The position numbers and the translations under genes are program-made. From Tubulanus polymorphus (taxonomy: Eukaryota > Nemertea > Palaeonemertea > Tubulaniformes > Tubulanidae), in contig NC_134030.1 of NCBI RefSeq assembly GCF_964204645.1, positions 21,891,210-21,955,209 of the forward strand: 64,000 nucleotides of DNA, written 5' to 3'. The notes below the pieces were generated by a model. It saw only the letters and a list, made by a program, of their open reading frames with translations. It searched no databases and had not been told where the DNA came from. Shown one piece after another: positions 1 to 64,000 of this stretch (the first letter of the stretch is position 1; each line of letters starts with the position of its first letter).

Positions 1-84
1 ACTAATTTCAAACTAAGAGCGCTTGAAAGTCCCGACCCTTTGGTCACAGTTTGAATCAATGTGAAAATTTATTTTTGTTTATAG

Positions 85-3000
85 TTACTGAGTGTTTGGG
101 GGAATGCACTAAAACAATGCGTGATAAATGGAATACTGGTGAGTACCCCTCATGAGTACTTCATATGAGTACTCCTCATGAGGACCTCTCATAAGTACGT
201 CTCTTGAGTACTTTTCATGAGTGAGTACCGTATTCAAATAACTATCAGCCATCTTGAGTACGTTAAGTAGAGGACTCAAATACAAATCGGAAACTGAGTA
301 CCCGAGTACCATATAGAAACTATCAGAAGTTTAGTGAGTAACACAAAATAACTAATCTTCTTTGAGCTTTAATTTCATGTTTTAATATTTTTAGACGATT
401 TCAAGGAGAAATTCAAGCTCTACGGGATGATTGTAGATTCAGGTAGATATGAAAATTCATTCACAGGCAAAAGATGAGACTCAAGCTTGAATTGAAATAA
501 ACTGGTCCCTAAATCGCCATCAAACTGTTTAATAAAGTTTTCTAACTTAAATTCTGTCTCTCAGTTTCAGTTCAGTTTAGTTTATTCACTCCACAAGTTA
601 TAATAACATTGCACAGAGCACAAAAGTAGCGCATAGATTACAGCATATTACAAAAAATATAATGATAGTATTAATAATAATTATATTTATAATAATAACA
701 ATTATGATAATAGTAAAAATAATAATACTAATAGTGATAGCAATAATATAATACTTATAATAATAATTGTAATTATAATGAAATTATAATGCAAAAGATG
801 AGGCGGAATAAACCATTTTACAGTTGCTAGCCGCCATTTTGTTAGGGTACTTTTGTCCCGTATTGTTGGGTCATTTTTTTCTCCTTTTTAAAAACTATCT
901 GTGATGCGTGTTGTATCATATTTCATCTGTCCCTGAATGGATTTTGACAGTTTCAGCAACATTCAAACCGCGTGAATCTCTAGTTTTCAGTTATGTAAAA
1001 ATCATTTCTCAAATTTACAACAATGCGACATGAGAGCGATATAAAAATCGGTGGTCAGTTTTTGCCGTGCGCATAGAAATCAAGGGTACTGAAATTTGAA
1101 GTTCGTTATTTTCAGAAATAATTTTTTAAAAAACCCAAACATTTCAAGAACTGTGCGCATAAATGCCCTCTTTCAGGTGAACTTTGAAATGTTAAGATAT
1201 CTTGCCTAGTTTTTTTCCTATGGCACTTTAACTGCAGCGCGTGTATTGTCATTCCGAGATTCGGCGCTGTTTTCTTTGCGTGTATTTCAGTATATGGGAG
1301 TTATTTCTTCATTTTCACTACGAGTTGTTAGGTTTGCTAGTGAGGTAGTCATTCGATCAACTTTTTCGTTTACTTCCGGTAGAATGCTGATTTTCTGAAG
1401 GATTTCCTGGAGCAGAGTCTCGATGTTGCTGCAGCTCTTACACTAGTTGGTGGACATTTTTGTTCCTTTTCTTTTTCAGTATCGCTTTTTTGCGCACGCA
1501 TTTGTTAACGGGAATACTGAGCGGTCATGTCAGATTGACGACTGCAATAACGGGAATAATGAGCGACCGGGAGTCACAAGCTTTGGTTGTTTACAGCTCG
1601 GTACTTTTTGTTCAGTAGAGCGGAACGATTTGAGTTCGGATCGGTTGTGTATGTCGAGTATGCACCACGATTGAATTAAAAATGGCGACTTATTTGAAGC
1701 AATTCCAATTTAAACACAAAACCAACAGAACCAACAAAAAGAAAAGTCAATATCTGACGAACGGCGATTTCTGCAGAGCCGTCTTTCTTACACTATAACG
1801 ATCTCCTCAACTTTGCGCTAATTTAATATCAGCTGATTTGTGTTAAACGTGTTAAGCAACTATTAAAGTTTGAGCACACTCACGTACGGTTTTCCTCGGT
1901 GAAACACGGTCTAGGGCAGCTCTTGTGGCTTCAGATGCTGCCCAACGGTTCCTTCGACAGTATTCCAAAGTTCGAAAGTGTTTAGATTTTAAACGTAGTC
2001 ACTGTTTTACTTTGAGCGGTAATGTTTAAGGACTATAGCGAAAACACGTCGACCGATTCCGCCATCTTGAATTGTCTACATCCATCTTGCACGTGCTGGT
2101 CGCGGAGTAAATATTCTAATTTCTTAGAGAATGTCATTGAGTTAACCATTAATTGTTGTTTACAAATACAAATGTTTTCGACAAACCGCAGTCATCAAAA
2201 ATCTTAATAAATAACAGTCAGGGGCTCTTAAACCTATCCTTAAGATACAGGTTGAAAGATATTTTATAGAGAATGTTGCATTAAGTTTAGTTTGTTTGCA
2301 CGAAATCATTTTAACCCACAAGTTTATGATTCTACACTTAACAATTGTAGGAAAAATGCCAGGGGTATAAAAGTACAATAGTAAATATAAGTACACGCTT
2401 GGGGTAATATACATTATCAAATCAGCAACGTTTTAGGAAATTTAAAGAGGGGGAACTTAGGGTACTTAAATACAACCAAATACAGCCAAATACAAACAAA
2501 TCAACCAAATACAACAAATAAAACCAAATACAACCATATACAGTAATTAGTTGGAAATAGAAAGAGATCATTGATAAGATGACTGATAATTAACGCATTC
2601 AACTTGAATCTATGTAAATAACTGAATTTTTTCCTACGATGGTATTTTTCCTACTACACAATAAGTGGCATTTTTACCGGTGGCATTTTTCCTATGTCGC
2701 AAAAGTTTTAAAAGTTTCTAAATGTGTCTAAATTCGGAATGGTTTCGAGAAGTTCAGTAAGAAGGGTGCAATCAAAGAGAAAAATTAATCCCCAGAAACA
2801 TTGCAAATTGGGCACATTCTTTCATTTCTAGGGAGATGGAGATTTGAAGTTGTCCCGGGAAAAAATGTATCCAGAAAAATTATGTCCCAGGGAATAAACG
2901 CCCTCGGAAAAAATGTCCCAGTCTATCATTACTAATTTGGTAATTAAGAAAATTTCATATCAAAATAACACGAGAGAACAAACTTGTTAATTATGTAAAT

Positions 3001-6000
3001 TGCACACTAAACATCAAAATAAAGAATTCATAAGTGATCATACGAATTATCAAATTTTAGTATCAGTTCGTTTTGCTTATTGAGAATTGTTGTCAACTCA
3101 GTAAGAAATCAAAATAATTATTTCATTCAGGGTTATCCTGATAATCAAAATGTATGATTAGTGGATATCTCGGTGTATCAGCAAATGATTTCACTTAAAT
3201 TCATATTCGTAGAATTCGATAGATGATTCCATTAAGCTTAGATTGTTTGCCAGATACAGTTTTACACCTAAAATTAATCATTCTACCTCAATGAACAAAG
3301 GATAACGCGCCCTAACTCTGCTAACACCGGTAAATACTTCGTCACTATCATTAGAATTTTGCAAAAATACATATTTTCTAATGAGTCCAAATTTTCATAT
3401 CCGCAGACCTCGCAACCATACATGGCAACAGGGACAACAAAATAATAATTTAAACGTTACGTCGATTGGAAGTTTCAAGCGCCTACCTTTTTGAATAATC
3501 GAAAACATAGCTCTCATAGCTTTATCGTAAAGATATTTTCTCGCTTTTGCAAAACTTCCGTTCCAGTTAAATGTAACTCAGAGATACACATTATCTTCAA
3601 CTTCAATCTCCAATTCCCGATTACCGAACATAAATTTCTGAATTCGCACAAACAAAGACTAATATTTTCGTTTTATTGACGTTTATCCCGAGTTCAGATT
3701 TGCTATAAACGATTAAGTTGGGTTGCCACGGTCATTAAAAAAGTCCTCAATATCATTCAAAACCTAATGAAAAGGCGACAGGTTTTCTTGTCTTTCTGTC
3801 TTGTCCTTCAGACCAGTGCTGCCCTCTAACGTATGAGATGTAACTATTCCGTTATTTGTATTGTAGAAGAGATTGTGAATGAGGTAAAACACGCACATTT
3901 TCAAACTCGCGAATTTAAAAGTAAGTTTCCAATAAAATCAGAACCTGTTTTAACAACACGAACTCAAATATTAATATCTGTATGTATTGTATTATTATTT
4001 ATAGAATCAGTTGAGACTGCAGTGAATGAAGCTATCGAGAATTCAGGTAATTAAATATTCTTCATAAGTTCGCATTCTGTGTTTGAATTGAGTTCAGTTT
4101 GGCTGAAGGTGCTTCTTTAAATGTATAAACTTATATCTTACAGAAAAATCACAATACGGCAAAAAACCAAACTATGAAGCTGCAGGTTTGTAAAACTCTA
4201 ATTTCTGTAAATGAATTTGACCTGATGTGGTTGCTGCCCTGGACCGAATTTCATAGATTGGGGGGGGGGGGCAAAATATTCCCCTGGACCCAGTTTTATA
4301 GACTGGTATTATCTTTAACCCGGGAGTTAACTTAATTGAAATTGAATCAAGTTAGCCTCCAGGTTAAAGATAATACCAGTCTATAAAACCGACCCCTTGG
4401 CCCTGGAAACCTTTTGAAAATTGTCAGTAGTTAACATAGTTTCTCAATGTTGCTATGGTGGTTGTCAGCCTGTTGAGGATTTTCCCCAAGAGGATCATTC
4501 ATTTATTACGTATGCAAAAAATTCAGAAAAAGCCTCGAGTAAGCTGATAATAGTTAGATCGAGTCTATTATGTAGAAAAAGAGTGGATGAAAATGTAGTC
4601 ACGTGATGAAATCTATTCGGAGCAGAATTGAATTTAAAAAGTCATTAAAGTGCGCACAATACGCATTATTATTTACCCCTCCCCCTTTTGTACACAATTG
4701 TATGCTGTATATTTAATAAGACCCCTTTGTACAATTTGATTTTTGAGTTTAACCCCCTCCCTACCCAAAATGCGTACCTAATAAATGGGTGACCCCTTAA
4801 AAGGTAACTTTGAAGCCGCCCTATGAAACTAGGCCCATGATGATGATGACCACAAAGATGAGATAATTTTCAGTTGCTTTCCATTCAGAATTTTATTCTA
4901 TTATTTCAGTGAAATGGATAGTTGATGAAATGAAAGGTAAATTGACCAGTAATAATACTAAATTTGGTGAAAGGAGGTCTCTGTAACCAGGAAGATTATG
5001 TAATATTCTGTTCATATATCTTATTATTATTTCAGAGAAATGGATAGCTGTTGAAATTAGGAGAGGTAAATTGACTGATAATAAATACTCAGTTTCATAA
5101 TGAGTTTGTGTTGATGTTTACAAAAGAATTCTAATTTCAGGTTTCACGGTTAAACCATCTGAAACATCATATGGTATGTAATATAATTGTTATATACAGT
5201 TGATTATAACGGTCGCTGTCATCGTTTTTGTCACTGTCACTGTTCACTCAACACGAACATTTTTCAGAGAACAAATTTGTAAAATCAAACTCAAATTCAA
5301 TGAAAATACCATTTATAAATCGCCAAAATCATTATGAAGTCATATTTTTCATTGGTCCCCATAGTGGCTTGACTATATTTATACATGTATCTTGTGTGGA
5401 TGCCTCATCAGTCAGTCAACTGGGCGGGAAATTGAGTAACAATTCACTAAATATCCTGATGTTTTTTTCAGAACGTAATGAATTTGCTGAACGTGCACGA
5501 GAAAAAGGTAATGAATAAATTATGAGTGTTAAAATTGATGTTATCGATTTTGATAATGTTTTATAATGTTAAACGTAATTTAATTTCTATTTCAGTAATT
5601 AAAAAATCAAGAAATTTGATGGATGAGATACGTGCTATAACAGATAAAAGTAATCAATATTTACTTCTATAAACATTTTACTGACTAATATTTCCATATT
5701 CATGAATTCATGTTTCCACATTTATATATAACGTGTCATATGGTCCCCAAACCGGGAAATCAGGAATTTCAGAATATTCTTTAAATTCATTTCGCGCTTC
5801 AACTTTCTTCGGCAATCTTTCCTGAAAATCATCAACCAATCACCAGTAAAATGACGTCACTGTAGTGTGTGATGTTATCTGCTTAATTTCCATCTGAAAT
5901 GAAAAATCACCCATGAAATACTCGGGTTTATTGACTTCATGTAATTGTGAGAACTATCCATAAATTCTGTTTTGAGTTCGATCACAAACTTGTTTGGTCT

Positions 6001-7153
6001 TTACTTCTTTACATTTGAAGTAGATCTGATGTTATATGTGAATGATATTGCTGTTTATAGTTTGGATGCATCAGTTTTTCAAGAATATTTCTTTTCATTT
6101 TCAGAAAAATTTTAAAAAAGCCTGGTTTCCTGGTATAGTTCATACAAAATTTTCATTTTTTTCAGAAATATTTTATTTTATTTTCAGAAAAATTAAAAGA
6201 TCTCGGTTTCCTGGTAGATGATTCGAGTAAGTAAATTATACAGTCATCACTTTAGGATTTAAACCATAATCAAATCACAATTAAGTTTGGGATGAAATTA
6301 AGTTTCGTGTTCGTTGATGAGAATCTGATGTATGATTAAACCGGTTTAATCTGGATTACTGGCGGGACACCGGGATGAAATTCATGTAGTTTGAGAAATC
6401 CAGATTTAAAATCGTATTCCATGAGATACTAGTTGATAATTAAATAAAGATTAGTAACCGAATCGAATCTGGATTAAACTGATCTCTTTCCCGCATGGCA
6501 TTCATCGATCTACCGATCTATGTTTTCGGTAGATCATTAAACGTCAGTTCATTCCTTTGTCGGAGATCTCATAAATATGTATGTGGTGTAAGGAACACTT
6601 TGGACTTAATAGAACACCCAGAAAAAATCAAAGCTAATTCTAACTGAATCAGGGGTGGAAATAGTTGAGGTATTATTAACCATTGTCACTGTTAACAGTA
6701 AAGCCGTAATTAGTTGAATTTTCAAGTGGTTGTTCATTTTATGAAACAGACTGTAGCGGGTGATATATAGTTGTATAAAAACAGTTACAAGCTGAACACA
6801 TCTAAAACAGAGTAAACTCTAGGGGCCACTGATAAAGTATTGTGAATATAAGTTAAAGTTGACGGGTATCTACATTTAGGGAGTGTGCAGTTGTATTTGG
6901 TGTTTGGTTTATATTGTACATTTTGTATATTTTTATAGAAGTTACTCATACAAGTAATGAAACTGCTGGTGATCGTAGATCAAGTATTGACCAGACATCG
7001 AGTAGTGGCGTTGGGCCACCTGGTGGTGATATAGTGAAATATGAAAATGAACCTAAAAGTGGCTGTAGTCAAAGTGCTGCTGATGATAGTCACACAAGTG
7101 ATACCGTACCGAGTGGTGATCGTGAGCGGGGTGATGGTAGTACAGTAGTCTAG
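85..7153 (+). CDS. Gene B0, 3' part: micro-exon cytoplasmic tail of an Ig-receptor gene
   Basis: The 3' end of a gene paralogous to B1; its 5' part lies before the window. Exons supported by AG/GT borders and alignment to B1: 85-138, 395-442, 3867-3920, 4005-4046, 4144-4185, 4910-4936, 5036-5065, 5141-5173, 5472-5507, 5596-5649, 6188-6226 and terminal 6939-7153 (TAG). All internal exons are multiples of three with phase 1-1 borders. The encoded peptide is charged and probably helical (for example EIVNEVKHAHFQ, EKLKDLGFLVDDS), followed by a Ser/Gly/Asp-rich tail ending STVV. B0 has one more exon than B1 (4910-4936 and 5036-5065, against one in B1), and exon 395-442 is four codons longer than its B1 counterpart. 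No family is recognised. The product is inferred to be the cytoplasmic region of a membrane receptor because B1 has a TM exon upstream. Confidence 0.72.
140..240. repeat. GAGTAC/CTCATGA short tandem repeat in B0 intron
   Basis: An imperfect repeat of about 20 bp built on GAGTAC and CTCATGA directly follows the donor of exon 85-138. In B1 (35903-35930) the same intron start has only about one unit before a different insertion begins, so the array expanded or contracted after duplication. Confidence 0.7.
560..2090. other. B0-specific intronic insertion, nature unknown
   Basis: The intron between exons 395-442 and 3867-3920 is alignable to B1 on both sides (around 540 and 2090, against 37560 and 37640), but these roughly 1.5 kb are absent from B1. 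The insert contains an AT-rich stretch of TAATAAT-type simple repeat (655-790). I see no convincing ORF; the short open frames inside lack splice or protein features. It is probably a transposable-element insertion or an old sequence deleted from B1. Confidence 0.5.
2430..3790 (-). mobile_element. Degraded non-LTR retrotransposon (LINE) fragment in B0 intron
   Basis: On the minus strand the sequence carries broken pieces of a LINE reverse transcriptase: a stretch reading INVNKTKILVF near 3640-3700, typical of the segment after the YADD box. Near 2790-2840 there is a fragment equivalent to the C-terminal cysteine motif better kept at 38290-38320. Frames are interrupted, so this is a dead copy. 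It is shared with B1 (37900-38690) and therefore predates the tandem duplication. Confidence 0.6.
4281..4396. mobile_element. Fold-back MITE-like element (family 1), B0 copy
   Basis: Imperfect palindrome of about 115 bp. The arms contain TTTATAGACTGGTATTA and its reverse complement TAATACCAGTCTATAAA, separated by AATTGAAATTGAA-like sequence. There is no coding capacity. Related copies lie at 39184-39296, 24890-25001 and 60480-60591. Confidence 0.75.
6100..6150 (+). pseudogene. Decayed duplicate of the KGFLVDES micro-exon
   Basis: About 80 bp before the functional exon 6188-6226 there is a second polypyrimidine tract, AG acceptor and a sequence resembling that exon (AAAAATTTTAAAAAAGC then GGTTTCCTGGTA). 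Its frame is broken and it lacks the ATGATTCGA-GT donor end. B1 has a shorter remnant at 40745-40775. This looks like a dead micro-exon duplicate. Confidence 0.5.
6939..7153 (+). CDS. B0 terminal exon with PDZ-type C-terminus
   Basis: This is the last coding exon of B0: acceptor at 6937-6938, 71 codons including TAG. It encodes a low-complexity tail with GGDIVKYENE (a YxN, Grb2-SH2-type site) and repeated SQSAADDSHTSD-like text, ending GSTVV. T at -2 and V at 0 fit a class I PDZ ligand. B1's equivalent (42539-42780) has an extra DSHTQSAAD-type insertion and ends DTQV, keeping T-x-V. A polyadenylation hexamer AATAAA follows at 7483-7488. Confidence 0.75.
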
Positions 7154-8222
7154 TTCCAAGCCGTCGTTCCCCAAAAGGTTTGATTCGACACTAAAATCAG
7201 TTGTCGGATTGCAAGAAACAGGAGTTAACCTCTAATGGACAGTTTATCATCAAACGTTGTAGGGAACCCGTAACAACGACTGGTATTCAGACTAGTACAC
7301 AGGATTATAACCGCCAGTCTCTAGTGGTGGCAGGGTCTGGGTGGAACTGGGTGTAACTCACAACTGTGGAACTGTGTTTTGTATCACGCTATGATTAAGG
7401 ATGTTTGTTAATCTCTTTTTGGGCTTGAATCATTTGAGATTTTATACGAAAAGAAAACGAAAAAGATATGAACACAGTTTCTAATAAAATCTTTATCTTT
7501 GTTATTTGGTTGTATGTAATTTCTGCGCTATTTAATTACTGTAGATCATTGTTTGATTATTGCTGAAACAATTTGTTGTAATTACATTAGTTAATCAAAT
7601 AAATATGTTTTGCTTTTACTAAAATATACAGTGTAACTGAAGTAGATGAAATACAGTGTAACTGATTCATAGTGTAGCTGAAATACAGTGTAACTGAATG
7701 AATGTAGTATTGTATTGTACCGTAGTTGTAACTATATCCAGCAAAAATAAATTGTAAACGAAATTGCTTTTTGCTAAATCATCAGCGGTTGTTCTTGGGG
7801 AATATTAGGCCTACATTGTAGTCCAACTTACGCTGTATAACTGTATTATGATACAATGTAACAATGTAACTGGTTAACTGTTTTACTATATATAAAATAT
7901 GTTTTAAGTTAAAAACTGTAAAAATGCATCACTGATTGATTTGATAAGTTACTGATTCCATAAATTACTGCATTAATGATCGATTTCATTGATCATTGGA
8001 AAACTGTGATAAGTTTTATTTCATTTAATTGAAAAAAATTTTGTAAAAACGTGACATTTTATGAAACCATTGATGCGGTTTATAAGATCAGCTACACGCG
8101 GACTCCTGGTAAAACTTCGTGCTGTATTTTTGCTAGAAATTGCTAACGATGTAACGTGCTAATTTCATTCGCTTAAATAAAAGAATTTATCTTTATAAAT
8201 AAATTCATTTATTTCTTTTTTA

Positions 8223-8420
8223 TCAACTGCAGCCGGAGTAGAACCGACCCCGGGTCGGATGAGGTTGACTCTTGGTCATGTCCAATCTTACCAATAGCTT
8301 CCCGTTAACCCCAACTCTAGCCGAATAGGACTCGAACCTAAAATCTTCAGCGTGCCAGCCGAGCACACTAACCACTAGACCATACACCAGTAGTTTGTAA
8401 GTGCGTGTCTGGTCAGGTGT
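8223..8420 (-). mobile_element. tRNA-derived SINE
   Basis: On the minus strand there is an A-box-like TGGTCTAGTGGTTAG (about 8369-8383) and a perfect B box GGTTCGAGTCC (8328-8338), spaced as in a tRNA gene. The anticodon stem does not pair well and no 3' acceptor stem closes, so this is a tRNA-related SINE head with a unique body rather than a tRNA gene. An orthologous copy lies at about 43800-43995, so insertion predates the tandem duplication. Confidence 0.7.
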
Positions 8421-9111
8421 GGTGAACATTTATCTGTGGTGACTATCAGTCGGGTGTGTGGTGACTGGTGACCATTCAGGTGCGGTGACTCTCGAGTCAG
8501 ATGTGGAGACACTATTCACTAACAATGCTCGCTCTATCATTCTGTGTTACAGTTACAGCAGTTTCAATGTAATTGTCAGGAAGTTCTAAGGAAGTCTCTC
8601 TTTTTCCATAGATGAAGTAGTCAAAATTACACCTTGTATCCATCTCTGAGACTTCTGCCTTCCCGACGTCGTGAATGTATTTGACAATCTCTCGGAATTG
8701 ATATCTTTTATTGTATTTCATTAAGATTTTCTAATTGATATCTAAAAGTTTGATAATTTTTTATTATTCAGTTTCTAAAAATGTATACCTTATTTTGAGT
8801 GGAATGGATTGATTTTAGTAGAGACCCGCAGTTTATGGAGCGTCGATGGATTATAAAAGTAATGGTTCATTGACTCCAATAGGTGTAAAATGCGATACAT
8901 TGTTAAACCATTCTTGTCGTACGTGGCGTTGACCTCTTTTACCCGACTGGTATTTCTTCACACCCTAAAGGTGCTCGCGCATGTCACCCGTTATATCAAA
9001 CGAGTACCGATACCTCTTGTGAAAAAATCATGAAATTCAACGAAAAGCTTAAGATGTAATTGATTAAAGGTGAGTTTGTTGAAGTATTTAACTCCACTCC
9101 AGTCGGATCTG

Positions 9112-9272
9112 TTCAACTCGGAGATAACCGTTCAACTCAGAGATAACCGTTCAACTCTGAGATAACCGTTCAACTCGGAGATAACCGATCAACTCGGAGA
9201 TAACCGATCAACTCGGAGATAACCGTTCAACTCAGAGATAACCGATTAATCAGAGATAACCGTTCAACTCGG
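9112..9272. repeat. 19-bp minisatellite (TTCAACTCGGAGATAACCG)
   Basis: About eight tandem copies of a 19-bp unit with small variants (CGGAG/CAGAG, GTTC/GATC). The same array with nearly the same copy number occurs upstream of A2 (44702-44862). It lies about 0.5 kb 5' of the A start codon. Confidence 0.85.
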
Positions 9273-9779
9273 ATGTTGAAATATGTTTTTACGGCAGTAT
9301 TTAAGAAATACATATCATCCAACTCGGATATCCCTCATCAAGTCGGACACGTTTTTGCGGTTCCAAAAGATCCGACTTGAGCGGAGTCTACTGTATTCAA
9401 GAATAAGAGTCAAACTTATATACTAGGCCTATATGCCACAATTTCATTATTCAATTTTCTGACCTAAATTCTAAAATTCTAGTGAAACTTTCGACGATTT
9501 TGAAATATTTTCTGAAAGCGGTGAAAACTATGCATTTTGTACAAAAATAAATTTACAAAGCAGTCACTATTTGTGCCCCTGGACTTTGGACCCCGGGGCT
9601 GATATGTAGGTCATACGATTATTGAAGGACGACCAGTGATTTTAACACCTTTCGCTTCCTGCTCAACGCTCGAATATATTGAATGTATCACCGGCGCTGA
9701 TCATCAAAATCTTATCTTTAACTTCCTCAATTATCAGACGAAAGTGGAACTCGATTTTTATTCTGTACTCTGTATCACA

Positions 9780-12700
9780 ATGATGAACACACGTTTATTC
9801 GTAATAATCTACATAGTTTTATTACAACTTGGAAACTTAAACAGCGCAGAAACATCTGGAAATAAGACGCATAATTCAAGTAAGTCACTCGAACCAATGA
9901 TAGCTTTTCTGTTGTGTCGATTTCATAGATTTCTGTCGATGAGAATTCAACAATTCAAGGTGTTTGAGACTCCCGTACATAGGTCTAGCTATACTAACGG
10001 GATCTATAAAGGGCCTGTCATGTAAATAAATTACAAAGAAGATGCTGCAGGCCCGTATGCTGCCTTTCTTTGTTGTGGGCAGTTCTCGAGTACTGTATAT
10101 AGGAGGGGGGATTTTTTGTGGGGATTCCCCAAGAAAACTTTGATCATTTAAAGCCATCAGTTTGAATTCATTACTGGGTAATTTATGTATAGCTGTAAAC
10201 AAACGACTGTGTAGGACGATACGTGATGGGAAATGTAGTCTAAAAATTCGGAACTAGAGATTTTGCTGGGGGGGGGAGGGGGTCACGTGGTGGAAAAAGG
10301 ACCTAAATAGATTATTCGAAGTTTGTGCGTTTTACTGTTTCATAGACTATTCATATTTATTTATTCGTTTCAGTGATTTATCCAAAACCTGTTCCCGATG
10401 GAAAACCCGATATTAAAACACAAGGACAATCGATTGAATATATTTGTAGAACTAGTGTTAAATATCCTACAGTTATATTCCAAAAGAAGAGAAGAGATTC
10501 AGAACAATGGGAAACAATTCCAGACGAACTGATTCGTATAACTAGAAATGTGAAACATATTACTTCTGCTTCACTAGAATTCAAAGCAGATTTCAAACTG
10601 CACAATGGAACAACATTTAGATGTCTCGTTCTTAAGGAAGGCCAAACAGATTTTGATTATCTTCAGTTTGATCTAATCGTAGTTCATCGAACTGGTAAGT
10701 AACAGTTTTAAAATGTGAACCTTCCCAGTCTGGAATCCTGCTACTAAATAAACATCGAATCTATCAAAACAAATTAATATTGAAACACAGCGTCTCTGTT
10801 ACTTTTAAATTACTTCGCAGTCGATTGCATGAATTTATAGTTTAGCAGCTACGTATCAAAAGTGCGTTTATTGTAGCGTATGACATGTACATTTTAATGT
10901 ATTCTGGAATTTATAGAAATAATTCTCAAATTGACGGCCATACGACTCAGCGTGAAATTCATATTTCTGTTTAACGGATGAATATAGCCGACAGTTTAAT
11001 TTGTTGTAGCTTCCTCTTTCATATACCCGTCATTTGTTCATCCATTTCTATCTCCGCACAAACATATCTTCTTGTGTCAACTACTTATTTCAAGGTCGCT
11101 TGATGAGTTGTTGATTTTAGATTATGTTTATTTGATATCTGAAAACCTGAATTTCTTCATTTAAAAAGTAAAAAATTGTCGCCCGCGTCGGAATTTGGAA
11201 TTGGGAATGAGGCTTTTTATTTATGTCTTTTTATTTCAAAGGGGATGTAAAAATAATAAGTATCGGCCGTTCTTGTCACTTTCCCAAAAAGGGGTCGATG
11301 AGAAACAACCATATTTATTTGCGTGGTCTTAATGCACGCGTCAGTAAACTAACCAAACACAACCCAACCACAAACAGTCTAAGTTACTTTCTACAGGTAA
11401 TTGTTTTTCTCATTTCAGATTTGAATCAAATCCCGGCGACTCAAATCAGTAAATCAGGGTCAGTATTTCACTTAGCGCACTACATAAATCATATTCTATA
11501 TGTAAATCATTTCTTTGTGGTCGATGTTTGTTTTGTGAAATAATTTTGAATTGATATCTCACTCATCTCATTGGCTTCTGATTAACAGTTCACCTATCAT
11601 TATTCTCATTATTTTCACATTTTGCCACAAAAGGTAACAGTAAGGGCAATTGCAAAATATGTGACCTCGATATCGCTACCACGAGCCCTGCCTTTTCACA
11701 TCTGGGCCCAGTTGCACAGTCATGGCTTAAGTCCAAAAGTGGTCTTAAATCTCATGACTGTTCTTAAGTTATTAGATTGATTTTAGAACTAAGTTGGTCT
11801 TAGACTGGTCTTAAGTCTGAGCAATGACTTTGCAACTGGCCTCTGTTCTGCTGATTTATCTTAATTGTAAATTTCGTCCTTTTCATTCAGAGTTCGTCTG
11901 CTTACTGCTGAAAATGTGGCCTCGAAAAACAAGGTCATTATAAATTTAAGTAATAATCAAACTAACTTGTCAAATATAGTCCCCGGATCCCAGACACAGA
12001 GTCGAATTAAACCCACTGAACTGTGAACCTTGATTTAGGATATAAAAGCGAATTGAATTTTGTAATATAAACTGAATGATTAATTGATTGATATTTGCAG
12101 CTTGTGTTGAGGTTTGATTCCATTCTGTTGGTTTCTAGTTTATACCCGCGAATTGTCATCCGGTATATTCTACATCCTTCGAGTTTTCCTTTTTTTCTTT
12201 CTCTTACTAAATCGGTATACAGACTGGACCGGACCACAAACCTGACTGGACCATGATGATAATCTACATCGCTTGTGGAGCTATCGGTTTCCTCCTCGTC
12301 ATCGTTACCATCGTTGTCATCGTCATTTGTAGGTATGTACTCGTTAATCTCTGGCAGATTTCATATCTAAGATAATGCCCCTATGACGTCATATTAATAC
12401 GTGAAATAATTTGATAAATCAGTGACGTTTTCGAAAAAAAGATGTCTTCATTCGTAAATTTGTATCTACCTCTGCGCCGATTACTGGCTGAGTCAATCCC
12501 AAATCAGCAGGAATAATTCAATATAATGACCGAAATATCCGAAATCTAAAATCTCTTCACCGCTTAAATTACCCATGTTTCAGACGCAGGCTATTGCCGG
12601 GTGAAGGTCGTGTGGAGGTTGCGACACCGCAGGTACTCGACGTCTATGACGAGTTGTATGATGACATAGATTCTGTTACTGTGACTGACAAACTGCACAC

Positions 12701-13094
12701 CAGCGATCAGAAAGTTACTACAGATCCGTACGTGAATATCGAGGCCGGGAACGACAAAGACACAACTCCGTACATGGATATGGCAGCCGCGAAGGGTAAA
12801 GATACAACTTCATATATAGATATGGAAGCCGGGAAGGGCAAAGACACAACTCCTTATATGGATATGGGACCCGGGATAGAAGAGGATACGTACAGGAGTA
12901 CGGAAACCGGGAAGGACAAACACACAACTCCTTACACGAATACCGGAGCCGAGAAGCGCAAAGATAGACATAGTTACGTGAATACCGAAGCCGGAAAGGC
13001 GCGCCATTTGAAGAAAGATACTGATGAACCCGTGAAAGATGATGTTGAACTTTATTCTTACGCTACTGTTCAATATACTCGCAATAGGCGTTAG
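9780..13094 (+). CDS. Gene A1: single-Ig transmembrane receptor with tandem phosphotyrosine-motif tail
   Basis: Six exons join to an open frame of 374 codons: 9780-9879, 10374-10694, 11419-11458, 11891-11933, 12223-12332, 12584-13094 (TAG). Exon 1 encodes a signal peptide (MMNTRLFVIIYIVLL...); the double ATG was chosen because the open frame upstream is broken in A2. Exon 2 is one phase 1-1 Ig domain with paired cysteines (EYICRT ... TFRCLV). Exons 3-4 form a stalk. Exon 5 is a membrane helix (MIIYIACGAIGFLLVIVTIV) followed by RRR. Exon 6 is the tail with tyrosines at 226, 230, 254, 268, 282, 296, 308, 322, 336, 362, 364 and 369. Those from 254 to 336 form a 14-residue repeat with YxxM (268, 282, 296) and YxN (254, 322, 336) motifs. 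This predicts a type I plasma-membrane receptor signalling through PI3K/Grb2-type SH2 adaptors (inference). Donors of exons 3 and 4 are GTCAGT and GTCATT, weaker than the rest. Confidence 0.85.
11709..11842. mobile_element. Fold-back MITE-like element (family 2) in A1 intron
   Basis: Imperfect inverted repeat: it begins CCAGTTGCACAGTCATGGC and ends with the near reverse complement CAATGACTTTGCAACTGG, with several AAGT.TGGTCTTA blocks inside. It is non-coding. The same site in A2 (47331-47466) has it, and a diverged relative is at 22430-22555. Confidence 0.65.
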
Positions 13095-13779
13095 AGGGCG
13101 CCATTGAGCAAACGACTACTGATTATACATATGCAAAACATAAGGCTAGAAACAATTGATTATTTTTCATAATCTGCTGAGCTCAAAAGTAGAATCAGCT
13201 GCATGCATACATTATTCATTTCTAAAGAATAACAGACCCGACAGTTTTAGTAATGAACTGACTACATATCTTATTCTAGTTCACAAAAATGTTCGGGTCG
13301 ACTAGGAGAAACAATTAGGTATGATTCACTAGCCTAAGTTTTAAGTTTTTGATATACACGGCATTTGTAGATTAGACTAAGAAACATCAAGCCACTTCAA
13401 CAATCATTCAAATTCCACTTTTAGCAAAATCCACATGGAGAATGCTTCAGTTTACAGGGCAGTATATATTTTATGATATTCAGCTTCCAATGGCCTATAG
13501 TTCGTAGACTCTTATGAGGAGTTTTAAGTGCCAAATTGACTTGTCAATCATCTTCAGGGGCGGATCCAAGTAAGGCCGAAGCCGCCTCCCCTTATCTCTT
13601 TTGCCAAGAAAATATTTTCACAACCCGGATTAGGAATGTAACAAATATAGTAGAAAGTCTTTGTCATTCATTTTGTACTTGATTTACTCTAGATGCCCCC
13701 AGAAAATGATCCAATCCTGATTCCCCTAAAAAGATATATAAAATATGGTATAAAATCCGTCAGTCTTATTCTTTTCTTG

Positions 13780-14000
13780 ATGATTTATTTTCTTATTTCC
13801 TCTTTTACTACTTCGGTCAAACAAGATACATTACACGATGGTAAAAGCTTTCCTAAAATAGATGTGTTTTAAGATTTCATTTAGAAGTATCGACGGATGA
13901 GGATTCCGGGATACTGGACGGTCAAACATTCCACATTGTTGGGACAGTGAACTTCAAAGCTCTGTTGCCAAATGACCTTCTTGGAGACAGGTTTGACTAG
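13780..14000 (+). CDS. Gene C copy 1: putative small secreted protein
   Basis: Exon 1 (13780-13840) encodes a short hydrophobic leader (MIYFLISSFTTSVKQDTLHD) and ends in phase 1 at a GTAAAA donor. Exon 2 starts at 13885 after TTTAG and reads EVSTDEDSGILDGQ ... LLPNDLLGD. It either runs to TAG at 13998-14000 or splices at 13990 (GTTTGA donor) to 14093, where the frame stops at 14117. Three copies in the window keep both exons open with the same phases. No family is recognised. It could instead be an alternative first exon for gene B, since its phase matches the Ig1 acceptor, or a gene remnant. Confidence 0.4.
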
Positions 14001-14811
14001 AGGTGTTATCATTTATATCCACTCATATTCTATTCATCCATCATTAGATCATTCTAATGATCTTAACATTTTTATCAATATGTTCATTTCAGTTACTTTC
14101 ACTTTGTCTCACATTAAACCCATGTTTTAGTCTCTGGTTTGCTGTTACACATTTTTTCATTTAATCAGACGGTTCACAGATCATTTTGTGCCTCGATAAG
14201 TACAAACCAATCATTAGATATATATCATAAGTTTTAGAAATGAACTGACTACATATCTTATTGCAGTTTACAAAAATGCCCCGGCCAACTAGGAGAAACA
14301 ATTAGATATGATTTATTAGCCTAGTTTCTAAGTTTTTGATATGTACCAGTAGTGTATTTGATGATCAAACTAAGGAACATCAATTCACTTCGACAATCAA
14401 ATTCCACTTTTAGCAAATGAAGATTAAGTGAAATTGCGATGTCAAATGCTTCAGTTTACAGGACAGTATTCAAACTGTGAAAGTATAAATTCATGATATT
14501 CAGCTACCGATGGCCTTTAAATCGTAGACTGTTATGAGGACTTAAGTTTTTTAAGTGGCAAATTGACATGTCAAAATCATCTTCAGGGGCGTATCCAAGT
14601 AAGGCCGAAGCCGCCGCCTCCCCTTATCTGTTTTGCCAAGAAAATATTCTCACAACCCGGATTAGGAATGTAACAAATATAGTAGAAAGTCTTTGTCATT
14701 CATTTTGTACTTGATTTACTCTAGATGCCCCCAGAAAATGATCCATTCCTGATTCCCCTAAAAAGATATATAAAATATGGTATAAAATCCGTCAGTCTTA
14801 TTCTTTTCTTG

Positions 14812-15209
14812 ATGATTTCTTTTCTTTTTTCCTCTTTTACTACTTCGGTCAAACAAGATACATTACACGATGGTAAAAGCTTTCCTAAAATAGATGTGTT
14901 TTAAGATTTCATTCAGAAGTATCGACGGATGAGGATTCCGGAATACTGGACGGTCAAACATTCCACATTGTTGGGACAGTGAACTTCAAAGCTCTATTGC
15001 CAAATGACCTTCTTGGAGACAGGTTTGACTAGAGGTGTTATCATTTATATCGACTCATATTCTATTCATCCATTATTAGATCAAGCACATTCTAATGATC
15101 TTAACATTTTTATCAATATGTTCATTTCAGTTACTTTCACTTTGTCTCGTATGAAACAGAAATAAATTGCTTTAGCCTCAGGTTTCATATGACACATTTT
15201 TTCATTTGA
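14812..15209 (+). CDS. Gene C copy 2: putative small secreted protein
   Basis: Duplicate of copy 1 about 1.03 kb downstream. Exons are 14812-14872 (MISFLFSSFTTSVKQ...), 14917-15022 and 15131-15209. In this copy the third exon stays open for 25 codons (SYFHFVSYETEINCFSLRF...) before TGA, whereas in the other two copies it stops after about eight. This may be the most intact form. Splice sites are AG/GT throughout, but the exon-2 donor (GTTTGA) is weak. Function unknown. Confidence 0.4.
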
Positions 15210-15949
15210 TCAGAAGGTTCACAGATCACTTTGTGCATCGATATTTACCAACCAATCATTTTGTGCCTCGATATTTACCAACCAATCATTTTGTGTCTCG
15301 ATGAATACCAAGCAATGACTTCGTGCCTCGATATGTAGATGAACCGACCGATGTGTTTTACCAGGTGTTATCATTATATTGACTCATATTCTATTCATGC
15401 ACAGCGTTTATCGTTGACTCAATACATTTTCATAGTTCCATTATTCACCCTCTAAGGATTATATTTAAGTGGATACTTCCATTTTTCCACATATTTTCTT
15501 CGGGCTGATAGAACATCTTATGTGAAGTTAACAATTGATCGTTCAGATTGTTTGACTTTTCAAATGCATCAGAATCGAGGATTAGTTGCTTTGTTTATGG
15601 ATATTTAGAGTAGTTTCACTTTGTTTTTATTTCATTAAGGTAAAAATCATTTCCTCATTAAACTCTTCTCACATCTGGGTTTCGTTTCATGAAAAGTTTT
15701 AAGCTTTAGACAGTTAAATATGAATTGTTGTCCTCATTACAAACTTGAAGTAACCAATCATAGCAGCTGAACTTGAGAGATTCAAGTTATTTTTACTCTG
15801 TTTTGTAATATTGGACCCTGAGCGAGACTCCTGGTTTTGATGTACACATGTCTTGTGCACATGTCTTGTATGCAGTGACTATCCATCACTTGGACGTTAC
15901 CAAAAATACGAATGAAATTGAAATGCTGGTCGAATTAATACTAGGAATA

Positions 15950-16090
15950 GTTCGTTAACTCATTCGTCTCCTAGGAATCGAATTGACGTTTCGTCTTCGT
16001 AGTTCTCAACTTCCGCGACGATTCTAAAATGAGAACTACTAAACCGAAACGTAATTTCGATTCCTAGGTAGTTAAAGAAATACGATCTTA
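15950..16090. repeat. Fold-back element with CCTAGGAATCGAA arms
   Basis: Inverted repeat with arms AACTCATTCGTCTCCTAGGAATCGAA and the near complement TTCGATTCCTAGGTAGTT, flanked by AATTAATACTAGGAAT-type ends. The middle contains ACGTTTCG on both strands. It is shared with 50440-50580. This is probably a short non-autonomous element. Confidence 0.55.
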
Positions 16091-16189
16091 TTCCTAGAAT
16101 TAATCCGGCTATCATATCGCAAACCCCTAATCAGTCGCTTGCCGGCTCTGTCAAGACTGAAGATCCTTTCAGAATCGAATCAATTATAC

Positions 16190-16720
16190 AGAGATAAGAT
16201 ATTTATTTCACTCCAACCATAAGAATGGTACATGGAGGCAGATTGAATACAAAATATGAAATATAAAAATTTACAAAACATAAACAGAATTGTATACATA
16301 TATACATACAGACAAAACAAAATAGGAATTAACAAAATTTAAAATCTAATTTTCAGTAAAACTATTTACAGACACAGCAAGTACAGAGATTGAATTATGT
16401 ACAGCAAAATATACCACACGTATATACATATACATATACACAATTTACTGGAGGGATTTTTATAAAATTAAACCGAACTCGATAAATTTAGCTATTTGTG
16501 GGTTAGGATTCGTTAATATTTCAGAGTTTCTGGACATACTTAAATGGATGGAATTATCACGCGTATCATATAACATAAATGAAATGCAGCTCATCTCCTC
16601 TCTGACTACGTTACAGGCGGGGCACAGTCTTTCACTTCTGTATGAGCGTTCGATCGATTATCTACCGGTAACAAATAGGAACCAATTCTGAATTCGAATA
16701 AGCTATAACGCGCAAGACTA
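16190..16720 (-). mobile_element. Dead LINE 3' end
   Basis: On the minus strand there is a reading RSERLCPACNVVREEM followed by SCISFMLYDTRDNSIHL, the typical cysteine motif at the C-terminus of non-LTR retrotransposon ORF2. After it come a stop and an A/T-rich 3' region ending near CCTCCATGTACCATTC. There is no RT core. It is shared with 50690-51250. Confidence 0.6.
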
Positions 16721-17304
16721 TACTTTCAATTTTTCAGATATTTTCTTGAACATGTGAACTTAAAAATCGATCATGTATAAGTTTGTTAGACTTTTAAGTG
16801 CATATCAGAATGGGTTCACTTAGAATGGTTTAGTCTGATAGAATAGTTTTACTTTTCTGATAAACCGTTTTTTTTCATTAAGGAAAAACTCACTTTTTCC
16901 TAGACTCACTACACACCAGAGTTTGGTTTACTCCAGACGGTTATATTTGAAATCCATTATGAGTTTGAATTACTGTCCTCATTAAAAACTTAAGTCCTCA
17001 CCTCATCAAGTTTTCTTCACCTTTTTTGTGAATCGGACCCTGACCTACTAGTCTCCTAGACTTGATGTATATCTGTCTGCGGTAAAACCAGAACACTTTT
17101 AATTTTTGAACACCATTAATTTTCTATTCTTTTTGCATACCGGTAGAGATATTTACATCTTAACAATTGAACACCTCGTCTATAGAATTTCAAAAAAATG
17201 CTTGTCGACAAGAGGTTCCCTGTGCAAGAGCGTCGTTGTAAGATGTGTTTATCTATTTTCTGTATGTGACGATGATCTGAAGTTTGTGTCTTTATATCCA
17301 GGTA

Positions 17305-17322
17305 ATGAATGAATCAAGATGA
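17305..17322 (+). promoter_or_regulatory. Short upstream ORF overlapping the B1 start codon
   Basis: A five-codon uORF (MNESR, then TGA) ends within the B1 initiator, the TGA sharing bases with ATG in the arrangement ATGA. The same arrangement is kept at the start of B2 (51821-51838). Such overlaps can allow termination-reinitiation control, but no functional evidence exists here. An AG just before GTAATGAATG could also be a 5' UTR acceptor. Confidence 0.35.
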
Positions 17323-17433
17323 AGAATCTATGGAGGAATCCGCAGCGGTGTTTAGTGATCTGCGTGATTTTACTGTTTTATCTCATAGCGTACAACAACA
17401 GCCCAAAAGCGTTTAGACTTAAGAGAAATACCG
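17319..17433 (+). CDS. B1 exon 1: signal peptide
   Basis: The start reads MKNLWRNPQRCLVICVILLF, a basic N-region followed by a hydrophobic core, then YNNSPKAFRLKRNTG. It ends in phase 1 at GTAAGA. In B2 the same exon (51835-51949) keeps the hydrophobic core despite several changes. A second frame starting at 17309 is also open for about 35 codons in both copies, but it stops before the donor and cannot join the Ig exons. Confidence 0.75.
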
Positions 17434-20400
17434 GTAAGAAAACGTGAAAGAACATATCATAGAGTATATATGGAAAATGTATTACATAAGATAAAACTTA
17501 TCACCAGACTTTGGAAAGATCTGGGACAAAATGGTAGTTATTCAACCACTTGAACTGATAAAATTTAATGCTTCGAATTAAAAAACCTACAATCTCTTAA
17601 GTGTTTACATTTTACAATGGAAAAGCCTAGAGCTGACCTCAATGTCACAGTAATCATAGGAATTCCCCACACAATGTTCTGCAGTAAGTGTATACTGTCT
17701 ATAACGACTGAATTGTACCAAATATCTACATACATTGATTCTGTAGCCTCTGAATGTATTGATAAGTACCGTCAGACTGAAAAGGGTTTAAATCGGTACA
17801 ATTAGTTTGAATATTGACCGTGGCAGCATCTCACAGGCTGTGTCTTAAAATCATGGTTAATGCGTGTGAATATAAGTTTTGAAAAATACCAAACAGATAA
17901 TTGTTTATTTCTTGTTAAACCTCTTCAAACGGTGACAATTTTCGGAAGACAATTTCCTTAAACAAGGGGCTGTAGTTGCTCTGAAGTCGGTTTAAGGTGA
18001 ATGAAATTGAGATGTTAATTGGTCAATTTTGAACAATGGCTCTGACAATAGAAAGCTATATATTGCCAGCACCTGATGCAGTTGTACTGGACAGTGAGAA
18101 TGTATTACCGGGAACAAGAATATTACGTATATTGTGTATTTGATATTTCAGCACCTGATGGAGTTGTACTGGACAGTGTGAATGTATTACCGGGTACAAG
18201 AATATTACGTATATTGTGTATTTGATATTTCAGCACCTGATGGAGTTGTACTGGACAGTGTGCATGTATTACCGGGTACAAATATATTACTGTCGCAGGA
18301 AGGTAAAACTGTTAGTATTACCTGTAAACAGAGCAGCTCTACAGCGACTGATGTAGAATTCCAGCTACAAGTGAATAGTGGAGCAGGAGGGACCTGGACT
18401 GCATTACCTACAGCATCAGCACCAGTTTGGGATGTTGTACTTGAGGCTGGTAAAATGTATAAATGTGTAGCCATTAATTCAGCCAGATTTAAAGAAAGTC
18501 AAATCTACCAATCAGATGTAATCAGTGAGTATGGCGGGAACCTGTATGGTTCATAAAAAATGCAACTGAACCTAATTCAATATTGTAGAATGCAAATGGG
18601 CTAAAAAAGAAGCTTACGACTTCAAAGGGACTCCCACAATCAGTTTAGAAAAAGACGAAAAGATCGTGAAGTAAATGAATTTATGTTAGATCTTCGTTTC
18701 GGCGTTAAATTCATTGTCATCTTCAGACAAATTCAAACGTTGACTCTACAAGAACTTATCGTCTTTTCTGAACTGATTGACAGATCTCTGGTACTGACTC
18801 GGATGACAATTACTAAACCAGTAGCCTTCATACATTTACTGTTCATTGTCGGTTGTCTGACAATACATGTATTTTTGTGCCAAATTTCAACGCTCTTATT
18901 CTCTGTGGAAACAAGTCAGCATATCCTTTCATTCAGCACTTATCAAATAATGCTGGGTAAATAGAATAAAAGTTTCCTTTGCACTTGGTATTTTTTGTAT
19001 ATATTTTGTATTGTAGGTATAAAAATAAATGAAAACCCGTGTAAGCTGCATGAATTCAAACCATCACTGGCTTGTACTTGTAAAGCCACTAGTAAGGTCG
19101 GTAATTCAAACATGGCGGTAAAATGGTACGCTGATGGATTTACTGAAGGTTCAACGGATATTGATCAGATCCCCGATCAAGGCGTGAATACTCCGATGAA
19201 AGATGGAGTTATCAACAGGAATCAGATGCGGTTTAATTTAATGCTATACGCAATATTGATTCAATGTCGGTTATGGAAGTATAATGGGATAGAGTTACCG
19301 AAACTAACACTTCAAGAACAAATACTACATCAAACTCCAATGAACGTTACGTGTAAGTTGGAGAATATTTTCATAAGAGAATTTTCATACGATATCAGAG
19401 TGACAATAATGCATGTTACATCGTTTATTCTATTGGTAACTGCCCATAGTTGGAGATTTAAGAGTTACTATTTCATAACGACTGGTGATCATGCCGATGA
19501 AATTCTTTCGTTTTAATATTTGGTCCCAAGAAGGTATTTCAAATACTGAAGCGAATTGTTAATAATAACATTAAAAGGACTAGAATATGATTGTGCATGT
19601 ATTTGCTTTTGAAATCGAACTTACTGGAAAACGATTTCACCTTCTATGATTAGGGCCTAGGCTTAAGATTTTGAGCCCTCATGGAAAAATTGCAGCGAAA
19701 TTGGTAAAAATGTTGACATAAAAAGTTCGTTTCTGTAACAATTGTCGTCTTCGGGTATTCTTATGGCTATATCAGGGTTTTTTAATTTGTAATATGGGAC
19801 AAAGCTTCTTGAACCGGGACAATAGGATCACGCACAACTCACCAGAATAAAGGATTATTTTCATGAGTGCGATAGATACGCCACCTATCGTTGATATGTA
19901 TTGTTGCAAAAACAAATAAACTATATTACAATATAATTATGTCGGGAGTTACACCGTTACATTTCCGTCGATTCAAATTTCGACGCCCTTGATAAACACA
20001 CATTCCTCGGAGCGCAAGTAATATTTTACCATGTTTTATGGACGGACGTTTTCTCGATTTTGCACCGATCAGTGAAATTGAAGTGGATAAACTTGATATC
20101 ATCCAAAAATATATTTGCATCTTTATCTTTCAGATTTTCCCGATGAAATTGAAACACCAGATGCTTACACCGGACAACCTGACATTAGAAATGAAGGAGA
20201 AGTTGTAGAATATACTTGTAGAACAGTGATAGGAAGGCCCGATCCTACAGTGATATACCAACAGAAGAGAAGAGGTTCTGAACGATGGCAGCCAATTCCT
20301 GATCCACAACCTCGTAAAGTACCTCTCAAAATGGGTTTAAAAGGTTTTGACACGACGTACAAGTTCAAAGCTGATTTCAAACTGCACAATGGAACGTCAT

Positions 20401-23400
20401 TTCGATGTGCTGTAAAGGAGAACCTTACGTTTCCAGAACCTCAGCAATTTAATCAAATCATTGTTCATTGTAAGTATCAGTTTCTTTTTCGAATTCGAGA
20501 AATAAATAGTTTTCCCTGCAACAATACAGACCCCAGTGGTAGTGCAGACCTATCCACACATATAGCATGTCACAATGTTACCATGCTAAGCAGGAACATG
20601 ACAGAGTCTCGCGATGTCATCAGGTTCGAATCCCTGCCGAGGGAGGAACGTGGAAGAGTCTCACAATGTCATCAGGTTCGAATCCCTGCCGAGGGAGGAA
20701 CATGGCAGAGTCTCACGATGTCATCAGGTTCGAATCCCTGCCGAGGGAGGAACGTGGCAGAGTCTCAGGATGTCATCAGGTTCGAATCCCTGCCGAGGGA
20801 GGAACGTGGCAGAGTCTCATGATGTCATCAGGTTCGAATCCCTGCCGAGGGAGGAACGTGGCAGAGTCTCAGGATGTCATCAGGTTCGAATCCCTGCCGA
20901 GGGAGGAACGTGGCAGAGTCTCGCGATGTCATCAGGTTCGAATCCCTGCGAGGGAGGAACGTGGCAGAGTCTCACGATGTCATCAGGTTCGAATCCCTAC
21001 TGAGAGAAGATGGGTCTACTATGACAGGGCTTAAGAACTGTGCTAGGTCAGATATAACTTTTACTAATGTTTTGTTTGTTTTTCAATCAGATTTTGCTGC
21101 ACCAGTTTGCAAGAAATCCAGTGAAAATAAAACAAATGCAGCGTATATTGTAACAATTAATAGTTACCCATTGACTCAACAAGTTACATGTGACCCTCCA
21201 GCTGTCGTTCAAAAACTATCAAACTATCAGTGGAATATAACGATACCTATCGTAAATAGTACCACAACTGACTATAGAGGGCAGTGTTTGGCTGACGGTA
21301 TTAATGAAAGGGTCATTAATGTCACTGGTTATCATCACGCCGGTCCAACTGATGAACCAGGTAAGATTCCGGGTCACAACTGGGTAAAATGATTTAATTC
21401 CATGAAACATGATAAAACTCGAGGCCATCATCTCTTAACTCGAAATCATTTCTACACAATCAAAAAATTTACTTACGAAAGTCGTTATTTTGATAAATTG
21501 TCACAAAATAACCTATTAATATATTTCATAGTCTCAATTTACTAAGTCGTATGTCGTCACATTACTGGAGTTGTCTCTATCATTGGGTCTCATTTTACTA
21601 GGTGTAAGTCGTCATTCATTTGAGTCGTCACAATTCGTATTCGAATCAGCCACCAGTATTTTACCTAACCTGTAACTCAATTAGATTAGTCAGTACAGCG
21701 GATGAGTCTTATGGGAAATCCGTGCGCGATGACGTATTTCTCTGTGTCGTCCGAACTGAATGTATTTTTTGTGAATATATCACATTCAAATGTTACACAA
21801 TGATTTAGCATCTTTAACTTTCTATCTTGAGGCTTGAGGCTGACCCAATCAAGGAACAATTAATTTTCTCCCATTTCAAAAACAACTTATATACTTCATT
21901 TAGAGAAAATTTGAGCTTTGAAAGTTAAGAAGCAGTTACTTTTTGCTTGACCTATTTAATTATTCAATTCAATTGCTGTTGTTTTTATCAATAGTTACAA
22001 TGGAACTATTTCTAGCTTTATATAATTCAATTCAATCGCATCACTGATTTGTTTAAATTTCAGTTCCAGAAGAAGGGACTGGGGGAATAGTGTTTGCTGT
22101 AATCAGTATACTGATATTACTGATTCTGATAATACTGTTTATAATGTGTCTTTGTGGCTGCTGTAAGTTTTACCTAAAACGATCATTTGATCTGAAAAAC
22201 AATGATAAACAAACTGCAGAATCAGAATACTGTGTTATTTCTAATTGACAGTGCGGTGCAGAAAACCTGATGATGAACTGTGTAGATGTGGAAATTGTAA
22301 GTTATGTAATTATTCAAATAAAGAATGCTAGAAATTGAAAATAGTGCATAAGGCCGGATGGATTCTAGAGCCCTAAGATAACCAGATACAGTTGATCCTC
22401 AATTATCTGTCCACATTTTTAAGCCGGGACCCTAGTTGCGCAGTATCATTCAAAAAGTGTTCGTAAACTATTAATCTGGTCTTAAGTTGTTAGTTCGGCT
22501 ACAAAACTAAAACTGTCTTAAACTGGCCTTGAATGTTAGCCATCACTGTGCACATTACAAAACATTTAGTTGAAACACACAATAAAATGATGTTATCTGC
22601 AATCGTAGATTTTCCCCTGACAAAACCGGTCTCGATAACTGAGAGTTCATGAGGTCTGAAATCAGTCACACTTCTAGATTATGCTTAAAATTGCATACAT
22701 GGGCTTAAAGAAACAACACAATTTTGTGTGCTTGCGTTTGACAAAAGATGACGATTCAAAAAATGATTGTATTGTTTTTTTTTTGTTTTCAGCACTGAAT
22801 TTCAATAGTATAAGCCGTGAACTAATGATTTGTAATTGTCGCACCGAGGACTCGTCGGACGATGAACTATGTGTTTGTTGTTGCTGTAAGTGTCATAGAA
22901 AAATACCATCGTAGAATCATAGAAAGGAAAATCAAAAATTAGAATAATTTGTTTGTTTGTTTTTAGTGACTTGCAAATTACACGCTGCCGATGAATCTGA
23001 TAATGAGGATGACTCCTCAGATGAACTGTGTCATTGTTGTTGCTGTGAGTTCTATAAAATGACCTTTTTGAAAGTGATAAAGATCATTTGTCAATCACGG
23101 AAGAATAAACTTATTTTTTTAAAATTTTCTATTTGCAGTGCTGTGGAGAAGTGAGCCGTCTAGATGTAATTACTGAAAGTTTTATTAACATTGAAAACAT
23201 TGATGATTAATCCTGCAAAATTAACTGTTATTGTCATTGGATATTCACGAATTCAAGAATGTTTGGAACTTAGAAGAACAGAATGTTATCATTTCTGGGA
23301 TTCAGCGCGGGTTGGGTCGTAGTTTCAGATGGCTGCAAACATGAAATGTTGCTACGACCAAACATTCTTCGGTTCATTAAAAATCATTTTGATAGAAACC

Positions 23401-26400
23401 GCCGCCATAGGTTTTCTTAGCCTCCAGGAGAAGCTACTATGTAACATCGTTCTCTTCACAAATCCATTTTATAATGTTTAGCATCATTCAACTTTCAATC
23501 AATTTTCTAGACACAATACGCGCATTATTCAGACCAGAATTTAGGTGCACGAGACGCATTAAAAATCTAAAGCCAGAATATGCATAACGTTTATTTATTT
23601 TCGTCTGACATCGATCACTTTCAGATCTGAATCAGTGCGGTCTAAATAAACCGTCATTTTTATATCTATTGCACAATGCAGCATTAATCAAATTATATAA
23701 TGGCTAATCAGTAGCGAATGAATTACTCGTAGATGCACTGTCTTGGGTACAGGCTCGATACAAGTCACTGCGGGGTCACAAATCAACGTTGATAGGTTAA
23801 GATTACTTGCCGACGTAGGTTCTCCATTTTTCTCGTTGGGAAGTATCGTTAAGTTGTTGGGTGACGATAGTAATAAATTATCACATATGCCCACCGGGTA
23901 TCGGTAATGAAAACTTGCGTCCGGTTCCTTGTCCCAGTTACCATTTATTGCGAACTAGAAGAAATTCTGTGAATTCTGGAATTCCGTGATTCCGAAATAG
24001 TACCGGTTTAAACTCCGGTCAAGTTACGCAGTATCATTGGTTCAATTGTCTCATGGCATTAGTATCCATGACTATCTTTAGTGGGTGGCTCCATGAATAT
24101 CCAAATCACACTGTTTCTTTATTGGGTTGATTTGTCAGGTGAACGTGCATCGTGTAAATAAACAGTATTTCTGTTTTCTAATTTACAGTACCGTGTTTGG
24201 GTCCGAAATATAAAGATGTGATTGAATTGTTGCGTTGGACAAGTGAAACCTGGTATGAAAAAGGTAAGATTCTCTCACATGATTTACTGCACATATTCTC
24301 AGATATCGGTTTGATAATTTTAGGTGTTGTTTTCTCTTTGTAGATCATGAGAATTGGGTGAAAACACGTGACCAACTGCAGCCAGGTATTTATAGAAGTA
24401 TTAACCCTTTATTGCAGGAACACGTTGAAAATCTTTCATGAATACAGTTCATACGTAAAATGCGGCAATAGAGGATTCCCATTGAAAATAAACTATACGC
24501 GAGAAACGTTTTTAGATGTCGTCTTTTTTCATGTTTATCTGTAGCTAATATTTGTGTTGTTTGTTTAACAGTTAAAACTGGAGACTTTGAGACAATTGAC
24601 AGTTTCAGTCCAGGTATATTAGATATTTATTGTGATTTCATTTCAATCAAACAATATAAACTCAGATAATTCATCGACAAATCAACTACTTGCTCGTAAC
24701 GTCGATGAATTCATTTAAAAAAATCAATTTATCGTAAATTTTTCTTTCTAGAAATTGTTAGAATAATTGTCGATGTTTACGGAACTGAGAATGATTGGGA
24801 GATAACGAGAGATACGGATAAACAAGGTAAGAGGAGTGATGACTCAGTTGCCAGGGTAAGTGTCAAACCGGCTGAATGGTTTGTTGCAACCCGGGGCCGG
24901 GTTTATAGACTGGTATTAACTTTAAACCCGGGGTTAGTTTAATTAATTTTCAATTAAGTTAGCCCCGGGTTAAAGATAATACCAGTCTATAAAACCGGGT
25001 CCTGCATACAATACTGTACCGGAATATAACACTTCCCCGGGCCTCCTATCTTCATCCAGCAGTAATTCAAACTGTTTGATGCTCAGTTTATTTGACTATT
25101 GAATAAATGCTTTCTATATTTCATTTCAGCAAAAGCTATCAGAGAATTCCTGTTTGGACAATTATCAAGTGATCCAAGTAAGTTATTGTTTACCTATAGT
25201 TAAAGTGTTAGTTAAAGTTATGTACATGCACATGAGTGTTATGTGAACATGCACATGTGAGTTCAGTTGACATGTGCACATGTGAGTTATATTTACATGT
25301 TCATGTTATTATTACGTATACATATGAGTAATACATGCATGTACATGTGAACATGTGCATGTGAGTTTACCTGCGATGTGTTTTAATTTTAAGTAGAGTT
25401 TGGTCAGTTTTCATACATTTCCAGGTTTGTTAGATTTGGTGAAAGAAATTCTAAGTAAGTTCACGAAATGACTCAATATTTCCTCTTCAACTCGAATCAT
25501 CGATTCAAATGTGTTTATAATTATCTATTGACAGGAAAATACGCGAGAATAAACAATTTAAAAATGAAACTATCAAATGAGATCGGTAAGAGTTGATTGA
25601 ATACAGTTATTGATTTATGAGTTTATTGATTATTATTCTACTGTCAACTCATTTTGTAAATGTATTACAGATACATTACTGAACAAGAAGAGGTCAATGG
25701 ATGGCGCTGATGCAGTTTATAATAGAGATGAAGGTACCGTTATTATTGACTGTTCAAATGAAATATTCAGCTTTGCTGATAGAAATGTGGCGAATTCTAT
25801 TCAACATGGCCGCATGGCAGCCTTTTGGCAATAATCTATATATCTGATAGAAGCGACCAGTTGACAATTTGTAATAATTCAGTGTGTTATTTCGTGAAAT
25901 GGAAAGTTAATCTAATGCCATTTTTGCCTCAATTCGTACCGTTTTTGCCAAATTGGATGCATCAAAATTTGAGATGAAAATTTCATCTTAAAGATATCAG
26001 ACTAAAGCTTCAGATATACTGAAGTTACAACAAAATAATCAGATTTACACAATCCAGACCAAAAAAAAACTAATTGAGAAATAAGATGTGATACAAACTA
26101 TGGGTAATGATACAACATGAAACAAAATTTCAAATCTATTTTTTCCGTGTTTCAGATGAAGTTCATGTTAGTTTTATGACGCAATTGAATGAAGAGAAAA
26201 GACCCCTGACAAACAAAAAGAAACAGTTCACCAGAGATGGTCAGTAAAACTATGAATTCTATCTCTGAGTTCAATTTTCACATGTAGTTGACTACACGGG
26301 TTACCAAGGAGTCTTAAAAAGTGTTTAAAGAACTTACTGACAATAATGGCTAACTTTTTGGAAAAAGGTCTTCCGCATTTTTCAAGTTTTATACAGATGT

Positions 26401-29400
26401 CTGTTAGTAATAAGATAAAATCCCACTATTTACAGATTAAAAGAATTTAAAAACAAGAATTTATTTATTAAATCTAAAATATTTAAAAGACACGACGTTT
26501 CGATCTCACCCTAGAGATCATCGTCAGGTGTGTGAAATAGACTTAAAACAGGGGTATATATACAGAGGGGGACAGGTTAATTGAGTAAATTGGTGAGTGA
26601 GTAAATAATTAGTGTTTGGCAAGGCATGAAGTAATATACTTAGAAAGAAGGGAATTATGCGGAGAAAAGCCATTATTTAAATTGGTACTAATATCTGAGT
26701 GACGAGTAATTAGGGCAGACTCAACTATGTGGCGTTTAGTGTAATTGCTGGAAGTATAAATAATTTCGGCTTTATCAAAATTAAAACGATGACCAGTGTT
26801 CCAAACGTGATTGGCTACGCCACTTGCCGGTTTTTGATTTATTATATCCTTTTTGTGTTCCGAAATTCGAGTTTTTAAATCACGACCAGTTTCTCCAAAG
26901 TAAATTTTATCACAGCCAAAACAAGGAATTTTGTAAACTCCGCAGTCCAAAGGTTTAGATGGAGAAACTGGTCGTGATTTAAAAACTCGAATTTCGGAAG
27001 TAATGATTAGTCATGTAGTGACCGTGGTTCAGTGATTCATTGTGTCACCAATATTTAGGATTTATCTGTATTTATCGATTTTCAAAATAAAACGAGCGAC
27101 AAAAGAGCAACTGCTCTGCGTGAATCACATTCAGCTTTTTTGTCAGTTTCAAATCCCCAGTAAACGGTTATAATGAATTTCTATATTTTCAGTTGCTTCA
27201 GCAGTTGAATCTATTGTTGATTTGTTTGCTAAAATGTCCGGTAGGTTCCATAATTCATTTCAGTAAAAATACTGTGAAGTTTGTTGTGGAATCATTGAAT
27301 AATTGATTGTGTTTATTTTTACTGTAGATGCTGAATTATGTGAACGGGGAATATCCAACATAAAACGTAGGTTTTAATTCTCATTTTATCCTCAACTCTT
27401 TATAAATACATGTGCTCTATAATCTACCGTACATGTGCATTTTCTCTGTACGTGTACATGTCAGTTCTATATACACATACATGTTAGTTCTCTGTACATG
27501 TACAATACTGAAGTATTTGTAAATTCTGTGGTAAATACTTTTTCGTTATATTTCAGCAACTGTTGAAATTGCTGGTAAGTTATGATATTCACTATGATGT
27601 TTAAACTGGTGCTGAGTCTGTTCAATTATAACTGAAATATCGCTGTATCTTTTTATAGAAATGTTTGTAAAAGAAACACTTCAAACAGAAGTTAAACAAC
27701 AGAATGGTGAGTGTTTAGTTAATCTAGGAATCTATCAGGGGGGGGGGGTTACAACTATAAACTGATTACAAATTAAACATATTTTCTCTAATTACAGAAA
27801 ACCTCGTCACACAAATAGAAAACCAGAAAGTAACTGATAGAACAAAGATAGGTTTGTTACACGATAAACTGATTATCATAATTTATCCATAAATTATTCA
27901 GATGTTGTCAATATTAAACTATTTACCGGTACTAAAAAAGTGTAGATACAAATTTATCCTGCAACAGTGAATAATAGAAACTATCTTTATGGTTGGTATT
28001 ACAGAAATGGGAGTGGCCGACCTGAACCGTTCTGTGAGCAAAGATATCTGTGGTAAGACTGAAAATGTTATTCTTTTCTTATTTTTTACGTTTATTACAA
28101 ATCGTTTCGTTAATGAGAAATCCGAAGTACAATAAAACCAGCTGGACCCGTACCGGTGATGTGGAACAATTGGTAACTTTGTCGAAATTCATCTGCTCTG
28201 TGGGAAATTTAAGGTTTTATAAAACCCGGTTAATCCAGATGTATTTTGGTGAAATTCTAGTTTGAACTGATCTGGTCAATATTCATAATCATCCGGAAAT
28301 ACGGAGCGAACATTTGGAACCGATAAAATTCATCCGCTTTGAGTGAAACTCGAACTTTTATGAAATCCAGATGTACTTGGATGAAATTCTAGTTTGAACT
28401 GATCTGGTCAATATTTATGTTATTCTATTCATGTATTCATTTGTAGAATCAGTTTTATTGGCGTCAAGTTTGCAGAAATTAGAAGAGAACAAAAATTCGA
28501 CAGAACTAGATAAAAGTAAGTGTAAACTTTCTTTGTCCCTCGAAAAACTAAATTCACAGAGTATTTGATGACCATGAATTGAAGATGAAATTTATTGATG
28601 TCAGCAGCAGATCGTCCTAGGCATCTGTTTTGATTCAGAGCCAAGTTTTAAGTGGTGTTAAACTAAGAATGTATCTAAGAGACAGTTTGTATCGATGTGA
28701 ATAATCTTTTGACTATGTTTTTCATCAGTTGTTAACAGTTGTTAGAAAGTAACGCAGTATCATTGTTTCAAGTGTCTGCTTAAAATCAATCATAGCTTGA
28801 ACAAACCAGGTTTCGACTGTCATGCATATTAGATTCCAATCGGTTGGCTCCGAGAAAATCCAAATTACATCATCATTAGAGGATGGCTCCGGGTGGACGT
28901 GACATCCACTCTAAAATGTCCAATTACTGGGAAATTAGTTTCTGTTTTGTTAATTTAGTTGTTCATCTGTTTTCAGGTATTTATGAAATAAGTCGAGATG
29001 TTTTAGGTAAGAACTAAATATAGCGATATACCAAGCAATAAATCGAGAAATAATATCGAGGTCTTGGGTCGAAAGATACGGAAACGTCCTAGGGACATAA
29101 TTAATTTTTTAATATTTTTTCTGATTGAAAAATCATAAAATTAAGTAGAAATTCGATTCTTTATTAAATGTTATATTTTTTCGATCGGTCAAAAAGGAAA
29201 AAATAAATATTCCGTGAAAAAATGTCGGAATTAAATCAACGCTGGTCGAAATAACATTTAATAAAAAATCGATTTTTTATTTAATTTTATAATTTTTCAA
29301 TCAGCAAAAAAATAGGAAAATTTATTATGTCCCCAGGACGCTTCCGTAGAAAGCAAGACGCTCTAAAAGAAATTATCAGTTGACAAATTGTAAATGATAT

Positions 29401-32400
29401 TTTCTAGTTGTTTTTCGTGATTTTCTGTTTAAACAAAAACTTGTTGCATTGAATTTATTTTAAATGTTTGAGTAGATGAAAAAGGAAGCCTCGATGTTGC
29501 TGGATGCAGATGTTGTGATGTAATCATAAATGATTTCTTTTTTCAGAAATTAAATTGAAAATCGCAGTTTTCAAATCTATCAAAGGTAAGAGGTTTATGT
29601 ATGGAATATACATCAGAATCAGCAGGGTTTATTCCATCATATTCCAAGATTCAACCTGAGCTCAATCATTTTCCAAGAACTCAATTGTAGAATTTTACGC
29701 TGAACGAGCTGAAAGATTTCAGAAAGAACTCGAAGAGAAACTGAAACAAGAGGAAAATGAAGAGAGAAAAAATGAGGAGGAATTGAACAGAATGATTCAC
29801 AGTTCAGTTGGTCAGGCGTTTAAATATATCACTGATATAAATGAAAGTAAATATCCATTTTGTATCTCAAATTATACACACATGTGGCAAAGTACATACA
29901 CATAAAATGATTATGTTTACACATGTTACATGCACATGTGCACAAACACGTAACATGTACATGTGCATTATATTCGAAATGTTCTACGCACAATGTATTT
30001 TTACATGTTTCATGTAGAGTCGAATGATAAAACATGTTTATTGATGTAACAGTGATTTTCATCGCGATTTGTGTGAGAAGGACTGAATTATGGCGGATGG
30101 GATAAATCACTCACTGGTTTTCCCGAGCCTTAGAGTTCACTGGTACCAGAATTCAGCCGTTCCAAAGAACTCTAAAAGACACTGGGGAAGAATTTATCAG
30201 AACTTTAAACTGATAGTAAAAGAGTTTATTTTACGAACGTCGTCTTCTCTCTAAGAGCATGCATGCATAGGACATTTTACAGAATGGCGCCCGAAACCGA
30301 CATAAACCCACTCAGCCCCTGCTCACATTTCATGTGAATGTACGTACATGTCACATGTGAACATGTTACATGTGAACATGTAATGAATTAATGTACTTGT
30401 AACATGTTCATGTAAATTAATGCACATGTAACATGTTGGTTCTCTGATAAATTTCAGAAAATCTTATGGATAATAAAGTTGTAGGATATGGAGGTTTGTA
30501 TATAATTCACATGTTTCAATCACAAACCAGTTTTTATCATGAATAATCTGTTTGATTTTCTCTATTTATATTTCAGCAAGTCCAGAAGAGATAAGTGAGT
30601 TCTGATTTATATTTATAAATATTCTCAGTACAGTAGACTGCGCGCTTGCCTTTATTTCATGTTGTAATTTGTCATATTTACAAGTTTATAAGTTACTTGT
30701 GATGTCAGTGATTTTCTATATTGATAGATTCTAAACTACATGAATTAGCCGATAAAGAGTTTGAAGATAGGAAAGGTACTGTACACATTACAAAGTTATA
30801 CATTTTTAGCCTACTTCGGGCTAAAGTCCCAGCGGGCTATTGCGTTCACTTATCGTCCGTCGTCCGTAGACGGAATCCAGTTATTTTGGGAAGTTTTGAA
30901 GACGCTTCTTTGAATTGTTTTGATATTGGATTTATACATGTATCTACCCTAGACACATCTTCGGCCCAAAAACTGGCCCTGTTAGTCAAGATGGTCGAAT
31001 GGCGGCCATTTCTGCGTTTCTCGCCGTTTTGAAGTTCTAAAGGCAAATTTAGGTTCTATCTCAACTATTTATAATCTGTTTGTAAACGGCCATAAAAGCT
31101 TCGTGTTTCGTCTGCAATTCACTGCAAATAGTTATATTTTACTACGTATGCCAATCTATATGTTTTAGACTGATGTACACTCGTTTGATCCACTCAATCG
31201 TAACAGTTCCTCAGCTTCACTTCGTCATTATCATTTATTAACTTCGCCATATCACATCATATACTTACATTGTGCCTCGAAACACTAAGAACTGAAATAA
31301 TGGAAATGTATGCACAGCCAAAATACTGAAGTGCGGCCATTTTTGCTTTCTGCTGCTTTGCGTAAATCCCTTAATTGCGTGGAGTGGGGCCAATACGTCC
31401 AGTAGACCAATAGAACTAGTCCACTGGACCAGTACCAATACAGCTTCTCCTAAATGCGTAACACTGTGATCTTTTTGTGCCCAACAAATTAACTTTGCCC
31501 TGAATTCCGAAACTGTAGCTTCCGATTGGTTGTCATTTATCACTGAAATTCGTGTTGGGTACTGCGTGATGTGTTTACTTTGAAAAGGGATCTTAAACAT
31601 ATCAGACCGGGTTTTCCGATAAGTTGATGTTGAATCGAATAATGAAATTTTCTGATTGTTGAGCATTTCAAATCACTTCCCAACCGGGTGTGGTGTCCCT
31701 GGAACCCTAGTTTTATGTTTTAAATCTTATTGATGTTTATTATCAATGTTTATTACAGTCGGTTACTTCAATACTTTAAAGACACCTGAAGAAATATTGC
31801 CTCTAACACTGAATATACCGACACAACTCCGCACCGGTAAGTGACTACCCTGAAACTGTATGTTTGTTATTCAGATTGTAATAATTGTAATAAATTGTGA
31901 TAATTTTGTTTGGAATTCAACACTAGACTCTGCCTTAAATGAGTTGAGAATCAGGCAAATCCGTTTATCATTATTTCCAAAACTTTTATTCTCTTCGAAT
32001 TTCATTTAATTTTTGTAGAGTTGGATTCAGCTGGCCGGGATCCAGTTATTCTGTCGGATCGAGCAGGTATTGTATAAGTCTGTTAATCTAACCTGTTCAA
32101 TGCCACTGATCTCTTATAACGCCTACTTTTTTCCCAGTGAACAAATCCCGTAAATCTGACTTAAATTCAAAGGAAATACCATTCTTCATAACGCCATTTC
32201 ATCAGTGGCATAAGGAAGGACTTTTACTGTGAAAACTAAATTTTCAGCTTCCTAGGAGCACCAGCCTGAAATATTCTGCAACTGATCTTTGTCCCCGTTT
32301 AGATGATTAACTCTTCTAAGTTCTTGTTAAAAATCCTTAAACTGCGGTATTCGTTAGGAATACCAGAAAATGCTCTTCTATCATATGCCGGATGTTTAGG

Positions 32401-35400
32401 AACAGACCCTGAACACGATGTTCTAATCCCCTGCTTTACTGGTCTTTTAAATGTCCAGCGGAACTGAATGTCTTTAAACAACAAAAGTTTAGAATTGAAA
32501 CCGCACTCAATGAATGTTGTGTCTATGTTTTTTTGTTTTATATGAATTTCAGTGGAATATTTCAAGGATGAATTCATTATTGCAATACAATCTGATGAAT
32601 CATTGAAAACTGCTACTCAAACTGCTTTAGATAACAGTAAGTTACATCTACAGTAAACTACATTTACATCTACAGTAAACTACATTTACATCTACAGTAA
32701 ACTAGATTTACATCTACAGTAAACTACATTTACATCTACAGTAAACTACATTTACATCTACAGTAAACTACATTTACATCTACAGTAAACTACATTTACA
32801 TCTACAGTAAACTACATTTACATCTACAGTAAACTACATTTACATCTACACTAAACTACATTTACATCTACAGTAAACTACATATAATACATCTATACAT
32901 CAACAATTATATATTTATTCACTAAAATTGTCGTTTCTTGAAATGTTTTTCCTTTTTTTAGACTCAAGCAGAACCATTTATTTGCTGAAGAGAGAAAACT
33001 GGAAAGGTAAATTGTTTGATGAAATGTGTGTACAATGTATATTTTCTAAAATCAAAAAATAAATATTTTAAGAACCGCAAATTACTTGTTTATTTTAATC
33101 ACTTCTATGAATTCATATAAACTGCTGATTTTACTGTGTAAAATAATAATTCAACGATTTTCTTCTATTTTCAGTTGTTGATAGAATTTATAATGATGTG
33201 AAATCCAGAATACAATCAATTTCTACAGGTTTGTATTTCAAACGATACGCTATCAATCCTTGTATTAAAATGTAACCGTATTCTCCCCCGGGCAAGCGCC
33301 CTTTTTGTGACCCACATCATATCATGTCAATGTATCATATATCATGTATCATATATCAGCCGGTATGTACATCTGTATAACGGTTTATTCCCATTTCGCC
33401 GCTTATTTATTCCAATTTGGCCTTTTTCCCAATTTCACCCCTTTCCTATTTTGCCCCTTTCCTATTTCGTCCCTTTGTTCACATTTTCGCCTCTTTTTGT
33501 ACATTTTCGATGAAGTTTAGTTTAATTTTCGGAGGGGCTGAAAAAAATGGTAAGGGTGAAATTTGAAAGGAGCGAAATGGAAAGGGGCTAAATGGGAAAG
33601 GGGTCTACTAGGAAGGGCAGACATCTTGTATATCAACACGCACGTCGCATGCACGCACGTCGCACGCACGCACGCAAACGTCCTTAATCATATTACGTTT
33701 ATGTCATTTATGCTTGTAAAATGTAATTTCGAAGTTGATTAACTTCATTTTATTTTTCATCACGGATTGATTCGTTGCTGAATTTACGTTCTATTTCTAT
33801 TTGTGATTTCAGAGGAATTAAATGAACGAGGAATCGTAGCTTATAGAAGTGAGTAAAATGCGTGTTTGAATTATTCGTCAATTCAACAGTGTTGAGTTAC
33901 CCTAAACTCCTTAAACATCAGCAGAAATGAATACTCGTGTAAAAAATAAATCTATAAAAGTAATTTTTGAAAGATGATAAAAGCGTTTAGTCGCAATGAT
34001 ATTCTACAAATGAATAAGATTTAAAGAAATTCAGATTTAAGATGAAAAGACTATAGTTATATAGATAAAGTAAACTGTATTAATTAACCTGTATATATAT
34101 ATATATGTTTTCTGTTTTTCAGTAAAAGATGAAATAGCGAGTAAGTACTGATATCAACTTACACATTAGAGTGAATGATAGCGATTCTCATATAGCTCCT
34201 AACTCCAGTAAACAGTTCAGGGTAACTTGAAATGCTGCTCGAAATGCTGTCTTAAAAAGGAAACATTTCAGAGGCTTCCCAAATTCATCAATGGATAAAA
34301 TTGCCCGTGGAGGCTTCAGGGGTGGATCGAGCCTAGGTTTCTGTGAGTACCGCTCAACTATGGAAGGGTAAGCCTACCTTTATCATAACCCAATTACGGT
34401 ACTCCCTCAGAAAATCGTGAAGTTTTGTAGGAAATATTCATAAAAGAAATAAGAAGTTGACCATTTTCCATTATTCGAATTAACCATTTCTATTACTACT
34501 ACCAGAATACTAGCTGGGAATATAACATACATGTCTGTACAAGTCAATCCCTGATCAAATTCAAATCAACTCATCGATAATAACTCGCTTGCCAGGGGTA
34601 ATTTCTTCCTGTTAAAACGAGATTTCCACGAGGAACTTGAAAAATAGAAGGGTTGTTCTACAAACTGTAGGCTGGATCCACCCCTGGGCGGCTTGTTCCA
34701 CAATTTGGGGCACTACATGTACTATTACTCTTCATGGTTCGTAGTATTTGACTCGCAGTGGCTTTCGACTTAAATGAATAAATCTGTGAAGATGGAAAAA
34801 CTTTCCTGATTGATCTTCGATATCGCGGTTTATTTATAAATCAGTACAATCAATATTCAATCTCTTGTTTATCGACTTGATTTGTAGATGTGAAAGTAGA
34901 ACATGTTTCACTCCCCCTGCAGTAATCTATTGTGTTTATTCTGTTACAGTGAATCACATCAAACCAATTATTGCAAACAGAATTCCAATATATAAAGGTG
35001 AATACATTGTGTTGACTGTTAAGTGTTTTAGTAAACTAGCAAAGAACCGGCCGTCCTGAACGGGTTTTATCGTCCTTGAGTTTGAGTTGATTATTTTGCT
35101 TCTTGTGTGGAATACACAGTTATTTCGCGTAAGGTCGACTGTATTTTGTAGGAGGATATTGTGACGCTATAGCAACATAAATAGTTTACATCAGTTGACA
35201 TTACGATAGTTTCTAAATTAATCTTTGCTCCTCATTAGTTACATTTTAACATTTATAATTACAGGCACACTAGTGACTGTTTTAGAAGAGAAATGTAAAA
35301 AGGCTTCCAGTTGGATATTCAAGAACTGGGTTTATGATATATCTACTGCGAGTAAGTTCACAGTGAAATCAGTTTGTGATTTATAATAGAATTCTATTGT

Positions 35401-38400
35401 GTAAAAACTTGTCTATTGTTTATTACATATAGTGTCTGTACTCAGTGAATTTACAAGTAGAACTTTAAAGACAAACACAGGTTATTGGAAACAAGTCAAA
35501 GAATGTTTCGGTAAATAATAAATTCTTGTTCACCGAACGTTTTATTAAATGATCTGATTTTTATGTTTTGAATAATAATTGTTTGTTCTGTTTGAATAGG
35601 AGATGAAATTAACAGTGAAACAAATACAACTAAACTGAAAAAAATAGGTGAATATTTTTAAAAATTCAGACAAAATTATAGCGTTGAATTCATTAAAGAT
35701 GAAATTCATCAATTTAATCGGATCTTCGGAGGCATCTGTTTTGATTCAGGTCCATGTTTTAAGTGTGAAACTTAAAGTGTTTGATAGCTGCCACTCTTTG
35801 GTCACGTTTTGTACCGATGTGAAAATGTCTTTATTTATTTGTTTATAGTTGATGAATGTTTGAGTGAATGCAGTAAAACAATGAATGATAAATGGATTAC
35901 TGGTGAGTACCCCTCATGAGTGAGTACCTTTTTCGCTAACGCCACGCAACACAATTTTCATCGCAAATCCTCCCGTAAATATTATTCACTAAAATCCGCG
36001 CAAATATTTTCCTCACAAATTGCTCAATTTTTCCCTCAAATCTGCGTGCACAACTAAGAGGCACCCCTTAACTCTCATTTACCACGCAAATAATACTTTC
36101 TTGGCTTTTGAAAGTTAAATAACGTAAATAATTGATATTTTTCAAGGTGCGGTCTGATGGACCAGTACCTTACCAAATTTTTCTGGGGCTCAACTTGGAT
36201 TCATTGTTAATTATATTTAAGACCCTTTTCACCGATATATCAGCCCTATGCTGGCCGGCATCCATCGTTATATCACGTATACGGAATTATTTTTTCAAGA
36301 AAAGACTTTTAAGAATGAATTAAATATTAGTTTATTCTCGATACCAAAATCATTAAATCGATGATAAGTTAAGAACGGTACAGCGTCCATTCCCCATAAT
36401 GAATAATGAATATTGGAATGTTATGTTAATTTAAATATAATAAATATTCTTTTGATAATAATCAAGTACAAATTGTTTTCAATGAGGGCACCTCAAGAAT
36501 CCAGATATGGTGACGGTGAATAAGATATCGACGCAAATATCAATTTGCAATTAGTTTTTACTATGAATACCTTTTATGATTGGACTGGTTCCCGTTGCGT
36601 GAAAAATTGAAAAAATCACATCTTGCGATGAGTTTATCTCAAACTGATTTTCATCGCAAATCGTCTCGCAACGCAAATCATCCACGCAAACTTGCGTAAA
36701 GTTAGTGAATAATGTCCCCGGTACCTGAATTGTGTGAAGACATTTAAATGATGTGATTCATTGATGAAGTTGAAACCAGCAGTATACTAAACCAGGTTGA
36801 ATGACTAGTTTTCTGTGAGCTTGAATTTCATGTATTGATATTTTTAGACGATTTCAAGATCCGCAACATGATTGTAGAGACAGGTAAATATTAGTAGAAT
36901 AGTCAGAACTGATGACGTGGAGAAATATAGTAAGTTTATATAAAACCCACTATATACAAAGTCTTTAGAAGATTAAAAATGCGAAATTTATCTATCAAAA
37001 ATTAAAATCAAAGGACTCAACTTTTCGAATTTTCACTAGACATCAACTCAGGTCTAACGTTGATCTCTAGCGACAGATCGAAACGTTTTGTCCTTTAATT
37101 TTAATTTTTGGTAGATATCGTATAACTCTGAATTACGAATTTATTTACACTCCAACCATTCCCATGGTGTATGGAGGAAAAAACAGTATTTACATAAATA
37201 CAAAAAAAACCAGAAAATAATAGTATTTTAAAACATGACAAACGTTATTTACAACATACTATTTACACACACTACCGGAGGGATCTATATACATCCAGAC
37301 CTAATTCGATAAATTTAGCCAGATTTTTTGAAATATTAAGGTATCAACAACGTATTTGAATTTAAGTAGTTTTCACGGAATTCGGTTAGTAAGTTAAAGT
37401 AAAAAATAAAATGTAGTTCGTCTAATAAAACGTTTTAGGGGGGGGGGGGCATAATATATCGGTTCTTGGTAAATAAAGATTTGAAAATTCATTCACAGGT
37501 AAAAGATAAGATCCAAATCCAGAATTCAAATAAACGTCATCAAGCTGATTGATATAGTTATCAAATTTAGATATCCTTCTTATATTACCTAGGATTAATG
37601 TATAAGGAGTTATTATTTAGCCTAAAATTGTCCCTGTGTGTGCCGGTCACGGAGTATACGGTGTAATTGTTTTATAGATGATCTAGAGTTTACCATGAAT
37701 TGTTGTGTCCAGATATACGACAAACCACAGTCATCTAAAATCTTCTAAAAAAATAATAGCCAGAGACTCTTAGCAATAATCTTTAAAATACAAATTCAAA
37801 ATATTTTGTAGAGAATTGAACTAGGTTTAGTTTGTTCACACGAAATCGTTTTAACTCAAAGATTAATCATTCTAGGCTTTACAATGTAGGAACAATGCCA
37901 GGGGAATTAAGGTAAAATAGTAAATATAAGTACAAGCTTAGGGTAATATACAACATTAAATCAGCACATTTTTTAAGAAATGTCAAGAAATGGAAACTTA
38001 GGGGTACTAAAATACAACCAAATACAACCAAATACAATAGTTAGTTGCAAATAGAAAGAGATCATTGATAAAATGATTGATGATTAATACATTCAACTTA
38101 AATCAATGTATGTTGATAACTTGTATACAGATTTCCTTCTGTGGCATTTTTACCGGTGGCATTTTTTCCTATGTTTCCTATTTTTTCCTAGAAGTTTCAA
38201 AAGTTTCTAATTGACGTGTCTAAATTCGAAATAGTTTCGCGAAGTTCAGTAAGAAGGGTGCAATCAAAGAGAAAATGTTAATCATCCCTGAAAACATCGC
38301 AAATTGGGCACATTCTTTCATTTCTAGGTAGATGGAGATTAGGTAAATTGTCCCCGGAAAAAATGTTCAATTTATAAGGTCTAACTCACATACATTTCGG

Positions 38401-41400
38401 AACTTGCTACATTCTAGTTTTACTTCGCACAAAAACTTATATTTTCGTTTTATCGACATTTACAGTGAGGTGGCGGCACAGTATTCAAATAAAGCTTTTA
38501 AGTGTAATTGTAGTGATCTCTCATCCTCAGCAAGAATGACCTTGTCATCCGCATATAGAATAAGAAATAAATTGAGTAAAGCGTCAATATCCTGATTACA
38601 TCCGGAGTTCAGATTCTCTATAAACGATTAAGTTTTAAAATAGTCCTCAATATCATTCAGGAATAAAGAAAAATTAAGAATAGGTGACTGATGTTCATCT
38701 TGTGTTGTCCTTCAGCCTAGTACTGCCACCTGGTGACTGTATGAGATGTAACTATTCTGTTATTTGTATTATAGTAGAGATTGTTGATGAGATAAAACAC
38801 GTACATTTTCAAACTCCCGAATTTAGAAGTAAGTTTCCAATAAAATCAGAACCTGTTTTAACAACCAGAACTCAAATATTAATATCTGTATGTATTGTAT
38901 TATTATTTATAGGATCAGTTGTGACTGCAGTGAATGAAGCTATCGAGAAATCAGGTAATTGAATATTCATCATAAGTTCGAATTCTGTGTTTGAATTGAG
39001 TTCAGTTTGGCTGAAGGTGCTTTTTCAAAATGTATATACTTATATTTTACAGAAAAATCACAACACGGCAAAAAACAATGCTATGAAGCTGCAGGTTTGT
39101 AAAACTCTAATTTCTGTAAATGAATTTGACCTGATGTGGCTGCTACACAGGACCGAATATCATAGATTAGGGGGCAAAATATTCCCCTGGACCCAGTTTT
39201 ATAGACTGGTATCTTTAACACGGGAGTTAACTTAATTGAAAATGAATCAAGTTAGCCTCCAGGTTAAAGATAATACCAGTCTATAAAACCGACCCCTTGG
39301 CCCTGGAAACTTTTTGAAAATTGTCAGTAGTTAACATAGTTTCTCAATGTTGCTATGGTGGTTGTCACTCTTGTTGAGGATTTTCCCCAAGAGGATCATC
39401 CATTTATTACGTCTGCAACAAATTCAGAAAAAGCCTCGAGTATGCTGATAATAGTTAGATCGAGTCCATTATGTATAAAAAGGGTGGTAGAAAATGTAGT
39501 CACGTGATAAAATTCATCCTGAACAGAATTGAATTTTTTTAAGTTGCGTACAATACGCATTACTATTTACCCCTCCCCCTTTTGTACACAAAAGTATGCA
39601 ATTTAATAAGACCCCCTTAATTGTACAATTTGAATTTTGAGTTTAACCCCTTCCTACCCACAATGCGTACCTAATTAGTGGATGAGCCCTTAAGGGGTAA
39701 CTTTGAACCCGCCCTATGAAACTAGGCCCATGATGATGACCACAAAGATGAGGTAATTTTCAGTTGCTTTCCCTTAAGGATTTTATTCTATTATTTCAGT
39801 GAAATGGATAGCTGATAAAATGAAAGGTAAATTGACTGATAATAATACTCAGTTTCGTGATGAATTTGTGTTGATGTTTACAGAATCATTTCTAATTTCA
39901 GATTTTAAGGTTAAACCATCTGAAACATCATATGGTATGTAATATAATTGTTAAATACAGTTGATTATAACGGTCGCTGTCATCGTTTTTACTGTCACTG
40001 TTCACTCAACACGAACATTTATCAGAGAACAAATATGTAAAATCAAACTCAAATTCAATGAAAATACCATTCTTTAAAACGCCAAAATCATTGTGATGTC
40101 ATATTTTTCATTGGTCGCCATAGTGGCTTAAAGGACTTGCGTATATCTTGTGTGGGTGCCTCATCTGTCAGCCAACTGGGCGGGAAATTGATTTAACAAT
40201 TCACTAAAAATCCTGGCATTTTTTTCAGAGCGAAATGAATTTACTAAACTTGCACGAGAAAAAGGTAATGAATAAATGATGTGTATTAAAATTGATGTTA
40301 TCGATTTTGATAATGTTTTATGATGCTATACGTAATTTAATTTCTATTGCAGTAAAGAGAAAATCAAGAGAGTTGATAAATGAGATATGTGCTATAACAG
40401 ATAAAGGTAATCAATATTTACTTCTATAAACATTTTACTGACTCAATATTTCTATATTCATGAATTCATATTTCCACATTTATATATAACGTGTCTTAGG
40501 GTCCCCAAACCGGAAAATCAGGAATTTCAAAATAATGTACTTTAAATTCATTTGGCGCTTCAACTTTCTTCGGCAATCTTTCTAGAAAATCGCTTTCATC
40601 AACCGATCACCGGTAAAATGTTCTGACGTCACTGTAGTGAATGTTATCTGCTTAATTTCCATCTGGAAAATGAATAATCACCCATGAAATACTCGGGTTT
40701 ATTGACTTCATGTAATTATGGAAACTATCCATAAATTCTGTTCTGATAGGGTTCGGTTTCCTGGTAGATAGCTCATATATTGTTTTCATTTTTTTTTTCA
40801 GAAAAATTAAAATCGAAAGGTTTCCTGGTAGATGAGTCGAGTAAGTAAAATTATACAGTCATCACTTTCTGATTTAAACCATAATCAAATTACATTTTGG
40901 GATGAAATTTAGTTTCGTTTTCGTTTATGAGAAATCTGAAGTATGATTAAACCGGTTTAATCTGGATTACTAGCGGGACACCGGGATGAAATTCATGTAG
41001 TTTGAGAAATCCGGATTTAAAATCGTATTCCATGAGATACTAGTTGATTAGTTGTCGAATAAACACTATAATCCGTGTAAACTGTAGATAAATGAAGAAA
41101 TCCCACACTTCGAATTTGAAATTATACTATCAAATTTATTATTACGAAACCACAACGTTTCGGCTGTTGACTAACAGCCATCATCAGGTGGCATGGTTGA
41201 TTGTTTGATAAAGAGCAGTAACTGAATCAAATCTGGATTAAACTGATCTTGTTTCAATAAGCTTGTTTGTATTTAATGTTCTAATCTCTACTGAACAGTA
41301 TCATAAACAATGTTTGATAATATGATATGAAATCTCTCACTAAGAATAAAAAGAGTGCACAATGTTTCCTTATATTGTTTCCTAGACGTATCGGCGCCAC

Positions 41401-42780
41401 TCCGCGCGGTTGCGCCACCGCGCGGGATTAACGCGAAGCAGCAGAACACAAACATGGCCACTCTCTCAATTTTCAATTATTTCGGCTGTTAGGGATTTAA
41501 GGCACAATATAAGTTGATGATGTGATATGGCGATGTTAATTAATGATAATTCCGCAGTGAAGCTAGCCACGAACGGTGCCGATTGAGTGTACAGCTGCCA
41601 AAAACACTGAAATGTGCGTAGTTGCGTAACTATTTGCAGTGAATTGCAGACGAAACATGAAGCTTTAACGGCCGTTTAAAAAAAAATTATACCAATCGCA
41701 ATTGTAAAATAAAAATGAGATAGAACCTAAGTTAAAATTCTGGCCATTTCTAAAATGTTATTACTAATTTTTAGTCAGTGCCGAACGTTTAGTTTTCCAA
41801 CAATAATGAGGGGTGGTAGGTAGTCATGCAATTCAAGTCATCATTTATTACACGTTACTTCCGTGTTGTTGAAAATCTCGCGAGTCCTGGACTAAACCCC
41901 AATGAACAATGTGATCTGTGTGCTGGCCACAAATGTACACAGATCACACTACACTACCCATTACACACTCCAGTACCCACAGCTTTCATATATCCATCCA
42001 AATATTTAGTGGCTTTCTTCCTGGATAATATTCGTCCAACATTTCAACAATGTCATAATAGTCATCTCCAGGGTTACTGAGTGTTGCAACAACAATTATT
42101 AGGTATTGATATTTATACAATCTATTTTTTCGGTAGATCATTAAACGTCGATTCATTCATTCCTTTGTCGGAGATCTCATAAATATGTATGTGGTGTAAG
42201 GAACACTTTGGACTTAATAAAACACCCTGAAATAAATCAAAGCTAATTCTAACTGAATCAGGGGTGGAATTAGTTGAGGTATTATTAACGATTGTCACTG
42301 TTAACAGTAAAGTTGTGACTAGTTGACTTTTCAAGAGGTTGTGCATTTTATGAAACAGACTGTAGCGGGTTATATACAATTGTATAAAACCAAGCTGAAC
42401 ACATCTAAAACAGAGTAAACTCTAGGGGCTACTGATAAAGTATTGTGAATATAAGTTAAAGTTGACGGGTATCTACATTTAGGGAGTGTGCAGTTGTATT
42501 TGGTGTTTGGTTTATATTGTACATGTATTTATTTATAGAAGTTACTCGTCTGAATAATGAAACTGCTGGTGATCGTAGACCAAGTATTGACCAGACATCG
42601 AGTAGTGGCGTTGGGCCACCTGGTGGTGATATAGTGAAATATGAAAATGAACATAAAAGTGGCTGTAGTCAAAGTGCTGCTGGTGATAGTCACACTCAGA
42701 GTGCTGCTGATGATAGTCACACAAGTGATACCGTACCGAGTGGTGATCGTGAGCTGGGTAATAGTGATACACAAGTCTAG
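17319..42780 (+). CDS. Gene B1: four-Ig receptor with a cytoplasmic tail built from 47 symmetric micro-exons
   Basis: A complete gene model of 54 exons gives 4119 coding bases (1372 codons plus stop) with no internal stop. Order: signal-peptide exon (17319-17433), Ig1 (18234-18524), Ig2 (19017-19352), Ig3 (20134-20469), Ig4 (21091-21360), TM (22064-22162), then 47 small exons from 22252 to 40840 and terminal exon 42539-42780. Every exon from Ig1 to 40802-40840 is a multiple of three and phase 1-1. The extracellular part is about 450 residues and the cytoplasmic part about 890. The tail is charged and mostly helical-looking, with Cys clusters next to the membrane, one long Glu/Lys coiled-coil exon (29691-29846), and a C-terminal T-x-V. 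I do not recognise the tail family. Predicted to be a type I membrane receptor. B2 and B0 supply orthologous exons that confirm most borders. Confidence 0.82.
18070..18275 (+). repeat. 82-bp repeat containing the Ig1 acceptor, three copies
   Basis: Units start at 18070, 18152 and 18234; the last is the real Ig1 exon. Each unit holds a TTTGATATTTCAG-type acceptor (the first has a variant), the first 42 coding bases of Ig1 (APDGVVLDSVNVLPG-like) and about 40 bases that begin GTACAAG. B2 has eight units (52994-53609). Confidence 0.9.
18234..18524 (+). CDS. B1 exon 2: Ig domain 1
   Basis: 97-codon phase 1-1 exon. Ig hallmarks: GKTVSITCKQ (first Cys, B strand), FQLQVNSG in place of the usual core Trp, and GKMYKCVAINSA (second Cys, F strand). 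B2's version (53568-53855) is one codon shorter and differs mainly between the cysteines (STATDVEF against TAATGVHF, VWDVVLEA against AWVFKLES), which fits diversification of the domain face. Confidence 0.8.
19017..19352 (+). CDS. B1 exon 3: Ig domain 2
   Basis: 112-codon phase 1-1 exon with LACTCKATSK (Cys), MAVKWYADG (core Trp) and YAILIQCRLW (second Cys), a good V/I-set skeleton. The donor is T-GTAAGT at 19353. If the donor is not used, the frame continues for 54 codons with a hydrophobic run (VTIMHVTSFILLVTA) to a stop at 19516, which could give a truncated isoform. The B2 equivalent is 54526-54861. Confidence 0.82.
20134..20469 (+). CDS. B1 exon 4: Ig domain 3, related to the Ig of gene A
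   Basis: 112-codon phase 1-1 exon. EVVEYTCRTV and TSFRCAVKEN give the cysteines. The text PTVIYQQKRRGSERWQPIP and FKADFKLHNGTSFRC closely matches the single Ig exon of gene A (PTVIFQKKRRDSEQWETIP, FKADFKLHNGTTFRC), showing a shared ancestor. B2 (55626-55964) has one extra proline codon. Confidence 0.82.
20575..21010 (+). repeat. 52-bp minisatellite with tRNA B-box motif, eight copies
   Basis: Units carry GGTTCGAATCC at 20623, 20675, 20727, 20779, 20831, 20883, 20935 and 20986; the period is 52 with one 51. The motif is a perfect RNA polymerase III B box, so the unit probably came from a tRNA or SINE fragment. The array lies in the intron between Ig3 and Ig4. Long open frames across it arise only from the period and lack stops by chance. 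B2 has three copies. Confidence 0.9.
21091..21360 (+). CDS. B1 exon 5: Ig-like domain 4 / membrane-proximal domain
   Basis: 90-codon phase 1-1 exon. It contains VTCDPPAVV and YRGQCLADG as likely paired cysteines with SNYQWNITIPIV between them, plus several N-x-S/T sites (NIT, NST, NVT). It looks like a diverged Ig domain. B2 (56326-56595) changes the N-terminal APVCKKS to APVYKKS but keeps the core pair. Confidence 0.7.
22064..22162 (+). CDS. B1 exon 6: transmembrane segment
   Basis: 33-codon phase 1-1 exon: VPEEGTGG followed by IVFAVISILILLILIILFIM and CLCGC. This is a clear single membrane helix with cysteines at the cytoplasmic face. B2 (57270-57365) reads DAGNGG, the same helix, then MWRRGC, with basic residues supporting a cytoplasmic C-terminal side. 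Confidence 0.85.
22252..23176 (+). CDS. B1 exons 7-10: Cys-rich juxtamembrane micro-exons
   Basis: Exons 22252-22296, 22793-22885 and 22967-23044 are each phase 1-1 and end in related text: DDELCRCGN, SSDDELCVCCC and SSDELCHCCC, so they arose by exon duplication. The cysteine clusters next to the membrane could be palmitoylated or bind metal (inference). A fourth acceptor at 23137-23138 gives either a 12-nt exon (23139-23150, LLWR, donor GTGAGC) or a terminal exon ending LLWRSEPSRCNY at a TGA (23174-23176), which would make a tail-less receptor. B2 keeps only a degenerate copy of the first exon. Confidence 0.68.
24189..29006 (+). CDS. B1 micro-exons 11-27
   Basis: Exons: 24189-24263, 24344-24385, 24572-24613, 24752-24826, 25130-25177, 25425-25454, 25535-25585, 25671-25733, 26156-26239, 27193-27240, 27328-27366, 27557-27574 (18 nt), 27659-27706, 27798-27851, 28005-28052, 28447-28515 and 28977-29006. 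All are phase 1-1 multiples of three. Each has an equivalent in B2 (58547-63580) with conserved borders and in-frame indels only. Sample text: VIELLRWTSETWYEK, IVRIIVDVYGTENDWE, AIREFLFGQLS, LLDLVKEIL, ASAVESIVDLFAKMS. These are amphipathic helical segments with conserved Trp. No known domain is recognised. Confidence 0.75.
24890..25001. mobile_element. Fold-back MITE-like element (family 1), B1 copy
   Basis: Same arms as at 4281-4396 (TTTATAGACTGGTATTA ... TAATACCAGTCTATAAA) with CCCGGG-rich ends. It lies between micro-exons 14 and 15, and B2 has it at 60480-60591. Confidence 0.75.
25200..25380. repeat. CATGTG/ACATGT palindromic low-complexity tract
   Basis: Alternating purine-pyrimidine words (ACATGTGCACATGTGAAC...) fill much of the intron. 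Similar tracts occur at 27410-27500, 29875-30010, 30320-30440, 60790-60990 and 62240-62290, always inside B introns. They can form cruciforms or Z-DNA in principle. Confidence 0.7.
26368..27040 (-). mobile_element. Penelope-like retroelement fragment inserted in a B1 intron
   Basis: Absent from the same intron of B2 (about 61860), so it inserted after the tandem duplication or was precisely lost. It contains a 113-codon minus-strand frame (26609-26950) with the GIY-YIG endonuclease start (GVYKIPCFGCDKIYFGETGR, then LKTRISEHKKDI), diagnostic of the Penelope C-terminus. A hammerhead-like motif lies at 26489-26535. The distal end (26957-26998) is an inverted copy of 26857-26900, the 5' fold-back arrangement often seen in these elements. 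The reverse transcriptase is missing, so the copy is 5'-truncated and dead. Confidence 0.8.
26489..26535 (-). ncRNA. Hammerhead ribozyme motif of the Penelope-like element
   Basis: Minus strand: stem I arm CACAC, core CUGACGA, an extra U, stem II GAUCUC/GAGAUC with a short loop, GAAA, the two-base-pair stem III AC/GU, cleavage triplet GUC, then the stem I arm GUGU. This is the minimal type I layout known from Penelope elements. The extra U before stem II is a departure from the textbook core. Confidence 0.6.
29076..29348. mobile_element. 273-bp fold-back DNA element with 5-bp target-site duplication
   Basis: Long AT-rich inverted repeat. The left end ATACGGAAACGTCCTAGGG matches the inverted right end (CTACGGAAGCGTCCTGGGG). 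Direct repeats GAAAG flank it (29071-29075 and 29349-29353). The B2 intron has a single GAAAG (63630-63634) at the same place with no element, a clean empty site. Non-coding, so presumably a MITE. Confidence 0.85.
29547..35902 (+). CDS. B1 micro-exons 28-44
   Basis: Exons: 29547-29585, 29691-29846, 30458-30493, 30577-30594 (18 nt), 30728-30775, 31759-31836, 32019-32066, 32553-32636, 32962-33006, 33175-33228, 33813-33848, 34123-34140 (18 nt), 34950-34997, 35265-35351, 35433-35510, 35600-35647 and 35849-35902. All are phase 1-1. Exon 29691-29846 is the largest (52 codons): ERAERFQKELEEKLKQEENE-type sequence, a highly charged coiled coil. Others include DELNERGI-like text (EELNERGIVAYR), VDRIYNDVKSRIQSIS and ECLSECSKTMNDKW. 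Only exon 28 falls inside B2's visible part, and exon 44 inside B0's; the rest rest on frame, phase and splice sites alone. Confidence 0.68.
30790..31690. mobile_element. Dispersed repeat in B1 intron (relative of 41490-41730 and 59220-59320)
   Basis: Between exons 30728-30775 and 31759-31836. The stretch around 31080-31260 (AACGGCCATAAAAGCTTCGTGTTTCGTCTGCAATTCAC-like) recurs in reverse orientation at 41490-41680. The stretch with TTTATACATGTATCTACCC (about 30930) recurs at 59262. This points to one interspersed family. No transposase or RT is recognisable; the open frames within it are not convincing genes. Confidence 0.5.
32637..32890. repeat. 22-bp minisatellite (CTACATTTACATCTACAGTAAA)
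   Basis: About eleven nearly perfect tandem copies start directly at the donor of exon 32553-32636 (ACA-GTAAGTTACATCTACAGTAAAC). Each unit contains CTACAGTAAA, which resembles the exon-end/donor junction, so extra pseudo-donors are present. The B2 equivalent is outside the window. Confidence 0.9.
35925..36725. mobile_element. B1-specific intronic insertion with ATTATTCACTAA inverted ends
   Basis: The intron between exons 44 and 45 is about 690 bp longer in B1 than in B0. The inserted part contains ATTATTCACTAA near the left end and its complement near the right end, and TTTTCATCGCAAATC twice in direct orientation. One weak frame (36132-36323) has no recognisable product. Probably a non-autonomous transposon. 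Confidence 0.5.
36848..40840 (+). CDS. B1 micro-exons 45-53
   Basis: Exons 36848-36883, 38775-38828, 38913-38954, 39053-39094, 39800-39826, 39902-39934, 40229-40264, 40353-40406 and 40802-40840. Each has a B0 equivalent (395-442 to 6188-6226) with the same phase. Text: VEIVDEIKHVHFQTPEF, SVVTAVNEAIEKS, VKWIADKMK, DFKVKPSETSY, ERNEFTKLAREK, VKRKSRELINEICAI, KLKSKGFLVDES. B0 has an additional EKWIAVEIRR exon after the VKWI exon. Confidence 0.75.
36950..37110. mobile_element. Penelope-like fold-back remnant with degenerate hammerheads
   Basis: An inverted repeat (CAAAAATTAAAATCAAAGGACTC against GTCCTTTAATTTTAATTTTTG) encloses GATCTCTAGCGACAGATCGAAACGTT at about 37061-37086. This has stem II, GAAA and ACGU of a hammerhead but a damaged CUGANGA box (CUAACGU). 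A second damaged copy is in the opposite orientation. Absent from B0. Confidence 0.5.
37130..38690 (-). mobile_element. Degraded LINE in B1 intron, with RT YADD box
   Basis: The minus strand reads LFLILYADDKVILAEDE; the YADD box lies at 38544-38555. It continues SLQLHLKALFEYCAATSL and then a broken VNVDKTKI-like segment, the reverse-transcriptase palm of a non-LTR element. ERMCPICD near 38300-38325 is the C-terminal cysteine motif. A separate LINE-like 3' end lies at 37130-37330. Frames are interrupted. B0 carries the same remnant with an internal deletion. Confidence 0.65.
39184..39296. mobile_element. Fold-back MITE-like element (family 1), second B1 copy
   Basis: Orthologue of 4281-4396, between micro-exons 48 and 49, with the same palindromic arms; the left arm has lost three bases. 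Confidence 0.7.
41055..41210 (-). mobile_element. Short Penelope-type terminal fragment with hammerhead
   Basis: Inserted into sequence that is contiguous in B0 (around 6430-6460). It carries the hammerhead at 41149-41192 and no coding part, so it looks like a solo terminal piece of a Penelope-like element. Confidence 0.6.
41149..41192 (-). ncRNA. Hammerhead ribozyme motif
   Basis: Minus strand: stem I CCAC, core CUGAUGA, extra U, seven-base-pair stem II GGCUGUU/AACAGCC with loop AGUC, GAAA, stem III AC/GU, cleavage triplet GUU, stem I GUGG. All pairing is perfect apart from the extra U between core and stem II. This is the best preserved of the hammerhead-like motifs here. Confidence 0.65.
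41255..42115. mobile_element. B1-specific insertion before the terminal exon
   Basis: About 860 bp absent from B0. It includes a GC-rich palindromic spot (CGCGCGGTTGCGCCACCGCGCGG, about 41400-41425) and a segment (41490-41680) that is the reverse complement of 31080-31260. No convincing gene. Confidence 0.5.
42539..42780 (+). CDS. B1 terminal exon with PDZ-type C-terminus
   Basis: 80 codons including TAG. Ser/Asp/Gly-rich tail with GGDIVKYENE and a repeated DSHT-containing unit (two copies; B0 has one), ending NSDTQV. AATAAA follows at 43111-43116. Confidence 0.75.
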
Positions 42781-43799
42781 TTCCAAGCCGTCGTTCCCCA
42801 TAAGGGTTGATTCGACACTAAAATCAGTTGTTGCATTGCAAGAAACAGGAGTTAACCTATAATGAACAGTTTATCATCAAACGTTGTGGGGGGCCGTAAC
42901 AACGACTGGTATTCAGACTAGTACACAGGATTATAACCGCCAGTCTCTAGTGGTGGCAGGGGCTGGGTGGAACTGGGTGTAACTCACAACTGTGGAACTG
43001 TGTTTTGTATCACGCTATGATTAAGGATGTTTGTTAATCTCCTTTTGATTGGCTTGAATCATTGAGATTTTATACGAAAAGAAAAAGAAAAAGATATGAA
43101 TACAGTTTCTAATAAAATATTTATCTTTGTTATTCGGTTGTATGTAATTTCTGCGCTATTTAATTACTGTAGATCATTGTTTAATTATTGTTGAAACAAT
43201 TAATTGTAATTACATTAGTTAATCAAATAAATATGTTCTGCTTTTACTAAAATATACAGTGTAACTGAAGTAGATGAAATACAGTGTAACTGATCTAAAG
43301 TGTAGCTGAAATACAGTGTAACTGAATGATTGTAGTATTTTATTGTACCGTAGTTGTAACTATATCGAGCAGAAATAAATTGTAAACGAAATTGCTTTTT
43401 GCTAAATCATCAGCGGTTGTTCTTGGGGAATATTAGGCCTACATTGTAGTCCAACTTACGCTGTATAACTGTATTATGATACAATGTAACTGGTTTACTA
43501 TTTTACTATACATAAAATATGTGTTAAGTTAAAAACTGTAAAAATGCATCACTGATTGACTGAAGTATTATCATTGAAAAATTGTGATAATTTTTATTTC
43601 ATTTGAAAAAGTTTTGTAAAAACGTGACATATTATGAAACCATTGATGCGGTTTATAAGATCAGCTACACGCGGACTCCTGGTAAAACTTTGTGCCGTGT
43701 TTTTTGCTAGAAATTGCTAATAATGTAACGTGCTAAATTTATTCATTTATCTATAAATTTATCCATATAGATAAAATCATTGTTTTCTTTTCTAGCAAC

Positions 43800-43995
43800 T
43801 GCAGCCGGAGTAGAACCGGCCCCGGGTCGGATGAGGTTGACTCTTGGTCATCTCCAGTCTTACCAATAGCTTCCCGTTAACCCCAACTCTAGCCGAATAG
43901 GACTCGAACCTAAAATCTTCAGCGTGCCAGCCGAGCACGCTAACCACTAGACCATACACCAGTAGTTTGTAAGTGCGTGTCTGGTCAGTGTGGTG
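43800..43995 (-). mobile_element. tRNA-derived SINE, second copy
   Basis: Orthologue of the SINE at 8223-8420 with intact A- and B-box-like motifs and a few substitutions. Confidence 0.7.
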
Positions 43996-44701
43996 AACAT
44001 TTATCTGTGGTGACTATCAGTCGGGTGTGTTGCGACTGGTGACCATTCAGGTGCGGTGACCGTCGAGTCAGTTGTGGAGACACTATTCACTAACAGTGCC
44101 CGCTCTATCATTCTGTGTTACAGTTACAGCAGTTTCAATGTAATTGTCAGGAAGTCGTTTTGTCCTGCAGCTCCTAAAAGTTGCCTCTTTTTCCATAGAT
44201 GAAGTAGTCAAAATTACACCTTGTATCCATCTCTGAGACTTCTGCCTTCCCGACATCGTGAATGTATTTTACAATCTCTCGGAATTAATATCTTTTATTG
44301 TATTTCATTATTTTAATTTTCTAATTGATATCTAAAAGTTTGATAATTTTTGATTTTTCAGTTTCTAAAAATGTATACCTTATTTTGAGTGGAATGGATT
44401 GATTTTAGTAGAGACCCGCAGTTTATGGAGCGAAGATGGATTATAAAAGTAATAGTTCATTGACTCCATCCAATAAGTGTAAAATGCGATACATTGTTAA
44501 ACCATTCTTGTCGTACGTGGCGTTGACCTCTTTTACCCGACTGGTATTTCTTCACACCTAAAGGTGCTCGCACATGTCTCCCGTTATATCAAACGAGTAC
44601 CGATACCTCTTGTGAAAAAATCATGAAATTCAACGAAAAGCTTAAGATGTAACTGATTAAAGGTGAGTTTGTTGAAGTATTTAACTCCACTCCAGTCGGA
44701 T

Positions 44702-44862
44702 CTGTTCAACTCGGAGATAACTGTTCAACTCAGAGATAACCGTTCAACTCAGAGATAACCGTTCAACTCGGAGATAACCGATCAACTCGGAGATAACCGA
44801 TCAACTCGGAGATAACCGTTCAACTCAGAGATAACCGATTAATCAGAGATAACCGTTCAACT
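44702..44862. repeat. 19-bp minisatellite, second copy
   Basis: Same unit and about the same copy number as 9112-9272. Confidence 0.85.
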
Positions 44863-45374
44863 CGGATGTTGAAATATGTTTTTGCGGCAGTATTTAAGAA
44901 ATACATATCATCCAACTCGGATATCCCTCATCAAGTCGGACACGTTTTTTTGCGGTTCCAAAAGATCCGACTTGAGCGGAGTCTACTGTATTCAAGAATA
45001 AGAGTCAAACTTATAAACTAGGCCTATATGCCACAATTTCATTATTCAATTTTATGACCTAAATTCTAAAATTCTAGTGAAACTTTCGACGATTTTGAAA
45101 TATTTTCTGAAAGCGGTGAAAACTATGCATTTTGTACAAAAATAAATTTAGAAAGCAGTCACTATTTGTGTCCCTGGACTTCGGACCCCGGGGCTTATAT
45201 GAAGGTCATACAATTATTGAAGGACGACCAGTGATTTAAACACCTTTCACTTCCTGCTCGACGCTCGAATATATTGAATGTATCACCGGCACTGATCATC
45301 AAAATCTTATCTTTAACTTCCTCAATTATCAGACCAAAGTGGAACTCGATTTTTATTCTGTACTCTGTATCACA

Positions 45375-48300
45375 ATGATGAACACACGTTTATTCGTAAT
45401 AATCTACATAGTTTTATTAAAACTTGGAAACTTAAACAGCGCAGAAACATCTGGAAATGAGACGCATAATTCAAGTAAGTCACTCGAACCAATGATAGCT
45501 TTTCTGTTGTGTCGATTTCATAGATTTCTGTCGATGATAATTCATGCACCTGAGGTATTACACGCGTGACGTCACAGATCGTTTCACCGTCGGTGTTTGA
45601 GACTCCCGTACATAGGTCTAGCTATACTAACAAATAGGGGATTTATCAAGGGCCTGTCATGTAAATAAATTACCGAGAAGATGCTGCAGGCCCGTATGCT
45701 GCCTTTCTTTGTTGTGGGCAGTTCGCGAGTACCGTATAAGAGGGGAGCGTTTTGTGGGGATTCCCCAAGAAAACTTTGATCATTTAAAGCCGTCAGTTTG
45801 AATTCATTACTGGCTAATTTATGTATAGCTGTAAACAAACGACTGTGTAGGACGATACGTGATGGGAAATGTAGTCTAAAAATTCGGAACTAGAGATTTT
45901 GCTGGGGGGGGGGAGGGGTCACGTGGTGGAAAAAGGACCTAAATAGATTATTCGAAGTTTGTGCGTTTTACTGTTTCATAGACTATTCATATTTATTTAT
46001 TCGTTTCAGTGATTTATCCGAAGCCTGTTCCCGATGGAAAACCCGATATTAAAACACATGGACAATCGATTGAATATATTTGTAGAACTAGTGTTAAATA
46101 TCCTACAGTTATATTCCAAAAGAAGAGAAGAGATTCAGAACAATGGGAAACAATTCCAGACGAACTGATTCGTATAACTAGAACTGTGAAACATATTACT
46201 TCTGCTTCACTAGAATTCAAAGCAGATTTCAAACTGCACAATGGAACAACATTTAGATGTCTCGTTCTTAAGGAAGGCCAAACAGATTTTGATTATCTTC
46301 AGTTTGATCTAATCGTAGTTCATCGAACTGGTAAGTAACAGTTTTAAAATGTGAACCTTCCCAGTCTGGAATCCTGCTACTAAATAAACATCGAATCTAT
46401 CAAAACAAATTAATATTGAAACACAGCGTCTCTGTTACTTTTAAATTACTTCGCAGTCGATTGCATGAATTTATAGTTTAGCAGCTACATATCAAAAGTG
46501 CGTTTATTGTAGCGTATGACATGTACATTTTAATGCATTCTAGAATTTATAGAAATAATTCTCAAATTGACGGCCATACGACTCAGCGTGAAATTCATAT
46601 TTCTGTTTAACGGATATATAGCCGACAGTTTAATTTGTTGTAGCTTCCTCTTTCATATACCCGTCATTTGTTCATCCATTTCTATCTCCGCACAAACATA
46701 TCTTCTTGTGTCAACTATACTAATTCCAAGGTCGCTTGATGAGTTGTTGATTTTAAATTTTGTATATTTGATATCTAAAAACCTGAATTTCTTCATTTAA
46801 AAAGTAAATATTTGTTGCCCTCGTCACTTTTGGAATTGGGAATAAGGCTTTTTATTTATGTCTTTTTATTTCAAAAGGGAGGTAAAAATAGTAAGTATCG
46901 GCCGTTCTTGTCACTTTACCAAAAAGGGGTCGATGAGGAACACCATATTTCTTTGCGTGGCCTTAATGCACGCGTCAGTAAACTAACCCAACCACAAACA
47001 GTCTAAGTTACTTTCTACAGGTAATTGTTTTTCTCATTTCAGATTTGAATCAAATCCCGGCGACTGAAATCAGTAAATCAGGGTCAGTATCTATTTCACT
47101 TAGCGCACTACAAATAAATCATATTCTATATGTGAATCATTTCTTTGTTGTCGATGCTTTTTGTGAAATAATTTTGAATTGATATCTCACTCGTCTCATT
47201 GGCTTCCGATTAACAGTTCACCTATCATTATTCATCTCAATTTTCACATTTTGCCACAAAAGGTAACAGTACGGGCAATTGCAAAATATGTGACCTCGAT
47301 ATCGCTACCACGAGCCCTGCCTTTTCACTTCTGAGCCAAGTTGCACAGTCGTGACTTAAGTCCAAAAGTGGTCTTAAATCTCATGACTGTTCTTAAGTTA
47401 TTAGATTGGCTTTAGAACTAAGTTGGTATTAGACTGGTCTTAAGTCTAAGCCATGACTATGCAACCGGCCTCTGTTCTGCTGATTTATCTTAATTGTAAA
47501 TTTCGTCCTTTTCATTCAGAGTTCGTCTGCTTACTGCTGAAAATGTGGCCTCGAAAAACAAGGTCATTATAAATTTAAGTAATAATCCAACAAACTTGTC
47601 AAATAAAGTTCCCCGGATCCCAGACACAGAGTCGAATTAAACCCACTGAACTGTGAACCTTGATTTAGGATATAAAAGCGAATTGAATTCTGTAATATAA
47701 ACTGAATGATTAATTGATTGATATTTGCAGCTTGTGTTGAGGTTTGATTCCATTCTGTTCGTTTCTAGTTTATACCCGCGAATTGTCATCCGGTATATTC
47801 TACATCCTTCGAGTTTTCCTTTTTTTCTTTCTCTGACCGAATCGGTGTACAGACTGGACCGGACCACAAACCTGACTGGACCATGATGATAATTTACATC
47901 GCTTGTGGAGTTATCGGTTTCCTCCTCGTCATCGTTATCATCGTTGTCATCGTCATTTGCAGGTATGTACTCAATAATCTCGGGCAGATTTCGTATCTAA
48001 GATAATACCCCAATGACGTCATATTAAAACGTGAAATAATTTGATAAATCAGTGACGTTTTCCAAAAAGATGTCTTCATTCGTAAAATTTGTATCTACCT
48101 ATGCGCCGATTACTGGCTGAGTCAATCTCAAATCAGCAGGAATAATTCAATATAATGACCGAAATATCCGAAATCTAAAATCTCTTCACCGCTTAAATTA
48201 CCCATGTTTCAGACGCAGGCTATTGCCGGGTGAAGGTCGTGTGGAGGTTGCGACACCGCAGGTACTCGACGTCTATGACGAGTTGTATGATGACATAGAT

Positions 48301-48723
48301 TCTGTTACTGTGACTGACAAACTGCACACCAGCGATCAGAAAGTTACTACAGATCCGTACGTGAATATCGAGGCCGGGAACGACAAAGACACAACTCCGT
48401 ACATGGATATGGCAGCCGCGAAGGGTAAAGATACAGCTTCATATATAGATATGGAAGCCGGGAAGGGCAAAGACACAACTCCTTATATGGATATGGGACC
48501 CGGGATAGAAGAGGATACGTACAGGAGTACTGAAACCGGGAAGGACAAACACACAACTCCTTACACGAATACCGGAGCCGAGAAGCGCAAAGATAGACAT
48601 AGTTACGTAAATACCGAAGCTGGAAAGGCGCGCCATTTGAAGAAAGATACTGATGAACCCGTGAAAGATGATGTTGAACTTTATTCTTACGCTACTGTTC
48701 AATATACTCGCAATAGGCGTTAG
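45375..48723 (+). CDS. Gene A2: single-Ig receptor, tandem paralog of A1
   Basis: Exons 45375-45474, 46010-46330, 47043-47082, 47520-47562, 47853-47962 and 48213-48723. They have the same six lengths as A1 and an intact 374-codon frame. Protein changes by eye are few: Q to K in the leader, K to E before the first N-glycosylation site region, Q to H and N to T in the Ig domain, Q to E in the stalk, A to V and T to I in the membrane helix, and T to A in one tail repeat. All tail tyrosines and YxxM/YxN motifs are conserved. Flanking introns match A1 closely. Confidence 0.85.
47331..47466. mobile_element. Fold-back MITE-like element (family 2) in A2 intron
   Basis: Orthologue of 11709-11842. Confidence 0.6.
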
Positions 48724-49392
48724 AGGGCGCCATTGAGCAAACGACTACTGATTATACATATGCAAAACATAAGGCTAGAAACAATTGATTATTTTTCATA
48801 ATCTGCTGAGCTCAAAAGTTGAATCAGCTGCATGCATACATTATTCATTTCTAAAAATAACAGACCCGACAGTTTTAGTAATGAACTGACTACATATTTT
48901 ATTCTAGTTCACAAAAATGACCCGGTCGACTAGGAGAAACAATTAGGTATGATTCACTAGCCTAAGTTTTTGATATACACGGCATTTGTAGATTAGAAAC
49001 ATCAATCCACTTCAACAATCATTCAAATTCCACTTTTAGCAAAATCCACATGGAGAATGCTTCAGTTTACAGGGCAGTATATATTTTATGATATTCAGCT
49101 TCCAATGGCCTATAGTTCGTAGACTCTTATGAGGAGTTTTAAGTGCCAAATTGACTTGTCAATCATCTTCAGGGGCGGATCCAAGTAAGGCCGAAACCGC
49201 CTCCCCTTATCTCTTTTGCCAAGAAAATATTTTCACAACATGGATAAGGAATGTAACAAATATAGTAGAAAGTCTTTGTCATTCATTTTGTACTTGATTT
49301 ACTCTAGATGCCCCCAGAAAATGATCCAATCCTGATTCCCTTAAAAATATATAAAATATGGTATAAAATCCGTCAGTCTTATTCTTTTCTTG

Positions 49393-49735
49393 ATGATTTC
49401 TTTTCTTTTTTCCTCTTTTACTACTTCGGTCAAACAAGATACATTACACGATGGTAAAAGCTTTCCTAAAATAGATGTGTTTTAAGATTTCATTCAGAAG
49501 TATCGACGGATGAGGATTCCGGAATACTGGACGGTCAAACATTCCACATTGTTGGGACAGTGAACTTCAAAGCTCTATTGCCAAATGACTTTCTTGGAGA
49601 CAGGTTTGACTAGAGGTGTTATCATTTATATCGACTCATATTCTATTCATCCATTATTAGATCAAGCACATTCTAATGATCTTAACATTTTATCAATATG
49701 TTCATTTCAGTTACTTTCACTTTGTCTCACTTTAA
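49393..49735 (+). CDS. Gene C copy 3: putative small secreted protein
   Basis: Exons 49393-49453 (MISFLFSSFTTSVKQ...), 49498-49603 (EVSTDEDSGILDGQ...) and optional 49711-49735 ending at TAA. Frame and borders match copies 1 and 2. The only visible change in exon 2 is L to F in NDLLGD. Confidence 0.38.
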
Positions 49736-50689
49736 ACCCTTGTTTTAGTCTCTGGTTTGCAGTTACACATTTTTTCATTTAATCAGACGGTTCACAGATC
49801 ATTTCGTGCCTCGATATTTACCAACCAATCACTTCGTGCCTCGATATTTACCAACCAATGATATGTAGATGAACCGACCGATGTGTTTTACCAGGTGTTA
49901 TCATTTATATTGACTCATATTCTATTCATGCACAGCGTTTATCGTTGACTCAATACATTTTCATAGTTCTATTATTCACCCTCTAAGGATTGTATTTTAT
50001 AGGATACTTCCATTTTTCCACATATTTTCTTCGGGCTGATAGAACATCTTATGTGAAGTTAACAATTGATCGATCAGATTTTTTGACTTTTTAAATGCAT
50101 CAGAATCGAGGATTAGTTGCTTTGTTTATGGATATTTAGAGTAGTTTCACTTTGTTTTTATTTCATTAAGGTAAAAATCATTTCCTCCTCTTTTCACATC
50201 TGGGTTTCGTTTCATGAAAAGTTTTAAGCTTTAGACAGTTAAATATGAATTGTTGTCCTCATTACAAACTTGAAGTAACCAATCATAGCAGCTGAACTTG
50301 AGAGATTCAAGTTATTTTTACTCTGTTTTGTAATATTGGACCCTGAGCGAGACTCCTGGTTTTGATGTACACATGTCTTGTATGCAGTGACTATCCATCA
50401 CTTGGACGTTACCAAAAATACAAATGAAATTGAAATGCTGGTCGAATTAATACTAGGAATAGTTCGTTAACTCATTCGTCTCCTAGGAATCGAATTGACG
50501 TTTCGTCTTCGTAGTTCTCAACTTCCGCGACGATTCTAAAATAATAACTACTAAAACGAAACGGAATTTCGATTCCTAGGTAGTTAAAGAAATACGATCT
50601 TATTCCTAGAATTAATTCGGCCATCATATCACAAACCCCTAATCAGTCGCTTGCCGGCTCTGCCAAGACTGAAGATCCTTTCAGAATCG

Positions 50690-51250
50690 AATCAATTATA
50701 CCAAGATAAGATATTTATTTCACTCCAACCATAAGAATGGTACATGGAGGCAAGATTGAATACAAAATATGAAATATAAAAATTTACGAAACATAAACAG
50801 AATTGTATACATATATACATACAGACAAAACAAATGGGAAAATAATTCTATAACAAAGTAAAGATCCAATTTTTCAGTAAAACAATTTACAGACAAAGCA
50901 AGTACAGAGATTGAATTATGTACAGCAAAATGTACCACACGTATATACATATACACAATTTACTGGTGGGATTTTTATAAACTTAAACCTAACTCGATAA
51001 ATTGAGCTATTTGTGGGTTAGGATTCGTTAATATTTCAGAGTTTCTGGACATACTTAAATGGATGGAATTATCACGCATATCATATAACATTAATGAAAT
51101 GCAGCTCATCTCCCCTCTGACTACGTTACAGGCGGGGCACAGTCTTTCACTTCTGTATGAGCGTTCGATCGATTATCTCCCGGTAACAAATAGGAACCAA
51201 TTCTGAATTCGAATAAGCTATAACGCGCAAGACGATACTTTCAAATTTTC
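50690..51250 (-). mobile_element. Dead LINE 3' end, second copy
   Basis: Orthologue of 16190-16720 with the same minus-strand cysteine motif. Confidence 0.55.
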
Positions 51251-51834
51251 AGATATTTTCTTGAACATGTGAATTTAAAAATCGATCATGTATACGTTTG
51301 TTAGACTTTTAAGTGCATATCAGAATGGGTTCACTTAGAATGGTTTAGTTAGATAGAATAGTTTCACTTTTCTGATATACCGTTTTTTTTTCATTAAGGA
51401 AAAACTCACTTTTTCCTAGACTCACTACACACCAGAGTTTGGTTTACTCCAGACGGTTATACTTGAAATCCATTATGAGTTTGAATTACTGTCCTCATTA
51501 AAAACTTAAGTCCTCACCTCATCAAGTTTTCTTCACTTTTTTGTGAATCGGACCCTGACCTACTAGTCTTCCAGACTTGATGTATATCTGTCTGCGGTAA
51601 AACATTGAACACTTTTAATTTTTGAACACCATTAATTTCCTATTCTTTTTGCATACCGGTAGAGATATTTACATCTTAACAATTGAACACCTCGTCTATA
51701 GAATTTCATAAAAATGCTTGTCGACAAGAGGTTCCCTGTGGAAGAGCGTCGTTGTAAGATGTGTTTAACTGTTTTCTGTAGGTGACGATGATCTGAAGTT
51801 TGTGTCTTTATATCCAGGTAATGAATGAATCAAG

Positions 51835-54800
51835 ATGAGGAATCTATGGAGGAATCCGCAGAAGTGTTTAGTGATCTACGTGATTATACTGTTGAATCTC
51901 ATGGCGTACAACAACAGCCCACAAGCGTTTAGAGTCAAGAGAAATACAGGTAAGACAACGTGAAAGAACATATCATAGAGTATATATGGAAAATGTATTA
52001 CATAAGATAAAACTTATCACCAGACTTTGGAAACTTGTATTTGAAATATCTGGGACAAAATGATAGTAGCTGAATAGTCCACTTGAACTGATACATTTAC
52101 CTCGAATGAAAACCCACAATCTCTCAAGTGTTTTATATTTTACCTTAAACATTTTAACTATTCAATAATTGTATTTTATCTTCTAAAACTCCATCTGCAC
52201 TTGATTCTTATATCCGGGTTATGCGTCTCCACTACACTCGCAACACGCCTTCAATGCTGAGTTTTCCGCAAAACCTGGGTTGTAGAAACCGTAGTTGAAA
52301 AAGAAGGGTCCACTCCTTATTTAACCACGTTCGCGTAAAACTTTTAGAATTTCTACTAGAAGTGTAGAAAGTAGACCCGCGTTCGGGTGCAACGATTGAA
52401 CTTAAACTTGAACTACAGATTAAGAGAAATCCCACAATAAAATCAGCGAAATGAATTGAAATTTAGAAAAAGACGAGAATATATCTCGAGCAACGTTTCG
52501 GCTAAAACTTATGACCCAATCTATCAGTACACGAGATAGATTTAACAAGATATTTACACAGGAATGTAACAAAGGAACTGAGTGAGTGATTGAAGTTAAT
52601 AAAGATTAAAAACATAGACAAGGAAACAATAGTAGAAAGAGTTAGGCAATAGCAAACGGCAAACTAGGGGTAATCATACTTGTTGAGGTAAATTAAACAC
52701 AAAACCCGAAAGTAAAACGAGGAGGTAAACCACAGGGTAATCTAACAATCACAGAATACATCACAGCCTGTGTCTCAAAATCATAGATAATGCGTGTGAA
52801 TATTAGATCTTAAAAACATCAAATCAGATTATTGTTTATTTCTTGTCGAACCTCTTCAAACGGTGACAATTTGCTTAAACAAGGGGCTCTAGTTGCTCTG
52901 AAGTCGGTTTAAGGTGAATGAAATTGAGATGTTAATTGGTCAATTTTGAACTATGGCTCTGACTATAGAAAGCTGTAATGCCATTCATTTCAGCACCTGA
53001 TGGAGTTATACTGGACAGTGTGAATGTATTACCGGGTACAAGAATATTACGTATATTGTGTATTTGATATTTCAGCACCTGATGATGTTGTACTGGACAG
53101 TGTGAATGTATTACCGGGCACAAGAATATTACGTATATTGTGTATTTGATATTTCAGCACCTGATGGAGTTGTACTGGACAGTGTGAATGTATTACCGGG
53201 TACAAGAATATTACGTATATTGTGTATTTGATATTTCAGCACCTGATGGAGTTGTACTGAACAGTGTGAATGTATTACCGGGTACAAGAATGTTACGTAT
53301 ATTGTGTATTTGATATTTCAGCACCTGATGGAGTTGTACTGGACAGTGTGAATGTATTACCGGGTACAAGAATATTACGTATATTGTGTATTTGATATTT
53401 CAGCACCTGATGGAGTTGTACTGAACAGTGTCAATGTATTACCGGGTACAAGAATATTACGTATATTGTGTATTTGATATTTCAGCACCTGATGGAGTTG
53501 TACTGGACAGTGTGAATGTATTACCGGGTACAAGAATATTACGTATATTGTGTATTTGATATTTCAGCACCTGATGGAGTTGTACTGGACAGTGTGAATG
53601 TATTACCAGGTACAAATATGTTACTGTCGCAGGAAGGTAAAACTGTTAGTATTACCTGTAAACAGAGCAACACTGCGGCGACTGGTGTACACTTTCAGCT
53701 ACAAGTGAACAGTGGGGCAGGGACCTGGACTCCATTACCTACAGCATCAGCACCAGCTTGGGTTTTTAAATTGGAGTCTGGTAAAATGTATAAATGTGTG
53801 GCCACTAATTCAGCCGGAATTAAAGGAAGTCAAATCTACGAATCAGATGTAATCAGTGAGTATGGCGGGAAATCGAACTCATGAATTCGAAATTAATAGT
53901 CAACTTGTCTCGTGATAATTCATTTTTCTTCAAAATGCAACTGAACCTACTTTAGATATTGGAGAACGCAAATAGGCTACAGATTAGCCATTATAATTTC
54001 CACAAGAAAGTTCAGAAAATGGCGAAAACAGGGATGCGGGATCCAAGCTATATTCCGCTGTATTCTAGAATATCAGAAAAATACGAATGACATATTGTCT
54101 AAGGATACCTTATCTTACTGGTCCGGAATGTTTTTAAATACAAGGAAAAAGAGTCATTTTTCAAATTTTTTCGTTGAACTCATAGTCATGTATCAGGCAA
54201 ATTTAAGCGTTGACTCTACAAGAACTTATCGTCTTTTCTGAACTGATTGACAGATCTTTGCTACTGGACTTGGGTGACTGTTATACATTTACTGTTCATT
54301 GTTACTAAACCAGTAGCCTTCATACATTAAGTACTGTTTATTGTTATCGGCTTATGAAAATGTTCTTTTTTCTTGTGTCAAATTTGGACGCTCTTTTTCA
54401 CCGTAAACACAAGTCGGTGGCATGTCCTTCTATTCAGCACTTATCAAATAATGCTGGGAAAATAGAAGAAAATAAAAGTTTCCTGTGCACATGTTATGTT
54501 TTTGTGTAAATAATGTTTATTATAGGTATAAAGATAAATGAAAACCCGTGTAAACTGCATGAATTCAAACCATCACTGGTTTGTACTTGTGAAGCCACTA
54601 GTAAGATCGGTAATCCAAACATGGCGGTTAAATGGTATGCTGATGGATTTACTGAAGGATCAACGGATATTGATCAGATCCCCGATCAAGGCGTGAATAC
54701 TCCGGTGAAAGATGGAGTTATCAACAGGAATCAGATGCGGTTTAATTTAATGCTGTACGCAATATTGATTCAATGTCGGTTATGGAAGTATAATGGGATA

Positions 54801-57800
54801 GAGCTACCGAAACTAACACTTCAAGAACAAATACTACATCAAACTCCAATGAACGTTACGTGTAAGTTGGAGAATATTTTCATTAGAGAATTTTCATACG
54901 ATATCAGAGTGACAATAATGCATGTTACATCGTTTATTTTATTGGTAACTGCCCATAGTTGGAGATTTAAGAGTTACTATTTCATAACGACTGGTGATCA
55001 TGCCGATGAAATTCTTTCGTTTTAATATTTGGTTCCACGAAGGTATTACGAGTACCGAAGCGAATTGTTAATAATAACATTAAAAGGACTAGAATATGAT
55101 TGTGCATGTATTTGCTTTTGAAATCGAACCTACTAGAAAACGATTTCACCTTCAATGATTAGGCTTAAGATTTTGAGCCCACATGGAAAAATTGCAGCGA
55201 AATTGGTTAAAATGTTGACATAAAAAGTTTGTCGTCTTCGGGTATTCTTATGGCTATATCAGGGTTTTTTTAATTTGTAATATGGGACAAAGCTTCTTGA
55301 ACCGGGACAATAGGATCACGCACAACTCACCAGAAGTAACAAAGGATTCTTTTCATGAGTGCGATAGATACGCCACCTATCGTTGATATGTATTGTTGCA
55401 AAAAAAAATAAACTATATTACAATATAATTATGTCGGGAGTTACACCGTTACATTTCCGTCGATTCTAATTTCGACGCCCTTGATAAACACACATTCCTC
55501 GGAGCGCAAGTGATATTTTACCATGTTTTATGGACGGACGTTTCTTCGATTTTGCACCGATCAGTGAAATTGAAGTGGATAAACATGATATCATCCAAAA
55601 ATATATTTGCATCTTTATCTTTCAGATTTTCCCGATGAAATTGAAACACCAGATACTTTCACCGGAGAACCTGACATTAGAAATGAAGGAGAAGTTGTAG
55701 AATATACTTGTAGAACAGTGATAGGAAGGCCCGATCCTACAGTGATATACCAACAGAAGAGAAGAGGTTCTGAACGATGGGAGCCAATTCCTCCTGATCC
55801 ACAACCTCGTAAAGTACCTCTCAAAATGGGTTTAAAAGGTTTTGACACGACGTACAAGTTCAATGCTGATTTCAAACTGCACAATGGAACGTCAATTCGA
55901 TGTGCTGTAAAGGAGAACCTTACGTTTCCTGAACCTCAGCAATTTAATCCAATCATTGTTCATTGTAAGTAACAGTTTTTTTTCGAATTCGAGAAATAAA
56001 TAATTTTCCCTGCAACAATACAGACCCCAGTGGTAGTACAGACCTATCCACACATATAGCATGTCACAATGTAACCATGCTAAGCAGGAACATGGCAGAG
56101 TCTCGCGATGTCATCAGGTTCGAATCCCTGCCGAGGGAGGAACGTGGCAGAGTCTCACGATGTCATCAGGTTCGAATCCCTGCCGAGGGAGGAACGTGGC
56201 AGAGTCTCATGATGTCATCAGGTTCGAATCCCTGCTGAGAGAAGATGGGTCTACTATGACAGGGCTTAAGAACTGTGCTAGGTCAGATATTACTTTTACT
56301 AATGTTTTGTTTGTTTTTCAATCAGATTTTGCTGCACCAGTTTACAAGAAATCCAGTGAAAATGAAACAAATGCAGCGTATATTGTAACAGTTAATAGTA
56401 ACCCATTGACTCAACAAGTTACATGTGACCCTCCAGCTGTCGTTCAAAAACTATCAAACTCTCAGTGGAATATAACGATACCTATCGTAAACAGTACCAC
56501 AACTGACTATAGAGGGCGGTGTTTGGCTGATGGTATTAATGAAAGGGTCATTGATGTCGCTGGTTATCATCACGCCGGTCCAACTGATGAACCAGGTAAG
56601 ATTCCGGGTCACGACTGGTTGAATTTTACATGAATTTGAAGATTCAAAAGATTCAATTCCATGAAACATGATAAAACTCGAGGCCATCATGACTTAATTG
56701 TCACAAAACCTATTAATATATTTCAAAGTCTCAATTTACTAAGTCATTTGTCATTATTATTGGGTCTCATTTTACTAGGTGTAAGTCGTCATTCATTTAA
56801 AGCGTCACATACATACATATTACAAAAAAATAATTTTTGTATTTTACCTAAAGTGTAAATCATTTAGATTAGTCAGCACAGCGGAGGAGTCTCGTGACGT
56901 CATCAGATTTTAAATCCGTGCGCGATGACGTAATTCTCTGTGTCGTCAGAATTGAGCGTTTTCTATTATTATCTGTGAATTCATCACATTCAAATATTAC
57001 ACAATGATTTAGCATCTTTAACTTTCTATCTTGAGGCTGTTTGACCCAATCAAGGAACAATTAATTTTCTCCCATTTTAAAAACAACTTATTTACTTTAT
57101 TCAGAGACTATTTGAGCTTTGAAATTAAGGAACAATTAATTTTTGTTTGACCTAGTTAATTATTCAATTAAATTGCTGTTACTTTTATCAATAGTTACAA
57201 TGGAACTATTTCTAGCTTTATATAATTCAATTCAATCGCATCACCGATTAGTTTGAATTTCCGTTTCAGATGCAGGAAATGGAGGAATAGTGGCTGGTGC
57301 TGTAATCGGTATACTGATATTACTGATTCTGATAATACTTGTTATAATGTGGCGTCGTGGCTGCTGTAAGTTTTACCTAAAACCATAAGTAAATCTGAAA
57401 AACAATAATAAACAAACTGCAGAAATAAAATACTGTATTAGGGGTAGAAAACCTAATGATGAACTGTATAGATGTGGAAATTGTAAGTTCTATAATATCT
57501 CGTATACAGAATGCTAGAAATCCAAAAGTAGCTGGAAGAATTCAGGGGTCCCAAGGTGGCCAGATACAGTTCATTCTCAATTATCTGTTCAAATTTTATT
57601 CATGCAATTGAATTCAAGAATGTTTGGAACTTAGAAGAACGGAATGTTATCATTTCTGGGATTCAGCGCGGGTTGGGTCGTAGTTTCAGATGGCTGCAAA
57701 CGTGAAATGTGCTACGACCAAACATTCACCGGTTCCATAAAAATCATTTTGATAGAAACCGCCGCCATAGGTTTTCTTAGCCTCCAGGAGAAGCTACTAA

Positions 57801-60800
57801 GTAACATCGTTCTCTTCACAAATAGCGGTGTTTGAAAAAGTATCCATTTTATAATGTTTAGCATCATTCAACTTTCAATCAATTTTCTAGACACAATACG
57901 CGCATTATTCAGACCAGAATTTAGGTGCACGAGACGCATTAAAAATCTAAAGCCAGAATATGCATAATGTTTATTTATTTTCGTCTGACATCGATCACTT
58001 TCAGATCTGAATCAGTGCGGCCTAAATAAAACATCGTTTTTATATCTATTGCACAATGCAGCATTAATTGAATTATCTAATGGCGAATGAATTACTCGTA
58101 GATGCAGTGTCTTGGGTACAGGCTCGATACAAGTCACTGCGGGGTCACAAATCAACGTTGATAGGTTAAGATTACTTGCCTACGTAGGTTCTGCATTTTC
58201 TCGTTGGGAAGTATCGTTAAGTTGTTGTGTGACGATAGTAATGAATTATCACATATGCCTACCGGGTATCGGTAATGAAAACTTGCGCCCGGTTCCTTGT
58301 CCCAGTTACCATTTATTGCGAACTAGAAGAAATTCTGTAAATCCGTGATTCCGAAATAGTACCGGTTTAAACTCAAGAAAGTTACGCGGTATCATTGGTT
58401 CAATTATCTCATAGCATTAGTATCCATGACTATCTTTAGTGGGTGGCTCCAACAATATCCAAATCACACTGTTTCTTTATTGGGTTGATTTGTCAGGTGA
58501 ACGTGCATCGTGTAAATAAACAGTATTTCTGTTTTCTAATTTACAGTACCGCGTTTGTGTCCGAAATCTAAAGATGTGATTGAATTGTTGCGTTGGACAA
58601 GTGAAACCTGGTATGAAAAAGGTAAGATTCTCTCACATGATTTACTGCACATATTCTCAGATATCGGTTTGATAATTTTAGGTGTTGTTTTCTCTTTGTA
58701 GATCATGAGTATTGGGTGAAAACACGTGACCAACTGCAGCCGGGTATTCATAGAATTATTAACCCTTTATTTCTATAACATGTAGAATATCTTGCATGAA
58801 TACAGTTCATAGTTTCAGAAATTATCCACTAATCATCTGAATGATATACAACTGATTTTGCTTCATTATCAAAACTGTAATTATCAATTTAAGTTTATGG
58901 TTAACAACGTAATTTCTTGAAGATTTCTTGAGAATTCTTTGATCAATTGTGTTGATATTTCGTTTATATCTGTATTAACCCTAGACACACATCTGCAGTC
59001 TTTCTGGCGCATGCCTAGCGACCATTGTTCTTAAAAGAAATCAGCATTTCATGCACATTTTCGAAGTCTATGGGAAATTTCAAAGACATTTGGCTCATTT
59101 GTATCGAGGTCTGAGTGGACAAAACAACATGCTCCGTAAAAAGACATTGGCTTGATCGAAATCAAGATGACTAATTTTCGATTTTCGTTTTCAAAAATCA
59201 GTACTTTTTTGAGGTTTTCTAGAGAAATTTTAATAGATTCTTTAATCTATTTTTCTTGATGTTTGGTTTATACATGTATCTACCCTAGATGTATCAGCAG
59301 TTGTGAAAATGTGATAATTGGAATCAAGACTGGCGGCTATTGTTACTTGGCAGGGCGGTTAAAACGACCCTCTCCTTTTTTACCAAGTGCCCAAAATATA
59401 GGCTTCTCGTGCCCTGTACTGATCATGATCAGATATATACTAAAATTTCATAAAAAAGTGTAGCTAAATCATTTAACTGTGAATGACTATGTAACAATTA
59501 TTTATTTTCGCTTCGTGAATGCGGCGCATGCTGGCCACCAAACACAAATAAAAAGTGCCCTTCACATGTGAGGTGAAACCCTCTTTTCCTTTCTGACAGC
59601 TAGGGATCCGCCCCTGCTTGAAAAAAAATCAGCACTTTTTGCACAATGTACCGACTCATATGTGGAACCAGCATGTTATGTTTTATTGTTTGTTTTTGGT
59701 AGATGTTTAATGCAATTAACTCACAATTATTTCTATCTTTGAAGCACATTTGTAATAATGGCCTCCTAGATTAACTCACTAGATACAGTGGAAAATAATT
59801 TGGACCAAGAAACTTTTAGATTTTTCTATGAATATCAAGTGTCATCTCAGGGCTACAGTCTTTTGGCTCACGCTTAACCAAATAAGTTTGGAGGAGAAAA
59901 ATTTTACGCGTCACCATGCATCTAATTTTGAAACGTTTTCCGTGGGAGAACGCCCACTTATTTGTGCACCCCTCCCTGAAATCCTGGATCCGCAGCTGTT
60001 CTGCGGCAATAGAGGTTTCCCTTTGAAAATCAACTATACGCGAGAGACGTTTGTCGTCTTGAAACTGTTGAAACTGGAGACTGAGGTCATTGAAACGTTT
60101 TTAGATGTCGCTTTTTTCATGTATATCTGTAGCTAATATTTGTGTTGTTTGTTTAACAGTTAAAACTGGAGACTTTGAGGTCATTGAAAGGTCATTCAGT
60201 CCAGGTATATTTGATGTTTATTGTAATTTCATTTCAATAAAACAATATAAACTCAGATAATTCAGTTATAAATCAACTACTTGTTCGTAACGTCGATGAA
60301 TTCATTTGAACAATTAATTCATTGTCAATTTTTCTTTCTAGAAACTGTTAGAATAATTGTCGATGTTTATGGAACTGAGAATGATTGGGAGTTAACGAGG
60401 GATAAGGATAAACAAGGTAAGAGGAGTGATGACTCAGTTGCCAGGGTAAGAGCCAAACCGGCTGATTGGTTTGTTGCAACCCGGGGCCGGGTTTATAGAC
60501 TGGTATTAACTTTAAACCCGGGGTCAATTTAATTAATTTTCAATTAAGTTAGCCCCCGGGTTAAAGATAATACCAGTCTATAAAACCGGGTCCTGCATAC
60601 AATACTGTACCGGAATATAACACTTCCCCGGGCCTCCTATCTTCACCCAACAGTAATTCAAACTGTTTGATGCACAGGTTTTTTTTATTATTGAAAACAA
60701 TGCTTTCTATATTTCATTTCAGCAATAGCTATCAGAGAATTCCTGTTCCAACAGTTATCACATGATGAAAGTAAGTAATTGTTACCTATAGTTAAAGCTA

Positions 60801-63800
60801 TGTACATCACATGTGCTTTATGTGAATATGCACATATGAATTCAGTTGACATGCACATGTGAGTTATATTCACATGTTCATGTTATTATTTGTTTTACAT
60901 GCATGAGTAATGCATGCATGTACATGTGAATGATACTTACATGTGAACATGTGCATGTGAGTTTACCTGCGCATATGGTTTGTTTACATGCACATGTGTT
61001 TAAGTTTAAGTAGAGTTTGATCAATGTCTATGTATTTTCAGGTATGTTAGATTTGGTGAAAGAAATTCTAAGTAAGTTTACGAAATGACTCAGTATTTCC
61101 TCTTCAACTCGAATCTTGGATTCAAATGTGTTTATAATTATCTATTGACAGGAAAATACGCGAGAATAAACGATTTAAAAATGAAACTATCAAATGAGAT
61201 CGGTAAGAGTTGATTGTATACAGTTATTGGTGTATGAGTTTATTGATTATTATTCTACTGTCAACTCATTTTGTAAATGTATTACAGATACATTACTGAA
61301 CAAGAAGAGGTCAATAGATGACGCTGATGCAGTTTACAATAGAGATGAAGGTACATGATTATCTACTGTTCAAATGACATATTCAGCTTCGCAGATAGAA
61401 ATGTGACGAATTCTATTTAACATGGCCGCATAGCAGCCTTTTGGCAATAATGAATAAACCTTATAAAAGCGACCAGTTTAAAATTTCATCTTAAACATAT
61501 CAGACTAGAGCTTCAGAAATACTCAAGTTACAACAAAATTATCAAATTTACAATTGTTATTTAAGAAATAAGATGTGATATAAACTAGGGGTAATGATAC
61601 AGCATGAAACAGATTTTCAATTAAACTAATTTCAAATCTATTTTCTCCGTGTTTCAGGTGATGTTCATGTTAGTTTTATGACGCAATTGAATGAAGAGAA
61701 AAGACCCCTGACAGACAAAGAGAAAGAGTTCATCAGAGATGGTCAGTAAAACTATGAATTCGGTCTGAGTTCAATTTTCAAATGTAGTTGACTACACAGA
61801 GTTACCAGGAGTCTTAAGAGTGTTTAAAGAACTTACTGGCGAAAATGGCTTACTTTTTGGAAAAAGTAGTGATTTACTGTGTCGCTAGTGTTTAGGATTT
61901 ATCTGTATTTATCGATTTGCAAAATAAAACGAGCGCCTGTGAATCACACTGAGCTTTTTTTCGTAGGTTTCAAATCCCCAGTAAATGGTTATAATGAATT
62001 TCTATATTTTCAGTTGCTTCAGCAGTTGAATTTATTGTTGATTTCTTTGCTAAAATGTCCGGTAGGTTCCATAAATCATTTCAGTAAAAATACTGTGGAG
62101 TTTGTTGTGGAATCATTGAATAATTGGTTTATTTTTACTGTAGATGCTGAATTATGTGAACGAGGAATATTCAACATTAAACGTAGGTTTTAATTCTCAT
62201 TTATCCTCAACTGAGCGTATAAATTCACGCGCGCTCTAATCTACTGTACTTGTACATGTGCTTTATAATCTACTGTACATGTACAAGTCAGGTCTCTGAA
62301 GTTTATGTACGTTCTGTAAATACTTTTACCTTGTATTTCAGCTACTGTTGAAATTGCTGGTAAGTTATAATATTCACTATGATGTTTAAACTGGTGCTAA
62401 GTGTGTTAACTGAAATATCGCTGTATCTATTTATAGAAATGTTTGTGAAAGAAACACTTAATAAAGAAGTTAAACAACAGAATGGTGAGTGTTCAGTTAA
62501 TCTAGGAATCTATCAGGAAGGGGCTTACAACTATAAACTGATTACAAATTAAACATATTTTGTCTAATTACAGGAAACCTCGTCACACAAATAGAAAACC
62601 AGAAAGTAACTGATAAAACAAAGAAAGGTTTGTTGTACATTAAACTAATAATCATAATTTATCCATAATTTACTCAGATGTTGTCAATATTAAACTATTT
62701 ACCGGTACGAAAAAAGTGTAGATACAAATTTATCCTGCAATAGTGAATAATAGAAACTGTCTTTATGGTTGATATTACAGAAATGGGAGTGGCCGACTGG
62801 GGCCGTTTTGTGAACAAAGATATTTGTGGTAAGACTGAAAATGTTATTCTTTCCCGTTTTTTTCACGCTAATTACAATCGTTTTGTTAATGAGAAATCTG
62901 AAGTACAATAAAACCAGCTACACCCGGTGATGTGGAACAATTGGTAACTTTGTCGAAATTCATCCGCTTTGTGGGAAATTTAACGTGTTATAAAACCCGG
63001 TTAATCCAGATGTATTTGGATGAAATTCTAGTTTAAACTGATCTGGACAATATTTATGTTATTCTATTCATGCATTCACTTGTAGAATCAGTTTTATTGG
63101 CGTCAAGTTTGCAGAAATTAGAAGAGAACAAACATTCTACAGAACTAGATAAAAGTAAGTGTAAACTTTCTTTGTCCCTAGAACTAAATTTACAGAGTAT
63201 TTGATGACCATGAATTGAACATGAAATTTATTGATGTCATCAGATTATCAGAGGCATCTGTTCTGATTCAGAGCCAAGTTTTAAGTGGTTTTAAACTAAG
63301 AATGTTGCTAGGTGACAGTTTGTGTTGTTGTGACTATTCTTAAGACCGAGTTCGAATCATAGCTTGAAGAAACCATGTTTTGATTGTTATGCATACATCA
63401 CATGGGGTGGCTCTGACAATATCCAAATCATATCATCATTAGAGGCTAGCTGAGGATGATTTCTGTCAAAATCTTGCATTATGGGAAATGATTTTGTGAT
63501 AAGTTTATTTCATTGTTCAATTATTATGTAGTCGTTTAACTATATTTCAGGTATTTATGAAATAAGTCGAGATGTTTTAGGTAAGAACTAAATAATAGTA
63601 ACAAACTATACATATCGAAGTCTAGGGTCGAAAGCAAACGCTTTAAAAGAAATTTCTAGCGGACAAACTTTGAATGATATTTTCTCGTCGTTTCCCGAGT
63701 TGCATAGATATGAGCTATCCACGTGATTTCTCTTAATTTTCTGATAAAAAAACTTGTTGGATTGAATTTTTATCAGATATTTGAAAAGAGGTTCAAAATA

Positions 63801-63904
63801 GCAGTGTTGATTTTAGCAGTAGTTGATGCTGTGTTGGAATCATGAATTATATTCTTTTTTTTCAGAAATTAAATTGAAAATCGCAGTTTTCGAATCTATC
63901 AAAG
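51835..63904 (+). CDS. Gene B2, 5' part: four-Ig receptor with micro-exon tail (truncated by window end)
   Basis: Exons: 51835-51949 (signal peptide), 53568-53855 (Ig1), 54526-54861 (Ig2), 55626-55964 (Ig3), 56326-56595 (Ig4), 57270-57365 (TM). Then 58547-58621, 58702-58743, 60160-60204, 60342-60416, 60723-60770, 61042-61071, 61152-61202, 61288-61350, 61658-61741, 62014-62061, 62144-62182, 62342-62359, 62437-62484, 62574-62627, 62781-62828, 63086-63154, 63551-63580 and 63866-63904. All are open and phase 1-1. The Cys-rich exons of B1 are missing or broken, but TM can splice directly to 58547 in frame. Exon 60160-60204 is one codon longer than in B1. The gene continues past 64000. Confidence 0.8.
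52130..52750. mobile_element. B2-specific insertion in intron 1 with hammerhead-like end
   Basis: Absent from B1 (about 17600-17830). On the minus strand near 52481-52540 there is CUGAUAGA ... GCCGAAACGUUG with flanking complementary UAUCUCG/CGAGAUA, a degenerate hammerhead with a base inserted in the core and weak stem II. This suggests a Penelope-like remnant. The rest is unidentified. Confidence 0.45.
52994..53609 (+). repeat. 82-bp repeat containing the Ig1 acceptor, eight copies
   Basis: Unit starts: 52994, 53076, 53158, 53240, 53322, 53404, 53486 and the real exon at 53568, each exactly 82 bp apart. Every unit repeats the TTTCAG acceptor and the first 42 coding bases of Ig1, followed by GTACAAG. 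Confidence 0.93.
56070..56245 (+). repeat. 52-bp B-box minisatellite, three copies
   Basis: GGTTCGAATCC at 56117, 56169 and 56221. Same unit as 20575-21010, where there are eight. Confidence 0.9.
57441..57485 (+). pseudogene. Degenerate remnant of the first Cys-rich micro-exon in B2
   Basis: AGAAAACCTAATGATGAACTG and the GAAATT-GTAAG donor are recognisable, but the acceptor region is altered so that phase 1 entry no longer gives the DDELCRC frame. The next B1 exons (22793-23150) are absent, deleted between about 57590 and 57610. Confidence 0.6.
57610..58540. other. Long intron TM to micro-exon 11 in B2
   Basis: Matches 23245-24185. It contains an inverted repeat around GGGTTGGGTCGTAGT ... 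GCTACGACCAAAC. No exon with acceptable borders was found. Confidence 0.5.
58780..60000. mobile_element. B2-specific intronic insertion (dispersed repeat)
   Basis: About 1.2 kb absent from B1 (around 24440-24470). It shares TTTATACATGTATCTACCC with 30930 in B1. No domain is recognised in the short frames. Confidence 0.5.
60050..60105 (+). pseudogene. Degenerate duplicate of micro-exon 13 in B2
   Basis: Text like GTTGAAACTGGAGACTGAGGTCATTGAAACG resembles the working exon 60160-60204, but it lacks a proper acceptor and has a shifted frame. B1 does not have it. Confidence 0.4.
60480..60591. mobile_element. Fold-back MITE-like element (family 1), B2 copy
   Basis: Orthologue of 24890-25001 with CCCGGG-rich palindromic ends. 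Confidence 0.72.
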
Positions 63905-64000
63905 GTACGAAGTCTATGTATGGATTACATCAGAATCAGCAGGGTTTATTCCATCATTTTCCCAGATTCAACCTGAGCTCAATTTGTTTTCTGAGAACTC

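Follow-up and report, generated by a model that had tools for sequence, protein, structure and literature searches.

A Multigene Receptor Family of Tubulanus polymorphus with a Long Cytoplasmic Tail Encoded by Symmetric Micro-Exons

Introduction

As a rule, immune-type receptors have short, motif-based cytoplasmic tails that evolve slowly. In the receptor gene B1 of Tubulanus polymorphus, the transmembrane (TM) exon is followed by an array of dozens of very small exons. The locus raises the question of whether these exons are real, whether they are joined to the receptor, and whether they yield many alternative tails or one long tail. The window analyzed here, i.e., the whole stretch of DNA considered, comprises 64,000 nt of contig NC_134030.1 (21,891,210–21,955,209), and all coordinates given below are positions within it. 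B1 belongs to a family of about 20 duplicated type I receptors, most of which are arranged in tandem on one contig. The genome yielded no match to COX1 or to the molluscan haemocyanin and GFP families; for the latter two this is uninformative, since the control genomes lacked matches as well.

Results

B1 Encodes a Type I Receptor with 46 Symmetric Tail Exons

B1 is a type I receptor with four Ig-like ectodomain exons, one TM exon and a cytoplasmic tail (Table 1). The signal peptide, ectodomain, single TM segment and tail share one open frame, with the signal peptide and TM segment being judged by eye. The full model, consisting of five ectodomain exons, the TM exon, the tail and the terminal exon, is open for 1368 codons and has one terminal stop. 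A previous reading of the sequence alone (the sequence-only reading) had correctly described the frame as open, but had put its length at 1372 codons. All Pfam matches of Ig exons were below the cut-off, with E values of 0.016 (ig; B1 Ig1), 0.021 (C2-set_2; B1 Ig3) and 0.0016 (ig; A-type Ig), and the Pfam search of the second and fourth B1 ectodomain exons yielded no convincing match. For the Ig3 exon, 24 genomic matches of at least 72% identity were found, itself included.

Behind the TM exon, 46 internal tail exons were located between 22252 and 40840. As the sequence-only reading had proposed, the exons following the TM exon are symmetric: all 46 are flanked by AG and GT, have a length that is a multiple of three, and are of phase 1-1. 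Their lengths range from 18 to 156 nt, with 48 nt being the most common (eight exons). The three exons of 18 nt and the maximum of 156 nt agree with the sizes given before; a 12-nt exon, which had been considered possible, found no support. When the B1 introns were scanned for further 1-1 segments of 6–120 nt with good splice sites, in comparison with the paralogs B0, B2 and D, three candidates of 27, 9 and 15 nt were obtained; a conserved 12-nt exon was not found among them. The encoded tail has about 885 residues. A pattern scan detected three widely spaced Yxx[LIMV] motifs in it and no ITIM-like motif.

Table 1. Features of the B1 locus and of neighboring paralogs in the window.
Feature	Position	Strand	Description
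Paralog B0, 3' end including terminal exon	1–7153	+	
B1 first coding exon	17319–17433	+	Start and signal peptide (judged by eye), phase 1 end; open frame
B1 Ig1 exon	18234–18524	+	1-1; weak Pfam ig match, below cut-off
B1 second ectodomain exon (Ig2)	19017–19352	+	1-1; no Pfam match
B1 Ig3 exon	20134–20469	+	1-1; weak Pfam C2-set_2 match, below cut-off
B1 fourth ectodomain exon (Ig4)	21091–21360	+	1-1; no convincing Pfam match
B1 TM exon	22064–22162	+	1-1; hydrophobic stretch (judged by eye)
e1	22252–22296	+	Cys/Asp-rich tail exon
e2	22793–22885	+	Cys/Asp-rich tail exon
e3	22967–23044	+	Cys/Asp-rich tail exon
36-nt exon, donor lost in B1	23139–23174	+	GA for GT; normal 1-1 exon in other copies
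e4–e21 (18 long-tail exons)	24189–29585	+	18–84 nt, all 1-1
e22	29691–29846	+	156 nt, longest tail exon; highly charged
e23–e38	30458–36883	+	Single set in B1
e39–e46, C-terminal micro-exons	38775–40840	+	All 1-1
Terminal coding exon	42539–42780	+	TAG stop
Paralog B2 from about the Ig1 exon on	53568–64000	+	Approximate start, signal-peptide exon outside model; tail runs past window

The Tail Exons Behave as Real Coding Exons

Strong AG/GT pairs spaced 15–170 nt apart were counted between 22200 and 42600. The plus strand contains 54 such pairs, of which 40 are multiples of three and 38 are open in phase 1, as compared to four, one and none, respectively, on the minus strand. The same three counts were 23, 13 and 8 for positions 1–17300, which contain B0 exons. 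Part of this strand contrast stems from the site model, for which the same exons had served as training data, and the contrast is weak in copy G, with 12 open pairs in forward and 10 in reverse direction.

Splice-site conservation among paralogs and in-frame indels served as independent controls, and in both respects the tail exons resemble genuine coding exons. Of 214 exon-copy pairs, 211 retain AG as well as GT, and 23 of the 24 net changes in exon length between paralogs are multiples of three. Indels per kb amount to 1.3 in exons versus 27.3 in alignable introns for B0, 1.9 versus 19.5 for B2, and 1.7 versus 30.0 for D; in the paralog comparison, indels are 5- to 21-fold rarer in exons. 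Every exon gap in B0, B2, D and E is a multiple of three.

Some features would be expected if the exons were AG/GT segments picked by eye or remnants of a decaying pseudogene: exon substitution is nearly as fast as in introns, Ka/Ks is close to 1 and does not fall below the values of wrong frames (see below), copy H has a broken e22 donor and a +2 change in e31, and gaps are multiples of three in only two of four cases in F, two of six in G and two of five in H. However, the scarcity of exon indels already argues against this explanation, as do the in-frame gaps of B0, B2, D and E, the length changes and retained splice sites, and the ten genomic matches of the terminal exon, none of which has an internal stop. 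Decay or spurious origin is thus considered extremely improbable.

The Array Follows Receptor Exons in the Genomic Copies

Judged from the genomic arrangement, the TM exon of B1 most likely joins the tail array, as the sequence-only reading had assumed, and the array lies directly behind receptor exons in every copy found. This is indicated by the fact that all 20 genomic e4 matches lie behind B-type receptor exons, and by the TM–e4 intron of copy D, which has just 357 nt. Seventeen of the e4 matches, one of them (on C19) degenerate, are located within 5 kb after an Ig3 match; one is a second e4 within the same gene, and two follow Ig1, Ig2, Ig4 and TM exons, with Ig3 not found. Two tail loci (C6:18067003 and C6:22796609) had looked free-standing, but Ig1, Ig2, Ig4 and TM exons are present upstream of both.

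The gap of 1.1 kb between e3 and e4 in B1 might suggest two genes, with the array starting independently behind the receptor. Such a two-gene arrangement was rejected as very improbable in view of the short TM–e4 introns (763 nt in copy E in addition to that in D), the receptor exons preceding each e4 match while a free-standing e4 was not found, and the matching phases of receptor and array.

The paralogs differ in exon content. Exons e1–e3 are all present in B0 and L021 (e2 of the latter being partial) and some of them in F, I and L022, whereas the search of B2, D and E revealed none of the three. Likewise, e23–e30 were not found in E, F and G. Thus, much of the tail appears to be dispensable in some genes, which counts against the scaffold explanation favored below. 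Conversely, 11 exons between e24 and e37 were found twice in B0, and 11 exons between e25 and e37 were found twice in B2. The number of e34–e35 matches is about one to three per gene.

Tail Sequence: Helical Periodicity, Duplication and Substitution

The search of the assembled tail against Pfam and structure databases that the sequence-only reading had suggested was run, and NCBIfam was included; none gave a match. In Pfam, only Med15_N appeared (E of 0.5), the best NCBIfam hit had an E of 0.0045 and 16.6 bits as compared to a cut-off of 300, and in the PDB, phmmer found nothing, while the best E of a profile search was 0.47. The hydrophobic moment of the tail peaks at 90–100 degrees (z of 5.7–5.9 versus 60 shuffles), i.e., at the periodicity of an amphipathic helix, and Gly and Pro make up 4.6% of e4–e46. 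Since the periodicity is equally strong across exon junctions and inside exons, single exons are unlikely to be independent structural units.

Exons e14–e16 match e31–e33 with three coinciding exon junctions; in the shuffle test for this pair, which had been picked beforehand from a profile match, one of 2000 shuffles was as good. A self-match of the tail by hhalign had a P of 0.006, yet a probability score of only 6%. Judged from the sequence comparisons, the tail appears to have grown by duplication of exon cassettes.

Substitution in the tail is close to the intron rate. Ka/Ks was 0.81–1.08, with every interval spanning 1, and the true frame did not stand out from the two wrong frames (0.58–1.10). 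Neither strong purifying nor strong positive selection is indicated by these values. A Ka/Ks of 0.81–1.08 is also the expectation under weak constraint. Replacements are mildly conservative, with a mean BLOSUM score of 0.003 versus −0.230; two of 200 simulations scored as high.

Short Tail, Exon Skipping and Combinatorial Splicing

The 36-nt exon had not been listed in the sequence-only reading. Its donor is lost in B1 and intact in the four other copies in which this exon was noted (B0, I, L021 and L022). Since read-through leads to a TGA at 23174–23176, a short tail that terminates at 23176 has to be considered: B1 would mainly stop there, within a Cys-rich tail, and the long array would be little used. 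Copy J apparently has a stop of its own after a short Cys-rich tail, and no long-tail exon was seen in the approximately 16 kb behind copy I, both of which fit a short form. On the other hand, the 46 internal exons of B1 are in frame together with the terminal one, use of a weaker donor after 23165 would preserve the frame by producing a 1-1 exon of 27 nt, and skipping of the 36-nt exon would preserve it likewise. Moreover, B2 and D, where e1–e3 were not found, are left with the long route only. A mainly short B1 tail is therefore regarded as unlikely. A point against a constitutive long tail is that, owing to the broken donor, B1 could chiefly produce the short form.

The sequence-only reading had stated that any exon can be skipped. 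This is not quite true, since 68 of 1081 skip junctions create a stop, all of them starting from the TM exon or e1–e3, which end in T; it does apply to the other 1013, which stay open. The micro-exons might be included or skipped individually to give very many tails per gene, which would parallel, on the intracellular side, Dscam or the micro-exon genes (MEGs) of schistosomes. Symmetry of all internal exons, the open skip junctions, and the paralogs in which exon blocks were not found while the remainder is in frame are consistent with such splicing, as are the seven skippable tail exons of shrimp Dscam (PMC6851185) and the small symmetrical exons of MEGs, which permit alternative splicing (PMC4350168). 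Nevertheless, most tail splice sites score well above a typical AG or GT (by the model trained on them), helical periodicity runs across exon junctions, and growth by class 1-1 cassette duplication also predicts symmetric exons. We consider combinatorial splicing of the tail doubtful. Quite unlikely is the broader proposal that the hypervariable part of these receptors lies inside rather than outside the cell, with some 45–60 symmetric micro-exons per gene giving very many helical signalling tails by splicing and cassette copy number. If it were true, one receptor could be connected to different partners in different cells.

Discussion

A Proposed, Mostly Constitutive Helical Scaffold

The explanation that we favor, with slightly better than even confidence, is a helical tail that arose through duplication of class 1-1 cassettes. 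It would form a long helical scaffold or rod, and its splicing would be mostly constitutive. The 1-1 phase of its exons may go back to the Ig modules and would have allowed duplication or deletion of cassettes in the DNA without frameshift; the genes now would carry roughly one to three copies of the cassette around e24–e37. The receptor may bind a ligand outside, and the helices inside may serve to recruit partners or to cluster them along their length; tail length and surface would diverge between paralogs at a near-neutral rate. At the Cys-rich start, a limited degree of alternative splicing may decide between short and long tails.

The B1 family is a multigene receptor family with dozens of 1-1 micro-exons and a tail without relatives in the libraries searched. 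This tail changes near the intron rate, yet frame and splice sites are kept.

Comparison with Known Systems

Schistosome MEGs code for secreted proteins, and their exons measure 6–81 bp (PMC10526429); the bulk of the coding sequence is contained in very small exons, the lengths of which are mostly divisible by three, and dN/dS is high, exceeding 1 in some mature regions (PMC10526429, PMC4350168). The likeness to MEGs that the sequence-only reading had drawn holds for gene structure, on which alone the two were compared: the B1 tail consists of very small symmetric exons, although the B1 ectodomain exons are larger. It does not extend to the product, since MEG products are secreted, whereas B1 codes for a membrane receptor, its TM exon and the exons of the Ig-like ectodomain being in frame. 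In size, too, the tail exons of B1 (18–156 nt) differ from the exons of MEGs.

Among the matches listed from the open-access literature, judged by their titles and the opening of their abstracts, no comparable micro-exon tail of an Ig receptor appeared, in line with the earlier statement that none is known. However, a splice-variable Ig-receptor tail as such is known from shrimp (PMC6851185). PmDscam is described there as an IgSF membrane receptor, like B1, with 44 exons in total and seven non-constitutive tail exons that can be included or skipped, and the choice of tail exons can shift the frame. In contrast, all internal tail exons of B1 are 1-1, and B1 is known here from genomic sequence. 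In the course of modelling the B1 exons, nothing like the clusters of mutually exclusive exons of Dscam-hv, with several versions of a single exon side by side, was noted.

Titin and nebulin resemble the B1 tail as repeat proteins made from long runs of symmetric exons, with 97.25% of nebulin exons reported as symmetric (PMC9222585). They differ in being muscle filaments, while B1 is a TM receptor whose tail matches no Pfam family or PDB chain. Class 1-1 shuffled modules of metazoan extracellular proteins are mainly beta and mostly extracellular (PMC8001218), whereas the B1 micro-exons are cytoplasmic and show helical periodicity. Since the Ig exons and internal tail exons of B1 are all class 1-1, growth by intronic recombination keeps the frame (PMC8001218). 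The B1 family would represent a clear case of class 1-1 cassette growth on the cytoplasmic side.

Exon Structure of the B1 Gene

In the 268-Mb genome, which its gene content suggests to be that of an animal, the window (C6:21891210-21955209) carries B-type and A-type receptor genes as tandem units (see the table of features). Aligned blocks of the B-type gene B1 and its neighbor B2 were 72-97% identical, the majority 82-93%. B1 was rebuilt exon by exon, yielding five ectodomain exons, the TM exon, 46 internal tail exons (e1-e46) and a terminal exon in a single frame of 1368 codons, with one stop, which is terminal. All 46 internal tail exons are flanked by AG and GT, measure a multiple of three and are in phase 1 at both ends (1-1); the shortest are 18 nt (n = 3), the longest is 156 nt, and 48 nt is the most frequent size. 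The symmetric array in an open frame proposed by the sequence-only reading was confirmed with small corrections, 47 exons and 1372 codons becoming 46 and 1368. The former numbers would fit the rebuilt model plus a "possible 12 nt" exon, which was unsupported in B1. The accompanying interpretation was partly supported.

The donor of a 36-nt exon is GA instead of GT in B1, and read-through meets an immediate TGA; the exon is normal in the B-type copies B0, I, L021 and L022. A weaker donor nine bases upstream would keep the frame. B1 may thus skip this exon, use it in a 27-nt form or end the protein there.

Features of the B-type/A-type cluster and of related loci
Feature	Position	Remark
B0 (B-type), 3' end	up to 7153	tandem unit
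A-type gene	9780-13094	tandem unit
A-type tails with Tyr motifs	12492-13094; 48121-48723	
B1 (B-type)	17319-42780	tandem unit, + strand
82-bp tandem repeat, Ig1 start of B1	18067-18290	
52-bp-period tandem repeat	20592-21010	Ig3-Ig4 intron
36-nt exon of B1	23139-23174	
ORF	26609-27010	minus strand
Second A-type gene	about 45240-48723	tandem unit
B2 (B-type), start	after second A-type gene	tandem unit
82-bp tandem repeat, Ig1 start of B2	52987-53624	
82-bp tandem repeat, Ig1 start	L021 52-319; L022 2001-2516	
NACHT-like exon	L018 6623-6991	

Because each unit of the 82-bp repeat includes the opening codons of Ig1 together with a 3' splice site, several Ig1 acceptors could compete. The minus-strand ORF showed a weak GIY-YIG endonuclease match (E 0.00068, below cut-off) and would be consistent with a fragment of a Penelope-like element.

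Conservation of the Tail Exons

In the B1 tail region, 54 splice pairs were counted on the + strand (38 open in phase 1) versus 4 on the - strand (none open in phase 1), a contrast not independent of these tail exons, since the splice-site model was trained on them. The contrast was weak in copy G (12 versus 10 open pairs). The independent test was a comparison with the tails of seven paralogs (B0, B2, D, E, F, G and H, out of about twenty loci), several of them incomplete within the fetched stretch. Exon copies were scored by plain nucleotide alignment, frame not being required; the TM exon was counted in, and the best match was scored where a cassette was present twice. Of the 329 exon-copy cells, 214 entered the count; 4 were discarded as weak matches, and the remaining 111 had no match or lacked an alignment over both boundaries. 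AG and GT were both retained in 211 of the 214. The exceptions were e22 of H, the TM exon of B2 and e30 of B0; for the latter two, a separate candidate mapping gave a version that starts at a shifted position, next to an AG. Net length changes were multiples of three in 23 of 24 cases (exception: e31 of H, +2), excluding that candidate mapping, which permitted multiples of three only. Indels were rarer in exons than in introns, of which only those similar in length, not above 1100 nt and with an identity of 70% or more were compared. With the indel aligner, exon gaps were multiples of three without exception for B0, B2, D and E, but in 2/4 cases for F, 2/6 for G and 2/5 for H. Taken together, splice pairs, splice-site retention, length changes and indels identify the tail segments as genuine coding exons.

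Divergence of B-type tails from B1
Copy	Indels/kb, exons	Indels/kb, introns	Substitution, exons	Substitution, introns
B0	1.3	27.3	0.089	0.093
B2	1.9	19.5	0.080	0.086
D	1.7	30.0	0.094	0.134
E	3.1	36.1	0.098	0.128
F	2.9	45.0	0.101	0.144
G	9.9	54.2	0.137	0.113 (240 bases only)
H	3.7	37.6	0.111	0.136

Relative to the same introns, exons had a similar substitution rate in B0 and B2, a lower one in D, E, F and H, and a higher one in G (240 intron bases only). Tail Ka/Ks was 0.81-1.08, with 1 within every interval (two wrong frames: 0.58-1.10), and that of the ectodomain and TM exons was 0.75-0.90 (copy J: 0.52). Tail codon positions diverged near-equally, and amino-acid replacements were slightly more conservative than random. 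Thus, from the indel, splice-site, substitution and Ka/Ks results, the tail amino-acid sequence drifts or diversifies at about the pace of the ectodomain, with frame and splicing held.

Nature of the Tail and Its Attachment to the Receptor

Sequence and profile searches of the tail against Pfam, NCBIfam and PDB returned sub-threshold matches only and placed the B-type tail in no known family. In contrast to the B-type tail, the A-type tail carries repeated Tyr motifs (YVNI, YMDM, YIDM, YATV), suggestive of PI3K-type and ITIM-like sites. Amphipathic helices are predicted for the B-type tail from a periodicity of 90-100 degrees per residue in hydrophobicity (peak z 5.7-5.9, 60 shuffles) and from the composition of e4-e46 (Gly+Pro 4.6%, charged residues 34%). 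The helical signal was equal across exon junctions and inside exons (0.99 vs 0.98, p 0.90; 42 and 29 windows). An old internal repeat aligns e14-e16 to e31-e33 with three coincident junctions; in young repeats, 11 exons between e24 and e37 (B0) or e25 and e37 (B2) are present twice. The positions of matches to e34-e35 point to cassette numbers of one to three per gene, as lower bounds.

A genome search with e4-e21 yielded at least 20 matches to e4, the first long-tail exon. Of the 20, 17 had an Ig3 match at most 5 kb upstream in the same orientation (the one on C19 degenerate), and one was a second e4 within the same gene; the remaining two initially looked like orphans but had Ig1, Ig2, Ig4 and TM upstream. 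The TM-e4 intron measured 357 nt in copy D and 763 nt in copy E. Conversely, e4 was located within 5 kb of 16 of 24 close Ig3 matches. Two of the remaining eight were inspected closely: copy J apparently terminates, at a stop of its own, in a short Cys-rich tail; copy I has Cys-rich exons without any long-tail exon in about 16 kb. The terminal exon had 10 genomic matches, none with an internal stop.

An exon in L018 has a NACHT-like match that falls below the Pfam cut-off (E 4.3e-05); it lies some 13 kb downstream from copy I, the short-tailed copy, and could belong to that gene or to another. In the two B-type genes L021 and L022, the Ig3 exon was not found between Ig2 and Ig4, an apparent loss of one entire 1-1 Ig exon.

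Origin of the Array and Comparison with Known Systems

Receptor exons are followed by the array, its exons are real, and cassettes have been gained and lost. Phase 1-1 is usual for Ig modules, according to PMC8001218, and may have allowed the gene to be extended on its cytoplasmic side through duplication of 1-1 cassettes. The product would be a long helical arm that clusters or recruits partners. Combinatorial splicing of the tail micro-exons is improbable; it is kept in consideration because tail exons of an Ig receptor, shrimp Dscam, can be skippable (PMC6851185), but exon symmetry alone is no proof of it, since 97.25% of nebulin exons are symmetric (PMC9222585). B1 joins two known kinds, an IgSF-like receptor family and a symmetric micro-exon gene, in what is apparently a new combination.
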